From Calditrichota bacterium (GTDB taxonomy: Bacteria; Calditrichota; Calditrichia; Calditrichales; J004): a DNA stretch of 49,296 nucleotides. Location of the stretch: positions 1 to 49,296 of the forward strand of contig JAJRVW010000255.1 in the NCBI GenBank assembly GCA_024277115.1, written 5' to 3'. The notes beneath the pieces were generated by a model. It was not told the DNA's origin and did not search any database. It saw nothing but the letters and a program-made list of their open reading frames with translations. The translations under genes and the position numbers were made by a program. Position 1 is the stretch's first letter, and each line of letters opens with the position of its first letter. This document shows, piece after piece, positions 1 to 49,296 of the stretch.

Positions 1-678
1 AAAGGCCGAGTATGAAGAATAATCTTTTATGTTTTTATTGCCCACACCATAATGGCCACCCACCTCGAGGCCTTTTAGACTGGCCGGTTTATAAGTCAGC
101 ATCCCGTCTACCACTGTTGCCAAAGTGTTATTTTGTGATTTACTTTTATAATAATCGCCGACCCTATTGGTGATATTGTTTTTTCCATCGCCATTATGCA
201 GCCACAAACGTCCGGTAAAATCCGCAACCTTGCCCTCTGCCTGGACGCCAAAATCACGATAGTCACTGCCCACAGTTCCCGAGCCCCAACTACGGACCAT
301 AAATGGCCGTTCAATAATATCCAGCTTTGTGTGCGATGTTAGTCCGCCACCACGCACACCCGCACCTATAAACCGCCCGGCACGGATATTAAATTTATCG
401 TTAAAATGATATTCGATACGCGCATCAAGGAACAAACCACTAATTAGATCTGATTGGATATATAGTTTTACTTTGTCATATTTTGCATAGTAGCGCACCC
501 GCACCCGTCTTAGGCCAATGGCCATATTTGTTGTATCTGCCCCATATTGCGACGCGCTCATCCAAGTTTGAATTGTACCACCAAGTTGTTGTGTTAACTG
601 GGGCTGCTCATCGGCAAATGCCAGGCGTGTAAAAATAAAAAACGAGAACAAGAAAATATAACGAGAATATCTTTTCAT
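1..678 (-). CDS. Porin-like outer-membrane beta-barrel protein (3' end beyond window)
   Basis: A continuous reading frame on the minus strand runs from an ATG at 678 to the window edge (226 codons, no stop). It begins with a signal peptide (MKRYSRYIFLFSFFIF, cleavage after LAFA). The mature part has alternating hydrophobic/polar strands such as RRVRVRYYAKY and LDARIEYHFNDKFNIRAGRF, which resemble phosphate-selective porin O/P-type barrels, so the protein probably sits in the outer membrane as a channel. An AAAGGAA ribosome-binding site lies just before the ATG, inside the palindrome AGGAATTCCT. The substrate cannot be told from this fragment, and the family assignment rests on strand pattern rather than a unique motif. 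Confidence 0.7.
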   Translation of the reverse strand, partial: MKRYSRYIFLFSFFIFTRLAFADEQPQLTQQLGGTIQTWMSASQYGADTTNMAIGLRRVRVRYYAKYDKVKLYIQSDLISGLFLDARIEYHFNDKFNIRAGRFIGAGVRGGGLTSHTKLDIIERPFMVRSWGSGTVGSDYRDFGVQAEGKVADFTGRLWLHNGDGKNNITNRVGDYYKSKSQNNTLATVVDGMLTYKPASLKGLEVGGHYGVGNKNIKDYSSYSAF

Positions 679-950
679 TTTAGGAATTCCTTTAAGTGAA
701 TTAGTATACAACCAAAACAATTATTTTATTTAAACAATAAAATATGTGTTTAATTGAACCCCGAATTTAACAAGTAAAAATTCCAAATACAAAAATACTA
801 AGCTGATTTAAACAATATTTTCCGGAATAAAACAGGAGGTGTCACGTCTAAAATTTTGTGCAGAATAAACAACGTGGGAAGCTATTAATTGATGCGGATT
901 TTTAGAAGCGGGAGATTATAACAAACGACAGATTTTTGACTAAAAATGGT
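679..950. other. AT-rich intergenic region
   Basis: This stretch lies between the start of the porin-like gene (678) and the terminator of the next minus-strand gene. It is very AT-rich and should hold the promoter for the porin-like gene. I see no ORF, RNA gene or convincing repeat in it. Confidence 0.5.
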
Positions 951-986
951 AAAAGGGGCTGTTTATTTTTCTGCAACACCCCCTTT
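951..986 (-). terminator. Probable hairpin terminator after the outer-membrane barrel gene
   Basis: The plus strand shows AAAAGGGGCTGTT, then a 10-nt spacer, then GCAACACCCCCTTT. On the minus strand this forms a stem of about 11 bp with one bulge, starting a few bases after the TGA at 995. It ends in a short T run (TTTTACC). It would close the 3112-995 transcript. Confidence 0.6.
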
Positions 987-994
987 CGTTTATG

Positions 995-1534
995 TCATTT
1001 CTTCATATCAAATTTGACACCAAATGTAATTGCCAAAGCGCTTACATCGGTTAAATTGTATTTTGCTTCCGCAACGCCGGTCATGCCTGCCAGGGGAAAC
1101 TCATAACCGCCTAAAACGGTAAGGCCAAAATCTGTATTGGATGCCGTTCCACCACCGGCAGTAAAACCAAATGAGCTAACAGTTGGCAAATCAATACTAA
1201 CAAAATTGAGTACAAGCCCAGCTCCTGCATACAAACCTTTAACATTCCCTATCGCATAGTGTGCTTCAGCCCCAAGCTGAAAATTTGAGAGATTGTAATC
1301 AAATTCGCCAATAGTGTAGCCACTGCTCCAATATTCCACCACCGGATGCAAACGTACATTCTCATAGACTTCGCCTAAATCTGCTTTTGCCCCGATTGTA
1401 AAACCTGTTTCCCAGGGGTCCTCCGGCAATAACAAACCGCCTTTCCCCGTAATAGAATACAACCCCAATCCCTGGCCATAAGAGGTCGAAACCATCATTA
1501 GGGCCAATCCCAAAACTAAGTATAATTTTCTCAC
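995..1534 (-). CDS. Outer-membrane beta-barrel protein
   Basis: 179 residues with a clear signal peptide (MRKLYLVLGLALMMVSTSYG, cut before Q). The rest is Gly/aromatic-rich with repeated amphipathic strands and ends in a beta-strand (ITFGVKFDMKK), typical of small 8-stranded OMP_b-brl proteins. A GGAGG ribosome-binding site sits about 3 nt before the ATG. It is the last gene of an apparent three-gene minus-strand operon with a T9SS protein and a lipoprotein, and a hairpin terminator follows it. Such barrels often act as structural proteins or as partners of surface-exposed proteins; no specific function can be assigned. Confidence 0.75.
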   Translation of the reverse strand: MRKLYLVLGLALMMVSTSYGQGLGLYSITGKGGLLLPEDPWETGFTIGAKADLGEVYENVRLHPVVEYWSSGYTIGEFDYNLSNFQLGAEAHYAIGNVKGLYAGAGLVLNFVSIDLPTVSSFGFTAGGGTASNTDFGLTVLGGYEFPLAGMTGVAEAKYNLTDVSALAITFGVKFDMKK

Positions 1535-1556
1535 ATTTCCTCCAATATAAATACAC

Positions 1557-2456
1557 TTATTTAATTAATGTCATCCGTTTTACAGCCATATAATCAGCCG
1601 CCACAAGGCGATAAATATATGTCCCACTTGATAAATTTTCTGCATTCCAATCAATCTTATACGTACCGGCATTAAGGTTTTTATCTACCAGTGTGGCAAT
1701 TTCCTGTCCAGCAAGGTTAAATATTTTTAATGATACGCTACTTGATTTTTGAATAGTAAACTCAATCTGCGTAACTGGGTTAAATGGATTGGGATAATTC
1801 TGTTTTAGAGAAAATTCTCCAGGAGTTCCGCTGGAAATTTCTTTTAAAGAAGTCACCGCTCCATCGAGTGCAATATCGTCCATATAAAATACAGAACCCA
1901 CATTATGATCACCATCCGGGTTGCCGCCAATGGAGATAGAAACATGCACGACTTCTGCTATAAGGCCCGTGGGTTCATCATATACAAACGGTATCTCAAA
2001 ATAGGTGTAATCCCCAGCAAGCGGTAGTTCCATTTCCGCGATCGCTACCCTTCTGCCTTCCGTGTTATTGTTAAGCACCACCGAAACTTCCAGCCGTCCG
2101 GCAACGGAATCAGGATTGCCAAGTGAATATTTGTAATAACCTGTAAACTTTTCATAGTTTTTATCAACTATAAAAGGGTTTTCAAAGATTGTGTTGTCCT
2201 TTCCGGAGAATATTCCGGGTTCACTAAAGGCATTCTGGGTTACCTCTATTACTTCGCCTTTTATGGCATAACTACCCGAATTGGCGTCCGATGTTTGTGA
2301 TAGGTCGGTTATAAAACTAGGTATATTTGATGTTAGCCAGTGATCCGGTTTTCCATTTGCCCAGTCTTCAAACCCACCGTTCAATATTCCATTTTGGGCT
2401 AACGCTATTGTCGGAATGACAACAATCATCGCCAAAAAAATCAAATATTTTTTCAT
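1557..2456 (-). CDS. Secreted protein with jelly-roll-like domain and T9SS type A sorting domain
   Basis: 299 residues. A signal peptide (MKKYLIFLAMIVVIPTIALA) is followed by a domain of about 180 residues beginning NGGFEDWANGKPDHW, resembling carbohydrate-binding jelly-rolls. From about residue 210 there is a classic C-terminal sorting domain (NYPNPFNPVTQIEF, LKIFNLAGQEI, GTYIYRLVA, ending MTLIK). This domain directs type IX secretion across the outer membrane. The N-terminal domain is clearly related to that of the neighbouring lipoprotein at 2519-3112 (FE.W...P..W.TSN.P and a following D...GSYA.K motif). The TAA after LIK is at the normal family end. The ligand is unknown. Confidence 0.85.
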   Translation of the reverse strand: MKKYLIFLAMIVVIPTIALAQNGILNGGFEDWANGKPDHWLTSNIPSFITDLSQTSDANSGSYAIKGEVIEVTQNAFSEPGIFSGKDNTIFENPFIVDKNYEKFTGYYKYSLGNPDSVAGRLEVSVVLNNNTEGRRVAIAEMELPLAGDYTYFEIPFVYDEPTGLIAEVVHVSISIGGNPDGDHNVGSVFYMDDIALDGAVTSLKEISSGTPGEFSLKQNYPNPFNPVTQIEFTIQKSSSVSLKIFNLAGQEIATLVDKNLNAGTYKIDWNAENLSSGTYIYRLVAADYMAVKRMTLIK

Positions 2457-2518
2457 AATTTAAATCTCCACAATATGTATTTGTATTTACGAGGGTCCGG
2501 CTTTTCATCTTTCCTAAA

Positions 2519-3112
2519 CTATTCCCAAGAAAAATTGTCGATGATAAAATACGTCCCGATTTGCGTCCCCACTGAGGCAAAAGAAATTTGAATCTTTTTT
2601 GGTGTCGAAGCCGTTGGCGCCATTTCCACGGTATACATTGTATAACTGCTTGCCGCCTGATCTATTTTAAATGATTCAAACCCAAGCAATCCGCTGGGAT
2701 AATCACCGTAGAGGGAAATCTGGACTAAGATGCTTTCCCCCTGTATTTGCGGAAAAAACTTATAGTAAAATTTAACTTTGGACACAGCCTGATCAATTTC
2801 AAAATAGGGCATGGTTACATCACCGGAGGTTATTGAGGCATTTAATGGCACGCCTTGGTACGAGATAATTTCACATTTCGCCGCATACGACCCTGCCTGG
2901 GCATCATCAGATTTTGTGACATTGGAATATAAATTGGGCACATTGGAAGTTGTCCAGTTTATCGGTTCTGACCCGCTCCAACTCTCAAAACTTAGATATG
3001 AACCTGTCGTGTTATCATCGTCCGGACCGGTGCTGCTGCCATTACTCTCACTACAGCCATTAAAAGCAAGCATTAATCCTAAGCTTATCAATATCAAAAA
3101 TATTCGTCTCAT
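2519..3112 (-). CDS. Lipoprotein paralogous to the adjacent T9SS-secreted protein
   Basis: I start at the ATG at 3112, six bases after AGGAG; an in-frame GTG one codon earlier is less well spaced. The protein has a lipoprotein signal (LGLMLAFNGC), a short acidic Ser/Gly/Asp linker, then one domain of about 150 residues (SFESWSGSEPINWTTSNVPN...) matching the first domain of the gene at 1557-2456. It lacks the T9SS tail, so it would be anchored by lipid rather than secreted through T9SS. The pair looks like duplication followed by a change of export route. Function unknown; carbohydrate or surface binding is only a guess from the fold. Confidence 0.75.
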   Translation of the reverse strand: MRRIFLILISLGLMLAFNGCSESNGSSTGPDDDNTTGSYLSFESWSGSEPINWTTSNVPNLYSNVTKSDDAQAGSYAAKCEIISYQGVPLNASITSGDVTMPYFEIDQAVSKVKFYYKFFPQIQGESILVQISLYGDYPSGLLGFESFKIDQAASSYTMYTVEMAPTASTPKKIQISFASVGTQIGTYFIIDNFSWE

Positions 3113-3385
3113 CACATTCTCCTTTTTGTGATTGTTTTTTGGTGTATTAAAATTTATTCAGTTGGCTTGGATTAATTAACGCTAAAGTAATGGGAAGGAC
3201 AATCGCCCGTGTGCGGTATTTTTAAATTGTAAGATTTGAAGAGTGAAAGACTTTAAGATTGAAATAATAGAGGAATGAAAATTGCAGATTATGAAAGGGA
3301 AAAAGGTTAAAAAAAACAAAAATAAAATGAGGAAATTAAAATAGACACCTATTAAATATGGCGCTGGTTTAGGCTAATCTTAAGA

Positions 3386-4012
3386 TTAAATAAGTTTGTC
3401 GTTTATCGCTTTTTTTACCGCTTCGGCACGGGTGCTAACATGCAGCTTTTTATATATATTTTTAAAATGGGAACGGACGGTGTGCCCACTGATATGGAGC
3501 TTTTCGGCAATTATCTTATAATTTTCACCGTCACATAAATGGCGTAAAATTTCCTGTTCGCGCACAGAAAGCGGGGATTCTTTTTGGGTGTTAAAAGAAC
3601 TTACTATCCGCCGCGCGATGCTTGCCGTCATAGGCGAACCACCTTTGTGAACTTCCTCGATAGCCTTTAATATTTCGGTTGGCGGGGTGTCTTTTAATAA
3701 ATAACCGGTTGCCCCAACGCAAATGGAATTAAAAATTGACTCGTCATCATCCTGTACCGTCAACATTAAACAATCGGTCTCCAAAAGTTTCTCTTTGAGG
3801 CATTTCACACCTTCAATACCCGACATCCCCGGCAAATCGATGTCCATCAATACCACATGCGGTGGCGAACTCTGCAAATCGTCCATTGCAGATTCGCAAC
3901 TACTAAAAGACTGCCCGCACGAAAAGCCCGGCGAACTGTCGATAATCAGCGTCATAAGTTGACGGATTTCATTATCGTCTTCTATAATGGCCACTTTTAT
4001 TTCATCATTCAT
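3386..4012 (-). CDS. Response regulator, NarL/FixJ family
   Basis: 208 residues. The N-terminal receiver domain has an acidic pocket (E11-D12-D13), phosphoacceptor D57 in LMDIDLPGMSG and a KDTPP loop. The C-terminal LuxR-type HTH (about 145-205) contains SVREQEILRHLCDGENYKIIA and HTVRSHFKNIYKKL. It is a DNA-binding transcription regulator switched by phosphorylation. It lies directly downstream of the propeller sensor kinase on the same strand, which is the expected partner. The secreted-protein operon at 3112-995 begins about 270 nt beyond its end and is a plausible target, but that is inference. Confidence 0.92.
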   Translation of the reverse strand: MNDEIKVAIIEDDNEIRQLMTLIIDSSPGFSCGQSFSSCESAMDDLQSSPPHVVLMDIDLPGMSGIEGVKCLKEKLLETDCLMLTVQDDDESIFNSICVGATGYLLKDTPPTEILKAIEEVHKGGSPMTASIARRIVSSFNTQKESPLSVREQEILRHLCDGENYKIIAEKLHISGHTVRSHFKNIYKKLHVSTRAEAVKKAINDKLI

Positions 4013-4078
4013 AGTAGGAATGTCCCATTAAATGGCGCGGCATTCAATCACCCATTTGCGGTATATTAAAATAACAAA

Positions 4079-7000
4079 CTATGCCCCATTTTTTTTCTCA
4101 AGATTTAGAGAGAGCAAAACTTTTGTGCCGGATTTTATAAGAGAAAAGATTGTCAGCTCTGCGCCAATCTTTTTTGCCCGGTTACGCATATTTTGAAGCC
4201 CATATCCTGCGCTGGTTTCCTTCAAATCGAAACCGGCGCCATTGTCAGAAAGCTCAATTTTTAAAAGCTGGCCTTGCAATACAATTTTCAGATAAACCTC
4301 ACTGGCGCGTGAATATTTTAGGCAATTATTCATGGCCTCTTTAAAAATCAACAAAATGGAACGGCGGTCATCTATGGCCAGGTTTTTATCCTGAAACCCT
4401 TTTCTAAGTCCTAAGACCCTAAAATTAATTTCGCTGTACTCGAACATAGAGTTTCCAAAATCTTCCAGACGCGACAGGGTTTCCATCAGGTTGTCTTTGC
4501 CCGGATCAAGCGCCCAGATAAAATCGCGCATGCCACCGGAGAGTTGTTTTGTGTTCTCCTCAATTTTTTCAAGATAGGCCATCGCTTCTGTCTTATCTGT
4601 CAACTTTCGTTTTGTAAGCTCCACAAAGAGGGCGATTTTTGTAATCAGGTTGCCGGCCTCATCATGAAAATCGACTGATGCTTTTTTTCGCACCCTGTCA
4701 CGTTCTTCGGACTTTGCCCGTTCAATACGCGCAAAAGTTTCCAGCTCTTTGTCTTTTTCATTTATTTTAAAACGGATGTATCCACCGATCAATCCACTAA
4801 AAATTAAAAGATAGAGCGCATAAGCCCACCAGGTTTTCCAGGGTGGCGGCGTTATGGAAATTTCCAGGGCCGTGCCTTCTTCGTTCCAGGCGCCATCATT
4901 ATTAGAGGCTTTTACACGGAAAATATAATCTCCGGCATCTAAATTGGTGTAGGTAACATAGCGGCGCGTACCGGAATAAATCCAATCTTTATCAAAGCCG
5001 TCCATCTTATAGGCGTATTGGTTTTTCTCCGGTGTCGTTAAATCCAAAGCAGAAAACTCCAGTGAGAACACATTTGCCTTCCAGGGCAAAATAATTTTTT
5101 TTGTTTCGGTGATACTTTTTTGCAGAATAGCGCCCGGCTGCGGGGAAGGCAAAACTTCTTTGTCCAGAATTTTAAGATGGGTAAGCCTTACGGGCGGGCG
5201 ATGACCGTTTAGTTTTATTGTTAGCGGGTCAAAAACATTATAGCCATTTATCCCGCCAAAATACATCAGCCCCCTACTGTCCTTTAGGGCATTTTGGTTA
5301 AACTCACTGTTTTGCAATCCGTCATCCACAGTAAAGTTTTGCACCTTAATATCTTCTTCAGACACATCAATTTTTGCAATGCCATTATTTGTACTTACCC
5401 ACAAATACCCCAAATCATCCTCAAGGATGCCATAAATCACTTCATTTGGCAGGCCATCGGATGCCAGGTATTGCCTGAACGTATATTTTGCAACACCCGT
5501 TTTATCTTCATCAACGGTCATTTTGTTGAGGCCCTGGGCCGTACCGACCCAAATCGCCCCGGATTTTGTCTCTATAAAACTGATCACCCGGTTATTTGAA
5601 AGGCTGGATTTATTTTTAGGATCGTTTACCAAGTGCAAAAAAGTACGCTCTTCAGGATTAAAAACATTTACGCCGCCTGCTGCCGTCCCCACAAAAAAAT
5701 TCTTTTTGCTATCAATAAAAAGGGCAAATACAGAAAGATCGTTCATCTCATTTGTGGGGTTTTTTATATTCCATGGAATCGGGACAAACGTATCGTTTGC
5801 ACGATCATATAAATGCAGCCCCGCCCCATTGGTCCCTAACCAGATATTATTATTCCAATCTTCAATAATATTTAATACAACGCCGGTACTGATGCCCGGC
5901 AAATTTCTATCCACATAATTTTTAAATTTGCCCGTTTTTCTGTTCCACCGGCACACACCGCCGCCACGTGTACCAATCCAAATATTTTTTTCAGAATCTT
6001 CAAGCACGGATAAAATGTAGCTTGAAGATGGCCCGGCAGTGGATTCTGACCTATTTTCAAAATAATGATCATATTTTTCGGTCCGTGGATTATAGCGATC
6101 CAAACCGTCATTGGTGCCAATCCACAAATCACCAAAAGAATCCTCCGTTAAACTGATTATGCTTGAACTGCTTAAAGAATTCGGGTTATTGGCCTGGTGA
6201 TGGACGTGTTTAAATTTTTGTGCGAGGGGACGGTAATAATCTATTCCGCCACGCGTGCCCAGCCAAACCAGCCCATTGCGGTCCTGATAAATACTCGAGA
6301 TATAATCGTCGCCTAAACTATTTGGATTGTAAGGGTCTTTTTTTATCTGTACGGTTTTTCCCGAAGGGTAGATTAAACTAAGTTGTGTGGCCGTCCCAAC
6401 CCAGAGCACGCTGTCCTTATCTTCCAGAACAGAGACAATCCTGTTATTTATAATACGCTTCTTATCGTCCTGTTCATAGTCAGAAAAAAGTTTAACTTCT
6501 TTTGTTTGGGTATTGAACCGGAACAAACCACTGCCGGAAGAAATCCATAGATGATTTGGGTTTGTCGGGCTTGCGCTTCCCAGGTAGCGGTCAAAAATAT
6601 GCGTGTTGGGGGTTAGATCATAAAAAGTAAATTTGTTGGTACTTATTTCGAAGCGGTATAAACCAAAAGGCGCGGTCAGCCATAAAAAATCACCGCGTGC
6701 CTTTATAATCCTAAAAATATTATTATTGGTGGAATCATGAAAAATATATTCAAAACGCGCATCGATAATCTTGTGGGATGTTTTATTTTTTTTTAGATAC
6801 AGGCGGTTTAAACCATTATTGGTGGCCACCCAAAATGTCCCTTTTGGATGTTCAATAAAATCCCATACCGTATTATGGCTGATGCTTTTGGGATCATTAA
6901 CGTTGTTTTTGAAAGTCGTAAATTTTTCTGTGTCGCGGTCGAAACGTGAGAGCCCGCCGCCAAATGTTGACACCCAAATATGTCCGCTGCTGTCTTCGCG

Positions 7001-7285
7001 GATCGACCATATCCAATTAGCGCCCAGGCTGGCAGAATCGGCCACATTGTGACGGAACACCCTAAACTCGTATCCGTCATAGCGGTTTAGCCCGTCTTGC
7101 GTCCCAAACCACATAAAGCACCTGCTATCTTAGAGCACAGCGTTGATTGTATTTTGGGAAAGCCCGTCGCTCACCGTTAAATGGTGGAACCTTATATTTT
7201 CCTGCGCGGACAAAGGAGCACTAATAAAGAGAAGGATAAATAAAAAGCAACGCAAAACAATGCGCCTAAAAATATATTTATTCAT
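4079..7285 (-). CDS. Two-component sensor kinase with periplasmic beta-propellers, interrupted by in-frame TAA
   Basis: Read through, the frame gives about 1068 residues. It has a signal peptide (MNKYIFRRIVLRCFLFILLF), some 13 Reg_prop blades (WFGTQDGLNRYDGYEF and similar, residues 30-660), a Y_Y_Y domain (YAYKMDGFDKDWIYSG), one membrane helix (WWAYALYLLIFSGLIGGYI), a HisKA_3-type H-box (VDFHDEAGNLITKI) and an HATPase domain (NNCLKYS, DNGAGFD). The start at 7285 is chosen because it begins the signal peptide. Codon 52, at 7130-7132, is TAA inside the first blade: frame INAVL-stop-DSRCFMWFG, where the family usually has Q or E. Restart at the ATG at 7114 would lose the signal peptide. It pairs with the NarL-type regulator at 3386-4012. 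It could be a pseudogene, a sequence error or a readthrough gene. Confidence 0.8.
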
Positions 7286-7410
7286 TAAAAACCTGTGATT
7301 GCACAATACAATCAAAATAGAATTTAAGCGGCAAACCTGCAAATGGGAAAATGGCAATCCGCTGCGGTAGGACAAAAATGTAAATACGTGTGGCGTAAAG
7401 AAGAGATTAT

Positions 7411-7440
7411 AAAAAAAGCGGGGCAATTAACCCCGCTTTA
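7411..7440 (-). terminator. Rho-independent terminator after the cyclophilin gene
   Basis: The perfect inverted repeat AAAGCGGGG/CCCCGCTTT has a 6-7 nt loop. On the minus strand it is followed by T residues (the A run at 7411-7417 on the plus strand). It starts 17 nt after the cyclophilin stop and so ends that transcript ahead of the sensor-kinase gene. Confidence 0.85.
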
Positions 7441-7456
7441 ATTTGAAGTTGCCAAA

Positions 7457-7978
7457 TTATTTTCTGGAAAATTTCTGATCCAGAATTTCATTCCATTCTT
7501 TTAATTTATCTTTGGTTTTTTCAAACAAAGATTTTGTGTCGCCTTCAATTTTAATGGAGTTGATCTCATCATCCTGCTCGATGGCATCCACTACTTTTTG
7601 GTCATCATCCAAAACCACACAGCCGAAAACCGTGTGTTTTCCATCCAGCCAGGGTGTCGCGCCGTGTGTGATAAAAAACTGGCTGCCATTGGTCCCGGGG
7701 CCTGCATTGGCCATTGAGAGGATTCCATGCCGGTCGTGTACCAACGATGAATCAAACTCGTCATCAAACATATAGCCGGGGCCACTACGCCCGGTGCCAT
7801 CCGGACATCCGCCCTGAACCATAAAATCGGCAATCACACGGTGAAAAATCAAACCATCATAATAGCCGCGTTCCACAAGATTGGCAAAGTTAGCAACCGT
7901 GTACGGTACTTTATCGGCATAAAGGGTAATATTTATTTCCCCTTTGCTTGTATCAAAAATTGCTTTTAAATCGGACAT
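7457..7978 (-). CDS. Peptidyl-prolyl cis-trans isomerase, cyclophilin type
   Basis: 173 residues from the ATG at 7978. AGGAG lies five bases before it; an in-frame GTG two codons upstream almost touches the ribosome-binding site and is unlikely. Cyclophilin signatures are present: [13 protein letters not shown] (catalytic Arg), [17 protein letters not shown] and [10 protein letters not shown]. It lacks a signal peptide, so it should act in the cytoplasm on X-Pro bonds during folding. A C-terminal charged tail (about residues 140-173) extends beyond the minimal domain. It stands alone, with its own terminator. Confidence 0.93.
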
Positions 7979-8110
7979 TTTCACTCCTCTAAATTTTAAA
8001 TAAACTGAACTTGCTAAGTTAATAAATTCACACTAAGTAAATCCAATCCTTTTTATATTGTATTTTAACCAATAAAACTTTCGGTAACTAACTCCCCAAA
8101 TTATAAATAA

Positions 8111-8344
8111 TTATTGATCTCCTTCCACAGGCTCACGATCCTTAACTTTTGCTAAAACTTTTAAGTATTTTTTACGGCTGCCACGCTTAGCCCTTTCTTC
8201 TAAATAATTTTCAGTATCAATTGCAGAAAGCTTCTCGGCCAAGGCTGATGCTATAAATTGATTTATCGATATATTGTCTTCAGATGCAAGTACTTTTACA
8301 CGTCGATGCAAAGATTCTGGGATTCTTATACTCAAAGTACTCAT
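8111..8344 (-). CDS. Antitoxin-like ribbon-helix-helix protein
   Basis: 77 residues. The N-terminal half, MSTLSIRIPESLHRRVKVLA followed by DNISINQFIASALAEKL, is a ribbon-helix-helix DNA-binding module of the Arc/CopG/HicB-C type. The charged C-terminal tail probably binds the toxin. Its ATG overlaps the TGA of the PIN gene by ATGA, so the two are translationally coupled. Expected role: neutralise the PIN RNase and repress the shared promoter upstream of 8769. Confidence 0.82.
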   Translation of the reverse strand: MSTLSIRIPESLHRRVKVLASEDNISINQFIASALAEKLSAIDTENYLEERAKRGSRKKYLKVLAKVKDREPVEGDQ

Positions 8345-8769
8345 TTTATTCTCTCCTTAATTTTTAGAAAATCTTTTGGTGAACAAGCTTTTATTCCAAA
8401 TGCCTCTACACCCCGAAAATCTTTCAAATTATGTGTAATTATATATTTACTTTCTGACTCGACAGCTACTTCTAAGACCATATCATCTTTTATGTCCTTT
8501 AGAAATGGTCTCCATAAGAAATAAATTTTTCTTTTACTCGCTACCGAGCAAATATAATCCAGAAAGTTTGTGATGTCCGATTTATTAAATCCTAACTTCT
8601 TTATATTTCTTTTAAGGACATCTTCATATTCCAATATTAAGGCAATAGAAATAGAAATATCAATATTCTCATCTCCAATTAACTGGAGTAACTCATACGA
8701 TTTTCCGCGACTTGAAAACAAACCAGAAAAGATAACATTTGTATCGATCACAATCTTGAAGATTTCCAT
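8341..8769 (-). CDS. PIN-domain toxin (putative RNase)
   Basis: 142 residues. It starts MEIFKIVIDTNVIFSGLFSS, with the conserved first Asp and Asn of the PIN fold. It continues through ILEYEDVLKR, DDMVLEVAVES and KYIITHNLKDF, giving the expected acidic metal-binding set of the 'PIN family, toxin-antitoxin toxin component' group. These are Mg-dependent endoribonucleases. The toxin gene comes first and the antitoxin second, the reverse of the commonest order. The 160 nt upstream (8770-8929) hold no other gene. Confidence 0.85.
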   Translation of the reverse strand: MEIFKIVIDTNVIFSGLFSSRGKSYELLQLIGDENIDISISIALILEYEDVLKRNIKKLGFNKSDITNFLDYICSVASKRKIYFLWRPFLKDIKDDMVLEVAVESESKYIITHNLKDFRGVEAFGIKACSPKDFLKIKERIK

Positions 8770-8929
8770 GCTGGTAGTATATACAATACCTTACTAAAAA
8801 TCAAAAAGAAACATTGAGTATTGCCTAATCTAACCGTAAAACCGAAACCACGTACCAGATTATTAAGGCAAAATGGATATATCTATTAACAATATCTATC
8901 CATATTTAACCCTTGCTAAGCTGAACGGC

Positions 8930-11440
8930 CTACTTTCCCCGCCCGCTGTAAAACTCAATCCGGCTGGGCAGTTCGTACTCAAAATACGGCTTACTGATAA
9001 TCCAGTTACGTTTGGCATCCATGGCGTTTGGCCAGTGGCTGTCATCAAAATTGCCCTTTTCCCACCCCTTAAATTCCTTATTGGCCGCCTTCCAATACAC
9101 ATCTGCTGTAATTGGATTTTGCCAGCCCTTGTTTGTTTTTACCTGCAGCCAAATATTTGCCGATGCCAGGCCGCTGGTATAATTTTGCACTTTTACGGCA
9201 ATCACATTTTGCCCTTTTTTTAAAAATTTGGTAACGTCCCAATCTTTCACACGCTCCTTTTCTACCAATGCAGAGAGTGATTTACGGGCATACGACGCGC
9301 CAACTTTTTTCCCGTTTAGCCACAGCTGTCCATGGGAGTTTGCAATCATCTGCACCATGGCTTTTTGGGGTATTTTTTTAAGATTAAAACTTTGGCGCAA
9401 GTAAGTTGAAGGTACGGAAGATTTTTCATCCTGGTAGGGAAAAGTTATAAAGGGTGTGCCAAGCTGCCCGTTAAAACTTAAATTGCCCGCTAAGATTTCA
9501 TCGGCCTTAATAAGCAGATATTTTTCCACACGGTCCCATAATTCCGTCATTCGCTGTAAATTATCCGGCCTGTTTTCCCTTTTCCAGAGCCGGGCATATT
9601 CCTTGTTCAGTTTATTAAGCGCCAGCGCCAGGTTGATCGCATCCAGGCGTAATTTTTTTGCACCCTCTGTTTTATCCACAGTTAAATCCAAGTCAAGTTC
9701 GGCCATGGCAATTTTTAAAGCGGCCAAACGTCCATACCATCCGTAAAATGCTGCGCTTAATTTAAAATAATCCAGGTTATCCGCGTTTTGTGTTGGTTTT
9801 AACCGCTCAATTTGGCGGATTATTTGGCTGGCAAACCGATCCATTTCTGCCGCTTGCCGCAATTGTTTTATTTTATTTTCGGGAAGCGGATAAAAAGGAT
9901 GGCCGACCATGGTCAGCCACTCTTCATGTTGAATCAGGTTGTTAAGCGCATCAAAAACAAGGGCATAAGCCGGGTCATCATCACCAAAAAAGTCAAAATA
10001 AAAAGCCTGGTCAAATTCTTTAAAATCTGTCCCTTCCACATTCCAGCTAACCGCGGCAGAATAGGTATGCGGATAATAGATAAGCTCGCGCAGGTTCATT
10101 GCGCCATAATCGCCCCAGTTGGAAGTGATGGAACCGATCGCTCCGTTTTTATGGCCATCACGCGTTAAGTGGCGGATATTGGAAAGGGCGTTGGTATAGT
10201 TTGGAAAAAAGTTTCGCCAGTTGTGCACCCCGGCAGAAACGACAAACGGCTGGCCGGCCTTGGAAAAAGTTTCGGTTGATTTATAATTCCCTCGCGGGTA
10301 ATAATGCCAATCGAACATGATTACATCATCAGGGATTTCGTTCAGGATTTCCGGATGTTGCAAAACAATATCGCCGTACATCATCACCTGTTTGCCATAT
10401 TTTTTAACCATATCAAAAACCCGGCGATAGTGACGTGCGTGCAGGCTTCCTTTCCCAATGCGGTTGGCATCGGCTTTAGTGGCAAAACGCCCCACATCCC
10501 AGGATTCGTCTGCGCCAATATGAAAATACTTACTGCGAAAAACTGGGATTATTTCTGCCAGGGCCTTCTCTAAAAACGGGTAGGTTTTCTCCGAGTTTAT
10601 ATTTAGGGATGCGGCTCCCGGAAACTCGGCCATATCCATAAATTCCGGTTGGATTAAAATGTTTTCATAATGCCCCAATGTTTGGAAGATGGGAATAATT
10701 TCCACATGAAGCCCCTCGGCATAATCCTGCAGATCAATCCATTCGTCGGCTGTCATAGCGCCACGTTTAACGCCGATTGTCGGATAGCTTTTAAGGACAA
10801 ACAAATCTTCCATATAGGGCATGTAAACATTCATTTTATGCTCGGCCAAAAACCGGATTATCTTTTTAAAATTTGCCATTGTGGAGACCTGGCCACGGCT
10901 AAAATCATCGGTTATACCGCGCATTTTCATATCCGGCCAATCTTGTATGGCAACGGCGGGGATGGTTTTTCCATGTTTTTTTATAAGGGCACGCAGGGTT
11001 TGCACGGCATAAAAAGCGCCCTGCCCTGTAGCGGCGATCAGACTAATTTGTTCCTTTTCCACAATTAAAACATAGCCTTCATCCCGCATGGTTTCGGTAA
11101 ATTGCAGGCCATGCTTTTTTAACAGGTTGCTGATTTCAACTCCATCCTTGTAAGCAATAATATTTATCGATTTTGTTGCAAGGTTGTTTGAAATTTCGAT
11201 GGCACTTTTCAGCTGCAAGTTCTCCTGCAGATAGCTTTTTAGGATTTCTGCTTCGTGCTCAAAAGTTTTATCTGAAACAATTTTCATCTCGGCATTTAGT
11301 AAGAATGTGCCTTCCCCCTGATTAAAAACCTGAGGTTTTGGGATTATAAACCCGCCCATATTTTCTCCTGTTGGATTTGCAAAGGATAATTGGAAAAATA
11401 TTGATTGAGTAAACATGATTATGAGTAGAACATTTTTCAT
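8930..11440 (-). CDS. Glycoside hydrolase family 20, beta-N-acetylhexosaminidase
   Basis: 836 residues with a signal peptide (MKNVLLIIMFTQSIFFQLSFA). There is a GH20b-type N-terminal domain (about 30-170, ending in LIAATGQGAFYAVQTLRALI), then the (beta/alpha)8 catalytic domain. The catalytic pair D311-E312 lies in HIGADESWD, and substrate-site motifs such as GALHAR-like GSLHARHYRR and SNWGDYGAMNLRE are visible. A long C-terminal region (about 500-836) ends in a galactose-binding-like part (QLWLNGKKVGASYARKS). It would remove terminal GlcNAc or GalNAc outside the cytoplasm. It lies 22 nt downstream of the amidase gene on the same strand, which suggests shared use on peptidoglycan or chitin fragments. 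Confidence 0.9.
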   Translation of the reverse strand: MKNVLLIIMFTQSIFFQLSFANPTGENMGGFIIPKPQVFNQGEGTFLLNAEMKIVSDKTFEHEAEILKSYLQENLQLKSAIEISNNLATKSINIIAYKDGVEISNLLKKHGLQFTETMRDEGYVLIVEKEQISLIAATGQGAFYAVQTLRALIKKHGKTIPAVAIQDWPDMKMRGITDDFSRGQVSTMANFKKIIRFLAEHKMNVYMPYMEDLFVLKSYPTIGVKRGAMTADEWIDLQDYAEGLHVEIIPIFQTLGHYENILIQPEFMDMAEFPGAASLNINSEKTYPFLEKALAEIIPVFRSKYFHIGADESWDVGRFATKADANRIGKGSLHARHYRRVFDMVKKYGKQVMMYGDIVLQHPEILNEIPDDVIMFDWHYYPRGNYKSTETFSKAGQPFVVSAGVHNWRNFFPNYTNALSNIRHLTRDGHKNGAIGSITSNWGDYGAMNLRELIYYPHTYSAAVSWNVEGTDFKEFDQAFYFDFFGDDDPAYALVFDALNNLIQHEEWLTMVGHPFYPLPENKIKQLRQAAEMDRFASQIIRQIERLKPTQNADNLDYFKLSAAFYGWYGRLAALKIAMAELDLDLTVDKTEGAKKLRLDAINLALALNKLNKEYARLWKRENRPDNLQRMTELWDRVEKYLLIKADEILAGNLSFNGQLGTPFITFPYQDEKSSVPSTYLRQSFNLKKIPQKAMVQMIANSHGQLWLNGKKVGASYARKSLSALVEKERVKDWDVTKFLKKGQNVIAVKVQNYTSGLASANIWLQVKTNKGWQNPITADVYWKAANKEFKGWEKGNFDDSHWPNAMDAKRNWIISKPYFEYELPSRIEFYSGRGK

Positions 11441-11462
11441 AGCAATCTCTCTTTTTTAAATT

Positions 11463-12071
11463 CTATTTTATCTGAGTTAACACTTCAGAAACCCGTTTTT
11501 GTATTGTTCCATCCTGTAAATATTTATATAAATCCTCTCCGGGACAAACAGTCATTTTGGAATAATCTTTATGCCCGGCAATATCTTTAACCGGCACATT
11601 ATATTTGGCCGCCAACCACGCTGTTAATTTTACAATGGCCTGCAATTGCACCTCAGAGATTTTCTGGATTTCATAATTCCCGATCACATTGATCAAGGCA
11701 TGCCCGGTCGGATCGTATTCTGTGTTTGTGTCACCCGGATATTGAATTGGACGGCACACGTAGATTTTTCCTTGTAAATCTATGGAATAATGATACGGAA
11801 TATCCATCCATTTTTTTTCTTCCATGCTGAAGCGTTGCAGGTTTTGCATATACTGTACCGGGTCTTTGTCGGGCTTAACTTCCACGCCACCATGGTGGAT
11901 GGTTATTTTGGAGATAGTATGTTCGGGCATTTCTGCAAAATGTTTCTTACCTCCCCACTGTTCTTTGGAAATAATTTCCGGCATAAGTTTTTTTATGTTT
12001 TTCGTCCCGGCACAACTTAGTAATAGAAGTGCTGTTAAAACAATTTTGATAATGCTCTTCCTATTCACCAT
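11463..12071 (-). CDS. N-acetylmuramoyl-L-alanine amidase, PGRP-type lipoprotein
   Basis: 202 residues. A lipoprotein signal ends in LLLLSCAG. The amidase_2/PGRP domain shows zinc ligands in ITIHHGG and in GHKDYSKMTVCPG, plus the YHYSIDLQGKIY core. It should cleave the lactyl-peptide bond in peptidoglycan, acting in the periplasm from a membrane anchor. It is followed closely by the GH20 gene, giving an amidase plus hexosaminidase pair typical of cell-wall turnover or scavenging. Confidence 0.88.
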   Translation of the reverse strand: MVNRKSIIKIVLTALLLLSCAGTKNIKKLMPEIISKEQWGGKKHFAEMPEHTISKITIHHGGVEVKPDKDPVQYMQNLQRFSMEEKKWMDIPYHYSIDLQGKIYVCRPIQYPGDTNTEYDPTGHALINVIGNYEIQKISEVQLQAIVKLTAWLAAKYNVPVKDIAGHKDYSKMTVCPGEDLYKYLQDGTIQKRVSEVLTQIK

Positions 12072-12245
12072 TTTTCCCCCTCTTTTATAAAAACCTGTTT
12101 GGTTTTTAAATTAATATTATTTTCAAAATACACATCTTTTCTATTATCTCTGCGTGAAACTATATCTCAGTTTTTTCTTCAATAATCACACACCATATTT
12201 TAGGCTTGAAGAATCTTTCAACCAAGGGGGCAAAGATTGTAATTT

Positions 12246-13979
12246 TTATTTGTAAAGTACAACTTTTTGCCATTTGCGGACAGAGTTTATGCGATATATT
12301 TCTTCATAATTTTCAAGTTCGTCTTTTAAAATAATCTTTTCCTGTAATTTGCCCAAAGCAATTAAATATTGTCGAAACGTACCGTTTAGTAGACCGCACC
12401 TAATCGGCGGTGTATAAAATGTACCGCCCTTTTTTACAACCAAATTCCCGATTGTCGATTCCGTCATTTCGCCCTGTTCATTCCAGAGTAAGACATCATC
12501 CAGTTGCTTCTCGCCGGCTTGTTCGACAGCCTGTTTGTATACTTCTCGGAAAGTCGTTTTATGGTACAAAAAAATATCTTCTTTTTTAATGGGATAATCG
12601 GCCACACCTACACTTATTTTTTTCTGGTTATTTAATTGAATCGCCTGGCTTTCTATGTGTAGCTTACCGTTTCGCTCTGTTAGAATCCTGATTTTAAGAT
12701 TTTCATTTTCGTTAAAATCTAATTCATGCAATTTCTCCAAAACAGCTTCACGTTTAAAAGTAAACAAAAAATATTCAGCACTTTGTGCAAGTCTTTTTAG
12801 ATGATAGTCCAGCAAGAAAAAGCCGTCTTTTTTATTCCACAAAACAGTCTCTAAAACTTTAAAGTCCCTCTGTTTCTCAGTCAATACGCGCGCTTTAACA
12901 CGGCATTCTTCATATTCATTTTTATCTACTGAGTCCCACACGATGCCACCACCTACACCATATTCTGCCTCGCCATTTTTTAGATCAATCAAAACCGTAC
13001 GGATAGCCACATTAAATTGCGCATCCCTGTCCGGGCCAAAATAACCGATGCCGCCGGTATAAATATTTCGTGGCGTTTGCTCCAGTTGGTTGATTATTTT
13101 CATCGTACTTACTTTTGGCGCACCGGTAACCGAGGCACAGGGGAAAAGGGCCCTGATAATCTCGGAGAAGGAAGCAGACGTTTCGCCTTGAACATCCGAT
13201 GTCATTTGCCAGACAGTTGGGTAACGCCCGGTTTCAAAAAGACTGGACACTTTTACCGATCCGGCTTTACATATCCTGCCCATGTCATTACGGATCATAT
13301 CGACAATCATCAAATTTTCGGCCTGTTCTTTTGGGGATTGCCGAAGATATTTTTGCTGATCCAAATCATCCTGATAGCTAAGGCCACGTGCAGCGGTGCC
13401 TTTCATCGGTTTGCAAAAGAGTAAATCCCCATCGAGCTTAAAAAACAATTCGGGTGAGACCGAGCAAAGTGCATAATTATCAAACTCTGTGTAAGCGGCA
13501 TAATCCGCGTGTTGGCAACGGCTTAAATCCGAAAAAAATGTACGTGCATCACCTTGAAATGATGCACTTAACCGCATGGTGTAATTTACCTGATAGGTTT
13601 CCCCGGCAGCTATGTGGGATTTTATTTTGTCTATATTTTTATTGTAATAATCTCTTTTTTGAGACGGCGACCACGTGCCAATTTTATAATCCGCCTGTTG
13701 AGGATTAAATTTTTTATGCTCGGTATAGCCGTTAAACACGCCAAATAAAAGTTGGGGGAAATTGGAGGAGGTGTGGCATTTCATGGCTGGATCAATACCC
13801 GCGGCAGCTTCGTAACTCAAAAAACCGGCAATATATTTTCCATGATTCAGGTGTGCATCCAACGCCTGCAAAGTCGGGATGACCTGCCCTGCTGTATCAA
13901 TTTTGTAGACTTTTTCCGGATTCTCAAAAACACGGATGCCCGTTCGGCTTTTAAGGGCCAGGTAAAACGGTTTGCTCAT
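12246..13979 (-). CDS. pabB: Fused aminodeoxychorismate synthase component I and 4-amino-4-deoxychorismate lyase
   Basis: 577 residues. Residues about 1-370 are the PabB chorismate-binding domain (KPMKGTAARG, ASVTGAPKVSTM, YTGGIGYFGPD). Residues about 375-577 are a class-IV aminotransferase-like PabC domain (LLDYHLKRLAQSAEYF, EMTESTIGNLVVKKGG). Together they turn chorismate into p-aminobenzoate for folate. The ammonia-supplying PabA is not in the window. Its ATG overlaps the upstream lipoprotein stop (ATGA), placing it third in a hydrolase-lipoprotein-pabBC operon. The PabC half has the usual gene-fusion form seen in many bacteria. Confidence 0.92.
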   Translation of the reverse strand: MSKPFYLALKSRTGIRVFENPEKVYKIDTAGQVIPTLQALDAHLNHGKYIAGFLSYEAAAGIDPAMKCHTSSNFPQLLFGVFNGYTEHKKFNPQQADYKIGTWSPSQKRDYYNKNIDKIKSHIAAGETYQVNYTMRLSASFQGDARTFFSDLSRCQHADYAAYTEFDNYALCSVSPELFFKLDGDLLFCKPMKGTAARGLSYQDDLDQQKYLRQSPKEQAENLMIVDMIRNDMGRICKAGSVKVSSLFETGRYPTVWQMTSDVQGETSASFSEIIRALFPCASVTGAPKVSTMKIINQLEQTPRNIYTGGIGYFGPDRDAQFNVAIRTVLIDLKNGEAEYGVGGGIVWDSVDKNEYEECRVKARVLTEKQRDFKVLETVLWNKKDGFFLLDYHLKRLAQSAEYFLFTFKREAVLEKLHELDFNENENLKIRILTERNGKLHIESQAIQLNNQKKISVGVADYPIKKEDIFLYHKTTFREVYKQAVEQAGEKQLDDVLLWNEQGEMTESTIGNLVVKKGGTFYTPPIRCGLLNGTFRQYLIALGKLQEKIILKDELENYEEIYRINSVRKWQKVVLYK

Positions 13980-14938
13980 TCGATCTCTTTTGCAATAAAT
14001 CCTAAAAGAGTCCTTTTGCCCTTAGGCGCATAGGTATCGTTACTAATTAAAAAGCCCATGTTATCAAGCCGGGCAAGCGCTTCCCAGTTCCAGTTTTCGG
14101 GGGGTAACAATACCGTATTTTTATCGGCAATCTTTATCTTTCCATCTTGTAATTCTAATTGAATTAATCTTTTTACTTCATTTTCTTTTGAGCCACGGGT
14201 TGCTGGCAATAAGTCATCTTCAGCAAGGTCCAACTGATCTAAATCACCTTTATAAAAATTATTTATAACCCAAAATTTATTATTTCCATCCGTCCTAGTT
14301 GCATCTGTAATCCGGTACTCAATATAATCCATTTGTATTTTTACCACTTCTTGTAAATCAAAATCGAAGCGGAAACAATAAGCAGGATTATTTAAATTAG
14401 CGCCATTCGCTTCATAAAATGCATAGACCGAATCACCAATAATTGTAAGTGTTTCACAGGCCATTTCACTAATTATTTTTTTAGGGATTGGAATTCTTTT
14501 AAGTGTTGCGGCATCCAAAACAAGGCTGTCATTGTCATTAATCTCTCCCTTTACAATCCAGGATTCCATCTCGTTGCGCCAGTCACGTTCAATAGTCATA
14601 TAAACATCATCACCCTTAAAGACAATGGCTTCGTACTCATTCTCACTTTCTAAAACCTCACATACGGCCCGGTCGTCCAGATAAATTTTGTGCACATTTA
14701 TTTTTGAACTATCGTCTTTTAAGTAATTTAATATCTCACCCTTATTGACATAATTAAAAGTGGAGTTAAAATCTGTAGGGATTTGTGTTAAAAGTACAAG
14801 CTTCTCGCCATGCCAGGCCATCCCGGAAATTTGTAACCTGTGACCTGTCATTTCTTTTCCCAAATCGATCGGACGGACAGTATAGTTTTTTGTACAAGAA
14901 AGGATAAAAAGGGTAAGCAATATTATTAAAAATCTCAT
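13976..14938 (-). CDS. Lipoprotein with esterase-like/propeller-like domain, function unknown
   Basis: 320 residues with a lipoprotein signal ending LFILSC. The sequence contains ISGMAWHGEKLVLLTQ, YEAIVFKGDDVYMTIE and, near the end, WNWEALARLDNMGFLISND. These short repeated beta-strand patterns recall the 'esterase-like activity of phytase' / SdiA-regulated propeller proteins. I cannot name the substrate. It lies 12 nt after the hydrolase gene and overlaps pabB by 4 nt. Confidence 0.65.
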   Translation of the reverse strand: MRFLIILLTLFILSCTKNYTVRPIDLGKEMTGHRLQISGMAWHGEKLVLLTQIPTDFNSTFNYVNKGEILNYLKDDSSKINVHKIYLDDRAVCEVLESENEYEAIVFKGDDVYMTIERDWRNEMESWIVKGEINDNDSLVLDAATLKRIPIPKKIISEMACETLTIIGDSVYAFYEANGANLNNPAYCFRFDFDLQEVVKIQMDYIEYRITDATRTDGNNKFWVINNFYKGDLDQLDLAEDDLLPATRGSKENEVKRLIQLELQDGKIKIADKNTVLLPPENWNWEALARLDNMGFLISNDTYAPKGKRTLLGFIAKEIE

Positions 14939-14950
14939 CTAAACCTCATT

Positions 14951-15757
14951 TTAAAATATACCGGCCTGGATTAGGAAACTATTTACCTCGCTCCAAAAAT
15001 TGTTCCAGTTTGGTGGTGTGTTGTTATGATCCGTATTATAAGTTAGCCAAAAAGCATGTGGATGAACAGATTTTAATTTTTTACTATGTGCAATTGGGAT
15101 TGTTTTGTCTGCCGTGCCATGTACCAGCATTAACGGGCCGGTATAATCTTTTATTACGGTAAGATTATCGTAAGGGTCGCGTGCTAAAAATCCGGGTAAA
15201 AAATACTGGCCTGTAAAAGAACGGACCGAGCTGAATGTTGAAGAAAGTATCATTGCGGCCGGCTCCCGCTGCTTTGCCAACGAACAGACTACGCCACCGC
15301 CCAGCGATCGCCCCAAAAAAACGATACGCTTTTTGTCAACACGTTCATCCCTTGCAAATTGATCATAAGCTTTTATAAAAACGTCGGTAATTGATTCCTG
15401 ACTTGGCGTACCGGTCGATCGCCCATAACCGGGATATTCTACCAGTAAAACATTAAAGCCCATTTCAAGCGGATTGTCCAACAGGTCCGTCCAAAAATCT
15501 ATTAATGAGGCATTACCATGGGCAATTATCAATAAGGGTTGGGGCTGTCCTTCCATGTTTTTTGCCGGAAAAAACAATGCTTCAACCCGGCCTTCCGCGG
15601 CTTGAATAAAATATTTTTCATACAATCCGTCTTTAACCTGAAGTTCAGAATAGGGGATCACGGAAGTTGGATAGATTAATTTTCTTTGCAGAAAAAAAAA
15701 TATCCCCGCATAAATAAGGTAAACAAAAATTAATACGACGATAGATTTAATTATCAT
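14951..15757 (-). CDS. Membrane-anchored alpha/beta hydrolase
   Basis: 268 residues. One N-terminal membrane helix (IVVLIFVYLIYAGIFFFL) precedes an alpha/beta-hydrolase domain. The oxyanion region is HGNAS. The nucleophile S151 lies in FLGRSLGGG, and the likely Asp and His are D217 (HGTADKTIP) and H244 (NTDHNNTP). It belongs to the BAAT/S33-like group related to bem46/YqkD; the substrate is unknown. It is the first gene of a minus-strand operon and is divergent from the hybrid kinase at 15873, with a shared 115-nt promoter region holding an inverted repeat. Confidence 0.82.
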   Translation of the reverse strand: MIIKSIVVLIFVYLIYAGIFFFLQRKLIYPTSVIPYSELQVKDGLYEKYFIQAAEGRVEALFFPAKNMEGQPQPLLIIAHGNASLIDFWTDLLDNPLEMGFNVLLVEYPGYGRSTGTPSQESITDVFIKAYDQFARDERVDKKRIVFLGRSLGGGVVCSLAKQREPAAMILSSTFSSVRSFTGQYFLPGFLARDPYDNLTVIKDYTGPLMLVHGTADKTIPIAHSKKLKSVHPHAFWLTYNTDHNNTPPNWNNFWSEVNSFLIQAGIF

Positions 15758-15782
15758 AAGAGCCTGATATATTTCAATAATA

Positions 15783-15814
15783 AGAACGAATAATATTTTT
15801 GTTGAATTCGTTCT
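15783..15814. promoter_or_regulatory. Inverted repeat in divergent promoter region (candidate operator)
   Basis: AGAACGAAT and ATTCGTTCT form perfect 9-bp arms separated by 14 nt. They are centred between the hydrolase start at 15757 and the kinase start at 15873. The placement fits a regulator site for one or both genes. No T run follows on either strand, so a terminator is unlikely. Confidence 0.4.
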
Positions 15815-15872
15815 AAATACTATATTATCCTAAATCTGCGATTTATTTTAATTCCAATCCAAGGAAATGAAT

Positions 15873-18800
15873 ATGGCAAATCAATCAGCCAAAAACATGG
15901 ATTTTCTTAAACTTCAGGATCAGATTTCTTCATTAAAAAAGGAAGTGCAAGAACTTAAAGCTACCAGGAAAAAGTTGCAACAACCATTATCGGGTAACGA
16001 CCCTGTAGAACTGTTCCGACTGATGTCGGACAATACTACAGATTTATTGTGGGCCAAAAACACCAACAACGAGTATGTGTTTGTAAATAAGGCTATCTGC
16101 GACGTTTTATTAAACGCAACAGATGTATATGAGCCCATCGGGAAAACAGATATGTTTTTTGCCGAGCGCGAACGCTTAGCCCACCCGGAAAATAAGGAAT
16201 GGCACACTTTTGGTGAAATTTGCCGGGACACAGATTCAATCGTTTTAAAATCGGGCAAGCCCCAACAATTTGATGAATACGGCAATGTAAAGGGCGAATT
16301 TCTCTTTTTGGATGTTCACAAAGCGCCAATTTTTGATGACGAAAACAAGATTATCGGCACTGTTGGCAGTGGGCGTATTGTTACCAAAGAGAAACAAGCC
16401 GAAGAAAATTATCACAATATTTTCAACACCACCAACGAGGGGATTTTTATCCATGATAAGGAAACCGGGCAAATTTTAGATATAAATAATGCCGTTTTAA
16501 AAATGTACGGTTATGAATATGAAGAAATGATGAAGCTATCTGTAGTTGAGCTTAGTTCTGGCAAAAGCCCCTTTTCTGAAAAAGAAATAAGAGCGTGGAT
16601 TTACAAAACTATTAACATCGGCCCACAGACTTTTGAGTGGTTGGCAAAGGCAAAGTCGGGAAAATTATTTTGGACAAATGTTGAGCTTAAGCATGCAAAT
16701 ATTGGTGGCAAAGAACGTGTTTTGGCGCTGGTTAAAGATATCGACCGCCAAAAGAAAGCCGAGCAGGCCTTAAAAGAACGTGAAGAACTTTATCGAAATT
16801 TATTTGAACTTTCGCCAACAGCTATTTTACTTGAAGATAAAAATGGCCATATACTGGATATAAACCCTGCATTTACAAAAACCCGGCAATACACACGCGA
16901 TGAGCTTATCGGCAAACATGTTTCGGTATTGGCGCCTCCAAAATCAAGAAAAAAAGAGACCGATGCCCATGTAGCAAAGATCATTAAGGGGCACCAGCTA
17001 ATGCACGAGGTAAATGCAATACAAAAAGATGGTACACCCTGTGTTATAAAGCTTAACGAAAAACGTATTAAACTCCCCGATGGGGAATTTGGTATTTTAA
17101 GTATCGCGGAGGATATAACCGAACAAAAAAGATCGGAAGAAATATTACGCGAAAGTGAAAACCAATATAGGCGCCTTTTTGATAAATTACCATACGGTGG
17201 TGAAGTATTAGATACTAAAGGCACGATCTTAGAATGCAGCCAAAGTACAGCCAACATGCTGGGATATAATAAAGAAGAACTAGTTGGCAAACACTTAACT
17301 GAAATATTTGATCAAAATGATTTTGAGGTTTACAAACAAAAATTTCCAGAAGTATTAAAAGGTAAGCCACAAATCGGCTAAATCACCATGATCCGAAAGG
17401 ATGGCTCACAAATTAATATACTGCGTGCCGGACATCCCCTTTACGACAAAGACAGTAAAAAAGTAACAGGCGTGCTTGCTGTAAACGTAGATATTACAGA
17501 GCGTAAAATGGCGGAGAAACAAATAATCCGCAAACTTACCGAATCGGAAGAAGTCTTTAAAATTACCAATGCCGTTAACAGCAATAAACCCATCGAAAAA
17601 ATTTATGAATTGGCATTCGACTCATTTAATAAAATTTTTGGAATCAAGCGGGCCTCCATCCTTATGTTTGACGAAATGGGCGTAATGCGCTTTAAAGCAT
17701 GGCGTGGGATTTCTGCAAAATACCGTAAAGCTGTTACCGGCCATTCGCCATGGACTCCAAAAGACAAAAACCCAAAACCCTTTTGCCTCTGTAATATTAC
17801 CAACGATGCAAGTTTAAAAAAATATGGCAATCTGTTTAAAGAAGAAAAAATTATTGCTATGGCATTTATCCCGCTTATTAGTAACGGACATGTAGTTGGG
17901 AAATTTATGCTTTATTCCGAACAAGAACACGTGATGGATAAAACCGATTTACAATTGGCACAAACAATTGGTAACCAAATTGTAATCTTAACTAACCGTA
18001 AGCAAAACGAAGAGGCGTTGCAACACAGTGAAGAAAAATACCGTAGCTTTTTTATGGATGACCTGACCGGCGACTATCTGACATCGGTTGATGGCAAAAT
18101 TTTAGATTGTAACCCTGCTTTCATGGAAATCTTCGGTTTTAAAAATCTTGGTGAAACACAAAATTTTGACCTCAAAAACCTTTATTCAAAAGATAAAGGG
18201 CGCAATAAATTTATCAGCCGCATAAAAAAAGAAAAAAAGCTTAAAAATATTATCCTTGAAATGAAAAAGGTGAGTGGCGAACCAATTTTTATTACTGAAA
18301 ATGTAACAGGGATTTTTGATAGTAAAGGGAAACTACAAAAACTCCGCGGATATTTAATCGACATCACAAAACAGTTTGAGGCAGAGAAAGCCCTTAGGGC
18401 AAGCGAAGAACATTTCCGGTCACTTATTGAAAACAGCCATGATTGTTTTGCACTGTATAATAAAGACGGTATAATTAAATATATCAGCCCGGCAGTTAAA
18501 AAGATTTTGGGCTATGCCCCCAAAGCACTTATCAACACCTCCAGTTTCGATCTGATCTATAATAAAGACAAAGCTTTAGCAAGTAAAAAATTTAAAACAA
18601 TTATGACCTCTCCAGGGAAAAGCAGCAATTTTAACATCCGTTCTTTTAATAAAAAAAGAGAGATTGTCTGGTTAAACACAACCATGACAAACCTGTTGGA
18701 GAATCCCAGTGTTTCAGCAATAGTTGTTAATTTTAATGATATTTCTGAGCAAGTGGAAATTGAACGTGAGTTAAAGGTCTCTGAAGAAAGTTATCGGGGG

Positions 18801-20693
18801 CTTTTTGATAATGCCACTGAAGCCATCTATATATTAGATCAAAACTCGGTATTTTTGGATGTAAACAAAAGCGCCGAAAAAATGTATGGCTATAAAAAAG
18901 ACTACCTAATTGGCAATACGCCCGAAATCGTTTCTGCACCGGATAAAAACGATATGGAAAAAGTCAGCTCACATATCGAAAGTGCTTTTAAAGGTGGTTC
19001 ACCTACATTCGAGTTTTGGGGCAAAAACAAAAGCGGTTTTGTTTTCCCTATGGAAGTACATCTAAGCCTGGGCAACTATTTTGGAAAAAAAGTAATAATT
19101 GCCTTTGCACAAGATATTACCGAGCGTAAAAAAGCAGAGGACACTTTAAAAATTTCTGAAAAAAGCTATCGGGGGTTATTTGACAATGCCACAGACGCTA
19201 TCTATATCCAGAATTTTGAAGGTAAATTTTTGGATGTCAACAAAACTGTGGAAAAAATATATGGCTACTCCCGGTCTTATCTGATAGGAAAAAGCCCCGC
19301 AATACTTTCGGCCCCGGGTAAAAACGATTTGGAACATGTGGGCAAACTGATACAAAAAACCGTTGAAGGCCAGCCACAAAGTTTTGAATTTTGGGGAATA
19401 CGTAAAAATGGCGAAATCTTCCCGAAGGAAGTCCGGCTTAAGCGTGGGATTTATTTTGGACAAGATGCTATGATTGCCTTTGCTCAGGATATCAGCGCGC
19501 GTAAACAAGCCGAAGAAGAACGGGTGAAACTCGAGGCCCAGATCCAGCATACTCAAAAATTAAAAAGCCTCGGGGTGCTTTCCGGTGGTATTGCACATGA
19601 TTTTAACAATTTATTAACTGGCATTTTGGGCAATGTTGGCCTGGCCGAACTTGAACTGCCAAAAACATCCCCGGCTTTGGCCAATCTAAAACGTATCGAA
19701 ACCTCTTCCATCCGTGCTGCCGATTTATGCCGCCAACTATTGGCCTATTCCGGTAAAGGCAAATTTGTGGTGAAAGCCCTGGACTTAAATGAAGTGGTCG
19801 AAGAAATGGGCAGCCTGCTCGTAACATCCATTTCCAAAAAAGTTGTGCTAAAGTATAATTTTTATGATGATTTGCCCGCCGTAGAGGTAGATACGGCCCA
19901 AATAAGACAGGTAATTATGAACCTGATTATGAACGCATCGGATGCTATTGGTAAAAAGAGCGGGATTATCTCCATAACAACCGGTGCCATGAAATGCAAA
20001 GATGCCTATTTACATACAACTTTCTTAAATGACAACCTCACCGAAGGCGTATACGTTTACATTGAAGTATCGGATACCGGTTCTGGCATGGACAAGGAAA
20101 CACAGGCAAAGATTTTTGACCCATTTTTCACAACAAAATTTACAGGGCGTGGCCTTGGATTAGCCGCCGTTTTAGGCATTATGCGCGGCCACAACGGTGC
20201 TATTAAAATTTATTCCGAACCGGGCAAGGGGACATCGTTTAAGGTTCTTTTCCCTTGTAGCAATAAAACTGCCAGCCCGCTAAGCACAGGTTCCGAGGAG
20301 GCCCAACCCTGGAAGGCAGAAGGTACCATTTTAATTATTGACGACGAAGATACAATCCGTGCACTGGGCAGGCAGGCCCTTGAAAAAGCAGGCTTTAAAG
20401 TTATCACGGCCGCAGATGGTCGCGAAGGCATCAAGATATTTAAAAAAGAGAAAAAGTCAATCACAGCCGTTTTGCTTGATATGACCATGCCGCACATGAG
20501 TGGCGAAGAAACCTTCCGGGAAATGCGCCTGCTTGATAAAAATGTCAAGGTTCTGCTTTCCAGCGGATATAACGAGCAGGAAGCGACTAATAATTTTACG
20601 GGAAAAGGCCTGGCCGGATTTTTACAAAAACCGTATCGTGCCAGCGACCTGATTGAAAAACTAAAAGATGTTATAAATAATAATAGCCGTTAA
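15873..20693 (+). CDS. Hybrid sensor histidine kinase with multiple PAS and a GAF domain, interrupted by in-frame TAA
   Basis: Read through, about 1605 residues. In order: an N-terminal coiled coil, PAS domains (about 45-170, 180-300, 305-425, 430-550), GAF (about 560-710), four more PAS domains (715-1225), HisKA with the H-box LSGGIAHDFNNLL, HATPase (MNLIMNASDA, DTGSGMD, GRGLGLAAVLGI) and a C-terminal receiver (LLDMTMPHMSG). It has no membrane helix, so it is cytoplasmic. The start at 15873 is preferred because AAGGA lies about 7 nt before it; an ATG at 15867 abuts the site. Codon 503 (17379-17381) is TAA between GKPQIG and ITMIRKDGS, in the middle of the fourth PAS, and the frame then stays open to 20693. 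Divergent from the hydrolase operon. Confidence 0.8.
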
Positions 20694-20746
20694 AAACAAA
20701 ATAAAACACCTCCCACAAACCACGTAGAATTTTTTTTTAGGCGAAA

Positions 20747-20796
20747 TATTTATTTCCCCTGTTTAGTTCTATATGTAATTTTAAGGGAAATAAATA
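20747..20796. repeat. 12-bp perfect inverted repeat upstream of 20882
   Basis: TATTTATTTCCC (20747-20758) and GGGAAATAAATA (20785-20796) flank a 26-nt spacer. They lie between the end of the hybrid kinase and the small membrane protein gene. Neither side is followed by a T run, so it is more likely a regulatory or structural element than a terminator. Confidence 0.45.
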
Positions 20797-20881
20797 CAAT
20801 GGTACACACAAAAAGCTTAGGTACCGCCCCCCACAATAATTTTAAATTTTTAATCAACCACACCAGATAAAAAGGAAACAG

Positions 20882-21364
20882 ATGTCCGGACTTGAATTAC
20901 GGCCACGATTTAAAATTGAATCTAAATTGCCACCCGACGAATTAATCCAAAAAATATGCAGCACAATAAAAGATGAAGAAGCCCCTTGCGATGGCTCGGT
21001 TGTAACCAACCATGCCGTTTTGCGGGTACCTCAAAAAGAGGCGCATTTTTGGTCGCCACAGCTAAGCCTGGATATTTCCAGTCATGAGAAAGGCTCGGAG
21101 ATCAGGGGTTTATTTGGGCCAAGCCCGGGCGTTTGGACGATGTTTGTGTTTTTCTATATGGGGATCGGTATTACCGGTTTATTTGGCTTTTTTTATGGTA
21201 TGGCGCAATGGAGCCTGGACAAGAACCAACACGCGTTATGGAGTTTGCCTATTGCCATCATCCTCGAGTTTATCGTTTATTTTATTGCACAAACAGGAAA
21301 AAAACTGGGCAATAAACAAATGCATCATTTAAATTCTATTTTAAAACGCGTTTTAGGAGAATAA
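20882..21364 (+). CDS. Small membrane protein, function unknown
   Basis: 160 residues. A soluble N-terminal part (about 1-85) is followed by two membrane helices (VWTMFVFFYMGIGITGLFGFFY and ALWSLPIAIILEFIVYFIA) and a short basic tail. AAGGA lies before the ATG, and the next gene starts 1 nt after its stop, so the two are co-transcribed. I do not recognise the family. Confidence 0.7.
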   Translation: MSGLELRPRFKIESKLPPDELIQKICSTIKDEEAPCDGSVVTNHAVLRVPQKEAHFWSPQLSLDISSHEKGSEIRGLFGPSPGVWTMFVFFYMGIGITGLFGFFYGMAQWSLDKNQHALWSLPIAIILEFIVYFIAQTGKKLGNKQMHHLNSILKRVLGE

Positions 21365-21365
21365 G

Positions 21366-22265
21366 ATGAAAACTATTTCCGGCCACATTGCAACTATATT
21401 ATTTGTGCTGATTTTATTTACGGCGTGTAATACAAATAATAAGGATGCATACACGCAATCCATAAACGAGTGGCATAAAAAACGAATTACGGCCTTAACA
21501 AAAAATACTGGCTGGCTAACCCTTTCAGGATTGTTTTGGCTGGAAGAAGGTGAAAATACTTTTGGTTCCGATAGCTCCAATCAGATCATATTTCCGCCTA
21601 AGGCCCCTAAATTTATGGGCTCGTTCTTTTTAAATGATTCGCTTGTTTCCATAAAAATAAATGAGGGTGTAGATGTTTTGATTGACAGTACCAAGGTTAC
21701 ATCGATGCCTCTAAAAAATGACAACCAGAAGGGCATGCAGGTCATGTCGGACGGATCATTAATCTGGTACATAATTAAACGTACAGATAAATATGGGATA
21801 CGCCTGAAAGATACTGAGCACCCCAACCTCAAATCATTTAAAGGGATCGAACAATTTCCTATTGATGCGAAATGGCGGGTTAAAGCACGGCTGGAACCTT
21901 ATGATTCTACTAAAACAATCCGTATCCCCAATGTGCTTGGCCAGGTTTCAGATTCGCCTTGTCCCGGTGCGCTGGTCTTTGAAATCGATGGTAAAACATA
22001 CAGGCTTGATCCCATCGCAGATAAAAACGATGACGAATACTGGCTTATTTTTGCGGATGAAACAAATGAAGAAGAGACTTATGGCGCAGGCCGATTTTTG
22101 TATGTCGATAAAGTAGATTCTACCGGAACAACGTATATAGATTTTAACAAAGCCTATAATCCACCCTGTGTTTTTTCACCTTATGCCACCTGCCCTCTCC
22201 CACCTTTGCAAAACAGGTTGCCTATCCGCGTCACTGCCGGGGAGAAAAACTGGGGAAAGCATTGA
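21366..22265 (+). CDS. DUF1684 family lipoprotein
   Basis: 299 residues. The lipoprotein signal ends LILFTAC. DUF1684 hallmarks are present: NEWHKKRITAL near the start, GWLTLSGLFWLEEGENTFGS, AGRFLYVD, and the strongly conserved FNKAYNPPC..SPYATCPLPP..NRLPI. The biochemical role of the family is not known to me. It is preceded directly by the small membrane protein gene, with AGGAG at the junction. Confidence 0.88.
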   Translation: MKTISGHIATILFVLILFTACNTNNKDAYTQSINEWHKKRITALTKNTGWLTLSGLFWLEEGENTFGSDSSNQIIFPPKAPKFMGSFFLNDSLVSIKINEGVDVLIDSTKVTSMPLKNDNQKGMQVMSDGSLIWYIIKRTDKYGIRLKDTEHPNLKSFKGIEQFPIDAKWRVKARLEPYDSTKTIRIPNVLGQVSDSPCPGALVFEIDGKTYRLDPIADKNDDEYWLIFADETNEEETYGAGRFLYVDKVDSTGTTYIDFNKAYNPPCVFSPYATCPLPPLQNRLPIRVTAGEKNWGKH

Positions 22266-22388
22266 GGATTGAATGATTACAAGACTGAAAGATCTGGAGC
22301 AATAACAGGTTACAGGTTAAAAACTACAGCTATCCTAAATTAAACTAAAAGAGATATTTTTCGTTGAAATTATTGAAGTTATGGATAC

Positions 22389-22504
22389 GATTATTGTAAT
22401 TTTATTTCAAACCCCAAGTTTGGTAAAAAAGCAGATAAAAAATTACATCTATAAAAGAGGGCATATACAAAGCCCTTAAACAATAATTCGTGAATTAGTG
22501 GCCT
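22389..22504 (+). repeat. Dispersed intergenic repeat, copy 1
   Basis: This roughly 116-nt stretch aligns almost column for column with 33796-33919. Shared blocks include GATTATTG, AAAAATNACATC and, at the 3' end, the exact AAACAATAATTCGTGAATT followed by GGCCT. Weaker similarity continues about 45 nt further. It lies about 150 nt upstream of the aminopeptidase start. The rest of the 22266-22655 gap shows no ORF I trust. Confidence 0.65.
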
Positions 22505-22655
22505 GGGCTTGCGTATCGGCTATGAACCCTTTTTTATTTATGACAGATGTGGTTAAAAACTTAAAACCTGTAACCCGATTGAAAAAGCTTTGTGCCTTAG
22601 TGCCCTTTACGCTTAAAACCTTTAAATATTTCAATTATATAAAACCGGAGACACT

Positions 22656-23771
22656 ATGTTTGACCCTCGATATGAAAAATTAGCTGATGTCCTTGTAAAC
22701 CATTCCACAAAAATACAACCCGGTGAAAACGCCCTGATAGAAGCCATTGATATTCCGGAAGAAATGGTCATCGCCCTGATACGTAAAATCCGCGATGCAG
22801 GCGGCAGGCCACTGGTTACCATAAAACAAAACCGCATACAAAGTGAACTAATCCGCGATACAGACGCCAAAACCATGCAGCAAATTGCGGAAGTTGAATC
22901 TTACAGGATGGACAAGGTTCAGGCTTATTTTGGACTGCGGGGAAGTTATAACATTTCAGAAATGTCGGATGTGCCATCAGAAAAGATGGGTTTATATGAA
23001 GAACACTGGCTAAAGCCCGTCCATTTTAAAATTCGTGTCCCAAAAACAAAATGGTGTGTGCTGCGTTGGCCAACGGCCTCCATGGCGCAGCAAGCACGGA
23101 AAAGTACCGAATCCTTTGAAAAGTTTTATTTTGATGTGTGTACCCTTGATTATGATAAAATGGCCATGGCATCCCAAAATTTAAAAAAATGGATGGAAAA
23201 AACGGACCGCGTCCACATAAAAGGCAAAGGGACCGATTTACAATTTAGTATAAAAAATATCCCGGCCATACCCTGCTCCGGCTCGCACAACATTCCAGAC
23301 GGCGAAGTTTTTACCGCGCCCGTGCGCGACTCGATCAATGGCACCATACGCTATACGGCCGATACAATTTACCAGGGAACCGTTTTTAGTGATATAAACC
23401 TAACCTTTAAGAATGGCCAGGTGGTAGAGGCAACATCGAGCAATACCGATAAATTAAACGCTATTTTAGATACGGACGATGGCGCCCGTTATGTTGGAGA
23501 GTTTGCCATCGGTTTTAATCCTTATATCACCGACCCCATGCTGGATATTTTATTTGATGAGAAGATTGCCGGTTCATTCCATTTTACGCCCGGGCAGGCT
23601 TATGACGATGCCGATAATGGCAACCGCTCCAATATTCACTGGGACATGGTTTGCATCCAAACAGCCGAATACGGTGGGGGTGAAATTTGGTTTGACGACA
23701 CACTAATCAGAAAAGACGGGATTTTTGTAGTTGATGAGTTGAAAGCCCTCAATCCCGAGAACCTAAAATAA
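22656..23771 (+). CDS. M29-family aminopeptidase (thermophilic metalloprotease type)
   Basis: 371 residues, no signal peptide. It matches the M29 AmpS/PepS fold: an N-terminal half with PGENALIEAIDIPEEM, and a C-terminal metal site with IPDGEVFTAPV, GEFAIGFNP, SFHFTPGQAY and NIHWDMV, carrying the expected Glu, Glu, His, His and Asp ligands. It would release N-terminal residues from peptides in the cytoplasm. It stands alone between the dispersed repeat and a hairpin repeat. Confidence 0.9.
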   Translation: MFDPRYEKLADVLVNHSTKIQPGENALIEAIDIPEEMVIALIRKIRDAGGRPLVTIKQNRIQSELIRDTDAKTMQQIAEVESYRMDKVQAYFGLRGSYNISEMSDVPSEKMGLYEEHWLKPVHFKIRVPKTKWCVLRWPTASMAQQARKSTESFEKFYFDVCTLDYDKMAMASQNLKKWMEKTDRVHIKGKGTDLQFSIKNIPAIPCSGSHNIPDGEVFTAPVRDSINGTIRYTADTIYQGTVFSDINLTFKNGQVVEATSSNTDKLNAILDTDDGARYVGEFAIGFNPYITDPMLDILFDEKIAGSFHFTPGQAYDDADNGNRSNIHWDMVCIQTAEYGGGEIWFDDTLIRKDGIFVVDELKALNPENLK

Positions 23772-23833
23772 CGTCAGTTCGACATAAGAAAATGGGACTT
23801 AATTCTTCGAGGTTTTAAAAGAAAACGCCCCTT

Positions 23834-23897
23834 AATGTCATGCTGTAAGCATCTTTTCTTATGGTTTTCCATAAAAAGATTCTTTCAGAATGACATT
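23834..23897. repeat. Imperfect 24-bp palindromic repeat (REP-like)
   Basis: The arms 23834-23857 and 23874-23897 match at 21 of 24 positions when one is reverse-complemented (core AATGTCATxCTGxAAGxATCTTTT), with a 16-nt loop. It lies between convergent genes. The motif TGTCATTC..AATCTTTT recurs as a half site at 42110-42133, so this may be a dispersed family. It could also act as a terminator for the convergent pair. The remaining gap to 24168 contains only a second, 10-bp repeat. Confidence 0.6.
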
Positions 23898-23964
23898 TTC
23901 TAAAACTTTCTGTAACATCGAACTCAGGTTATAATAAACCGGAGCTGGTAATTAATCCAGTTGG

Positions 23965-24006
23965 ACTTTATTTCTTATCAGGGATTTTCTTTTTCCGAAA
24001 TAAAGT
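23965..24006. repeat. 10-bp perfect inverted repeat between convergent genes
   Basis: ACTTTATTTC and GAAATAAAGT are separated by 22 nt. It sits between the aminopeptidase and the 3' end of the minus-strand hybrid kinase. It has no clear T tract. No other feature is seen in 23898-24168. Confidence 0.35.
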
Positions 24007-24168
24007 TTCTCGTCAAAGATGTTCTGTATCCGACGATTCAGAACAAGAACAAAACCGTGCATAGTAAAACAGTGAAAAATCTTTTACAAACGGATGCCAT
24101 CGTTTTAAGCGAAAGTATCCTTTAAAACAAATGGCCCTCCCAGAATTTTGATAATGGATTTTACTTGG

Positions 24169-27100
24169 TTACGATTCTTCCATAACACTTTTGACCAAAT
24201 TGGCAAGGTCTTCCAGGCGAAAAGGTTTCTGGATAAAACCGGCAGGTTTGTGATCATTAAAACGTTCTACAACTTCCAATTCGTTATAACCGCTGGAGAT
24301 TATTATTTTCAGGTCGGGCGTAATTTCCCTTAAAGCGTTGGATGCCTGTACACCGTCCATGTGTGGCATGGTCAAATCCATCAAAACCAAATCAATTTTT
24401 TCCATAGAACTTTTATATTTTTGCAGCGCGTCTCTTCCATCGATGGCCGTAATTATCGTGTAGCCCAAATTTTCTAACATTATTTTTGCAACAAGAAGAA
24501 CAGACTCTTCATCTTCCGCAATTAAAATGGTTCCTTTTGCATTATCATTCAAAGTATTTTTGCCTGTCGTCTTTTTCTTTTCTTCGGCCATATTGTTTTC
24601 TTTTACCGGAAAAAGAACCTGAAAGCTTGTTCCTTCACCTACCTTGCTTTCAATTCGGATTGCCCCTTTATGGCCACGTACAATCCCTAAAACTGCCGAA
24701 AGGCCCAACCCACGCCCCGTAAACTTTGTTGTAAAAAACGGATCAAATAATTTTTCTTTCGTTTCCTGCGACATGCCACATCCGGAATCGTTTACTTCAA
24801 AAAATAAATAATCGCCTTCTGCGATGGTTTCCGGCAAATAGCAAGATTCCAGGTATTTTTTATCACAGGCCTGGACGCCCGTTGTAATTTTTATCACGCC
24901 TTCCCGGTCACCAATGGCCTCCGAGGCATTTGTAATCAGGTTCATAACCACTTGCCTAATCTGTGTTACGTCCGCTTCAAAAATAGGCAGATCGGGCTTA
25001 AAATTAAATTTGAGCAGACATTTCTTGGAAATAGAAACTTCCAGCATCGTCACCATTTCTTTTATCAGCTCGTTTATTTGCACAAACTCGACAACAAATT
25101 TCCCCTTGCCGGAATAGGCCAACATTTGTTTTGCTAATTCCGCCGCCCTCTGCGCTGCATTCTGAATTTCCAGGATACTTTGTTTTGCACCGGAAAGTGG
25201 TGATAATTCCAGAAGGGCCAAATCTGCATTTCCCAATATTGTCATCAAAATATTATTAAAATCGTGGGCGATACCACCGGCAAGTACCCCAAGGCTTTTA
25301 AGCTTTTGGGTATGTTGCAATTGTTTTTCAAGATTGCTGCGCTCCTGCTCCATCAACCTTTGCTGTGTTACATCTTCCTGCACCATTACCACATCACGTA
25401 CAGCGCCATCTTCATCTTTTACCGGATAAATATAGCCACGCCCGATAATCTTTCTTAAAGTTGTCTCCTGCGGCCCTCTGTTCAAATTTGGGTCATATTC
25501 CATCTCCGGCATGGTAACCGTTTCCCCGTTAAACCCCCGCTCCACAATTGGCATTATACCGGCCTGTAAAACCTGGTTATCTTTAAGAATATTGAAGTTT
25601 TCAAGATAATCACTCACTATTTCATCAGATGCATGCCATAGTTTTTTAAAGGCCTTGTTTACCAATCGTGGCCTGCCCTCGGGTGAGAAAACAACCATAC
25701 TAAATGGCGCTTGTTCTACCAATGTCCTAAATTGGTTTTCGGATTCCCGTAAATTATGAATAATCCTTTGGCGTTCAAGTTCTACCGATGCGCGGTGGGC
25801 AAATATTGTTAAGATCGATTTGACATGTTCAACATTATGCATAGGCTTAGAGTGCATTACCACACAAAGCCCGAGCACCTTGCCTGCCGTATCAAACAGG
25901 GAAACACCCACATAAGAATCAACACCAAGCTCAACCAATAAACGATCTTCCGGAAAAAGAAGTTGTACATTTTCAGGATAAACCGCACTTATTTTCCCGA
26001 TTACATGTTCGCAAGGTGCGCCCAAGAGGTTATAACTTATATTTTCAGTAAGTTTGCCATGGGCATAAACAGCCATCGTATCGACAATTTGTGTACTTTT
26101 TTGCGATAGGGTCCCAACAAAAGCATAATCCATCTCTAATGTTTCGGCAAGGTAGGTCACAAGTATTCTAAAAAATTCCTGCCCATTGACCGGCGAGATG
26201 GCTTCCGCAATTTTCTTTAAAGCATTCTCGTTTTTCTTGCGGTCGGTTATATCACGTAATACCGCCTGCGATGCGACTTTGCCTTTGTAATTTATTGGCC
26301 CGCCACCAACTTCGACCACAACATGCGTTCCATCCAACCGGACGAGTTTTTGCTCTATAAAAGGAACGCGCCATCTTTTTTTATAGATCGTTTGGACACG
26401 CTCCTGATGAATCGGTTTATAGTCATCATGTACAAAATCAATAATTTTTTTCCCGATAAGCTGGCTGTAATGCTCTGCCCCAAATAAGCGGACTGCCTCG
26501 GCATTAACATACTCAAACTTACCACCACTATGGATAACAATGGCATTGGGCGATGTTTCCGTAAGGGAGCGGTAGCGTTCTTCACTTTCAACTAAATTAT
26601 CCTGTACCGTTTTTACTTCGGAAATATCCATCACATTTATAACCCACCTGATTATCTCTCCATTCTCATCTTTTACAACAGTCATATTATTTAAGGAGGG
26701 GAAGAGGGTATTATCCTTTTTTTGCGCAGAATCTCGAAAGTGCAGTTTCCTTCTATGCCCGATTTATGCAAATGCGACGAAACTTGCTGATGGCCCTCTT
26801 CATTAAATACATCATAAATTGATTTACCGGTTAACTCCTCAACACTATAACCGTGCATCTTTGCGAAGGTCATGTTCATCAATTCGAAGGTATTATTTTT
26901 ATTACAAAGGGCAATCCCCCATTTGGCATTTTCAAAAATATGCGCCCACAAATAAAGTGATTCTTCATTTTGTTTCTGGAGTATCGCTTTCGCTACCTGA
27001 GTGGATACAAACTCGAGCATGCGCTGATCCTCAATGGTGTAGGCCTGCGGGTCCGAGTAATGCTGAACGGCCATAACACCAATTGTTTTTTTATTGGCGA

Positions 27101-27821
27101 TCAGTGGCACGCCAAGCCAAATGGCCGAGGGCGCCCCAATAGTTTTCGCTTTGTTTAGCTTCTCAAGTTTTTTACTTAACGTATCGTCACATAAAAGTGG
27201 CTTGCCGCTCTTAAGTACATATTCGGTAAGACCTTTGCCTCTTTTACGTGGCGCTACGGATTGCTCCGATGTATCCTTAAAATATGGAAACGTAATTAAT
27301 TCATCGTTTTCCTGGGACAAAGCAATGTAAAAATTTTCTGCGTACATTACTGTTTTGATTATTTTATGGATTGCAAAAAAGAGCTCGCTAAGGTTATGGC
27401 TGGTACTTGCTGTTTGTGCAATTTTATAAATTGCCTGTTGAAGAATTTGTTGTTGCTTTTGTTCGGTAATATCACCGATAAGCACAATATAGGTCAGGGC
27501 GTTTTTTGATTCGGTTATAGCATTGCCTCTGCAGCGGAAATATTTTTTTGTTGGGTCTAAGGCATGTAATTCAAAAATTTTATCAAAACTTTTTTTATGG
27601 GCCAAAAGGTTTTCAATAAGTTTTATTAATTCACACTCCTTTATAAAATCCTGAAAGTTTATTTGATTAGATTTTTTTGTTTTATCACGGCTAAAAAGAG
27701 AAATAAAAAGTTTATTGGCAAATCTAACCCTTCCTGCCTTGTCCAATACCAATGCGCCAATAGGAATGGCATTAAAGGAAAGCAGTAAGAGTTCTTCGTT
27801 CATTTTTTGATATGAAGCCAT
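24169..27821 (-). CDS. Hybrid sensor histidine kinase (PAS/GAF), frameshifted at an A7 run
   Basis: Two overlapping-phase frames make one gene. Part 1 (27821 to about 26720) holds PAS, GAF and most of a second PAS ending FEILRKK. Part 2 (about 26715 to 24169) continues with the rest of that PAS (NTLFPSLNNMTVVKDENGE), then PAS, GAF, PAS, HisKA (LAGGIAHDFNNIL), HATPase (MNLITNASEA, GRGLGLSAVLGI) and a receiver (LMDLTMPHMDG). Inserting one A in the seven-A run at 26717-26723 restores a single frame of about 1215 residues. It begins 11 nt after the stop of the intact paralogue at 27833-30724, so the two share an operon. The shift may be real, a homopolymer sequencing error, or a slippage site. 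Confidence 0.78.
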
Positions 27822-27832
27822 AAATACTCTTT

Positions 27833-30724
27833 CTATACCTCTAAAACTTCAATAATCTTTTCTTGCAGTTTTTGCAGGTGATACGGTTTCTGCAAATAAC
27901 CCGAAACATCGCCTTTTTTAAAACGGCCCATGGTTTCACTGGCGCTAAACCCACTGGATAAAATTACTTTTATATTGGAATTTATTTTTTTTAAGGCCTT
28001 AAAAGTCTCTTCTCCATTTAATTTCGGCATGGTCATATCCAGCAATACAAGCGTAATTTCAGACATATACTTTCTATAGAGCTTTAACGCGACTTTGCCA
28101 TCTTCAGCTAAAATCACCCTAAATCCCCTCAGCTCTAAAGTCTCTTTGATGATCGAGCGTACGGCCTCCTCATCGTCTACCACAAGGATAGTAACATCTC
28201 TGATAAATTTTTTATTTCGTAAAGGCGTTTTTTCAACAAGGGTTATTTTTTTGTCCGAGGCAGGTAAAATAATTTTTATCGTGGTACCTTGGCCAAAAAC
28301 ACTGTCAATTAGGATTGTCCCCTTGTGGCCCCGAACTATCCCAAGTACGGCGGCAAGCCCTAATCCGCGCCCGGTAAATTTTGTTGTAAAAAACGGATCA
28401 AATAAATTTAAAAGGGTTTCCTCCTTCATACCGCAGCCTGTATCGGTTACCTCCAAAACAACATACTTCCCGTCCTCAAGTTTATGGTCAATATATCTTG
28501 ACTTTAACCCATCCCCTCTAAAAATTTTTGTATACGATTTTAAGGTAATGGAACCAAGTTTATTCTCCAGTGCGTCCGCAGCATTGGTTATCAGGTTCAT
28601 TATAATTTGCCTTACCTGAGAAACATCGGCTTCCACTGCAGGTAATTTTGGATCAAGCTCGAAATGAAGGCTCACTTTTTTGGGGATGGAAACATTTAAT
28701 AAGAGGACCATATCCCGGACCATTTCATTGAGATCGATGGCCTCAATTATAAACTTGCCTTTACCCGAATAAGCCAACATCTGGTTACATAGCTCTGCCG
28801 CGCGCGAAGCGATATTTTCAATTTTTACAAGATTATTTAATGCCGGTGACGTTTCAGCAGAGTGCATCATTGCCAAACCTGTATTCCCCATTATCCCGGT
28901 TAAAAGATTGTTAAAATCGTGGGCAATACCACCGGCCAACACGCCCAGGCTTTCCAGTTTCTGTGTCTGGAGAATCTGTCGTTCTAAATTTAGCCGTTCA
29001 TCTTCCGCTTTTCTTATCTCTGAAATATCTGATAAATAAGCAATCGTTGCCAAACCTGCAGGAAGTTTAATAGTTGCAACATTGGCATGAAAAGGAAAAA
29101 GGGAGCCATCTTTTCTTTTGCCGATTGTTTCATAGCTTTTGGGGGCAGGCCTCCCCTGTTCACGGTCAGTATTGCGGTTCAGTATTTTTTGCCGCACCTC
29201 ATCCGATAATTGATTAAGAAATGCTACACCGATTAAGTCTTTATCTGAAGTATAACCAAACATTTTCAGGTAGGCATTATTGACAAAAATTATCTTCCCT
29301 TTTCGGGACATGGTTATTGCCACCGGTGAGTTTTCAATTAGTGTCCTGAAACGCTCTTCACTTTCCAATATATTTTTTTCCGACTCTTTTCGTCCGGTAA
29401 TATCGGAAACAACAACCAGAACAGCATTCATCCCGTTAAATGTTAGGGGAACGCCCCTCACCTCTACATCAATTAATTCCCCATCCAAACAGATAAATTT
29501 TTCCTCCAGTGGGGCTACAATCTGATTTTTCTTTATTTTTTGGATACGCTCATCAATAACTTTTTTAAAATCTTTATGAATAAATTTTGAAATCGGCTGG
29601 CCAATAAAGTCAGACTCTTTTTTGCCCCGCAACAAACGGATAGCGGTTTTGTTTATGAAAACAATTTTTCCGTTGGTATGGATGGCAATGGCCAAAGGCG
29701 AATTATCAACCAGGCTTCGGTAGCGCTCTTCACTTTCTGTTATCTTTTGTTCTGCCTTTTTTCGCTCAATTGCCCAGGAAATATGCTCGGTCACAAACGT
29801 CATAACTTCCAGGTCTTGCTGGGTATAAGCCTCGCCTTCAGAATATTTCTGGATGACAAGTACACCACTAAATGCCTCATTTATTTTAAAGGGGACCCCC
29901 ATCCAAATATGCGATGACTGCCCCACTAAGCTTGCTTTTCCCGCTCCTACTATCTGAGAGTGACTATCTGCATCAATAAGCAGGGGAACCCCACGTTTGC
30001 GGACATACTCCGTCAGGCTCTTTCGTATCTCTTCTTGCGTAAAATCCTGGCAACTATCATATTCATCCACATAATAAGGAAAGGAATATTTTTTAGTTTC
30101 AATATTATACAAGGCAACATAAAAGTTTTTACATTCGATTAAACTGGTAAGTTGTTCATGGATTATACTCAGTAAATCTTCAAGTGAAGCGGCCTCCCCT
30201 GTGGCGCGGGAAATATTAAGGAGTATTTTTTGTATTTTTTCAGCTTGTTTTTTTTCTGTAACATCATGGATTATACAATAAAGGTAGGTTCCATCTTTTT
30301 CATTTAAGGGGCCTGTATAAACCTCTACATCCCTAATTTCGCCCGAGGCCAAGCGATGTTTAAAATTAAAAAATAAACGCTTTTCACTAACAGCCCGTTT
30401 CATCTCTGCTTCTAATTGTGACTTTGGGAGAATATTTATTTCAGATATTTTTTTTCCAATTAACACATCGGCCGGGTAACCATAAAAATCAATCGCGGCC
30501 TGGTTTGCCTGTACAATTTCCCCTTTATGCGGATCGACGATTAATTTGATTGCCTGGTTGGTTTCAAAGATTTGTTTATAACGCCGCTCATTCTCGGTAC
30601 TATCGGGCAGGTAGTTGTTTATCTCTTTTTTATTTTTGTTGCCGGAAGACATGTCTTGCATTTGCTTACGCAAGGCATTCAATTCACCAATCAACTCTTT
30701 TTTAGTTTTTCTGGTATCGTCCAT
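27833..30724 (-). CDS. Hybrid sensor histidine kinase with PAS, GAF and receiver domains
   Basis: 963 residues, intact. In order: a short coiled coil, PAS (about 45-165), GAF (170-325), PAS (335-450), PAS (460-580), HisKA (LAGGIAHDFNNLL), HATPase (MNLITNAADA, DTGCGMK, GRGLGLAAVLGI) and a C-terminal receiver (LLDMTMPKLNG). No membrane segment, so it is a cytoplasmic sensor. It is closely related to the kinases at 15873-20693 and 24169-27821, sharing the LAYSGKGKF block after the H-box. The stop is TAG at a normal family end (KIIEVLEV). No separate output regulator is adjacent. Confidence 0.92.
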   Translation of the reverse strand: MDDTRKTKKELIGELNALRKQMQDMSSGNKNKKEINNYLPDSTENERRYKQIFETNQAIKLIVDPHKGEIVQANQAAIDFYGYPADVLIGKKISEINILPKSQLEAEMKRAVSEKRLFFNFKHRLASGEIRDVEVYTGPLNEKDGTYLYCIIHDVTEKKQAEKIQKILLNISRATGEAASLEDLLSIIHEQLTSLIECKNFYVALYNIETKKYSFPYYVDEYDSCQDFTQEEIRKSLTEYVRKRGVPLLIDADSHSQIVGAGKASLVGQSSHIWMGVPFKINEAFSGVLVIQKYSEGEAYTQQDLEVMTFVTEHISWAIERKKAEQKITESEERYRSLVDNSPLAIAIHTNGKIVFINKTAIRLLRGKKESDFIGQPISKFIHKDFKKVIDERIQKIKKNQIVAPLEEKFICLDGELIDVEVRGVPLTFNGMNAVLVVVSDITGRKESEKNILESEERFRTLIENSPVAITMSRKGKIIFVNNAYLKMFGYTSDKDLIGVAFLNQLSDEVRQKILNRNTDREQGRPAPKSYETIGKRKDGSLFPFHANVATIKLPAGLATIAYLSDISEIRKAEDERLNLERQILQTQKLESLGVLAGGIAHDFNNLLTGIMGNTGLAMMHSAETSPALNNLVKIENIASRAAELCNQMLAYSGKGKFIIEAIDLNEMVRDMVLLLNVSIPKKVSLHFELDPKLPAVEADVSQVRQIIMNLITNAADALENKLGSITLKSYTKIFRGDGLKSRYIDHKLEDGKYVVLEVTDTGCGMKEETLLNLFDPFFTTKFTGRGLGLAAVLGIVRGHKGTILIDSVFGQGTTIKIILPASDKKITLVEKTPLRNKKFIRDVTILVVDDEEAVRSIIKETLELRGFRVILAEDGKVALKLYRKYMSEITLVLLDMTMPKLNGEETFKALKKINSNIKVILSSGFSASETMGRFKKGDVSGYLQKPYHLQKLQEKIIEVLEV

Positions 30725-30857
30725 GGCAGCTTAGTATTGTGGTTTAATTCGAGTGGTTAATACAAAAACGGGAAACTATAATAGAATATACTCGGACAAT
30801 CCTCTGAAAGTTGAACACCAAACCCTAAAAAAAGGCGGGAAACAGGAAAGCTGTTTT

Positions 30858-33266
30858 TTATAATTTCTGGATAATTAAAAGGGTGAGATCATCATTTTTG
30901 GGTTGTCCGGAAAAAAATTCATTTACATCCCGGATAAGAGAAGATAATATATGTGTTGCATTTTGTTTGCCATATCCCGAAAGTTTTTGGGATAGCCTTT
31001 CATCACCGTATTGTTCCTCAACACCGTTTATTATACGTGTTGCTTCATTTAAGCCATCGGTGTATAAAAATAGTTTTTCATCTTTCTTTAATTCAATTTC
31101 AACCTTTTCCAGGCCTTTTTTGAATATTTCAGAATCCTTTGTCAGGCCAATACCGATGCCTTTCGTCATTAGCTCCGAGACTTCTCCCGATGCACCTATG
31201 AGATAAGGTGCGTTATGGCCTGCCCGGATTAAAGTAATCTTGTCTGTTTCCAAATCCAAAACACCAATTATGGCGGTTATAAAAATATGGCGATCCTCAA
31301 CATGCTTGGTAAAATATTCGTTAATACGTTGTGCTATCTCCGCAGGGAAGGCGGTAAACTGTGCCGAAAACCGGAACAAACTTATAAACTGAGCCATGTA
31401 AAACGCTGCCGATGTGCCCTTACCGGAAACATCGCCAATGGTGAATAAAATCTTATTTTCATTAAAAGGCGTTACATCGTAAAAATCACCACTCACCTCT
31501 TGTGCTGTTTCCAGGGTGGCCGTTATATCATATCCTTTTATATCCGGCAACATGGATTTTAACAAACTGAGTTGTACATCCCTTGCAACAGAAAGCTCCT
31601 GGTCCAAACGGTCTTTTTCCCGCGCCTCAATAATCGTTTGTTCCAGCTTCTCACCCATCTGATTAAAATGTACGGATAGCTCAACAAACTCATCTTCGCC
31701 AACTAATTTCAATTTATGCTTCAGGTTACCCCCGGCAATTTCCCGAATACCAACCTTTAGGTTTTCAAATTTACTGATAATTGTTTTATTGATTTTATCA
31801 CCGGCTTTGGATACACGCCTTATAATAATTGAATTGAAGAGAAAAAATATAAGTAAAATCGCAAGGACCATTCCTACCATGGGATCGTTGACATTTAGTT
31901 TTTTATAATTAAACATAATGTCAAATGCAAAATAGGCTGTTTGCTGGCCTTGCATATTGTACAAAGGCAACGAGACACGGCCGAAACTTAAACCTTTTGC
32001 CGGTATCCCAAACAGGACACCATCCATTAAATCATGGTTTTCTTTTTCTTCATAGTAACCGGTGTACCATCTGTCCACAGCATCCATAAACGGGAATGGT
32101 GAAATCTTATCTGCCCTACCCCTTTGCCAGACATCTATTTTATCCAGATATTTTTCCCAGGAGAGCAATTTAAACGGATAAGCGATTAATCCATTTCCAA
32201 ACATTAATTGCGAACCATCCCATAAACTTTTACAATAAAAGCTGTCCACATTTTGATAATAATTTATTTTTGAGCCGGATGAATCGGTCATAAAAAAGTA
32301 GTATGCTTCCTTTGGCTGCATTTTTTTTATAACGCCAACCGAGCCAATCTTTGCAAGAAGGGCATCCGATATTTGCAGTTGCCCGCCTGCCCGGGTACCG
32401 TTCTCCACTCCCTTTAAAAGATCTTCCTGCAAGTTTTTTGCCTGCCAGCCGGAGATGAAAAAGAAAAACAAGGTCACCAGTAAAATAAATTGAAATATTT
32501 GCGGAATGATCGATTGAAAAACACCGGAGAACCATAACTTGCGGGATAATGTCATGTGGTTGTAAATGATAACGGCTGGGATTTTCACAATCATAGCCAG
32601 CGTATATAATTTTAGCAGGTCATATAAAAAATGGGGGATTGTAAACCAGGTCGAACTCGCTGTAATTACTTTCCACTCGGCCGTAAACGGGTTCTTTTGC
32701 AGAAGCATAAAAAAGAAGAGTACAAAAAACAGAAAATAGAAACCCAGTGTTTTTTTGTGAAAGCTATCCATCCAAACGGTGTATTTTAACAAAATAAAAA
32801 ATAGCAGAAAATAAAATGCCAAACGCACTACCGATTGCTCTTGATATACAACAAAGTGGCCAAGAAGGGCAAGTAAAAGAAAGATAAAAATCACACGTTG
32901 TTTTTTATTGTTATTGCCAATAATCACCAGGGAAAATAACAGGATTTGAACGGCAAGAAAAAACTGATGCACAATTTCGATTAGCCCCGGAACATTGCCC
33001 GCGAGAATTTCTTCTTTGTAAAATGCCACAAGCTGAAGATCGATAAAAAGTATAACAATAAAGGAAAATAAAATAACTTCGACCGAAGCCTTGAGTTCAT
33101 CAAGAATAAAGCGGTTAAGAAAAAACCAGCTAAATAGAATTATAATAACGGCAAACTGAGTAAGGGCGGGAATGATTTCATCCGTTTGCAACATGAGTAC
33201 AGCTGCAACCAACCAGATTATTAATGTTAAAAATATTTTAGGTTTCTTCAGTGCATATAGGTTCAT
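30858..33266 (-). CDS. Membrane-bound PP2C (SpoIIE/RsbU-type) serine phosphatase with HAMP domain
   Basis: 802 residues. The first 280 hold about eight to ten membrane helices. A likely extracytoplasmic sensor region (about 290-440) follows, then another helix (MVGMVLAILLIFFLFNSIII), a HAMP (about 475-530, EIAGGNLKHKLKLVGEDEF) and the PP2C domain (SGDFYDV, TIGDVSGKGTSAAFYM, RAGHNAPYL, DGLNEATR, NDDLTLLII). Such proteins dephosphorylate anti-sigma-antagonist proteins to release a sigma or partner-switch cascade. No cognate anti-sigma kinase or STAS protein is in the window. It is transcribed away from the tRNA-Leu region. Confidence 0.9.
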   Translation of the reverse strand: MNLYALKKPKIFLTLIIWLVAAVLMLQTDEIIPALTQFAVIIILFSWFFLNRFILDELKASVEVILFSFIVILFIDLQLVAFYKEEILAGNVPGLIEIVHQFFLAVQILLFSLVIIGNNNKKQRVIFIFLLLALLGHFVVYQEQSVVRLAFYFLLFFILLKYTVWMDSFHKKTLGFYFLFFVLFFFMLLQKNPFTAEWKVITASSTWFTIPHFLYDLLKLYTLAMIVKIPAVIIYNHMTLSRKLWFSGVFQSIIPQIFQFILLVTLFFFFISGWQAKNLQEDLLKGVENGTRAGGQLQISDALLAKIGSVGVIKKMQPKEAYYFFMTDSSGSKINYYQNVDSFYCKSLWDGSQLMFGNGLIAYPFKLLSWEKYLDKIDVWQRGRADKISPFPFMDAVDRWYTGYYEEKENHDLMDGVLFGIPAKGLSFGRVSLPLYNMQGQQTAYFAFDIMFNYKKLNVNDPMVGMVLAILLIFFLFNSIIIRRVSKAGDKINKTIISKFENLKVGIREIAGGNLKHKLKLVGEDEFVELSVHFNQMGEKLEQTIIEAREKDRLDQELSVARDVQLSLLKSMLPDIKGYDITATLETAQEVSGDFYDVTPFNENKILFTIGDVSGKGTSAAFYMAQFISLFRFSAQFTAFPAEIAQRINEYFTKHVEDRHIFITAIIGVLDLETDKITLIRAGHNAPYLIGASGEVSELMTKGIGIGLTKDSEIFKKGLEKVEIELKKDEKLFLYTDGLNEATRIINGVEEQYGDERLSQKLSGYGKQNATHILSSLIRDVNEFFSGQPKNDDLTLLIIQKL

Positions 33267-33387
33267 ATTATGCCGGCCAGGATCAATCGATAAAAGACTA
33301 TAAATAGATTACGGAAAATAATGAAGAGGTTTCAAACAAATGTTACAGGCTGAATTTAAAATAGAAGAGGCAACAATCAAACATAAA

Positions 33388-33420
33388 AAAAGGGCCGGAT
33401 TTTTAAGCCCGACCCTAAGG
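33388..33420 (-). terminator. Hairpin terminator on minus strand
   Basis: On the minus strand AGGGTCGG and CCGGCCCT form an 8-bp stem (one G-U pair) around CTTAAAAAT-type loop bases, followed by seven T residues. It lies about 170 nt beyond the tRNA terminator, with no recognisable gene between. It may close a small untranslated transcript or catch readthrough from the tRNA. Confidence 0.65.
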
Positions 33421-33550
33421 TATGAAGGAGATATGACACAGTTTGTATTCGCCTGCACTTGACATTAGAGAAGATTTTTAATGAAAGTGGTTTATTTCTG
33501 TCCAATATTTTTTTGTGTCTACAAATTATCCACCAATACAGTCAGTAATA

Positions 33551-33585
33551 AAAAAAGCCCGGTAAAATAAATTACCGGGCTTTTT
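33551..33585 (-). terminator. Strong bidirectional Rho-independent terminator after tRNA-Leu
   Basis: AAAAAGCCCGGTAA and TTACCGGGCTTTTT form a perfect stem with a short AT loop and T runs on both strands. It starts 3 nt after the tRNA 3' end on the minus strand, so it ends the tRNA transcript. Confidence 0.9.
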
Positions 33586-33588
33586 GCG

Positions 33589-33672
33589 TACGAAGGGAGA
33601 GACTCGAACTCTCACGTCCGTAAGGACACTAGATCCTAAGTCTAGCGCGTCTACCAATTCCGCCACCCTCGC
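33589..33672 (-). tRNA. tRNA-Leu (anticodon UAG)
   Basis: 84 nt on the minus strand. Acceptor GCGAGGG pairs with CCTTCGT (G-U at the ends). The D arm is GCG...CGC with GGTAGA, the anticodon stem is CTAGA/TCTAG with loop CTTAGGA, there is a long class-II variable arm (GTCC/GGAC), and the T arm is GAGAG-TTCGAGT-CTCTC, followed by discriminator A. CCA is not encoded. Anticodon UAG reads CUA (and wobble CUN) leucine codons; it is not an amber suppressor. Confidence 0.95.
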
Positions 33673-33795
33673 AAGAGCTGCCGAATATAAATACTTTTTT
33701 TTCAATAAGCAATATGGGGAAGGCAAAATATTTTTATTTAAATGAATTTTTTTCACATCTGTCCTAAATAAAACCTTGAACGGCATTTATTGTGA

Positions 33796-33919
33796 GATTA
33801 TTGGAATTTTCATTTAAAGCCCGAATTTAGCAAAAGAGCTGATTAAAAATCACATCCAAAAGATGGCACTCACAAAACCGTTAAGACATAAAAAACAATA
33901 ATTCGTGAATTCGCGGCCT
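33796..33919 (+). repeat. Dispersed intergenic repeat, copy 2
   Basis: Second copy of the element at 22389-22504, about 124 nt, with small insertions. The exact 3' block AAACAATAATTCGTGAATT is shared, and both copies sit about 150-175 nt upstream of a plus-strand gene start (here pduS at 34092). Apart from this element, the 33673-34091 gap holds no gene I can support. Confidence 0.65.
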
Positions 33920-34091
33920 AAACGGTAGCTTGGCAGTTAATCACTTTTTTTATTCAGCACAGAAGCATTAAAAAGTATAATTTATTTTTTATCCGATTAT
34001 CTTTATCTTGTCATTAAAAAATTTAGGGTCAATGTTTCTTTTTCTTTCTTGTTTATAAAATGCACAAAACTCATTTCCAATAGAAGAACCT

Positions 34092-35429
34092 ATGCCAAAT
34101 CTTATTGAGATTATAAAAAATGCCGGTGTTGTCGGTGCGGGTGGCGCGGGATTCCCGACCTATCAGAAGATAAATACAGAAGTTGAAATTGTAATTGCCA
34201 ACGGGGCCGAATGCGAACCGCTTCTATATAAAGATGTCACCTTGATGGAAAATTACCCTCAGGAGATTGTAAATGGCATGCTACGGGTGATGGAGCATGT
34301 TAAAGCCAAGCGCGGGATTTTTGCAGTTAAGGGGAAAAACAAAAAATCAATCGAGGCAATTTCCAATTGGCTACCGCAAAATATCACCCTCTTTGAAATG
34401 GAAGACGTCTATCCTGCCGGCGATGAATATGAGGTTGTTTATCACAGTACCGGGCGCCGAATCCCGGCAGGTGGATTGCCTTTTGAAATTGGTGTTGTAG
34501 TGCAGAACGTCGAGACCTTTTATAATATAGAGCAAGCTGCGCAAGGCAACGTCGTAACACATTCCATTTTATCCGTACACGGCGATGTAAAAAATCCGCT
34601 AACAGCCTGGTTCCCGATTGGCATGAGCTACGCGGATGTACTAAAAGAAGCCGGCGGCGCAACCATCGATGATTTTATTTTAATCGATGGCGGGCCAATG
34701 ATGGGCAAAGTAGTTTCTGATCTTTCTACTCCGGTCACACGCACATCCGGTGGATTTATCGTTCTCTCCAAGGAGACACACCTTGCCGTACGCAAATCAC
34801 AAAATGAAAAATCTTTTAAACGTGTAGGAAAATCGGCGTGTGATCAATGCAGTTTATGCACCGAAATGTGCCCGCGTTACCTGATGGGCTATCCCATAAA
34901 ACCACATTTGGTGATGCGCTCGTTGCTAACAACCGGCGAGTATAGCAAGACTTTAACATACTGGGCGCAAGCCTGTTGCGAGTGTAACATTTGTTCTTTG
35001 TGGGCCTGCCCGGAAGAATTGGACCCACGTAATATTTGTGTAACCACTAAGCGCGATACCAAAGAAAACAATATGTGGCTTTCAGCAGAACAGCTTCAGG
35101 AAATGAGTACAGAAGTCCATCCTTTAAAAGAGTATCGTGGCGTGCCTACCAAAAGGCTGGTAAGAAAATTAGGCTTACAAAATTATACAAAAAAAGCCCC
35201 GTTTCAGAAGCATATTAAAGAGCCGGAAAAAGTCTCAATCCCTCTGCAACAGCATATTGGCACATTACCGGATATTATTGTTAAACAGGGGCAAAAGGTA
35301 AAAAAAGGCCAGGTTTTGGCCGAAGCAAAAAAGGATGCTTTATCCATGCCCATCCATGCCAGTATGGATGGCATTATTGTTTCTCTTGGCGAGCGTATCA
35401 CGATTAACCGAGAACAGGGCAGTAATTAA
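34092..35429 (+). CDS. pduS: PduS-like RnfC-family Fe-S flavoprotein (microcompartment-associated)
   Basis: 445 residues. The order is that of PduS rather than RnfC: the NADH/FMN-binding Complex1_51K-like domain comes first (VVGAGGAGFPTYQK, ANGAECEPLL, VYPAGDE), then an SLBB part (PLTAWFPIGMSYADVLKEAGG, DGGPMMGK). Two [4Fe-4S] sites follow (C250/253/256/260 and C295-C306, ECNICSLWACP), and a C-terminal barrel-sandwich hybrid (QHIGTLPDIIVKQGQKVKKG). Known PduS is a flavin/Fe-S cobalamin reductase that passes electrons inside propanediol microcompartments and interacts with PduT. A PduT-like gene lies 245 nt downstream, which supports the assignment. Whether a cobalamin enzyme is the target here is unknown. 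Confidence 0.85.
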   Translation: MPNLIEIIKNAGVVGAGGAGFPTYQKINTEVEIVIANGAECEPLLYKDVTLMENYPQEIVNGMLRVMEHVKAKRGIFAVKGKNKKSIEAISNWLPQNITLFEMEDVYPAGDEYEVVYHSTGRRIPAGGLPFEIGVVVQNVETFYNIEQAAQGNVVTHSILSVHGDVKNPLTAWFPIGMSYADVLKEAGGATIDDFILIDGGPMMGKVVSDLSTPVTRTSGGFIVLSKETHLAVRKSQNEKSFKRVGKSACDQCSLCTEMCPRYLMGYPIKPHLVMRSLLTTGEYSKTLTYWAQACCECNICSLWACPEELDPRNICVTTKRDTKENNMWLSAEQLQEMSTEVHPLKEYRGVPTKRLVRKLGLQNYTKKAPFQKHIKEPEKVSIPLQQHIGTLPDIIVKQGQKVKKGQVLAEAKKDALSMPIHASMDGIIVSLGERITINREQGSN

Positions 35430-35430
35430 T

Positions 35431-35628
35431 ATGGGCATAGCAGAAACAGTCAAGATATTTTCTTCTTTTGAGGAAGAAAACGAGGCAGAATTTAAACGCC
35501 GTAGAAACGTGACCCTTAAACAACGTATGCAGGAGTTCTCGGTTTTACAAGAACGGTGATGGGGAAAAAACTGACGCTCCAAACCAATAGAAAAAGTTGT
35601 TTCTTACGAAAAAATATTAATTAGTTAA
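35431..35628 (+). pseudogene. Small ORF with two in-frame TGA codons
   Basis: The frame starts with ATG 1 nt after the pduS stop and reads 42 residues (MGIAETVKIFSSFEEENEAE... to FSVLQER). A TGA follows (35557-35559), then WGKN, another TGA (35572-35574), then RSKPIEKVVSYEKILIS and a final TAA. The sequence after each TGA still looks protein-like, so the original product was probably about 65 residues. I do not recognise the family with confidence. It separates the pduS- and pduT-like genes. It may be a decayed gene, or only the first 42 residues may be made. Confidence 0.5.
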
Positions 35629-35673
35629 TAATTAATATTGTAATTCTTTCAAATTAAAAATAGGGTTTAATAA

Positions 35674-36222
35674 ATGTTATCAGCCATCGGACTTATCGAA
35701 CTTACTTCCATTGCCAAGGGTTACGAAGTTGCAGACAGAATGCTTAAAACAGCGGACGTAGATATTGTTTTTAACCGCTCTATCTGCCCAGGCAAATTTA
35801 TGGTTATGGTCGGTGGCGATGTTGATGCCGTCACTTCCAGCGTTGAAGCCGGCCTGGAAATGGGTGGCCAAACAGTTGTAGACGACCTGATAATCCCCAA
35901 TGTCCATCCCGATGTTTTTCCGGCCATAAGCGGCACAAATATAATTGAATCGCCCGATGCCTTGGGCATTATCGAAACTTTTTCAGTCGCCTCCATTATT
36001 GAGGCTGCCGATGCTGCTGTAAAAGCAGCCAATATTCAGTTAATTGAAATCCACCTGGCAATGGCCATCGGTGGCAAAGGTTATGTTACCCTTACCGGCG
36101 ATGTGGCCGCCGTAACCGCCGCCGTAGAAGCCGGCGTAGAATACATTAAGGCCAAAGGCATTCTTGTAAGTAAAGTTGTTATTCCCCACCCACGCAAGGA
36201 AATCCTCCGCGACAAAATCTAA
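35674..36222 (+). CDS. pduT: PduT-like tandem-BMC shell protein with Fe-S site
   Basis: 182 residues in two BMC repeats (about 1-90 and 92-182), so it forms pseudohexameric trimers (BMC-T) in a microcompartment shell. It follows PduT closely: AIGLIELTSIAKGYEVADRML, ICPGKFMVMVGGDV and the second-repeat ALGIIETFSVASIIEAADAAVKAA. Cys38 in ICPGKF is at the same number as the cysteine that binds a [4Fe-4S] cluster at the PduT trimer axis, thought to carry electrons across the shell. No hexameric BMC-H or pentameric shell gene is in the window, so the rest of any compartment must be elsewhere. Confidence 0.9.
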   Translation: MLSAIGLIELTSIAKGYEVADRMLKTADVDIVFNRSICPGKFMVMVGGDVDAVTSSVEAGLEMGGQTVVDDLIIPNVHPDVFPAISGTNIIESPDALGIIETFSVASIIEAADAAVKAANIQLIEIHLAMAIGGKGYVTLTGDVAAVTAAVEAGVEYIKAKGILVSKVVIPHPRKEILRDKI

Positions 36223-36482
36223 TAATCCGTTTTAATTGTCATTCCAAAGTTTCCCCTCAACTCTATACTTTTTGTTTCGACTATTTATTTGTGAAAAAGT
36301 TATTTTAATCGGGAATATTATAGTTTCCATTGCACCAAAAATAGCTTTACACAAGCCATAGTAAAAAATATGGGAAGAAGAATTATAAAAAAGATTAAAA
36401 AAATCTAAAACAACCAAGATTATTGCAATTTTTTTTATTACATTATATGAATAGCTTATACGTTGATTAGGAGAATTTTTTT

Positions 36483-38384
36483 ATGGAAACAATTGAGACT
36501 ACCAAATCCGAAAATAAAATGGTAGATGGTTCAGATAAGGCAATACAACTGGACGAACATATTGTAGAGATTGTGAGCGATTCCGGCGAGGGTGCCCAGA
36601 CAGCAGGCCAGGCATTCGGTACGATTTGCGCCCGGATGGGAAATGGTATTTGGACTGTGGAAATTATACCTGCCGAGATTGAACCACCACCAAGAACAGC
36701 AGCCGGCGCCAGTGGGATCCGGATCCGATTTGGGACACACGATATCACCAATATGGGCGATGAAGCCGATTTGATGGTTGCTTTTAATGAGCAAGCCCTC
36801 TTAGGGCGTGAACAGTCCGGTAACCTGAAAAGAGGTTGCACAATCCTTCTCGAAAACAAATGGCGCACTTCTTCTAACAACTTAATCCGTGATCAATATG
36901 TGAGCACTTATAACCATCTGATCGAAGATGCTTATAAAGTGATTGAAATCCCGATGGAAGAAGAGACTTTAAAAATTGTAAAAAATCCCCGTCGCGGTAA
37001 AAACATGTTTGTACTTGGTTTGTTGATGTATATTTATTCCCGCGATATGGAACTCGCCCGCGAACAAGTCCGCTTTGCCTTCCGTAAAAAAGGGGATAAA
37101 GTTATTGATTCCAATATGCGCTTGCTTGATGCAGGTTATAAATGGGCAGAAAGTAACCTTGATTTTCAGTATTCGGTTCCTGCGGCCCCGATGAAAGAAT
37201 CCAAAATTGTTACCAATGGTAATATTGCCGTTGGCCTGGGTGTTATGGCCTCAGGGATGGATGTTTGCGCCATGTATCCGATCACACCTGCGACATCGGC
37301 CTCTCATTATTTAAGCGAAGTGTTTGAAAATGCCGGTGGAATTGTCCACCAGGCCGAAGATGAAATTGCGGCCGCCGGATTTGCCATTGGCGCATCGTAT
37401 GCAGGAAAATGTGCCGTTACCATCACCTCCGGCCCGGGCCTGGCATTAAAGACGGAACTTATCGGCCTGGCCTCGATGGCGGAAATCCCTCTGGTAATTG
37501 TGAACGTACAGCGTGGTGGCCCCAGTACAGGTTTGCCTACAAAAGTTGAACAGGGCGATCTCCTTGCAGCACTTTTTGCATCACCAGGCGATACACCAAA
37601 AATTGTGTTGGCCCCGGCAACTATAGAAGATTGTTTTTACAGCATTATTACTGCCCGTAAAATAGCAGAAACTTTCCGTATCCCTGTTATGGTACTTACC
37701 GATGCCAACCTGGCAACAGGCCAACAACCCTATTTGCGGCCAAATTTCAAAAAAGAATGGCTCGCCCCTCCATTTGACCAAAGCCCCGTGCCCGAAGGCT
37801 CTGCACCTTTTGACTGGGATGAAAAAACAGGACTTTCCAAGCGGATTATTCCTGGCCAGGCGGGAGGCATGTACCGTGTAACAGGCCTGGCACACACACG
37901 TTAAGGCAAAGTTGCCTACGATTCCGGTGTCAATCAAAAAAGCAGTGAATACAGAAGTCTAAAAATTGCAGCTTTTCAGAAAACATTGAAAACACCCAAA
38001 GTTTTTGGGGACGAAGAAGGCGATCTATTAATCCTTGGCTGGGGCAGTACAAAAGGCTCGATCGAAGAAGCAGTACAAATTGCCCGTAAACAAGGTTTAA
38101 AAGTTTCCAGCTTACACCTTAAATTTTTACAACCCATGGCCTCGGGCTTAAAACCGATCATGGAGAAATTTAAAAAAATCATTACTGTGGAAATAAATTT
38201 CTCGGATGATAAAAAGCACGAAATCATAAATGATGAAAACCGTCGATATTCCAACCTTGCCCTTCTATTACGCGCCCGTTATTTATTGGACATCGATAAT
38301 TTTTCCAATGTGCACGGCCAGCCGTTAAAACCTGGTTCAATTGTAAAAATGATCAAGAATGAAATTGAAAACCTGAAAGGCTGA
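36483..38384 (+). CDS. korA: 2-oxoacid:ferredoxin oxidoreductase alpha (gamma-alpha fusion), interrupted by in-frame TAA
   Basis: AGGAG lies 9 nt before the ATG. Read through, about 633 residues. A gamma domain (about 25-220, GEGAQTAGQAFGTICARMG) is fused to an alpha domain with the substrate motif MYPITPATSASHYL, TSGPGLALKTELIGLA and QRGGPSTGLPTKVEQGD, and a C-terminal domain (LLILGWGSTKGSIEEAV, INFSDD). It converts 2-oxoglutarate (or another 2-oxoacid) plus CoA to acyl-CoA with ferredoxin, together with KorB. Codon 474 (37902-37904) is TAA between GLAHTR and GKVAYDSG. The frame stays open and conserved on both sides, with no ATG for restart before 38384. For a core metabolic enzyme next to an intact korB, loss of function would be surprising. 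Confidence 0.88.
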
Positions 38385-38531
38385 GAAGGGACCATATAAG
38401 TCAGGTATAATATGCACCGGCGTTAGTCATCCTGTAAAGGACTTATTCTTTATGAATATAATTTGGACGATTAAGATACTTTAGCTATGGCAAGCATATC
38501 CAACAAGAAAAACTAAAATGAGGTAAAAAAC

Positions 38532-39497
38532 ATGTTTGGTGTAAGCATAAACAACATAATAGATATAGACCAAAAGAATTACTCGATGGAAGATTATCAG
38601 GGGGATACGCCACGCTGGTGCCCGGGTTGTGGTGACAATGGGATTTTAACCGCCGCGCAACGTATCTGCCGTGAAGAACAATTACCACCGGAAAAAACGG
38701 TATTTGTTTCCGGTATTGGTTGCAGCAGCCGTTTCCCACACTATATGAACACCTATGGCTTTCATGGTTTACATGGCCGCGCTCTACCTATTGCCGAGGG
38801 GATAAAAATCCGCAGGCCCGATTTGCATGTGTTTGTAAATATGGGCGATGGCGATTGTACAAGTATTGGTACAGCCCACTGGATCCATGCTATCCGCTAT
38901 AATTTTAATATGACTGTTATGTTGCACGATAACGGCATTTACGGGTTAACAAAAAAACAAGCTTCCCCAACATCGCCACTCGGGACAAAAAGTAATACAA
39001 CTCCCAAAGGGTCCTTTTTGAACCCACTTAATCCAACAGTAACAACACTTGGCGTGGAAAATGTCTCTTTTGTTGCCCAGGCAGTAGAATGGATACCCGA
39101 GCTCCTTTACGATATTATCCGCCAGGCCTATCATCACAAAGGGTTTGCATTTATCCGTATTATGCAGCGCTGCCCGCATTATACGCCGGCCATGTTCGAT
39201 CCTTTAATGAGTACACCCGAAAACCTGATGTTACTTACCCACAAAGATGGTATGCAAATTAGCGATCCACTCAAAAAAGTCTACAAAAATATTGTTGAGC
39301 ATGACCCGTCTGAAAAACTAAAAGCAAATTATTATGCGGAAATGACTGACAAAATGCCAATCGGTATTTTATATAAAAATGAAAATATACCAACTTATGA
39401 CGGATTAAGGGCACCGGAGCGAACCGTTACACCACAAATGAAAGAAGAAGCCCTTAACCAGGAATTTGATAAGTTCGGAATAAATCCAAGAGATTGA
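38532..39497 (+). CDS. korB: 2-oxoacid:ferredoxin oxidoreductase beta subunit
   Basis: 321 residues. It carries the TPP-binding motif GDGDCTSIG with downstream HDNGIYGLTKKQASPTS, a cluster motif WCPGCGDNGI and a GIGCSSRF loop, all standard for KorB/PorB-type subunits. It binds TPP and a [4Fe-4S] cluster and works with KorA upstream. The 147-nt gap between korA and korB carries no gene. Its stop is 13 nt before the next gene, so korB and the PFOR-derived protein are probably co-transcribed. Confidence 0.93.
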   Translation: MFGVSINNIIDIDQKNYSMEDYQGDTPRWCPGCGDNGILTAAQRICREEQLPPEKTVFVSGIGCSSRFPHYMNTYGFHGLHGRALPIAEGIKIRRPDLHVFVNMGDGDCTSIGTAHWIHAIRYNFNMTVMLHDNGIYGLTKKQASPTSPLGTKSNTTPKGSFLNPLNPTVTTLGVENVSFVAQAVEWIPELLYDIIRQAYHHKGFAFIRIMQRCPHYTPAMFDPLMSTPENLMLLTHKDGMQISDPLKKVYKNIVEHDPSEKLKANYYAEMTDKMPIGILYKNENIPTYDGLRAPERTVTPQMKEEALNQEFDKFGINPRD

Positions 39498-39510
39498 TAA
39501 GGAAGCCAAA

Positions 39511-42060
39511 GTGAAAACACCCGACCCAAAAGAAATTGATGAAACGAAGGTCTCCGACTCAGAAATTGACAGCAGCGACCTATTAAAAGAGCTCGATAAG
39601 ATTGCACATCATTTTGGAAATGATACCAGCCTGGAGATACACGAACAGGAAGCGCCCCAAGAGCAAATAAAACTGCATTTCGAAGAGACCGAGAAAAGTG
39701 AATATAGCTTGGATGAGATCAAGCACGATCATTTAAAATTTCACCTTACCGGCCACTCCGAACATACACCGGATGCCAATGTGAAAGACCTGCGCCCTGC
39801 GTTAAGCGCGCCTTTTACTAATTTTGAATATATTCGGCATGATTTTCCCCTCCTGATAAAAACCAGTTCCGATAATTGCATTGAACCTTTAAAAGATTAT
39901 CTGGATAACCTAGTTGAGCAAAGTGGGTTAAATACAGATGAGCAAAGGAACCTGAAACTTCTACTGCTGAAATTGGAACTAATCCTAAAAAAGGAAAGCG
40001 CCAACCACAGTGCGCTCGTATTTAAACAAGCATGGGATTTAGCCGTAAAAAACTTTTGGCAAAGCAGTAACTCGCACAAACAAAAAACAGACTCCCTTAA
40101 AACATTAATAAGTGGTTTTTCCGATCAGATTAATGACCATAGTGAGTTAATATCTTATAGTAAAGGTGCAGAGCTTACGCTGTTTAAGGCCGCCCGGTTA
40201 AAACAATGGCAAAAGAAGATGGCGCCCTTTTTTGGCGAATTGGAAGACTTGGTAGAGCATCTTAAAAATATCCTTAAGGTATCTAAAAAAACCTCTGGCG
40301 AATCGTATACGCCCGATGCATTGCAAAATACAATGGGCCAACCCGGTTCGGATGAACTGGATTTTAATTCTTTCTCAGAAATTGTTACCCAATCTTTTGC
40401 GAAAGAGAGTCTTCCCGCCAATAGAATCGAACGTATTAAGTCTGTAATTACAATATTAAATCGTTGGTTTAAAATAATTTCCTCAATGGAACAGAGTGAA
40501 AAATTCTTAGACCGCCTTGTGGCCGATTCTACGACCAAAGCATTAAAAATCTACAAAAGCCAAAAAGAGGATTTAATTGAATTCTTTAAGGCCATACGTA
40601 TTGCAAAACTGGAAATCGAACACCGCTATGAAGAGGAAAAGCACGATCCGTTCTTTGAAGATTTTTCTTCTTTGTACCTCTCGGAGGAAGATTGGTCGCA
40701 TTTCCCGCCGATCATTTTATATTTTAAAGCGCGTGAAATAAAAAGTGCGGACAAGGCCGATCTGATAGATGTACTTGCTTCGAAAATGCCTATAAAAGTA
40801 TTGGTGACTGTGGACGACCTCTACAACGCATCAACCTTTTTTGATGAATCGTTCTACTCGCCGGGCTGGTCTGCCGTTTTAGGGAAAATGGCCTTAAGTA
40901 TAAATACAACTTTTGTTTTACAATTTCCGCTTTCGCACATGATTAATGTACTTAGCGAGATTGAACAAGGACTGCAGAGTGACCGTGCTGCCCTTTTTTG
41001 TGTTTTTGATGGTTTTGATCAGGAACAGGAAATGGTTGCACCTTTTGTTCGAAGTGCTGCCGCTTCCGAATCACGGGCGTTTCCTCTTTTTTATTACAAC
41101 CCCAACCAGGGCAATAGTTGGGCAGCACATTTTTCCATCGCCAAATCATCACAACACAAATCGGACTGGCCACAAGGCGAGATTGAAATACTTGAGGGCG
41201 ATTCTGTAAAAACTGAAAAATTAGACTTCAGCCTCGGAGATTTCTTAACAGGTCTGGAAAGATATAAAGAGCATTTTTTACCCATTGAACGCTCGGAGTG
41301 GCATGGTGACTTAATTCCATTAACCGAATATATCCACTCTGATTTTGAAAATATTAATAAGAGTATACCCTACATTTTAATGGCCAATGATGAAGGCGCC
41401 ATGCAAAAAGTGATCGTTACAAAGACAATGTGCAGGCTTTGTGTAGATGCACAGATTCGCTGGAACCGCATTCAGGAATTAAGTGGTATAAACAACTCGC
41501 ATGTAATTGAACAGGTCGAAAAAGAACGCGAAAAAATGACCAAAGAAATGCAGGAAAAACTGGTTCAGGCAGAAGCCAAACACAAAGCTGAAATGGAACA
41601 ATCCGTTGAAGGCCTGACCAATGAAATTATCTCGAATATTGCCGCCGGGCTGCTCTCAGACGAAATGATCAGCATTGGTTCCGGCACAGGTATATCTGCC
41701 CCGCAGGCAACAATCCCAAAGGCCGCGCCAAAGCAAGAGGCAATCCAGGATGAAGTAAAAGAAAAACCAGAGGCACTGGAAGCAGCTACTGAAGAGGAGG
41801 AAGATTTAAGTTTTAACGACCCGTATATCGATACACCCTTGTGCACAAGCTGCAATGATTGTTGTAACCTGAACGACCAGATGTTTGCCTATGATGAAAA
41901 CAAGCAGGCCTATATTAAAGATGCCAAAGCCGGGACTTTTAAAGATTTGGTAACAGCGGCAGAAAAATGCCCGGTAAAAATTATACACCCCGGAAAGCCG
42001 TTAAACCCGGACGAACCGGGGCTGGATGAATTAATTAAGGAAGCAGAGAAGTATAATTGA
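39511..42060 (+). CDS. PFOR-derived protein with degenerate TPP domain and C-terminal ferredoxin
   Basis: 849 residues from a GTG start preceded by AAGGAAG. Residues 1-120 are acidic and low-complexity; about 130-370 are helical. Residues 370-690 match the TPP domain of large 2-oxoacid:acceptor oxidoreductases in overall pattern (RIAKLEIEHRYEEEKHDPFF, ESRAFPLFYYNP). The GDG cofactor motif is absent (ILYFKAREIKSADK occupies its place). A coiled coil (690-720) leads to a single-cluster ferredoxin (C778, C781, C784/785, C820) that normally ends the full-length enzymes. It is paralogous to the C-terminal third of the protein at 43156-47649. I infer an electron-transfer or scaffold role, not 2-oxoacid catalysis. 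Confidence 0.72.
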   Translation: MKTPDPKEIDETKVSDSEIDSSDLLKELDKIAHHFGNDTSLEIHEQEAPQEQIKLHFEETEKSEYSLDEIKHDHLKFHLTGHSEHTPDANVKDLRPALSAPFTNFEYIRHDFPLLIKTSSDNCIEPLKDYLDNLVEQSGLNTDEQRNLKLLLLKLELILKKESANHSALVFKQAWDLAVKNFWQSSNSHKQKTDSLKTLISGFSDQINDHSELISYSKGAELTLFKAARLKQWQKKMAPFFGELEDLVEHLKNILKVSKKTSGESYTPDALQNTMGQPGSDELDFNSFSEIVTQSFAKESLPANRIERIKSVITILNRWFKIISSMEQSEKFLDRLVADSTTKALKIYKSQKEDLIEFFKAIRIAKLEIEHRYEEEKHDPFFEDFSSLYLSEEDWSHFPPIILYFKAREIKSADKADLIDVLASKMPIKVLVTVDDLYNASTFFDESFYSPGWSAVLGKMALSINTTFVLQFPLSHMINVLSEIEQGLQSDRAALFCVFDGFDQEQEMVAPFVRSAAASESRAFPLFYYNPNQGNSWAAHFSIAKSSQHKSDWPQGEIEILEGDSVKTEKLDFSLGDFLTGLERYKEHFLPIERSEWHGDLIPLTEYIHSDFENINKSIPYILMANDEGAMQKVIVTKTMCRLCVDAQIRWNRIQELSGINNSHVIEQVEKEREKMTKEMQEKLVQAEAKHKAEMEQSVEGLTNEIISNIAAGLLSDEMISIGSGTGISAPQATIPKAAPKQEAIQDEVKEKPEALEAATEEEEDLSFNDPYIDTPLCTSCNDCCNLNDQMFAYDENKQAYIKDAKAGTFKDLVTAAEKCPVKIIHPGKPLNPDEPGLDELIKEAEKYN

Positions 42061-42109
42061 AAAAGAATAAAGATTGAAAGAAATCACTAAGTACAGGAAA
42101 AATTGCGTT

Positions 42110-42133
42110 TGTCATTCCGTAGGAATCTTTTTT
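42110..42133 (+). repeat. Half copy of GTCATTC repeat
   Basis: TTGTCATTCC-type bases followed by GTAGGAATCTTTTTT resemble one arm of the palindrome at 23834-23897. The second arm is not seen nearby. It lies between the PFOR-derived gene and rnfB. Confidence 0.35.
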
Positions 42134-42200
42134 CTCTAGATTACTAACAGTCACTAAACAGATTTTTCTTTAATCTTTTTTCTTGTCTCTTAAAAATTTT

Positions 42201-43034
42201 ATGAACCCTGTAATTGCCATCGCCTTTATTGGCGGATTGAGTTTAATTTTGGCGCTTATTTTAGCCATCGCAAACTCAAAACTAAAAGTTTTTGAAGACC
42301 CACGTATCGATAAAGTGGAAGAGATGCTACCCGGCGCAAATTGCGGAGCTTGCGGCCAACCCGGTTGCCGCGCTTTTGCAGAAGATGTAATAAGTGGCAA
42401 GAGCGTGCCTAGTGCCTGCACTGTTGGCGGTCCGGATACGGCAACAATTGTGGCCAACTACCTGGGTATTGATGCAGGATCAAGCGTACGTAAAATAGCA
42501 CGGCTTCTCTGTGCGGGTGGAACCGATGTAGCTGTTAAGTCAGCTGATTACTCGGGTTACGAATCTTGCCGGGCAGCAGCGGCTGTTTCCGGTGGACCAA
42601 AAGCCTGCACATATGGTTGCCTCGGTTTGGCGGACTGCGAATTGGTCTGTGATTTTGACGCCATTAAGATGAGCCCGACCGGCCTGCCCTTTGTAAATGC
42701 CACAAAATGTACCGCATGTGGGGATTGCGTAGAAGTTTGCCCAAAAAATTTATTTGAATTAATCCCCCTAAACCAACACTTGATTGTCCAATGTAAATCT
42801 GTTTTGGAAGGCGATGAAATTCTTGGGCTTTGTGAAGCTGCCTGCACCGCTTGTACACGTTGTGCTGCCGATGCCCCGGAAGGTTTGATCGAAATGAAAA
42901 ACAACCTGCCGGTTATAAACCCTGAAAAGCTAAAACTGGAAACAGATATTGCCACCCTGCGATGCCCGACCGGGGCAATAACATGGGTTGAAGAGCAACA
43001 ATTTAAACTAAAAAAAGAAGAAGATGCTGTTTAA
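42201..43034 (+). CDS. rnfB: RnfB-like membrane-anchored ferredoxin subunit
   Basis: 277 residues from ATG 42201, which begins the usual RnfB membrane helix (MNPVIAIAFIGGLSLILALI). A TTG at 42183 would add six residues and no start has a good ribosome-binding site. The Fes domain has GANCGACGQPGCRAFA. A CTACGDCVEVCP cluster follows, then CEAACTACTRC with its last cysteine supplied by RCPTGAITW, a variant known in RnfB-like proteins. RnfB takes electrons from ferredoxin for the Rnf ion-pumping complex. Its neighbours are the two PFOR-derived genes, with rnfC further downstream. Confidence 0.88.
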   Translation: MNPVIAIAFIGGLSLILALILAIANSKLKVFEDPRIDKVEEMLPGANCGACGQPGCRAFAEDVISGKSVPSACTVGGPDTATIVANYLGIDAGSSVRKIARLLCAGGTDVAVKSADYSGYESCRAAAAVSGGPKACTYGCLGLADCELVCDFDAIKMSPTGLPFVNATKCTACGDCVEVCPKNLFELIPLNQHLIVQCKSVLEGDEILGLCEAACTACTRCAADAPEGLIEMKNNLPVINPEKLKLETDIATLRCPTGAITWVEEQQFKLKKEEDAV

Positions 43035-43071
43035 CTTGGATAATTCTTAGACCAGAAATAAAGGTTCATCT

Positions 43072-43103
43072 TCATTCCAAATCAAATAGGAGATTTGGGA
43101 TGA
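43072..43103. repeat. Inverted repeat between rnfB and PFOR-derived gene
   Basis: TCATTCCAAATC and GATTTGGGATGA pair over 12 bp with one mismatch (or G-U), with an 8-nt loop. No T run follows. It resembles the TCATTC arms of the other palindromes in the window and may be of the same class. Confidence 0.4.
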
Positions 43104-43155
43104 GAGAAAAGATTAAGAATAGTTCAATAAATGAATCAAATTAAACGGATTAAAA

Positions 43156-46100
43156 ATGTTTTTTAAGAATAAAACAAAAAAAGAAAAGAAAGCCGCTTTT
43201 CCAGGGCAAATAGAATTAATAGACGGTAACAAATCCCTTTCATTCATTCTAAAAACTTCCGGAACACGTATTTTTAAAAATGAAGCTTTTTCCTCGGCTA
43301 TTGGCTATGCCTTAACCGGGAACAGGGCGGCAGCTTTTTTGGATTCGGATAATACCATCGACAATATCCAGGCCCTAAAATCTACACGAGAAACCCCTTT
43401 CCCACTTGTTATTTATGTACAAAACAAGGAACAAAACCAAAAAAATAATTTTTATAACGACTTTAAAAACTCATTTATCCTTTATCCGCAAACCGTGCAG
43501 GAGTTGGTTGATTTTTCATTAATTGCCCGTAAGGTAACCTAGACGGCACTGATCCCCGGATTTATTGTTTACGACGCGGCCCATTTTAATACGGCCTTAC
43601 AAAATATTAATATGCCGGAAGAAAAGTTTATAAAACAATTCCTTGGCAATACAGGTGATGAAATTGATGCACCTACACCAGCGCAGGCTATTCTTTTTAA
43701 CAAAAAGCGCTTTAGAAATCCCGCTTTGATTGACGTGCACAAGCCGCTTGGTATCGGGGTTAACCACGATGCAGAAATCGGGTTAAAATTAGAGGCAGTC
43801 CGGCATCCCTTTTTAAACAAGCATCTTTCAGAAATAATTGAAAAAACTTTTAGTGAATTTGAAGCTTTCAGTGGCCGGCATTATTCATCGGTAAATTTTT
43901 ATAAAACAGAAGATGCCCATTACCTGATTGCGGCAAACGGCCCGATGGTCAATCAACTTATAGCATTTGCAGACTGGGCCAGGGACAAACAGGATATAAA
44001 ATTAGGAATAATAAACTTGTCGTTGGCAAGCCCTTTTGATGGCGCTGAATTGACACACCACATTAAGAAAAAAAGCGCTGTAACAATTTTACAAAATTTA
44101 AGTGATCATTTTTTTAATACGCCTTTGATGGATTTAACACACAATGCGATCAATTTAGCTTGGGAAAATGGACGGCACCAAAAAGATAAATTGCCCCATT
44201 TGGGTTTTGCGATTTATACACACACAAAAGATCAACCCGAAATTTATAATGGATTTTACGCCACCTCGTTTAATGCAATAGAAGAGATATATACGATTGT
44301 TGAAAATATGCTGCCGGAAGGAAATCATAAAAAACTATTTTATTGTGGGCTAAATTTAAGTGTAAACCAGGCCCGTTTCCCTAAGCTGGAAGCATTGCAG
44401 CAGTTGATAAAAAAATCCTATCCGGAAATTGAAGAGTTGGCCTTATCAAAAAAGAATGGGTCATTTAATTTATCAGAAGAGAATACGCACAAAATCCAAG
44501 TGTATGCATCGCTTGCCCAGGATATAAAAGAGCTTGGCCATCCTCTGGCCGCAGCAGTCAAAAAAAGCGGATTCTTCCATACCGAAACTTTACTGAGTGA
44601 ACAAAAATCGGCAATGATGCCACTCCACAAATTTACACTTTTCTTTTCGGGTGAAGAGAGCATAACACCTTTTACCCTTAAAAAAACAGATGTAATGCTT
44701 CTTTCTGAACTCCAATTTAAAAACAACCTAAACGATCTCTCAGATAATGGGACCTTAGTTATCAACACACATTTTGAAGGCGCCAAACTCTGGGAGGAAC
44801 TCGGTGAAAAAGAACGGCAGATAATCCGTGATAAAAAGATCAGGCTATTTAGTATAAATACCCAGGAAATTGCCAGGGAGATTGACATTATCCCAGCCGG
44901 TACCGAACATCTAAAGCTCTGTGCCCTGCTTGGCGGCCTTTATAAAACCGATGCCATTTTAAGCATCCTAAAATTTGGCGTGCACCTAAACAATTTCAAA
45001 AAAATATTAAAAACAACCGGATTGTTCGATTCACAAATCAATGAAAAGACAAACGCAATAAAACGCGGTTATAATCTGACCAGCGAAATTGAGTGGCAGA
45101 AACTACCCGAATTTAGCGGCTTAAAAGTACCGGAAACAGAAGCGCCCTGGCATGTAAAACAAGTGAGAAACGCCGATGGCAGCATCTTTGACCTTGCCCG
45201 TAGTTGGGACTCGGTGGGCTATCTTTATAATAACAATCTTCAGGTACAGGAATTGGCCGATCCTTTTCTTGCCAGCAATACCCTGCCCGCACGTAGCAGC
45301 GCCTTTCGTGATATGTCGGAAATGAAAGAAAAAATCCCGGAAATAATTGCAGAAAAATGTACCGGGTGCGGAATGTGCTGGTCTCAATGCCCGGACTCCG
45401 CTCTGCCCGTTCACTTTATGGGCGTTGATGAAATAATCACAACAGCAATGAACAATGCGGCGGCACATGGCAGCAAACTTATCCAGATGCAGCGGATGGC
45501 CGGCAACTTTGCCAAACAGGCTTACACACTTTTTTCTACCGATGAGATGCGCCGCTTTTTAACAACACAGAACCTGCTTTCCGAGGCATTTAACCATCTT
45601 GTAAAAAAAATGGGGCTCAAAGGGAATGCCCTTCAAAAGGTAGAAAGCGAATTTAAAATATTTTTAGAAGAAGTACAGGAAATGCCGCTTATTAAAACCA
45701 CAACCTTTTTTGACCTGCCACACAAAAGCCAAAAAGGAACTGGGAAAATCCTGACTATTACTGTAAATGCCAATGCTTGCAAAGGGTGTGGTTCCTGTGC
45801 CAATGTATGCCCGGACGATGCCATCGAAATGCTGGACAATAATGCAGACATCCTTACATCGTACCGTAAAAATTTTGCCTTTATGCAATCCATGCCCGAT
45901 GTAAGCGCCGAACAAATCGAGCCATTTATTTCAACCCAAAACCAAAAATCGTTAGTAAATAAGCTCATCAACAAAAAAGCTTATTTTACTTTGCCCGGCG
46001 GCGACAATGCTTATCCGGGAAGTGGCGTAAAGGCCGCCGTACATTTGATGACGGCAAGTATTGAAGCAAAAATGAATGATAGGATTAGCGCTTTTGTAAC

Positions 46101-47649
46101 AAGAATCAGTTTATTGATTGAACAGCTCGAAGCAAGGATTCAGGGTGATATTCAAGATTCTGTTCAAATAAACGAGTTTGAAGCATTTAGCGATCGTCTT
46201 GCAGGACTGGACGAAACAGAAATAACTGCCCAGAAATTAATAGATTTGACCAATCCAAAAGAGTCAAAAAGTAAACTAAACACACAGTTGATAAAAAAAC
46301 TCAGTCGGTTAACCAAAGGTTTAATCGCCTTAAAAAATGAGTATATTTCCGGCGCGCACGGGAATGGCAGTGCACGGATGAGCATGGTCGTAAACAGCAA
46401 ACGTCTGCTTGCATGGAGCGCCGTTTATCCATTTAACCCATTTTCACACCCGTGGATAAATGCATCGGGCAATGACTTAGCCACGACTGCTCAAGGCATA
46501 TTTGACGGGCTCACCTATAAACTGGCCGAGAGTTTTAAACTGGTCCGGATTGCCGAGCTTGAGCTAAAAAACACTTATTCTGCCCGGGAACACGATGCGT
46601 TTTTTAATACTTTTGGATGGGACGATTTTTCTGATGAAGAACGCAAACTCTGCCCGCCTGCGGTTTTATTGCTGGATCAACAAGCGCTGGAACAACAAAG
46701 TTTTAAATCAATTTCCAGCCTCCTTAACACTGAAAAGCCGCTGTATATTTCTGTAGTTAACAACATGGTTGGAACAACCTCCGAAATTGGCCATGAGATT
46801 GCTTTATGGGCGCTAAGCCAGCACAACAGTTTTGTTCTGCAAAGTTCACCGGCCAATCCGGGCCATCTCATCAACGGGCTTGAGGAACTTCTTGAATCGA
46901 ATAAGCCGGGATTTGTGCACCTATACGCCTGCGAACCTTACATTCAGGGACTTGAAAAAGACCAGGCTTACACCCACGAACAGCGTGCCATAAACAGCCG
47001 GGTATTCCCACTCTTTAAATATAACCCCTTTATTTCAGATTATTTTATTGAGCGGTTCGACCTTTCCGGCAACCCGGAAATTGAATCGGATTGGACCTCA
47101 GCCCAGCCCATACAAAGTTCAAATAATGGCACCCGGATGGTTTCTACCACAGCAGACTGGGCCATCAATGAAAAATTTTATCGTGACGAGTTTCACGCAC
47201 TGGCCAAACGGGAGTGGAATGAAAAAATGGTGCCCCTGGATGAATTTTTAGAGATTGATATTTCGGAGCAAAAAGATTTTATACCCTTTATAAATGTAAC
47301 CGATTCAAAAAACACAACACATCGTGTACAGGTCAGTACAAAAATAGCCCGTCTGGCCCAAAAACACTTACGCACCTGGAACCTGTTGCAAGAACTGGCC
47401 GGTATCCGTATACATGACCGTGAATATCAGGAACAAAAATTTAACAAAATGCTGGAGAGTGAGCTAAGCCTGCAAAAAACAAATCTTGAGCAAGAATACA
47501 ATGCCCAAATCATGCAAGTTCAGCAAGAACATTGGCAAACGTATCACGGGCGTTTACGGGATAAGCTGACCGAGCTTTACAAAGCTAAAAATGACAAGGA
47601 ACGAATAAACAGCACATTAGCAGAGTACGCAAAGAACAAAGGTCGTTGA
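43156..47649 (+). CDS. Large PFOR-derived Fe-S protein with degenerate catalytic sites, interrupted by in-frame TAG
   Basis: Read through, 1497 residues matching the layout of large 2-oxoacid:acceptor oxidoreductases. A shortened domain I (1-150) lacks YPITP. A transketolase-C-like part and gamma domain follow (KIRLFSINTQEIAREI), then two ferredoxin motifs (C735/738/741/745 and C875/878/881/885). The region near 946-957 reads LPGGDNAYPGSG where catalytic enzymes have two cluster cysteines. A TPP-like domain has LDQ (1173-1175) in place of GDG, and the end is a coiled coil. Codon 129 (43540-43542) is TAG between ARKVT and TALIPG, and the frame continues open. Electron relay looks more likely than catalysis. 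The C-terminal third is paralogous to the 39511-42060 product. Confidence 0.78.
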
Positions 47650-47750
47650 ACTAACAATTTTAAATATTTTGTAAAAAGGTATCCTGCAATTTAATGGGTT
47701 TTTAAATAGACATGAAAGCGCGCTAAAATACTGCGTCTAAAAGTAAGGAT

Positions 47751-47799
47751 GGGACCGGTCATGAAATATGACAATTTAAAAATTTAAGGACCGTGTCCT
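47751..47799. promoter_or_regulatory. Small palindromes upstream of rnfC
   Basis: GACCGGTC is an 8-bp perfect palindrome, and AGGACCGTGTCCT at 47787-47799 is a 5-bp hairpin with a 3-nt loop. Both carry GGACCG and are followed by TCAT. They lie 25-75 nt before the rnfC start, which lacks a clear Shine-Dalgarno site. Regulatory role is a guess. Confidence 0.3.
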
Positions 47800-47823
47800 G
47801 TCATTACATAAACACAAGAAAAT

Positions 47824-49179
47824 ATGTTATCATTCTTATCAAAAACTCTAAAAACTTTTCGGCATGGCATTCATCCCGGCGATTATAAAGACTTGACCCG
47901 TGATTTAGACATTGCGCGTCTCCCTTTTTCCGATGAGCTTACAATCCCTTTAAGCCAACATCTGGGCGCACCATCGCGGTGCCTTGTAAAAGTAGGCGAT
48001 AAGGTAAACCGGGGCCAGATAATTGCCGAGCCTGCCGGTTTTGTTTCCATTGGGCAACACGCGCCAGTTACCGGTACGGTTAAGGCCATCGAAATGAAGC
48101 ACCACCCCAGCGGTAAAATGGTCGAATCGGTTATAATTACAAAAGACCCGTTTTCGCCCCAGACATTTTACAACGAACATGCCATGGAATGGGAAAACCT
48201 TTCTCCAGACGAACTTATTTCGCTGATACAGCATGGTGGTTTTGTTGGCCTCGGTGGCGCGGCATTTCCCACACATGTAAAATTGAAAACACCGGAAGGT
48301 AAAAATGCACGTTTCCTGATTGTAAACGGGGTTGAATGCGAACCTTACCTGACCAGTGACCATCGTGTCATGTTGGAACAATCAGCTGATATATTTTTGG
48401 GTATCCGCATTTTGCTTAAAATACTTGGAGCAGAAAAATTTTATATTGGCATTGAAAACAATAAGCCGGATGCCATCGCACTGCTTACAAAAAACATCCC
48501 CTCGGATATGAATGGCGAGGTAGTTGCCTTGCAGACAAAATATCCACAGGGCGCTGAAAAAATGTTGATCGAAGCCGTGTTAAAACGGGAAGTACCCAGC
48601 GGGAAATTACCGATCGATGTGGAAGTTGTTGTGCAAAACTCGGGTACTATTGCTGGAATAGGCATGATGTTCCGTTTTGGGCAGCCGCTGATTGAACGGG
48701 TTGTAACCATTACCGGGCCTGGAATTAATAATCCTGCCAACCTGCTTATACCAATTGGCACGCCGCTTACAGATGTGTTGGATTATTGCGGTGGCCTTAA
48801 AGAGAATACCCGCCAGGTATTATTTGGCGGCCCCATGATGGGCGCACCACAATCTGATTTAGATGTTCCTATTTTAAAGGGTACGTCAGGCATACTTTGC
48901 CTCACCGACGAAGAAGTCACCATAAAAGAAGAGTTTCCATGCATCCGCTGCCTGCGTTGCGTTGATGCCTGTCCGGTTTATCTCAATCCAAGCCGATTGG
49001 GGGCCTTGGCTAAAACCCGCGACTATGAAGGGATGCTCGAATACCACGTGATGGATTGTGTGGAATGCGGCTCGTGTTCGTATGTGTGCCCCTCCAACAT
49101 TCCACTAGTTCAGAGGTTCAGGGTTTCTAAAGCTTTGCTGCGGGAAAAACAGGCCAAAGCGGTTAAAAAGAGCGCGTAA
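47824..49179 (+). CDS. rnfC: RnfC, NADH-binding subunit of Rnf electron-transport complex
   Basis: 451 residues with full RnfC order. An N-terminal barrel-sandwich (QHLGAPSRCLVKVGDKVNRGQ, residues about 42-85) is followed by the Complex1_51K FMN/NADH domain (GLGGAAFPTHVK, VNGVECEPYL, YPQGAEKML), an SLBB domain (PIGTPLTDVLDYCGG, GGPMMGAP) and two [4Fe-4S] motifs (CIRCLRCVDACP and CVECGSCSYVCP). It exchanges electrons between NAD and ferredoxin at the membrane complex. RnfD/G/E/A are expected downstream but lie outside the window. Unlike common rnf operons, rnfB is separated from it by a 4.5-kb PFOR-derived gene. Confidence 0.94.
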   Translation: MLSFLSKTLKTFRHGIHPGDYKDLTRDLDIARLPFSDELTIPLSQHLGAPSRCLVKVGDKVNRGQIIAEPAGFVSIGQHAPVTGTVKAIEMKHHPSGKMVESVIITKDPFSPQTFYNEHAMEWENLSPDELISLIQHGGFVGLGGAAFPTHVKLKTPEGKNARFLIVNGVECEPYLTSDHRVMLEQSADIFLGIRILLKILGAEKFYIGIENNKPDAIALLTKNIPSDMNGEVVALQTKYPQGAEKMLIEAVLKREVPSGKLPIDVEVVVQNSGTIAGIGMMFRFGQPLIERVVTITGPGINNPANLLIPIGTPLTDVLDYCGGLKENTRQVLFGGPMMGAPQSDLDVPILKGTSGILCLTDEEVTIKEEFPCIRCLRCVDACPVYLNPSRLGALAKTRDYEGMLEYHVMDCVECGSCSYVCPSNIPLVQRFRVSKALLREKQAKAVKKSA

Positions 49180-49201
49180 GAAAAAGTGGGAATAATTCAA
49201 G

Positions 49202-49233
49202 ATTTAATGATTTAATGATTTAATGATTTAATG
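49202..49233 (+). repeat. Tandem repeat, four copies of an 8-nt unit
   Basis: ATTTAATG is repeated four times exactly, just after rnfC. It is preceded by a partial similar unit. Short AT-rich tandem repeats can vary in copy number by slippage. No ORF overlaps it; the remaining bases to the window end show no feature. Confidence 0.8.
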
Positions 49234-49296
49234 AAAAAATATAAGTGAAATTAAACTTTAGACACAACAAACAAAAGAAACCTTTAGGTAAATGAA

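Follow-up and report, generated by a model that had tools for sequence, protein, structure and literature searches.

Two predicted PFOR-derived pseudoenzymes as a probable adaptor between KorAB and Rnf in a Calditrichota bacterium

Analysis of a 49,296-nucleotide stretch of DNA from a Calditrichota bacterium (contig JAJRVW010000255.1, here called the window) revealed two proteins, A and B, related to pyruvate:ferredoxin oxidoreductase (PFOR) and encoded among the genes of a catalytic 2-oxoacid oxidoreductase (KorAB) and of the Rnf complex. A and B probably form a pseudo-PFOR adaptor through which KorAB docks onto Rnf, with the ferredoxin of A and usually the clusters of B carrying the electrons. 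The operon structure, the constraint profile and the retained cofactor motifs all point to this wiring.

All the genes of the locus lie on the forward strand. KorA (36483 to 38384), a gamma-alpha fusion subunit of the 2-oxoacid:ferredoxin oxidoreductase type (PF01855 and PF01558), and KorB (38532 to 39497), a TPP-binding subunit with the motifs CPGCG, CSSR and GDGDCTSIG, directly precede A (39511 to 42060, 849 amino acids). They are followed by RnfB (42183 to 43034; PF04060, and TIGR01944 with 83.4 bits against a curated cutoff of 68.7), B (43156 to 47649) and RnfC (47824 to 49179; TIGR01945, 542 bits against 246), in agreement with an earlier sequence-only reading, which had placed RnfB between A and B and RnfC after B. 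RnfC lies nearly at the end of the contig; RnfD, RnfG, RnfE and RnfA come next in the congener G001 and in other clusters.

The catalytic motifs of KorAB were intact, YPITP in KorA and GDG in KorB, as they were in nearly all the clusters examined. The part of KorA before an in-frame stop (see below) scored 423.9 bits with TIGR03710 (curated cutoff, 482.75, with the gene shortened by the stop), and KorB scored 253.3 bits with TIGR02177, under the curated cutoff of 261.9. The best solved relatives of KorB were the 2-oxoacid:ferredoxin oxidoreductase beta subunits 5b46/5b48, followed by 6n2n. With a gamma-alpha fusion bearing YPITP and a beta subunit bearing GDG and the cluster cysteines, the pair has the architecture of the Sulfolobus-type KorAB enzymes (5b46/5b48, 6n2n and 8ys5). 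Judging from its subfamily, its substrate is probably 2-oxoglutarate. The KorA-KorB pair had been overlooked in the sequence-only reading.

Profile comparisons indicate that A and B share common descent with PFOR, B directly and A through a third type of protein, T. When B was aligned with canonical PFOR by profile-profile comparison (hhalign), the match extended over 1,000 columns (E=2.6e-47). Every PFOR domain was recognizable, in the same order as in the single-chain enzymes (Desulfovibrio africanus 1b0p, 6cin and Escherichia coli YdbK; TIGR02176) and including the two [4Fe-4S] motifs. For its part, A aligned with the second half of T over 749 of 843 columns (E=5e-109), and it matched canonical PFOR directly only weakly (128 columns, probability of 90%), so that its kinship with PFOR is clear only via T. 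Neither protein reached the TIGR02176 cutoff of 911 bits: the large open reading frame of B (43612 to 47649) contained two Fer4 stretches and matched the PFOR family in three pieces, with 88.6 bits, while A matched no NCBIfam family at an E value of ≤0.001. The single Pfam match of A was PF13370 at the C terminus (residues 773 to 826, 28.7 bits against a cutoff of 24.5), a ferredoxin that also matched Desulfovibrio ferredoxin I (1dax). A and B shared a region of about 360 residues with 25% identity (E=2.9e-28). The common C-terminal third proposed earlier was therefore real, but A covers the second half of T in full, minus the 2x[4Fe-4S] domain, with a part that resembles domain VI of single-chain PFOR. 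AlphaFold models of A and of the C-terminal part of B, built with alignment rows from the window proteins and L006, were too poor to be of use (mean pLDDT of 37 and 43, respectively).

T is encoded in a second rnf operon of the same genome, arranged RnfB-T-RnfC-DGEA, which the sequence-only reading had also overlooked. It is a PFOR of 1,635 amino acids with all motifs intact and a C-terminal ferredoxin fused to the active enzyme, and it sits between RnfB and RnfC exactly as B does. Members of its family range from 1,500 to 1,750 amino acids, most of them with the same C-terminal ferredoxin and with all active-site motifs; no published description of this long Rnf-operon type was found. A and B, which divide parts of T between them (the clusters in B, the ferredoxin in A) and lack its active site, descend from this type. 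When the shared region was used to build a tree, A and B grouped with the T protein of G227 (98/95), with B supported at 99/98 and A at 90/85, although long branches make the placement of T_G118, B_G092, A_G259 and T_G227 uncertain. A and B are thus two ancient paralogous clades nested with T, that is, T duplicates with complementary losses. A and B had been suggested to be a split heterodimer jointly forming one PFOR. This is not supported, since both proteins are long in G021 and G023 (about 1,470 and 1,580 to 1,620 amino acids), which together with the tree argues for duplication with complementary loss rather than a split. T proteins without the TPP site were found in G156 and G227, and active T, TPP-less T and the A and B pair would form a clear evolutionary series.

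The absence of the active site was general. Alignment with canonical PFORs and catalytic T showed no YPITP, GDG or NTGG in A or B, and all four proximal-cluster cysteines, not two as first thought, were missing from every A and B sequence covering that site. YPITP and the proximal cysteines had been lost in the same way in all the relatives checked, across phylum-level groups. YPITP and GDG, whose presence elsewhere in A or B would have spoken against the loss of catalysis, were found immediately upstream, in KorA and KorB. The two proteins further differ from single-chain PFOR in their longer C-terminal region. On these alignments, A and B are well supported as catalytically dead pseudoenzymes. 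The electron-transfer modules, in contrast, were retained, as had been anticipated. All eight cluster cysteines are present in B (735/738/741/745 and 875/878/881/885, read through), in the motifs CTGCGMCWSQC and CKGCGSCANVC (approximately 45355 to 45840; PF00037, two stretches), a domain absent from A. The ferredoxin module of A (residues 770 to 849; 41818 to 42060), an addition absent from YdbK, keeps its four cysteines (778, 781, 784 and 820), which were invariant in every A examined. B has no C-terminal ferredoxin.

A and B are under purifying selection, and their cluster-bearing parts are the most constrained. Between G000 and its congener G001, pN/pS was about 0.21 for A and 0.26 for B, only this ratio being quoted because dS was saturated (pS of about 0.7 to 0.8). 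In A, identity to the congener reached 91% in the ferredoxin and 83% in the domain VI-like part, falling to 39% in the fast-evolving linker that precedes the ferredoxin (72% overall); in B, it peaked at 79.5% in the cluster region and was lowest, 50%, in the PYR-like half. This profile bears on the strongest of the alternatives, namely that A and B serve KorAB and Rnf only in structure or assembly, the electrons being carried by an ordinary soluble ferredoxin. Soluble ferredoxin is the general acceptor of two-subunit KorAB enzymes. Moreover, neither cluster motif is left in the B protein of G279, which is nevertheless kept at full length in its operon, so that there it can only be structural and B is not always a relay. 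However, a scaffold would not be expected to have its ferredoxin as the most constrained part, with the cysteines in every relative, and the clusters were kept in every other B covering the region. We therefore regard a purely structural role as unlikely and favor the adaptor, with A and usually B as electron carriers.

The order KorA-KorB-A-RnfB-B-RnfC(-DGEA) was conserved in the phylum of the window and, beyond it, in three or more other phylum-level groups, and a scan of named genomes added one further locus, L006 (Calditrichaeota bacterium). RnfC sequences clustered according to operon type rather than species, the clade of B operons as a whole being weakly supported (68/65). A lay directly after KorAB whether or not Rnf genes adjoined, and KorAB-A occurred without B in G028, G038 and G048. 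In the last of these (99% complete), KorA-KorB-A was present and no RnfC was found, which indicates that A can work without Rnf. Such cases would fit a reading in which A serves KorAB as an acceptor subunit and is not specifically linked to Rnf, B is a T-derived protein of the Rnf side with another job, and the two are merely coregulated. This is less likely still, as at least four phylum-level groups have A after KorB and ahead of RnfB, with B flanked by RnfB and RnfC, and T occupies the place of B in the rnf operons of G028, G227 and G259. The electron relay toward Rnf proposed earlier is thus retained as the best explanation, but not as an isolated relay, given the catalytic KorAB in the same operon and the A protein that accompanies KorAB in G048.

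In the adaptor reading, KorAB would oxidize a 2-oxoacid, probably 2-oxoglutarate, while the PFOR-like pair would hold it beside the Rnf complex. Electrons would pass from the KorB cluster to the ferredoxin of A, on its flexible linker, usually also through the two [4Fe-4S] clusters of B, and on to RnfB. This would make a dedicated, ion-pumping 2-oxoacid:NAD+ assembly independent of free ferredoxin, which, running in reverse, could drive reductive carboxylation. More tentatively, and at somewhat less than even confidence, a dead PFOR heterodimer may replace free ferredoxin in an ion-pumping 2-oxoacid:NAD+ oxidoreductase, as one instance of a more general tendency of this PFOR clade to connect to respiratory pumps (mostly Rnf, but an 11-subunit complex I in G118). 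If the adaptor reading is right, a large multidomain metabolic enzyme would have become a pure adaptor for electron wiring, and anaerobes would channel low-potential 2-oxoacid electrons straight into Rnf, or in the opposite direction, with no need of a diffusible ferredoxin pool. Genome annotation would also be corrected, since such proteins could be called pyruvate oxidoreductases.

Unlike known KorAB enzymes with separate acceptors, here A with its tethered ferredoxin and the Rnf genes come after KorAB. The Rnf genes themselves belong to the known rnfBCDGEA set; in Caldithrix abyssi, however, these form an uninterrupted run with no inserts (PMC5317091), and in the Caldithrix-like G006 rnfB and rnfC overlap, with no A, B or T. 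A related idea is that of the Desulfitobacterium 11-subunit complex I-like enzyme, in which PFOR has been suggested as the donor and soluble ferredoxin as the shuttle (PMC11238625); PFOR electrons would likewise enter an ion pump, but through soluble ferredoxin instead of a pseudo-PFOR adaptor. The terms "2-oxo" and "accessory" had no match in the text of a 2025 Rnf/Nqr review (PMC12174285). As in the sequence-only reading, which knew of no such system, no description of a KorAB-A-B-Rnf-like arrangement was found in the literature searched, mostly nonsubscription papers.

The remaining alternatives fared worse. PFOR works as a dimer, and A, B and T are paralogous and co-occur in the same genomes (e.g., G000), so that A and B might be regulatory decoys that pair with and tune the active T-type PFOR; this is very improbable, since G021 and G023 carry A and B with no T seen, and A and B belong to the Kor-Rnf operon and not to that of T. 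Even less credit can be given to a new TPP-free chemistry catalyzed by A and B, for which the large folded domains retained under purifying selection might speak, because most A proteins have no PYR-like half, and in B this half is under the weakest constraint.

Finally, B had been described as one open frame from 43156 to 47649, but in this assembly an in-frame TAG (43540 to 43542) divides it into 43156 to 43542 (128 amino acids) and 43612 to 47649 (1,345 amino acids), whereas in the congener it is an uninterrupted frame of 1,489 amino acids. Similarly, KorA has an in-frame TAA at 37902 to 37904, the congener frame being open (633 amino acids). That the operon is simply decaying, as one stop in each of the two genes might suggest, is scarcely credible, since the congener and other phylum-level groups have it intact, and KorA is constrained on both sides of its stop (pN of 0.061 versus pS of 0.70 after it). 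Interruptions in other large genes of the window (at 17379 and near 26690) suggest an error of the consensus or a mixture of strains. Recoding of stop codons was rejected, as TAA and TAG serve as ordinary terminators in other genes and the frames of the relatives are open without it.

The right end of the window, on contig C211 of a 4.97-Mb draft genome, carries KorA (36483-38384) and KorB (38532-39497), followed by A (39511-42060), RnfB (42183-43034), B (43156-47649) and RnfC (47824-49179), close to the contig end. KorAB, RnfB and RnfC were ordinary members of their own families, and A and B both failed the PFOR membership tests. The sole Pfam match of A was a C-terminal single [4Fe-4S] ferredoxin, and B gave two Fer4 stretches plus weak PFOR matches. 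Just upstream of KorA are genes for an RnfC homologue resembling PduS (34092-35429) and for a PduT-like shell protein of microcompartments (35674-36222), an arrangement shared by the window genome (G000), its congener (G001) and G003; G005 retains a shell-protein remnant at the same place, and no such genes were seen upstream of KorA in the other families.

A and B were aligned with T, the long PFOR of rnf operons, and with canonical PFORs, namely Escherichia coli YdbK and same-phylum sequences. The sequence-only reading, that both had lost the catalytic motifs and kept their electron-transfer modules, proved correct and extends across relatives. No A protein had TPP motifs, proximal cysteines or a 2x[4Fe-4S] region, but all kept the four ferredoxin cysteines. 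YPITP and the proximal cysteines were absent from every B covering the region, and GDG from nearly all of them, a GDG-like string being present in the B proteins of G143 and G279, both without YPITP and the Asn of NTGG. The eight cluster cysteines were kept in every B covering the region except that of G279. This protein (L096:5083-9723) is full length and keeps its GDG-like string, with both [4Fe-4S] motifs gone; judged from its sequence, it can carry no electrons.

In profile-profile comparison, A matched the latter half of T (749 of 843 columns aligned, E=5e-109), its match to canonical PFOR alone being weak, and B matched canonical PFOR across 1,000 columns (E=2.6e-47). The A proteins of G021 and G023 are long, at about 1,470 aa, and bear degraded N-terminal PFOR domains. 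In a phylogeny of the C-terminal region common to these proteins, with canonical PFOR as the root, T branched first, followed by a group of T_G227, B and A (98/95), within which B (99/98) and A (90/85) each formed a single clade, with long branches that make some placements uncertain. Together, the alignments, the long A proteins and the tree indicate that A and B are ancient duplicates of the T lineage with complementary losses of parts. The earlier suggestion of a split protein did not hold in the sense of a fresh split, given two old clades and the long A of G021 and G023.

The order KorA-KorB-A-RnfB-B-RnfC, in most cases with RnfD, G, E and A after it, was found in the window's phylum (G000, G001, G003, G021, G023 and G030), in G092, G523 and G524 (phylum represented by 9 genomes) and in G275 and G518 (7 genomes), and partially, up to contig ends, in G005, G036 and G246. 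G143 and G279 (phylum represented by 2 genomes) showed an order of the same type; in G143 a doubled set of Kor genes precedes A and several extra genes separate RnfB from B (L095:14517-19549), and in G279 no KorA was found beside KorB. KorA YPITP and KorB GDG were kept in nearly all clusters, the exceptions being G143, in its second Kor pair, and G279, whose KorA was not seen. In G227 and G259, RnfB-T-RnfC-DGEA precedes KorA-KorB and a short A, and G028 has KorAB-A with T-RnfC elsewhere in the genome. G048 carries KorA-KorB-A (L030:6230-11281), with no RnfC found in a genome 99% complete; no second A occurred among 133 genomes of its phylum, and its KorAB-A was probably acquired by horizontal transfer. 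RnfC sequences from B-operons and T-operons separated by operon, not by species. The neighboring family around the Caldithrix-like G006 has a canonical PFOR and an rnf operon without inserts, as described for Caldithrix abyssi (PMC5317091), and A, B and T are all absent from it; the window's own family yielded no PFOR scoring above the family cut-off. Judging from the named relative L006 (Calditrichaeota bacterium) and from G006, the window's phylum is probably Calditrichota.

In the window assembly, the KorA frame is broken by an in-frame TAA (37902-37904) and that of B by an in-frame TAG (43540-43542), as operon decay would explain. Against decay speaks the constraint profile of A and B. Between the congeners, identity was 72% for A and 67% for B, compared with 93-94% for KorAB and 91% for RnfC; pN/pS was about 0.21 and 0.26, respectively, with pS near saturation. 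A and B thus evolve faster than KorAB and RnfC, yet under purifying selection. Inside A, identity reached 91% in the ferredoxin and 83% in the domain VI-like part, falling to 39% in the Ala/Pro/Glu-rich linker before the ferredoxin; inside B, it was 79.5% in the cluster region and about 50% in the PYR-like first part. Such a profile is to be expected of an electron carrier tethered to a docking body. Both frames are open in the congener (KorA, 633 aa; B, 1,489 aa), and constraint persists in the KorA stretch 3' of the stop (pN 0.061, pS 0.70). Other large window genes are interrupted: a PAS-domain histidine kinase gene (15867-20693) looks disrupted at 17379 by an in-frame stop, and neighboring PAS-kinase pieces (24169-27821) have a possible frameshift near 26690; these breaks hint that the contig contains consensus errors. 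We therefore take the stops in KorA and B to reflect a consensus error, a mixture of strains or some very recent event.

OFORs, Rnf and a soluble ferredoxin acting between them are known. Here, KorAB is most likely the oxidizer of the 2-oxoacid, and the A/B pair most likely positions it beside Rnf; the ferredoxin of A would swing between KorB and RnfB, and the clusters of B, where present, would provide an additional electron path. The data show the descent of A and B, their motif losses and retained ligands, the selection on them and the gene order; from these we infer complex formation, electron path, direction and substrate. The cluster-free B of G279, and G048 with no RnfC found, single out the ferredoxin of A as the element that never varies, and show that B can have a structural role. 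AlphaFold models of A and of the C-terminal part of B, with alignment rows from the window proteins and L006, were uninformative. In the open-access literature, an incomplete sample, we found no account of PFORs encoded within rnf operons or of dead PFOR adaptors.

The T operon would be a simpler version, with a single active PFOR, equipped with a ferredoxin of its own, at the corresponding position of an rnf operon. In the window genome it forms a second rnf operon on C178, in which the remaining rnf genes come after RnfB-T-RnfC. This T (1,635 aa) has YPITP, GDGAMYDIGF and NTGG, every cysteine of the proximal cluster and of the 2x[4Fe-4S] region, and a ferredoxin at its C terminus. Catalytic PFORs of 1,500-1,750 aa with a fused ferredoxin lie between RnfB and RnfC at L018:12616-19991 (the C178 locus), L104, L099 and L029. 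The TPP motifs are missing from T_G227 and T_G156, which keep clusters and ferredoxin and look like intermediate stages. In G327 (84% complete; no RnfC found), a catalytic T immediately follows KorA-KorB (L102:2360-10385). In G118, where no RnfC was found, a catalytic T-type PFOR of 1,517 aa, with all TPP motifs and cysteines and no C-terminal ferredoxin, follows nuoABCDHIJKLMN genes (L129:8998-14350, L106:351-10120); read by eye, these encode an 11-subunit complex I without nuoEFG, in which the PFOR may take the place of the NADH module.
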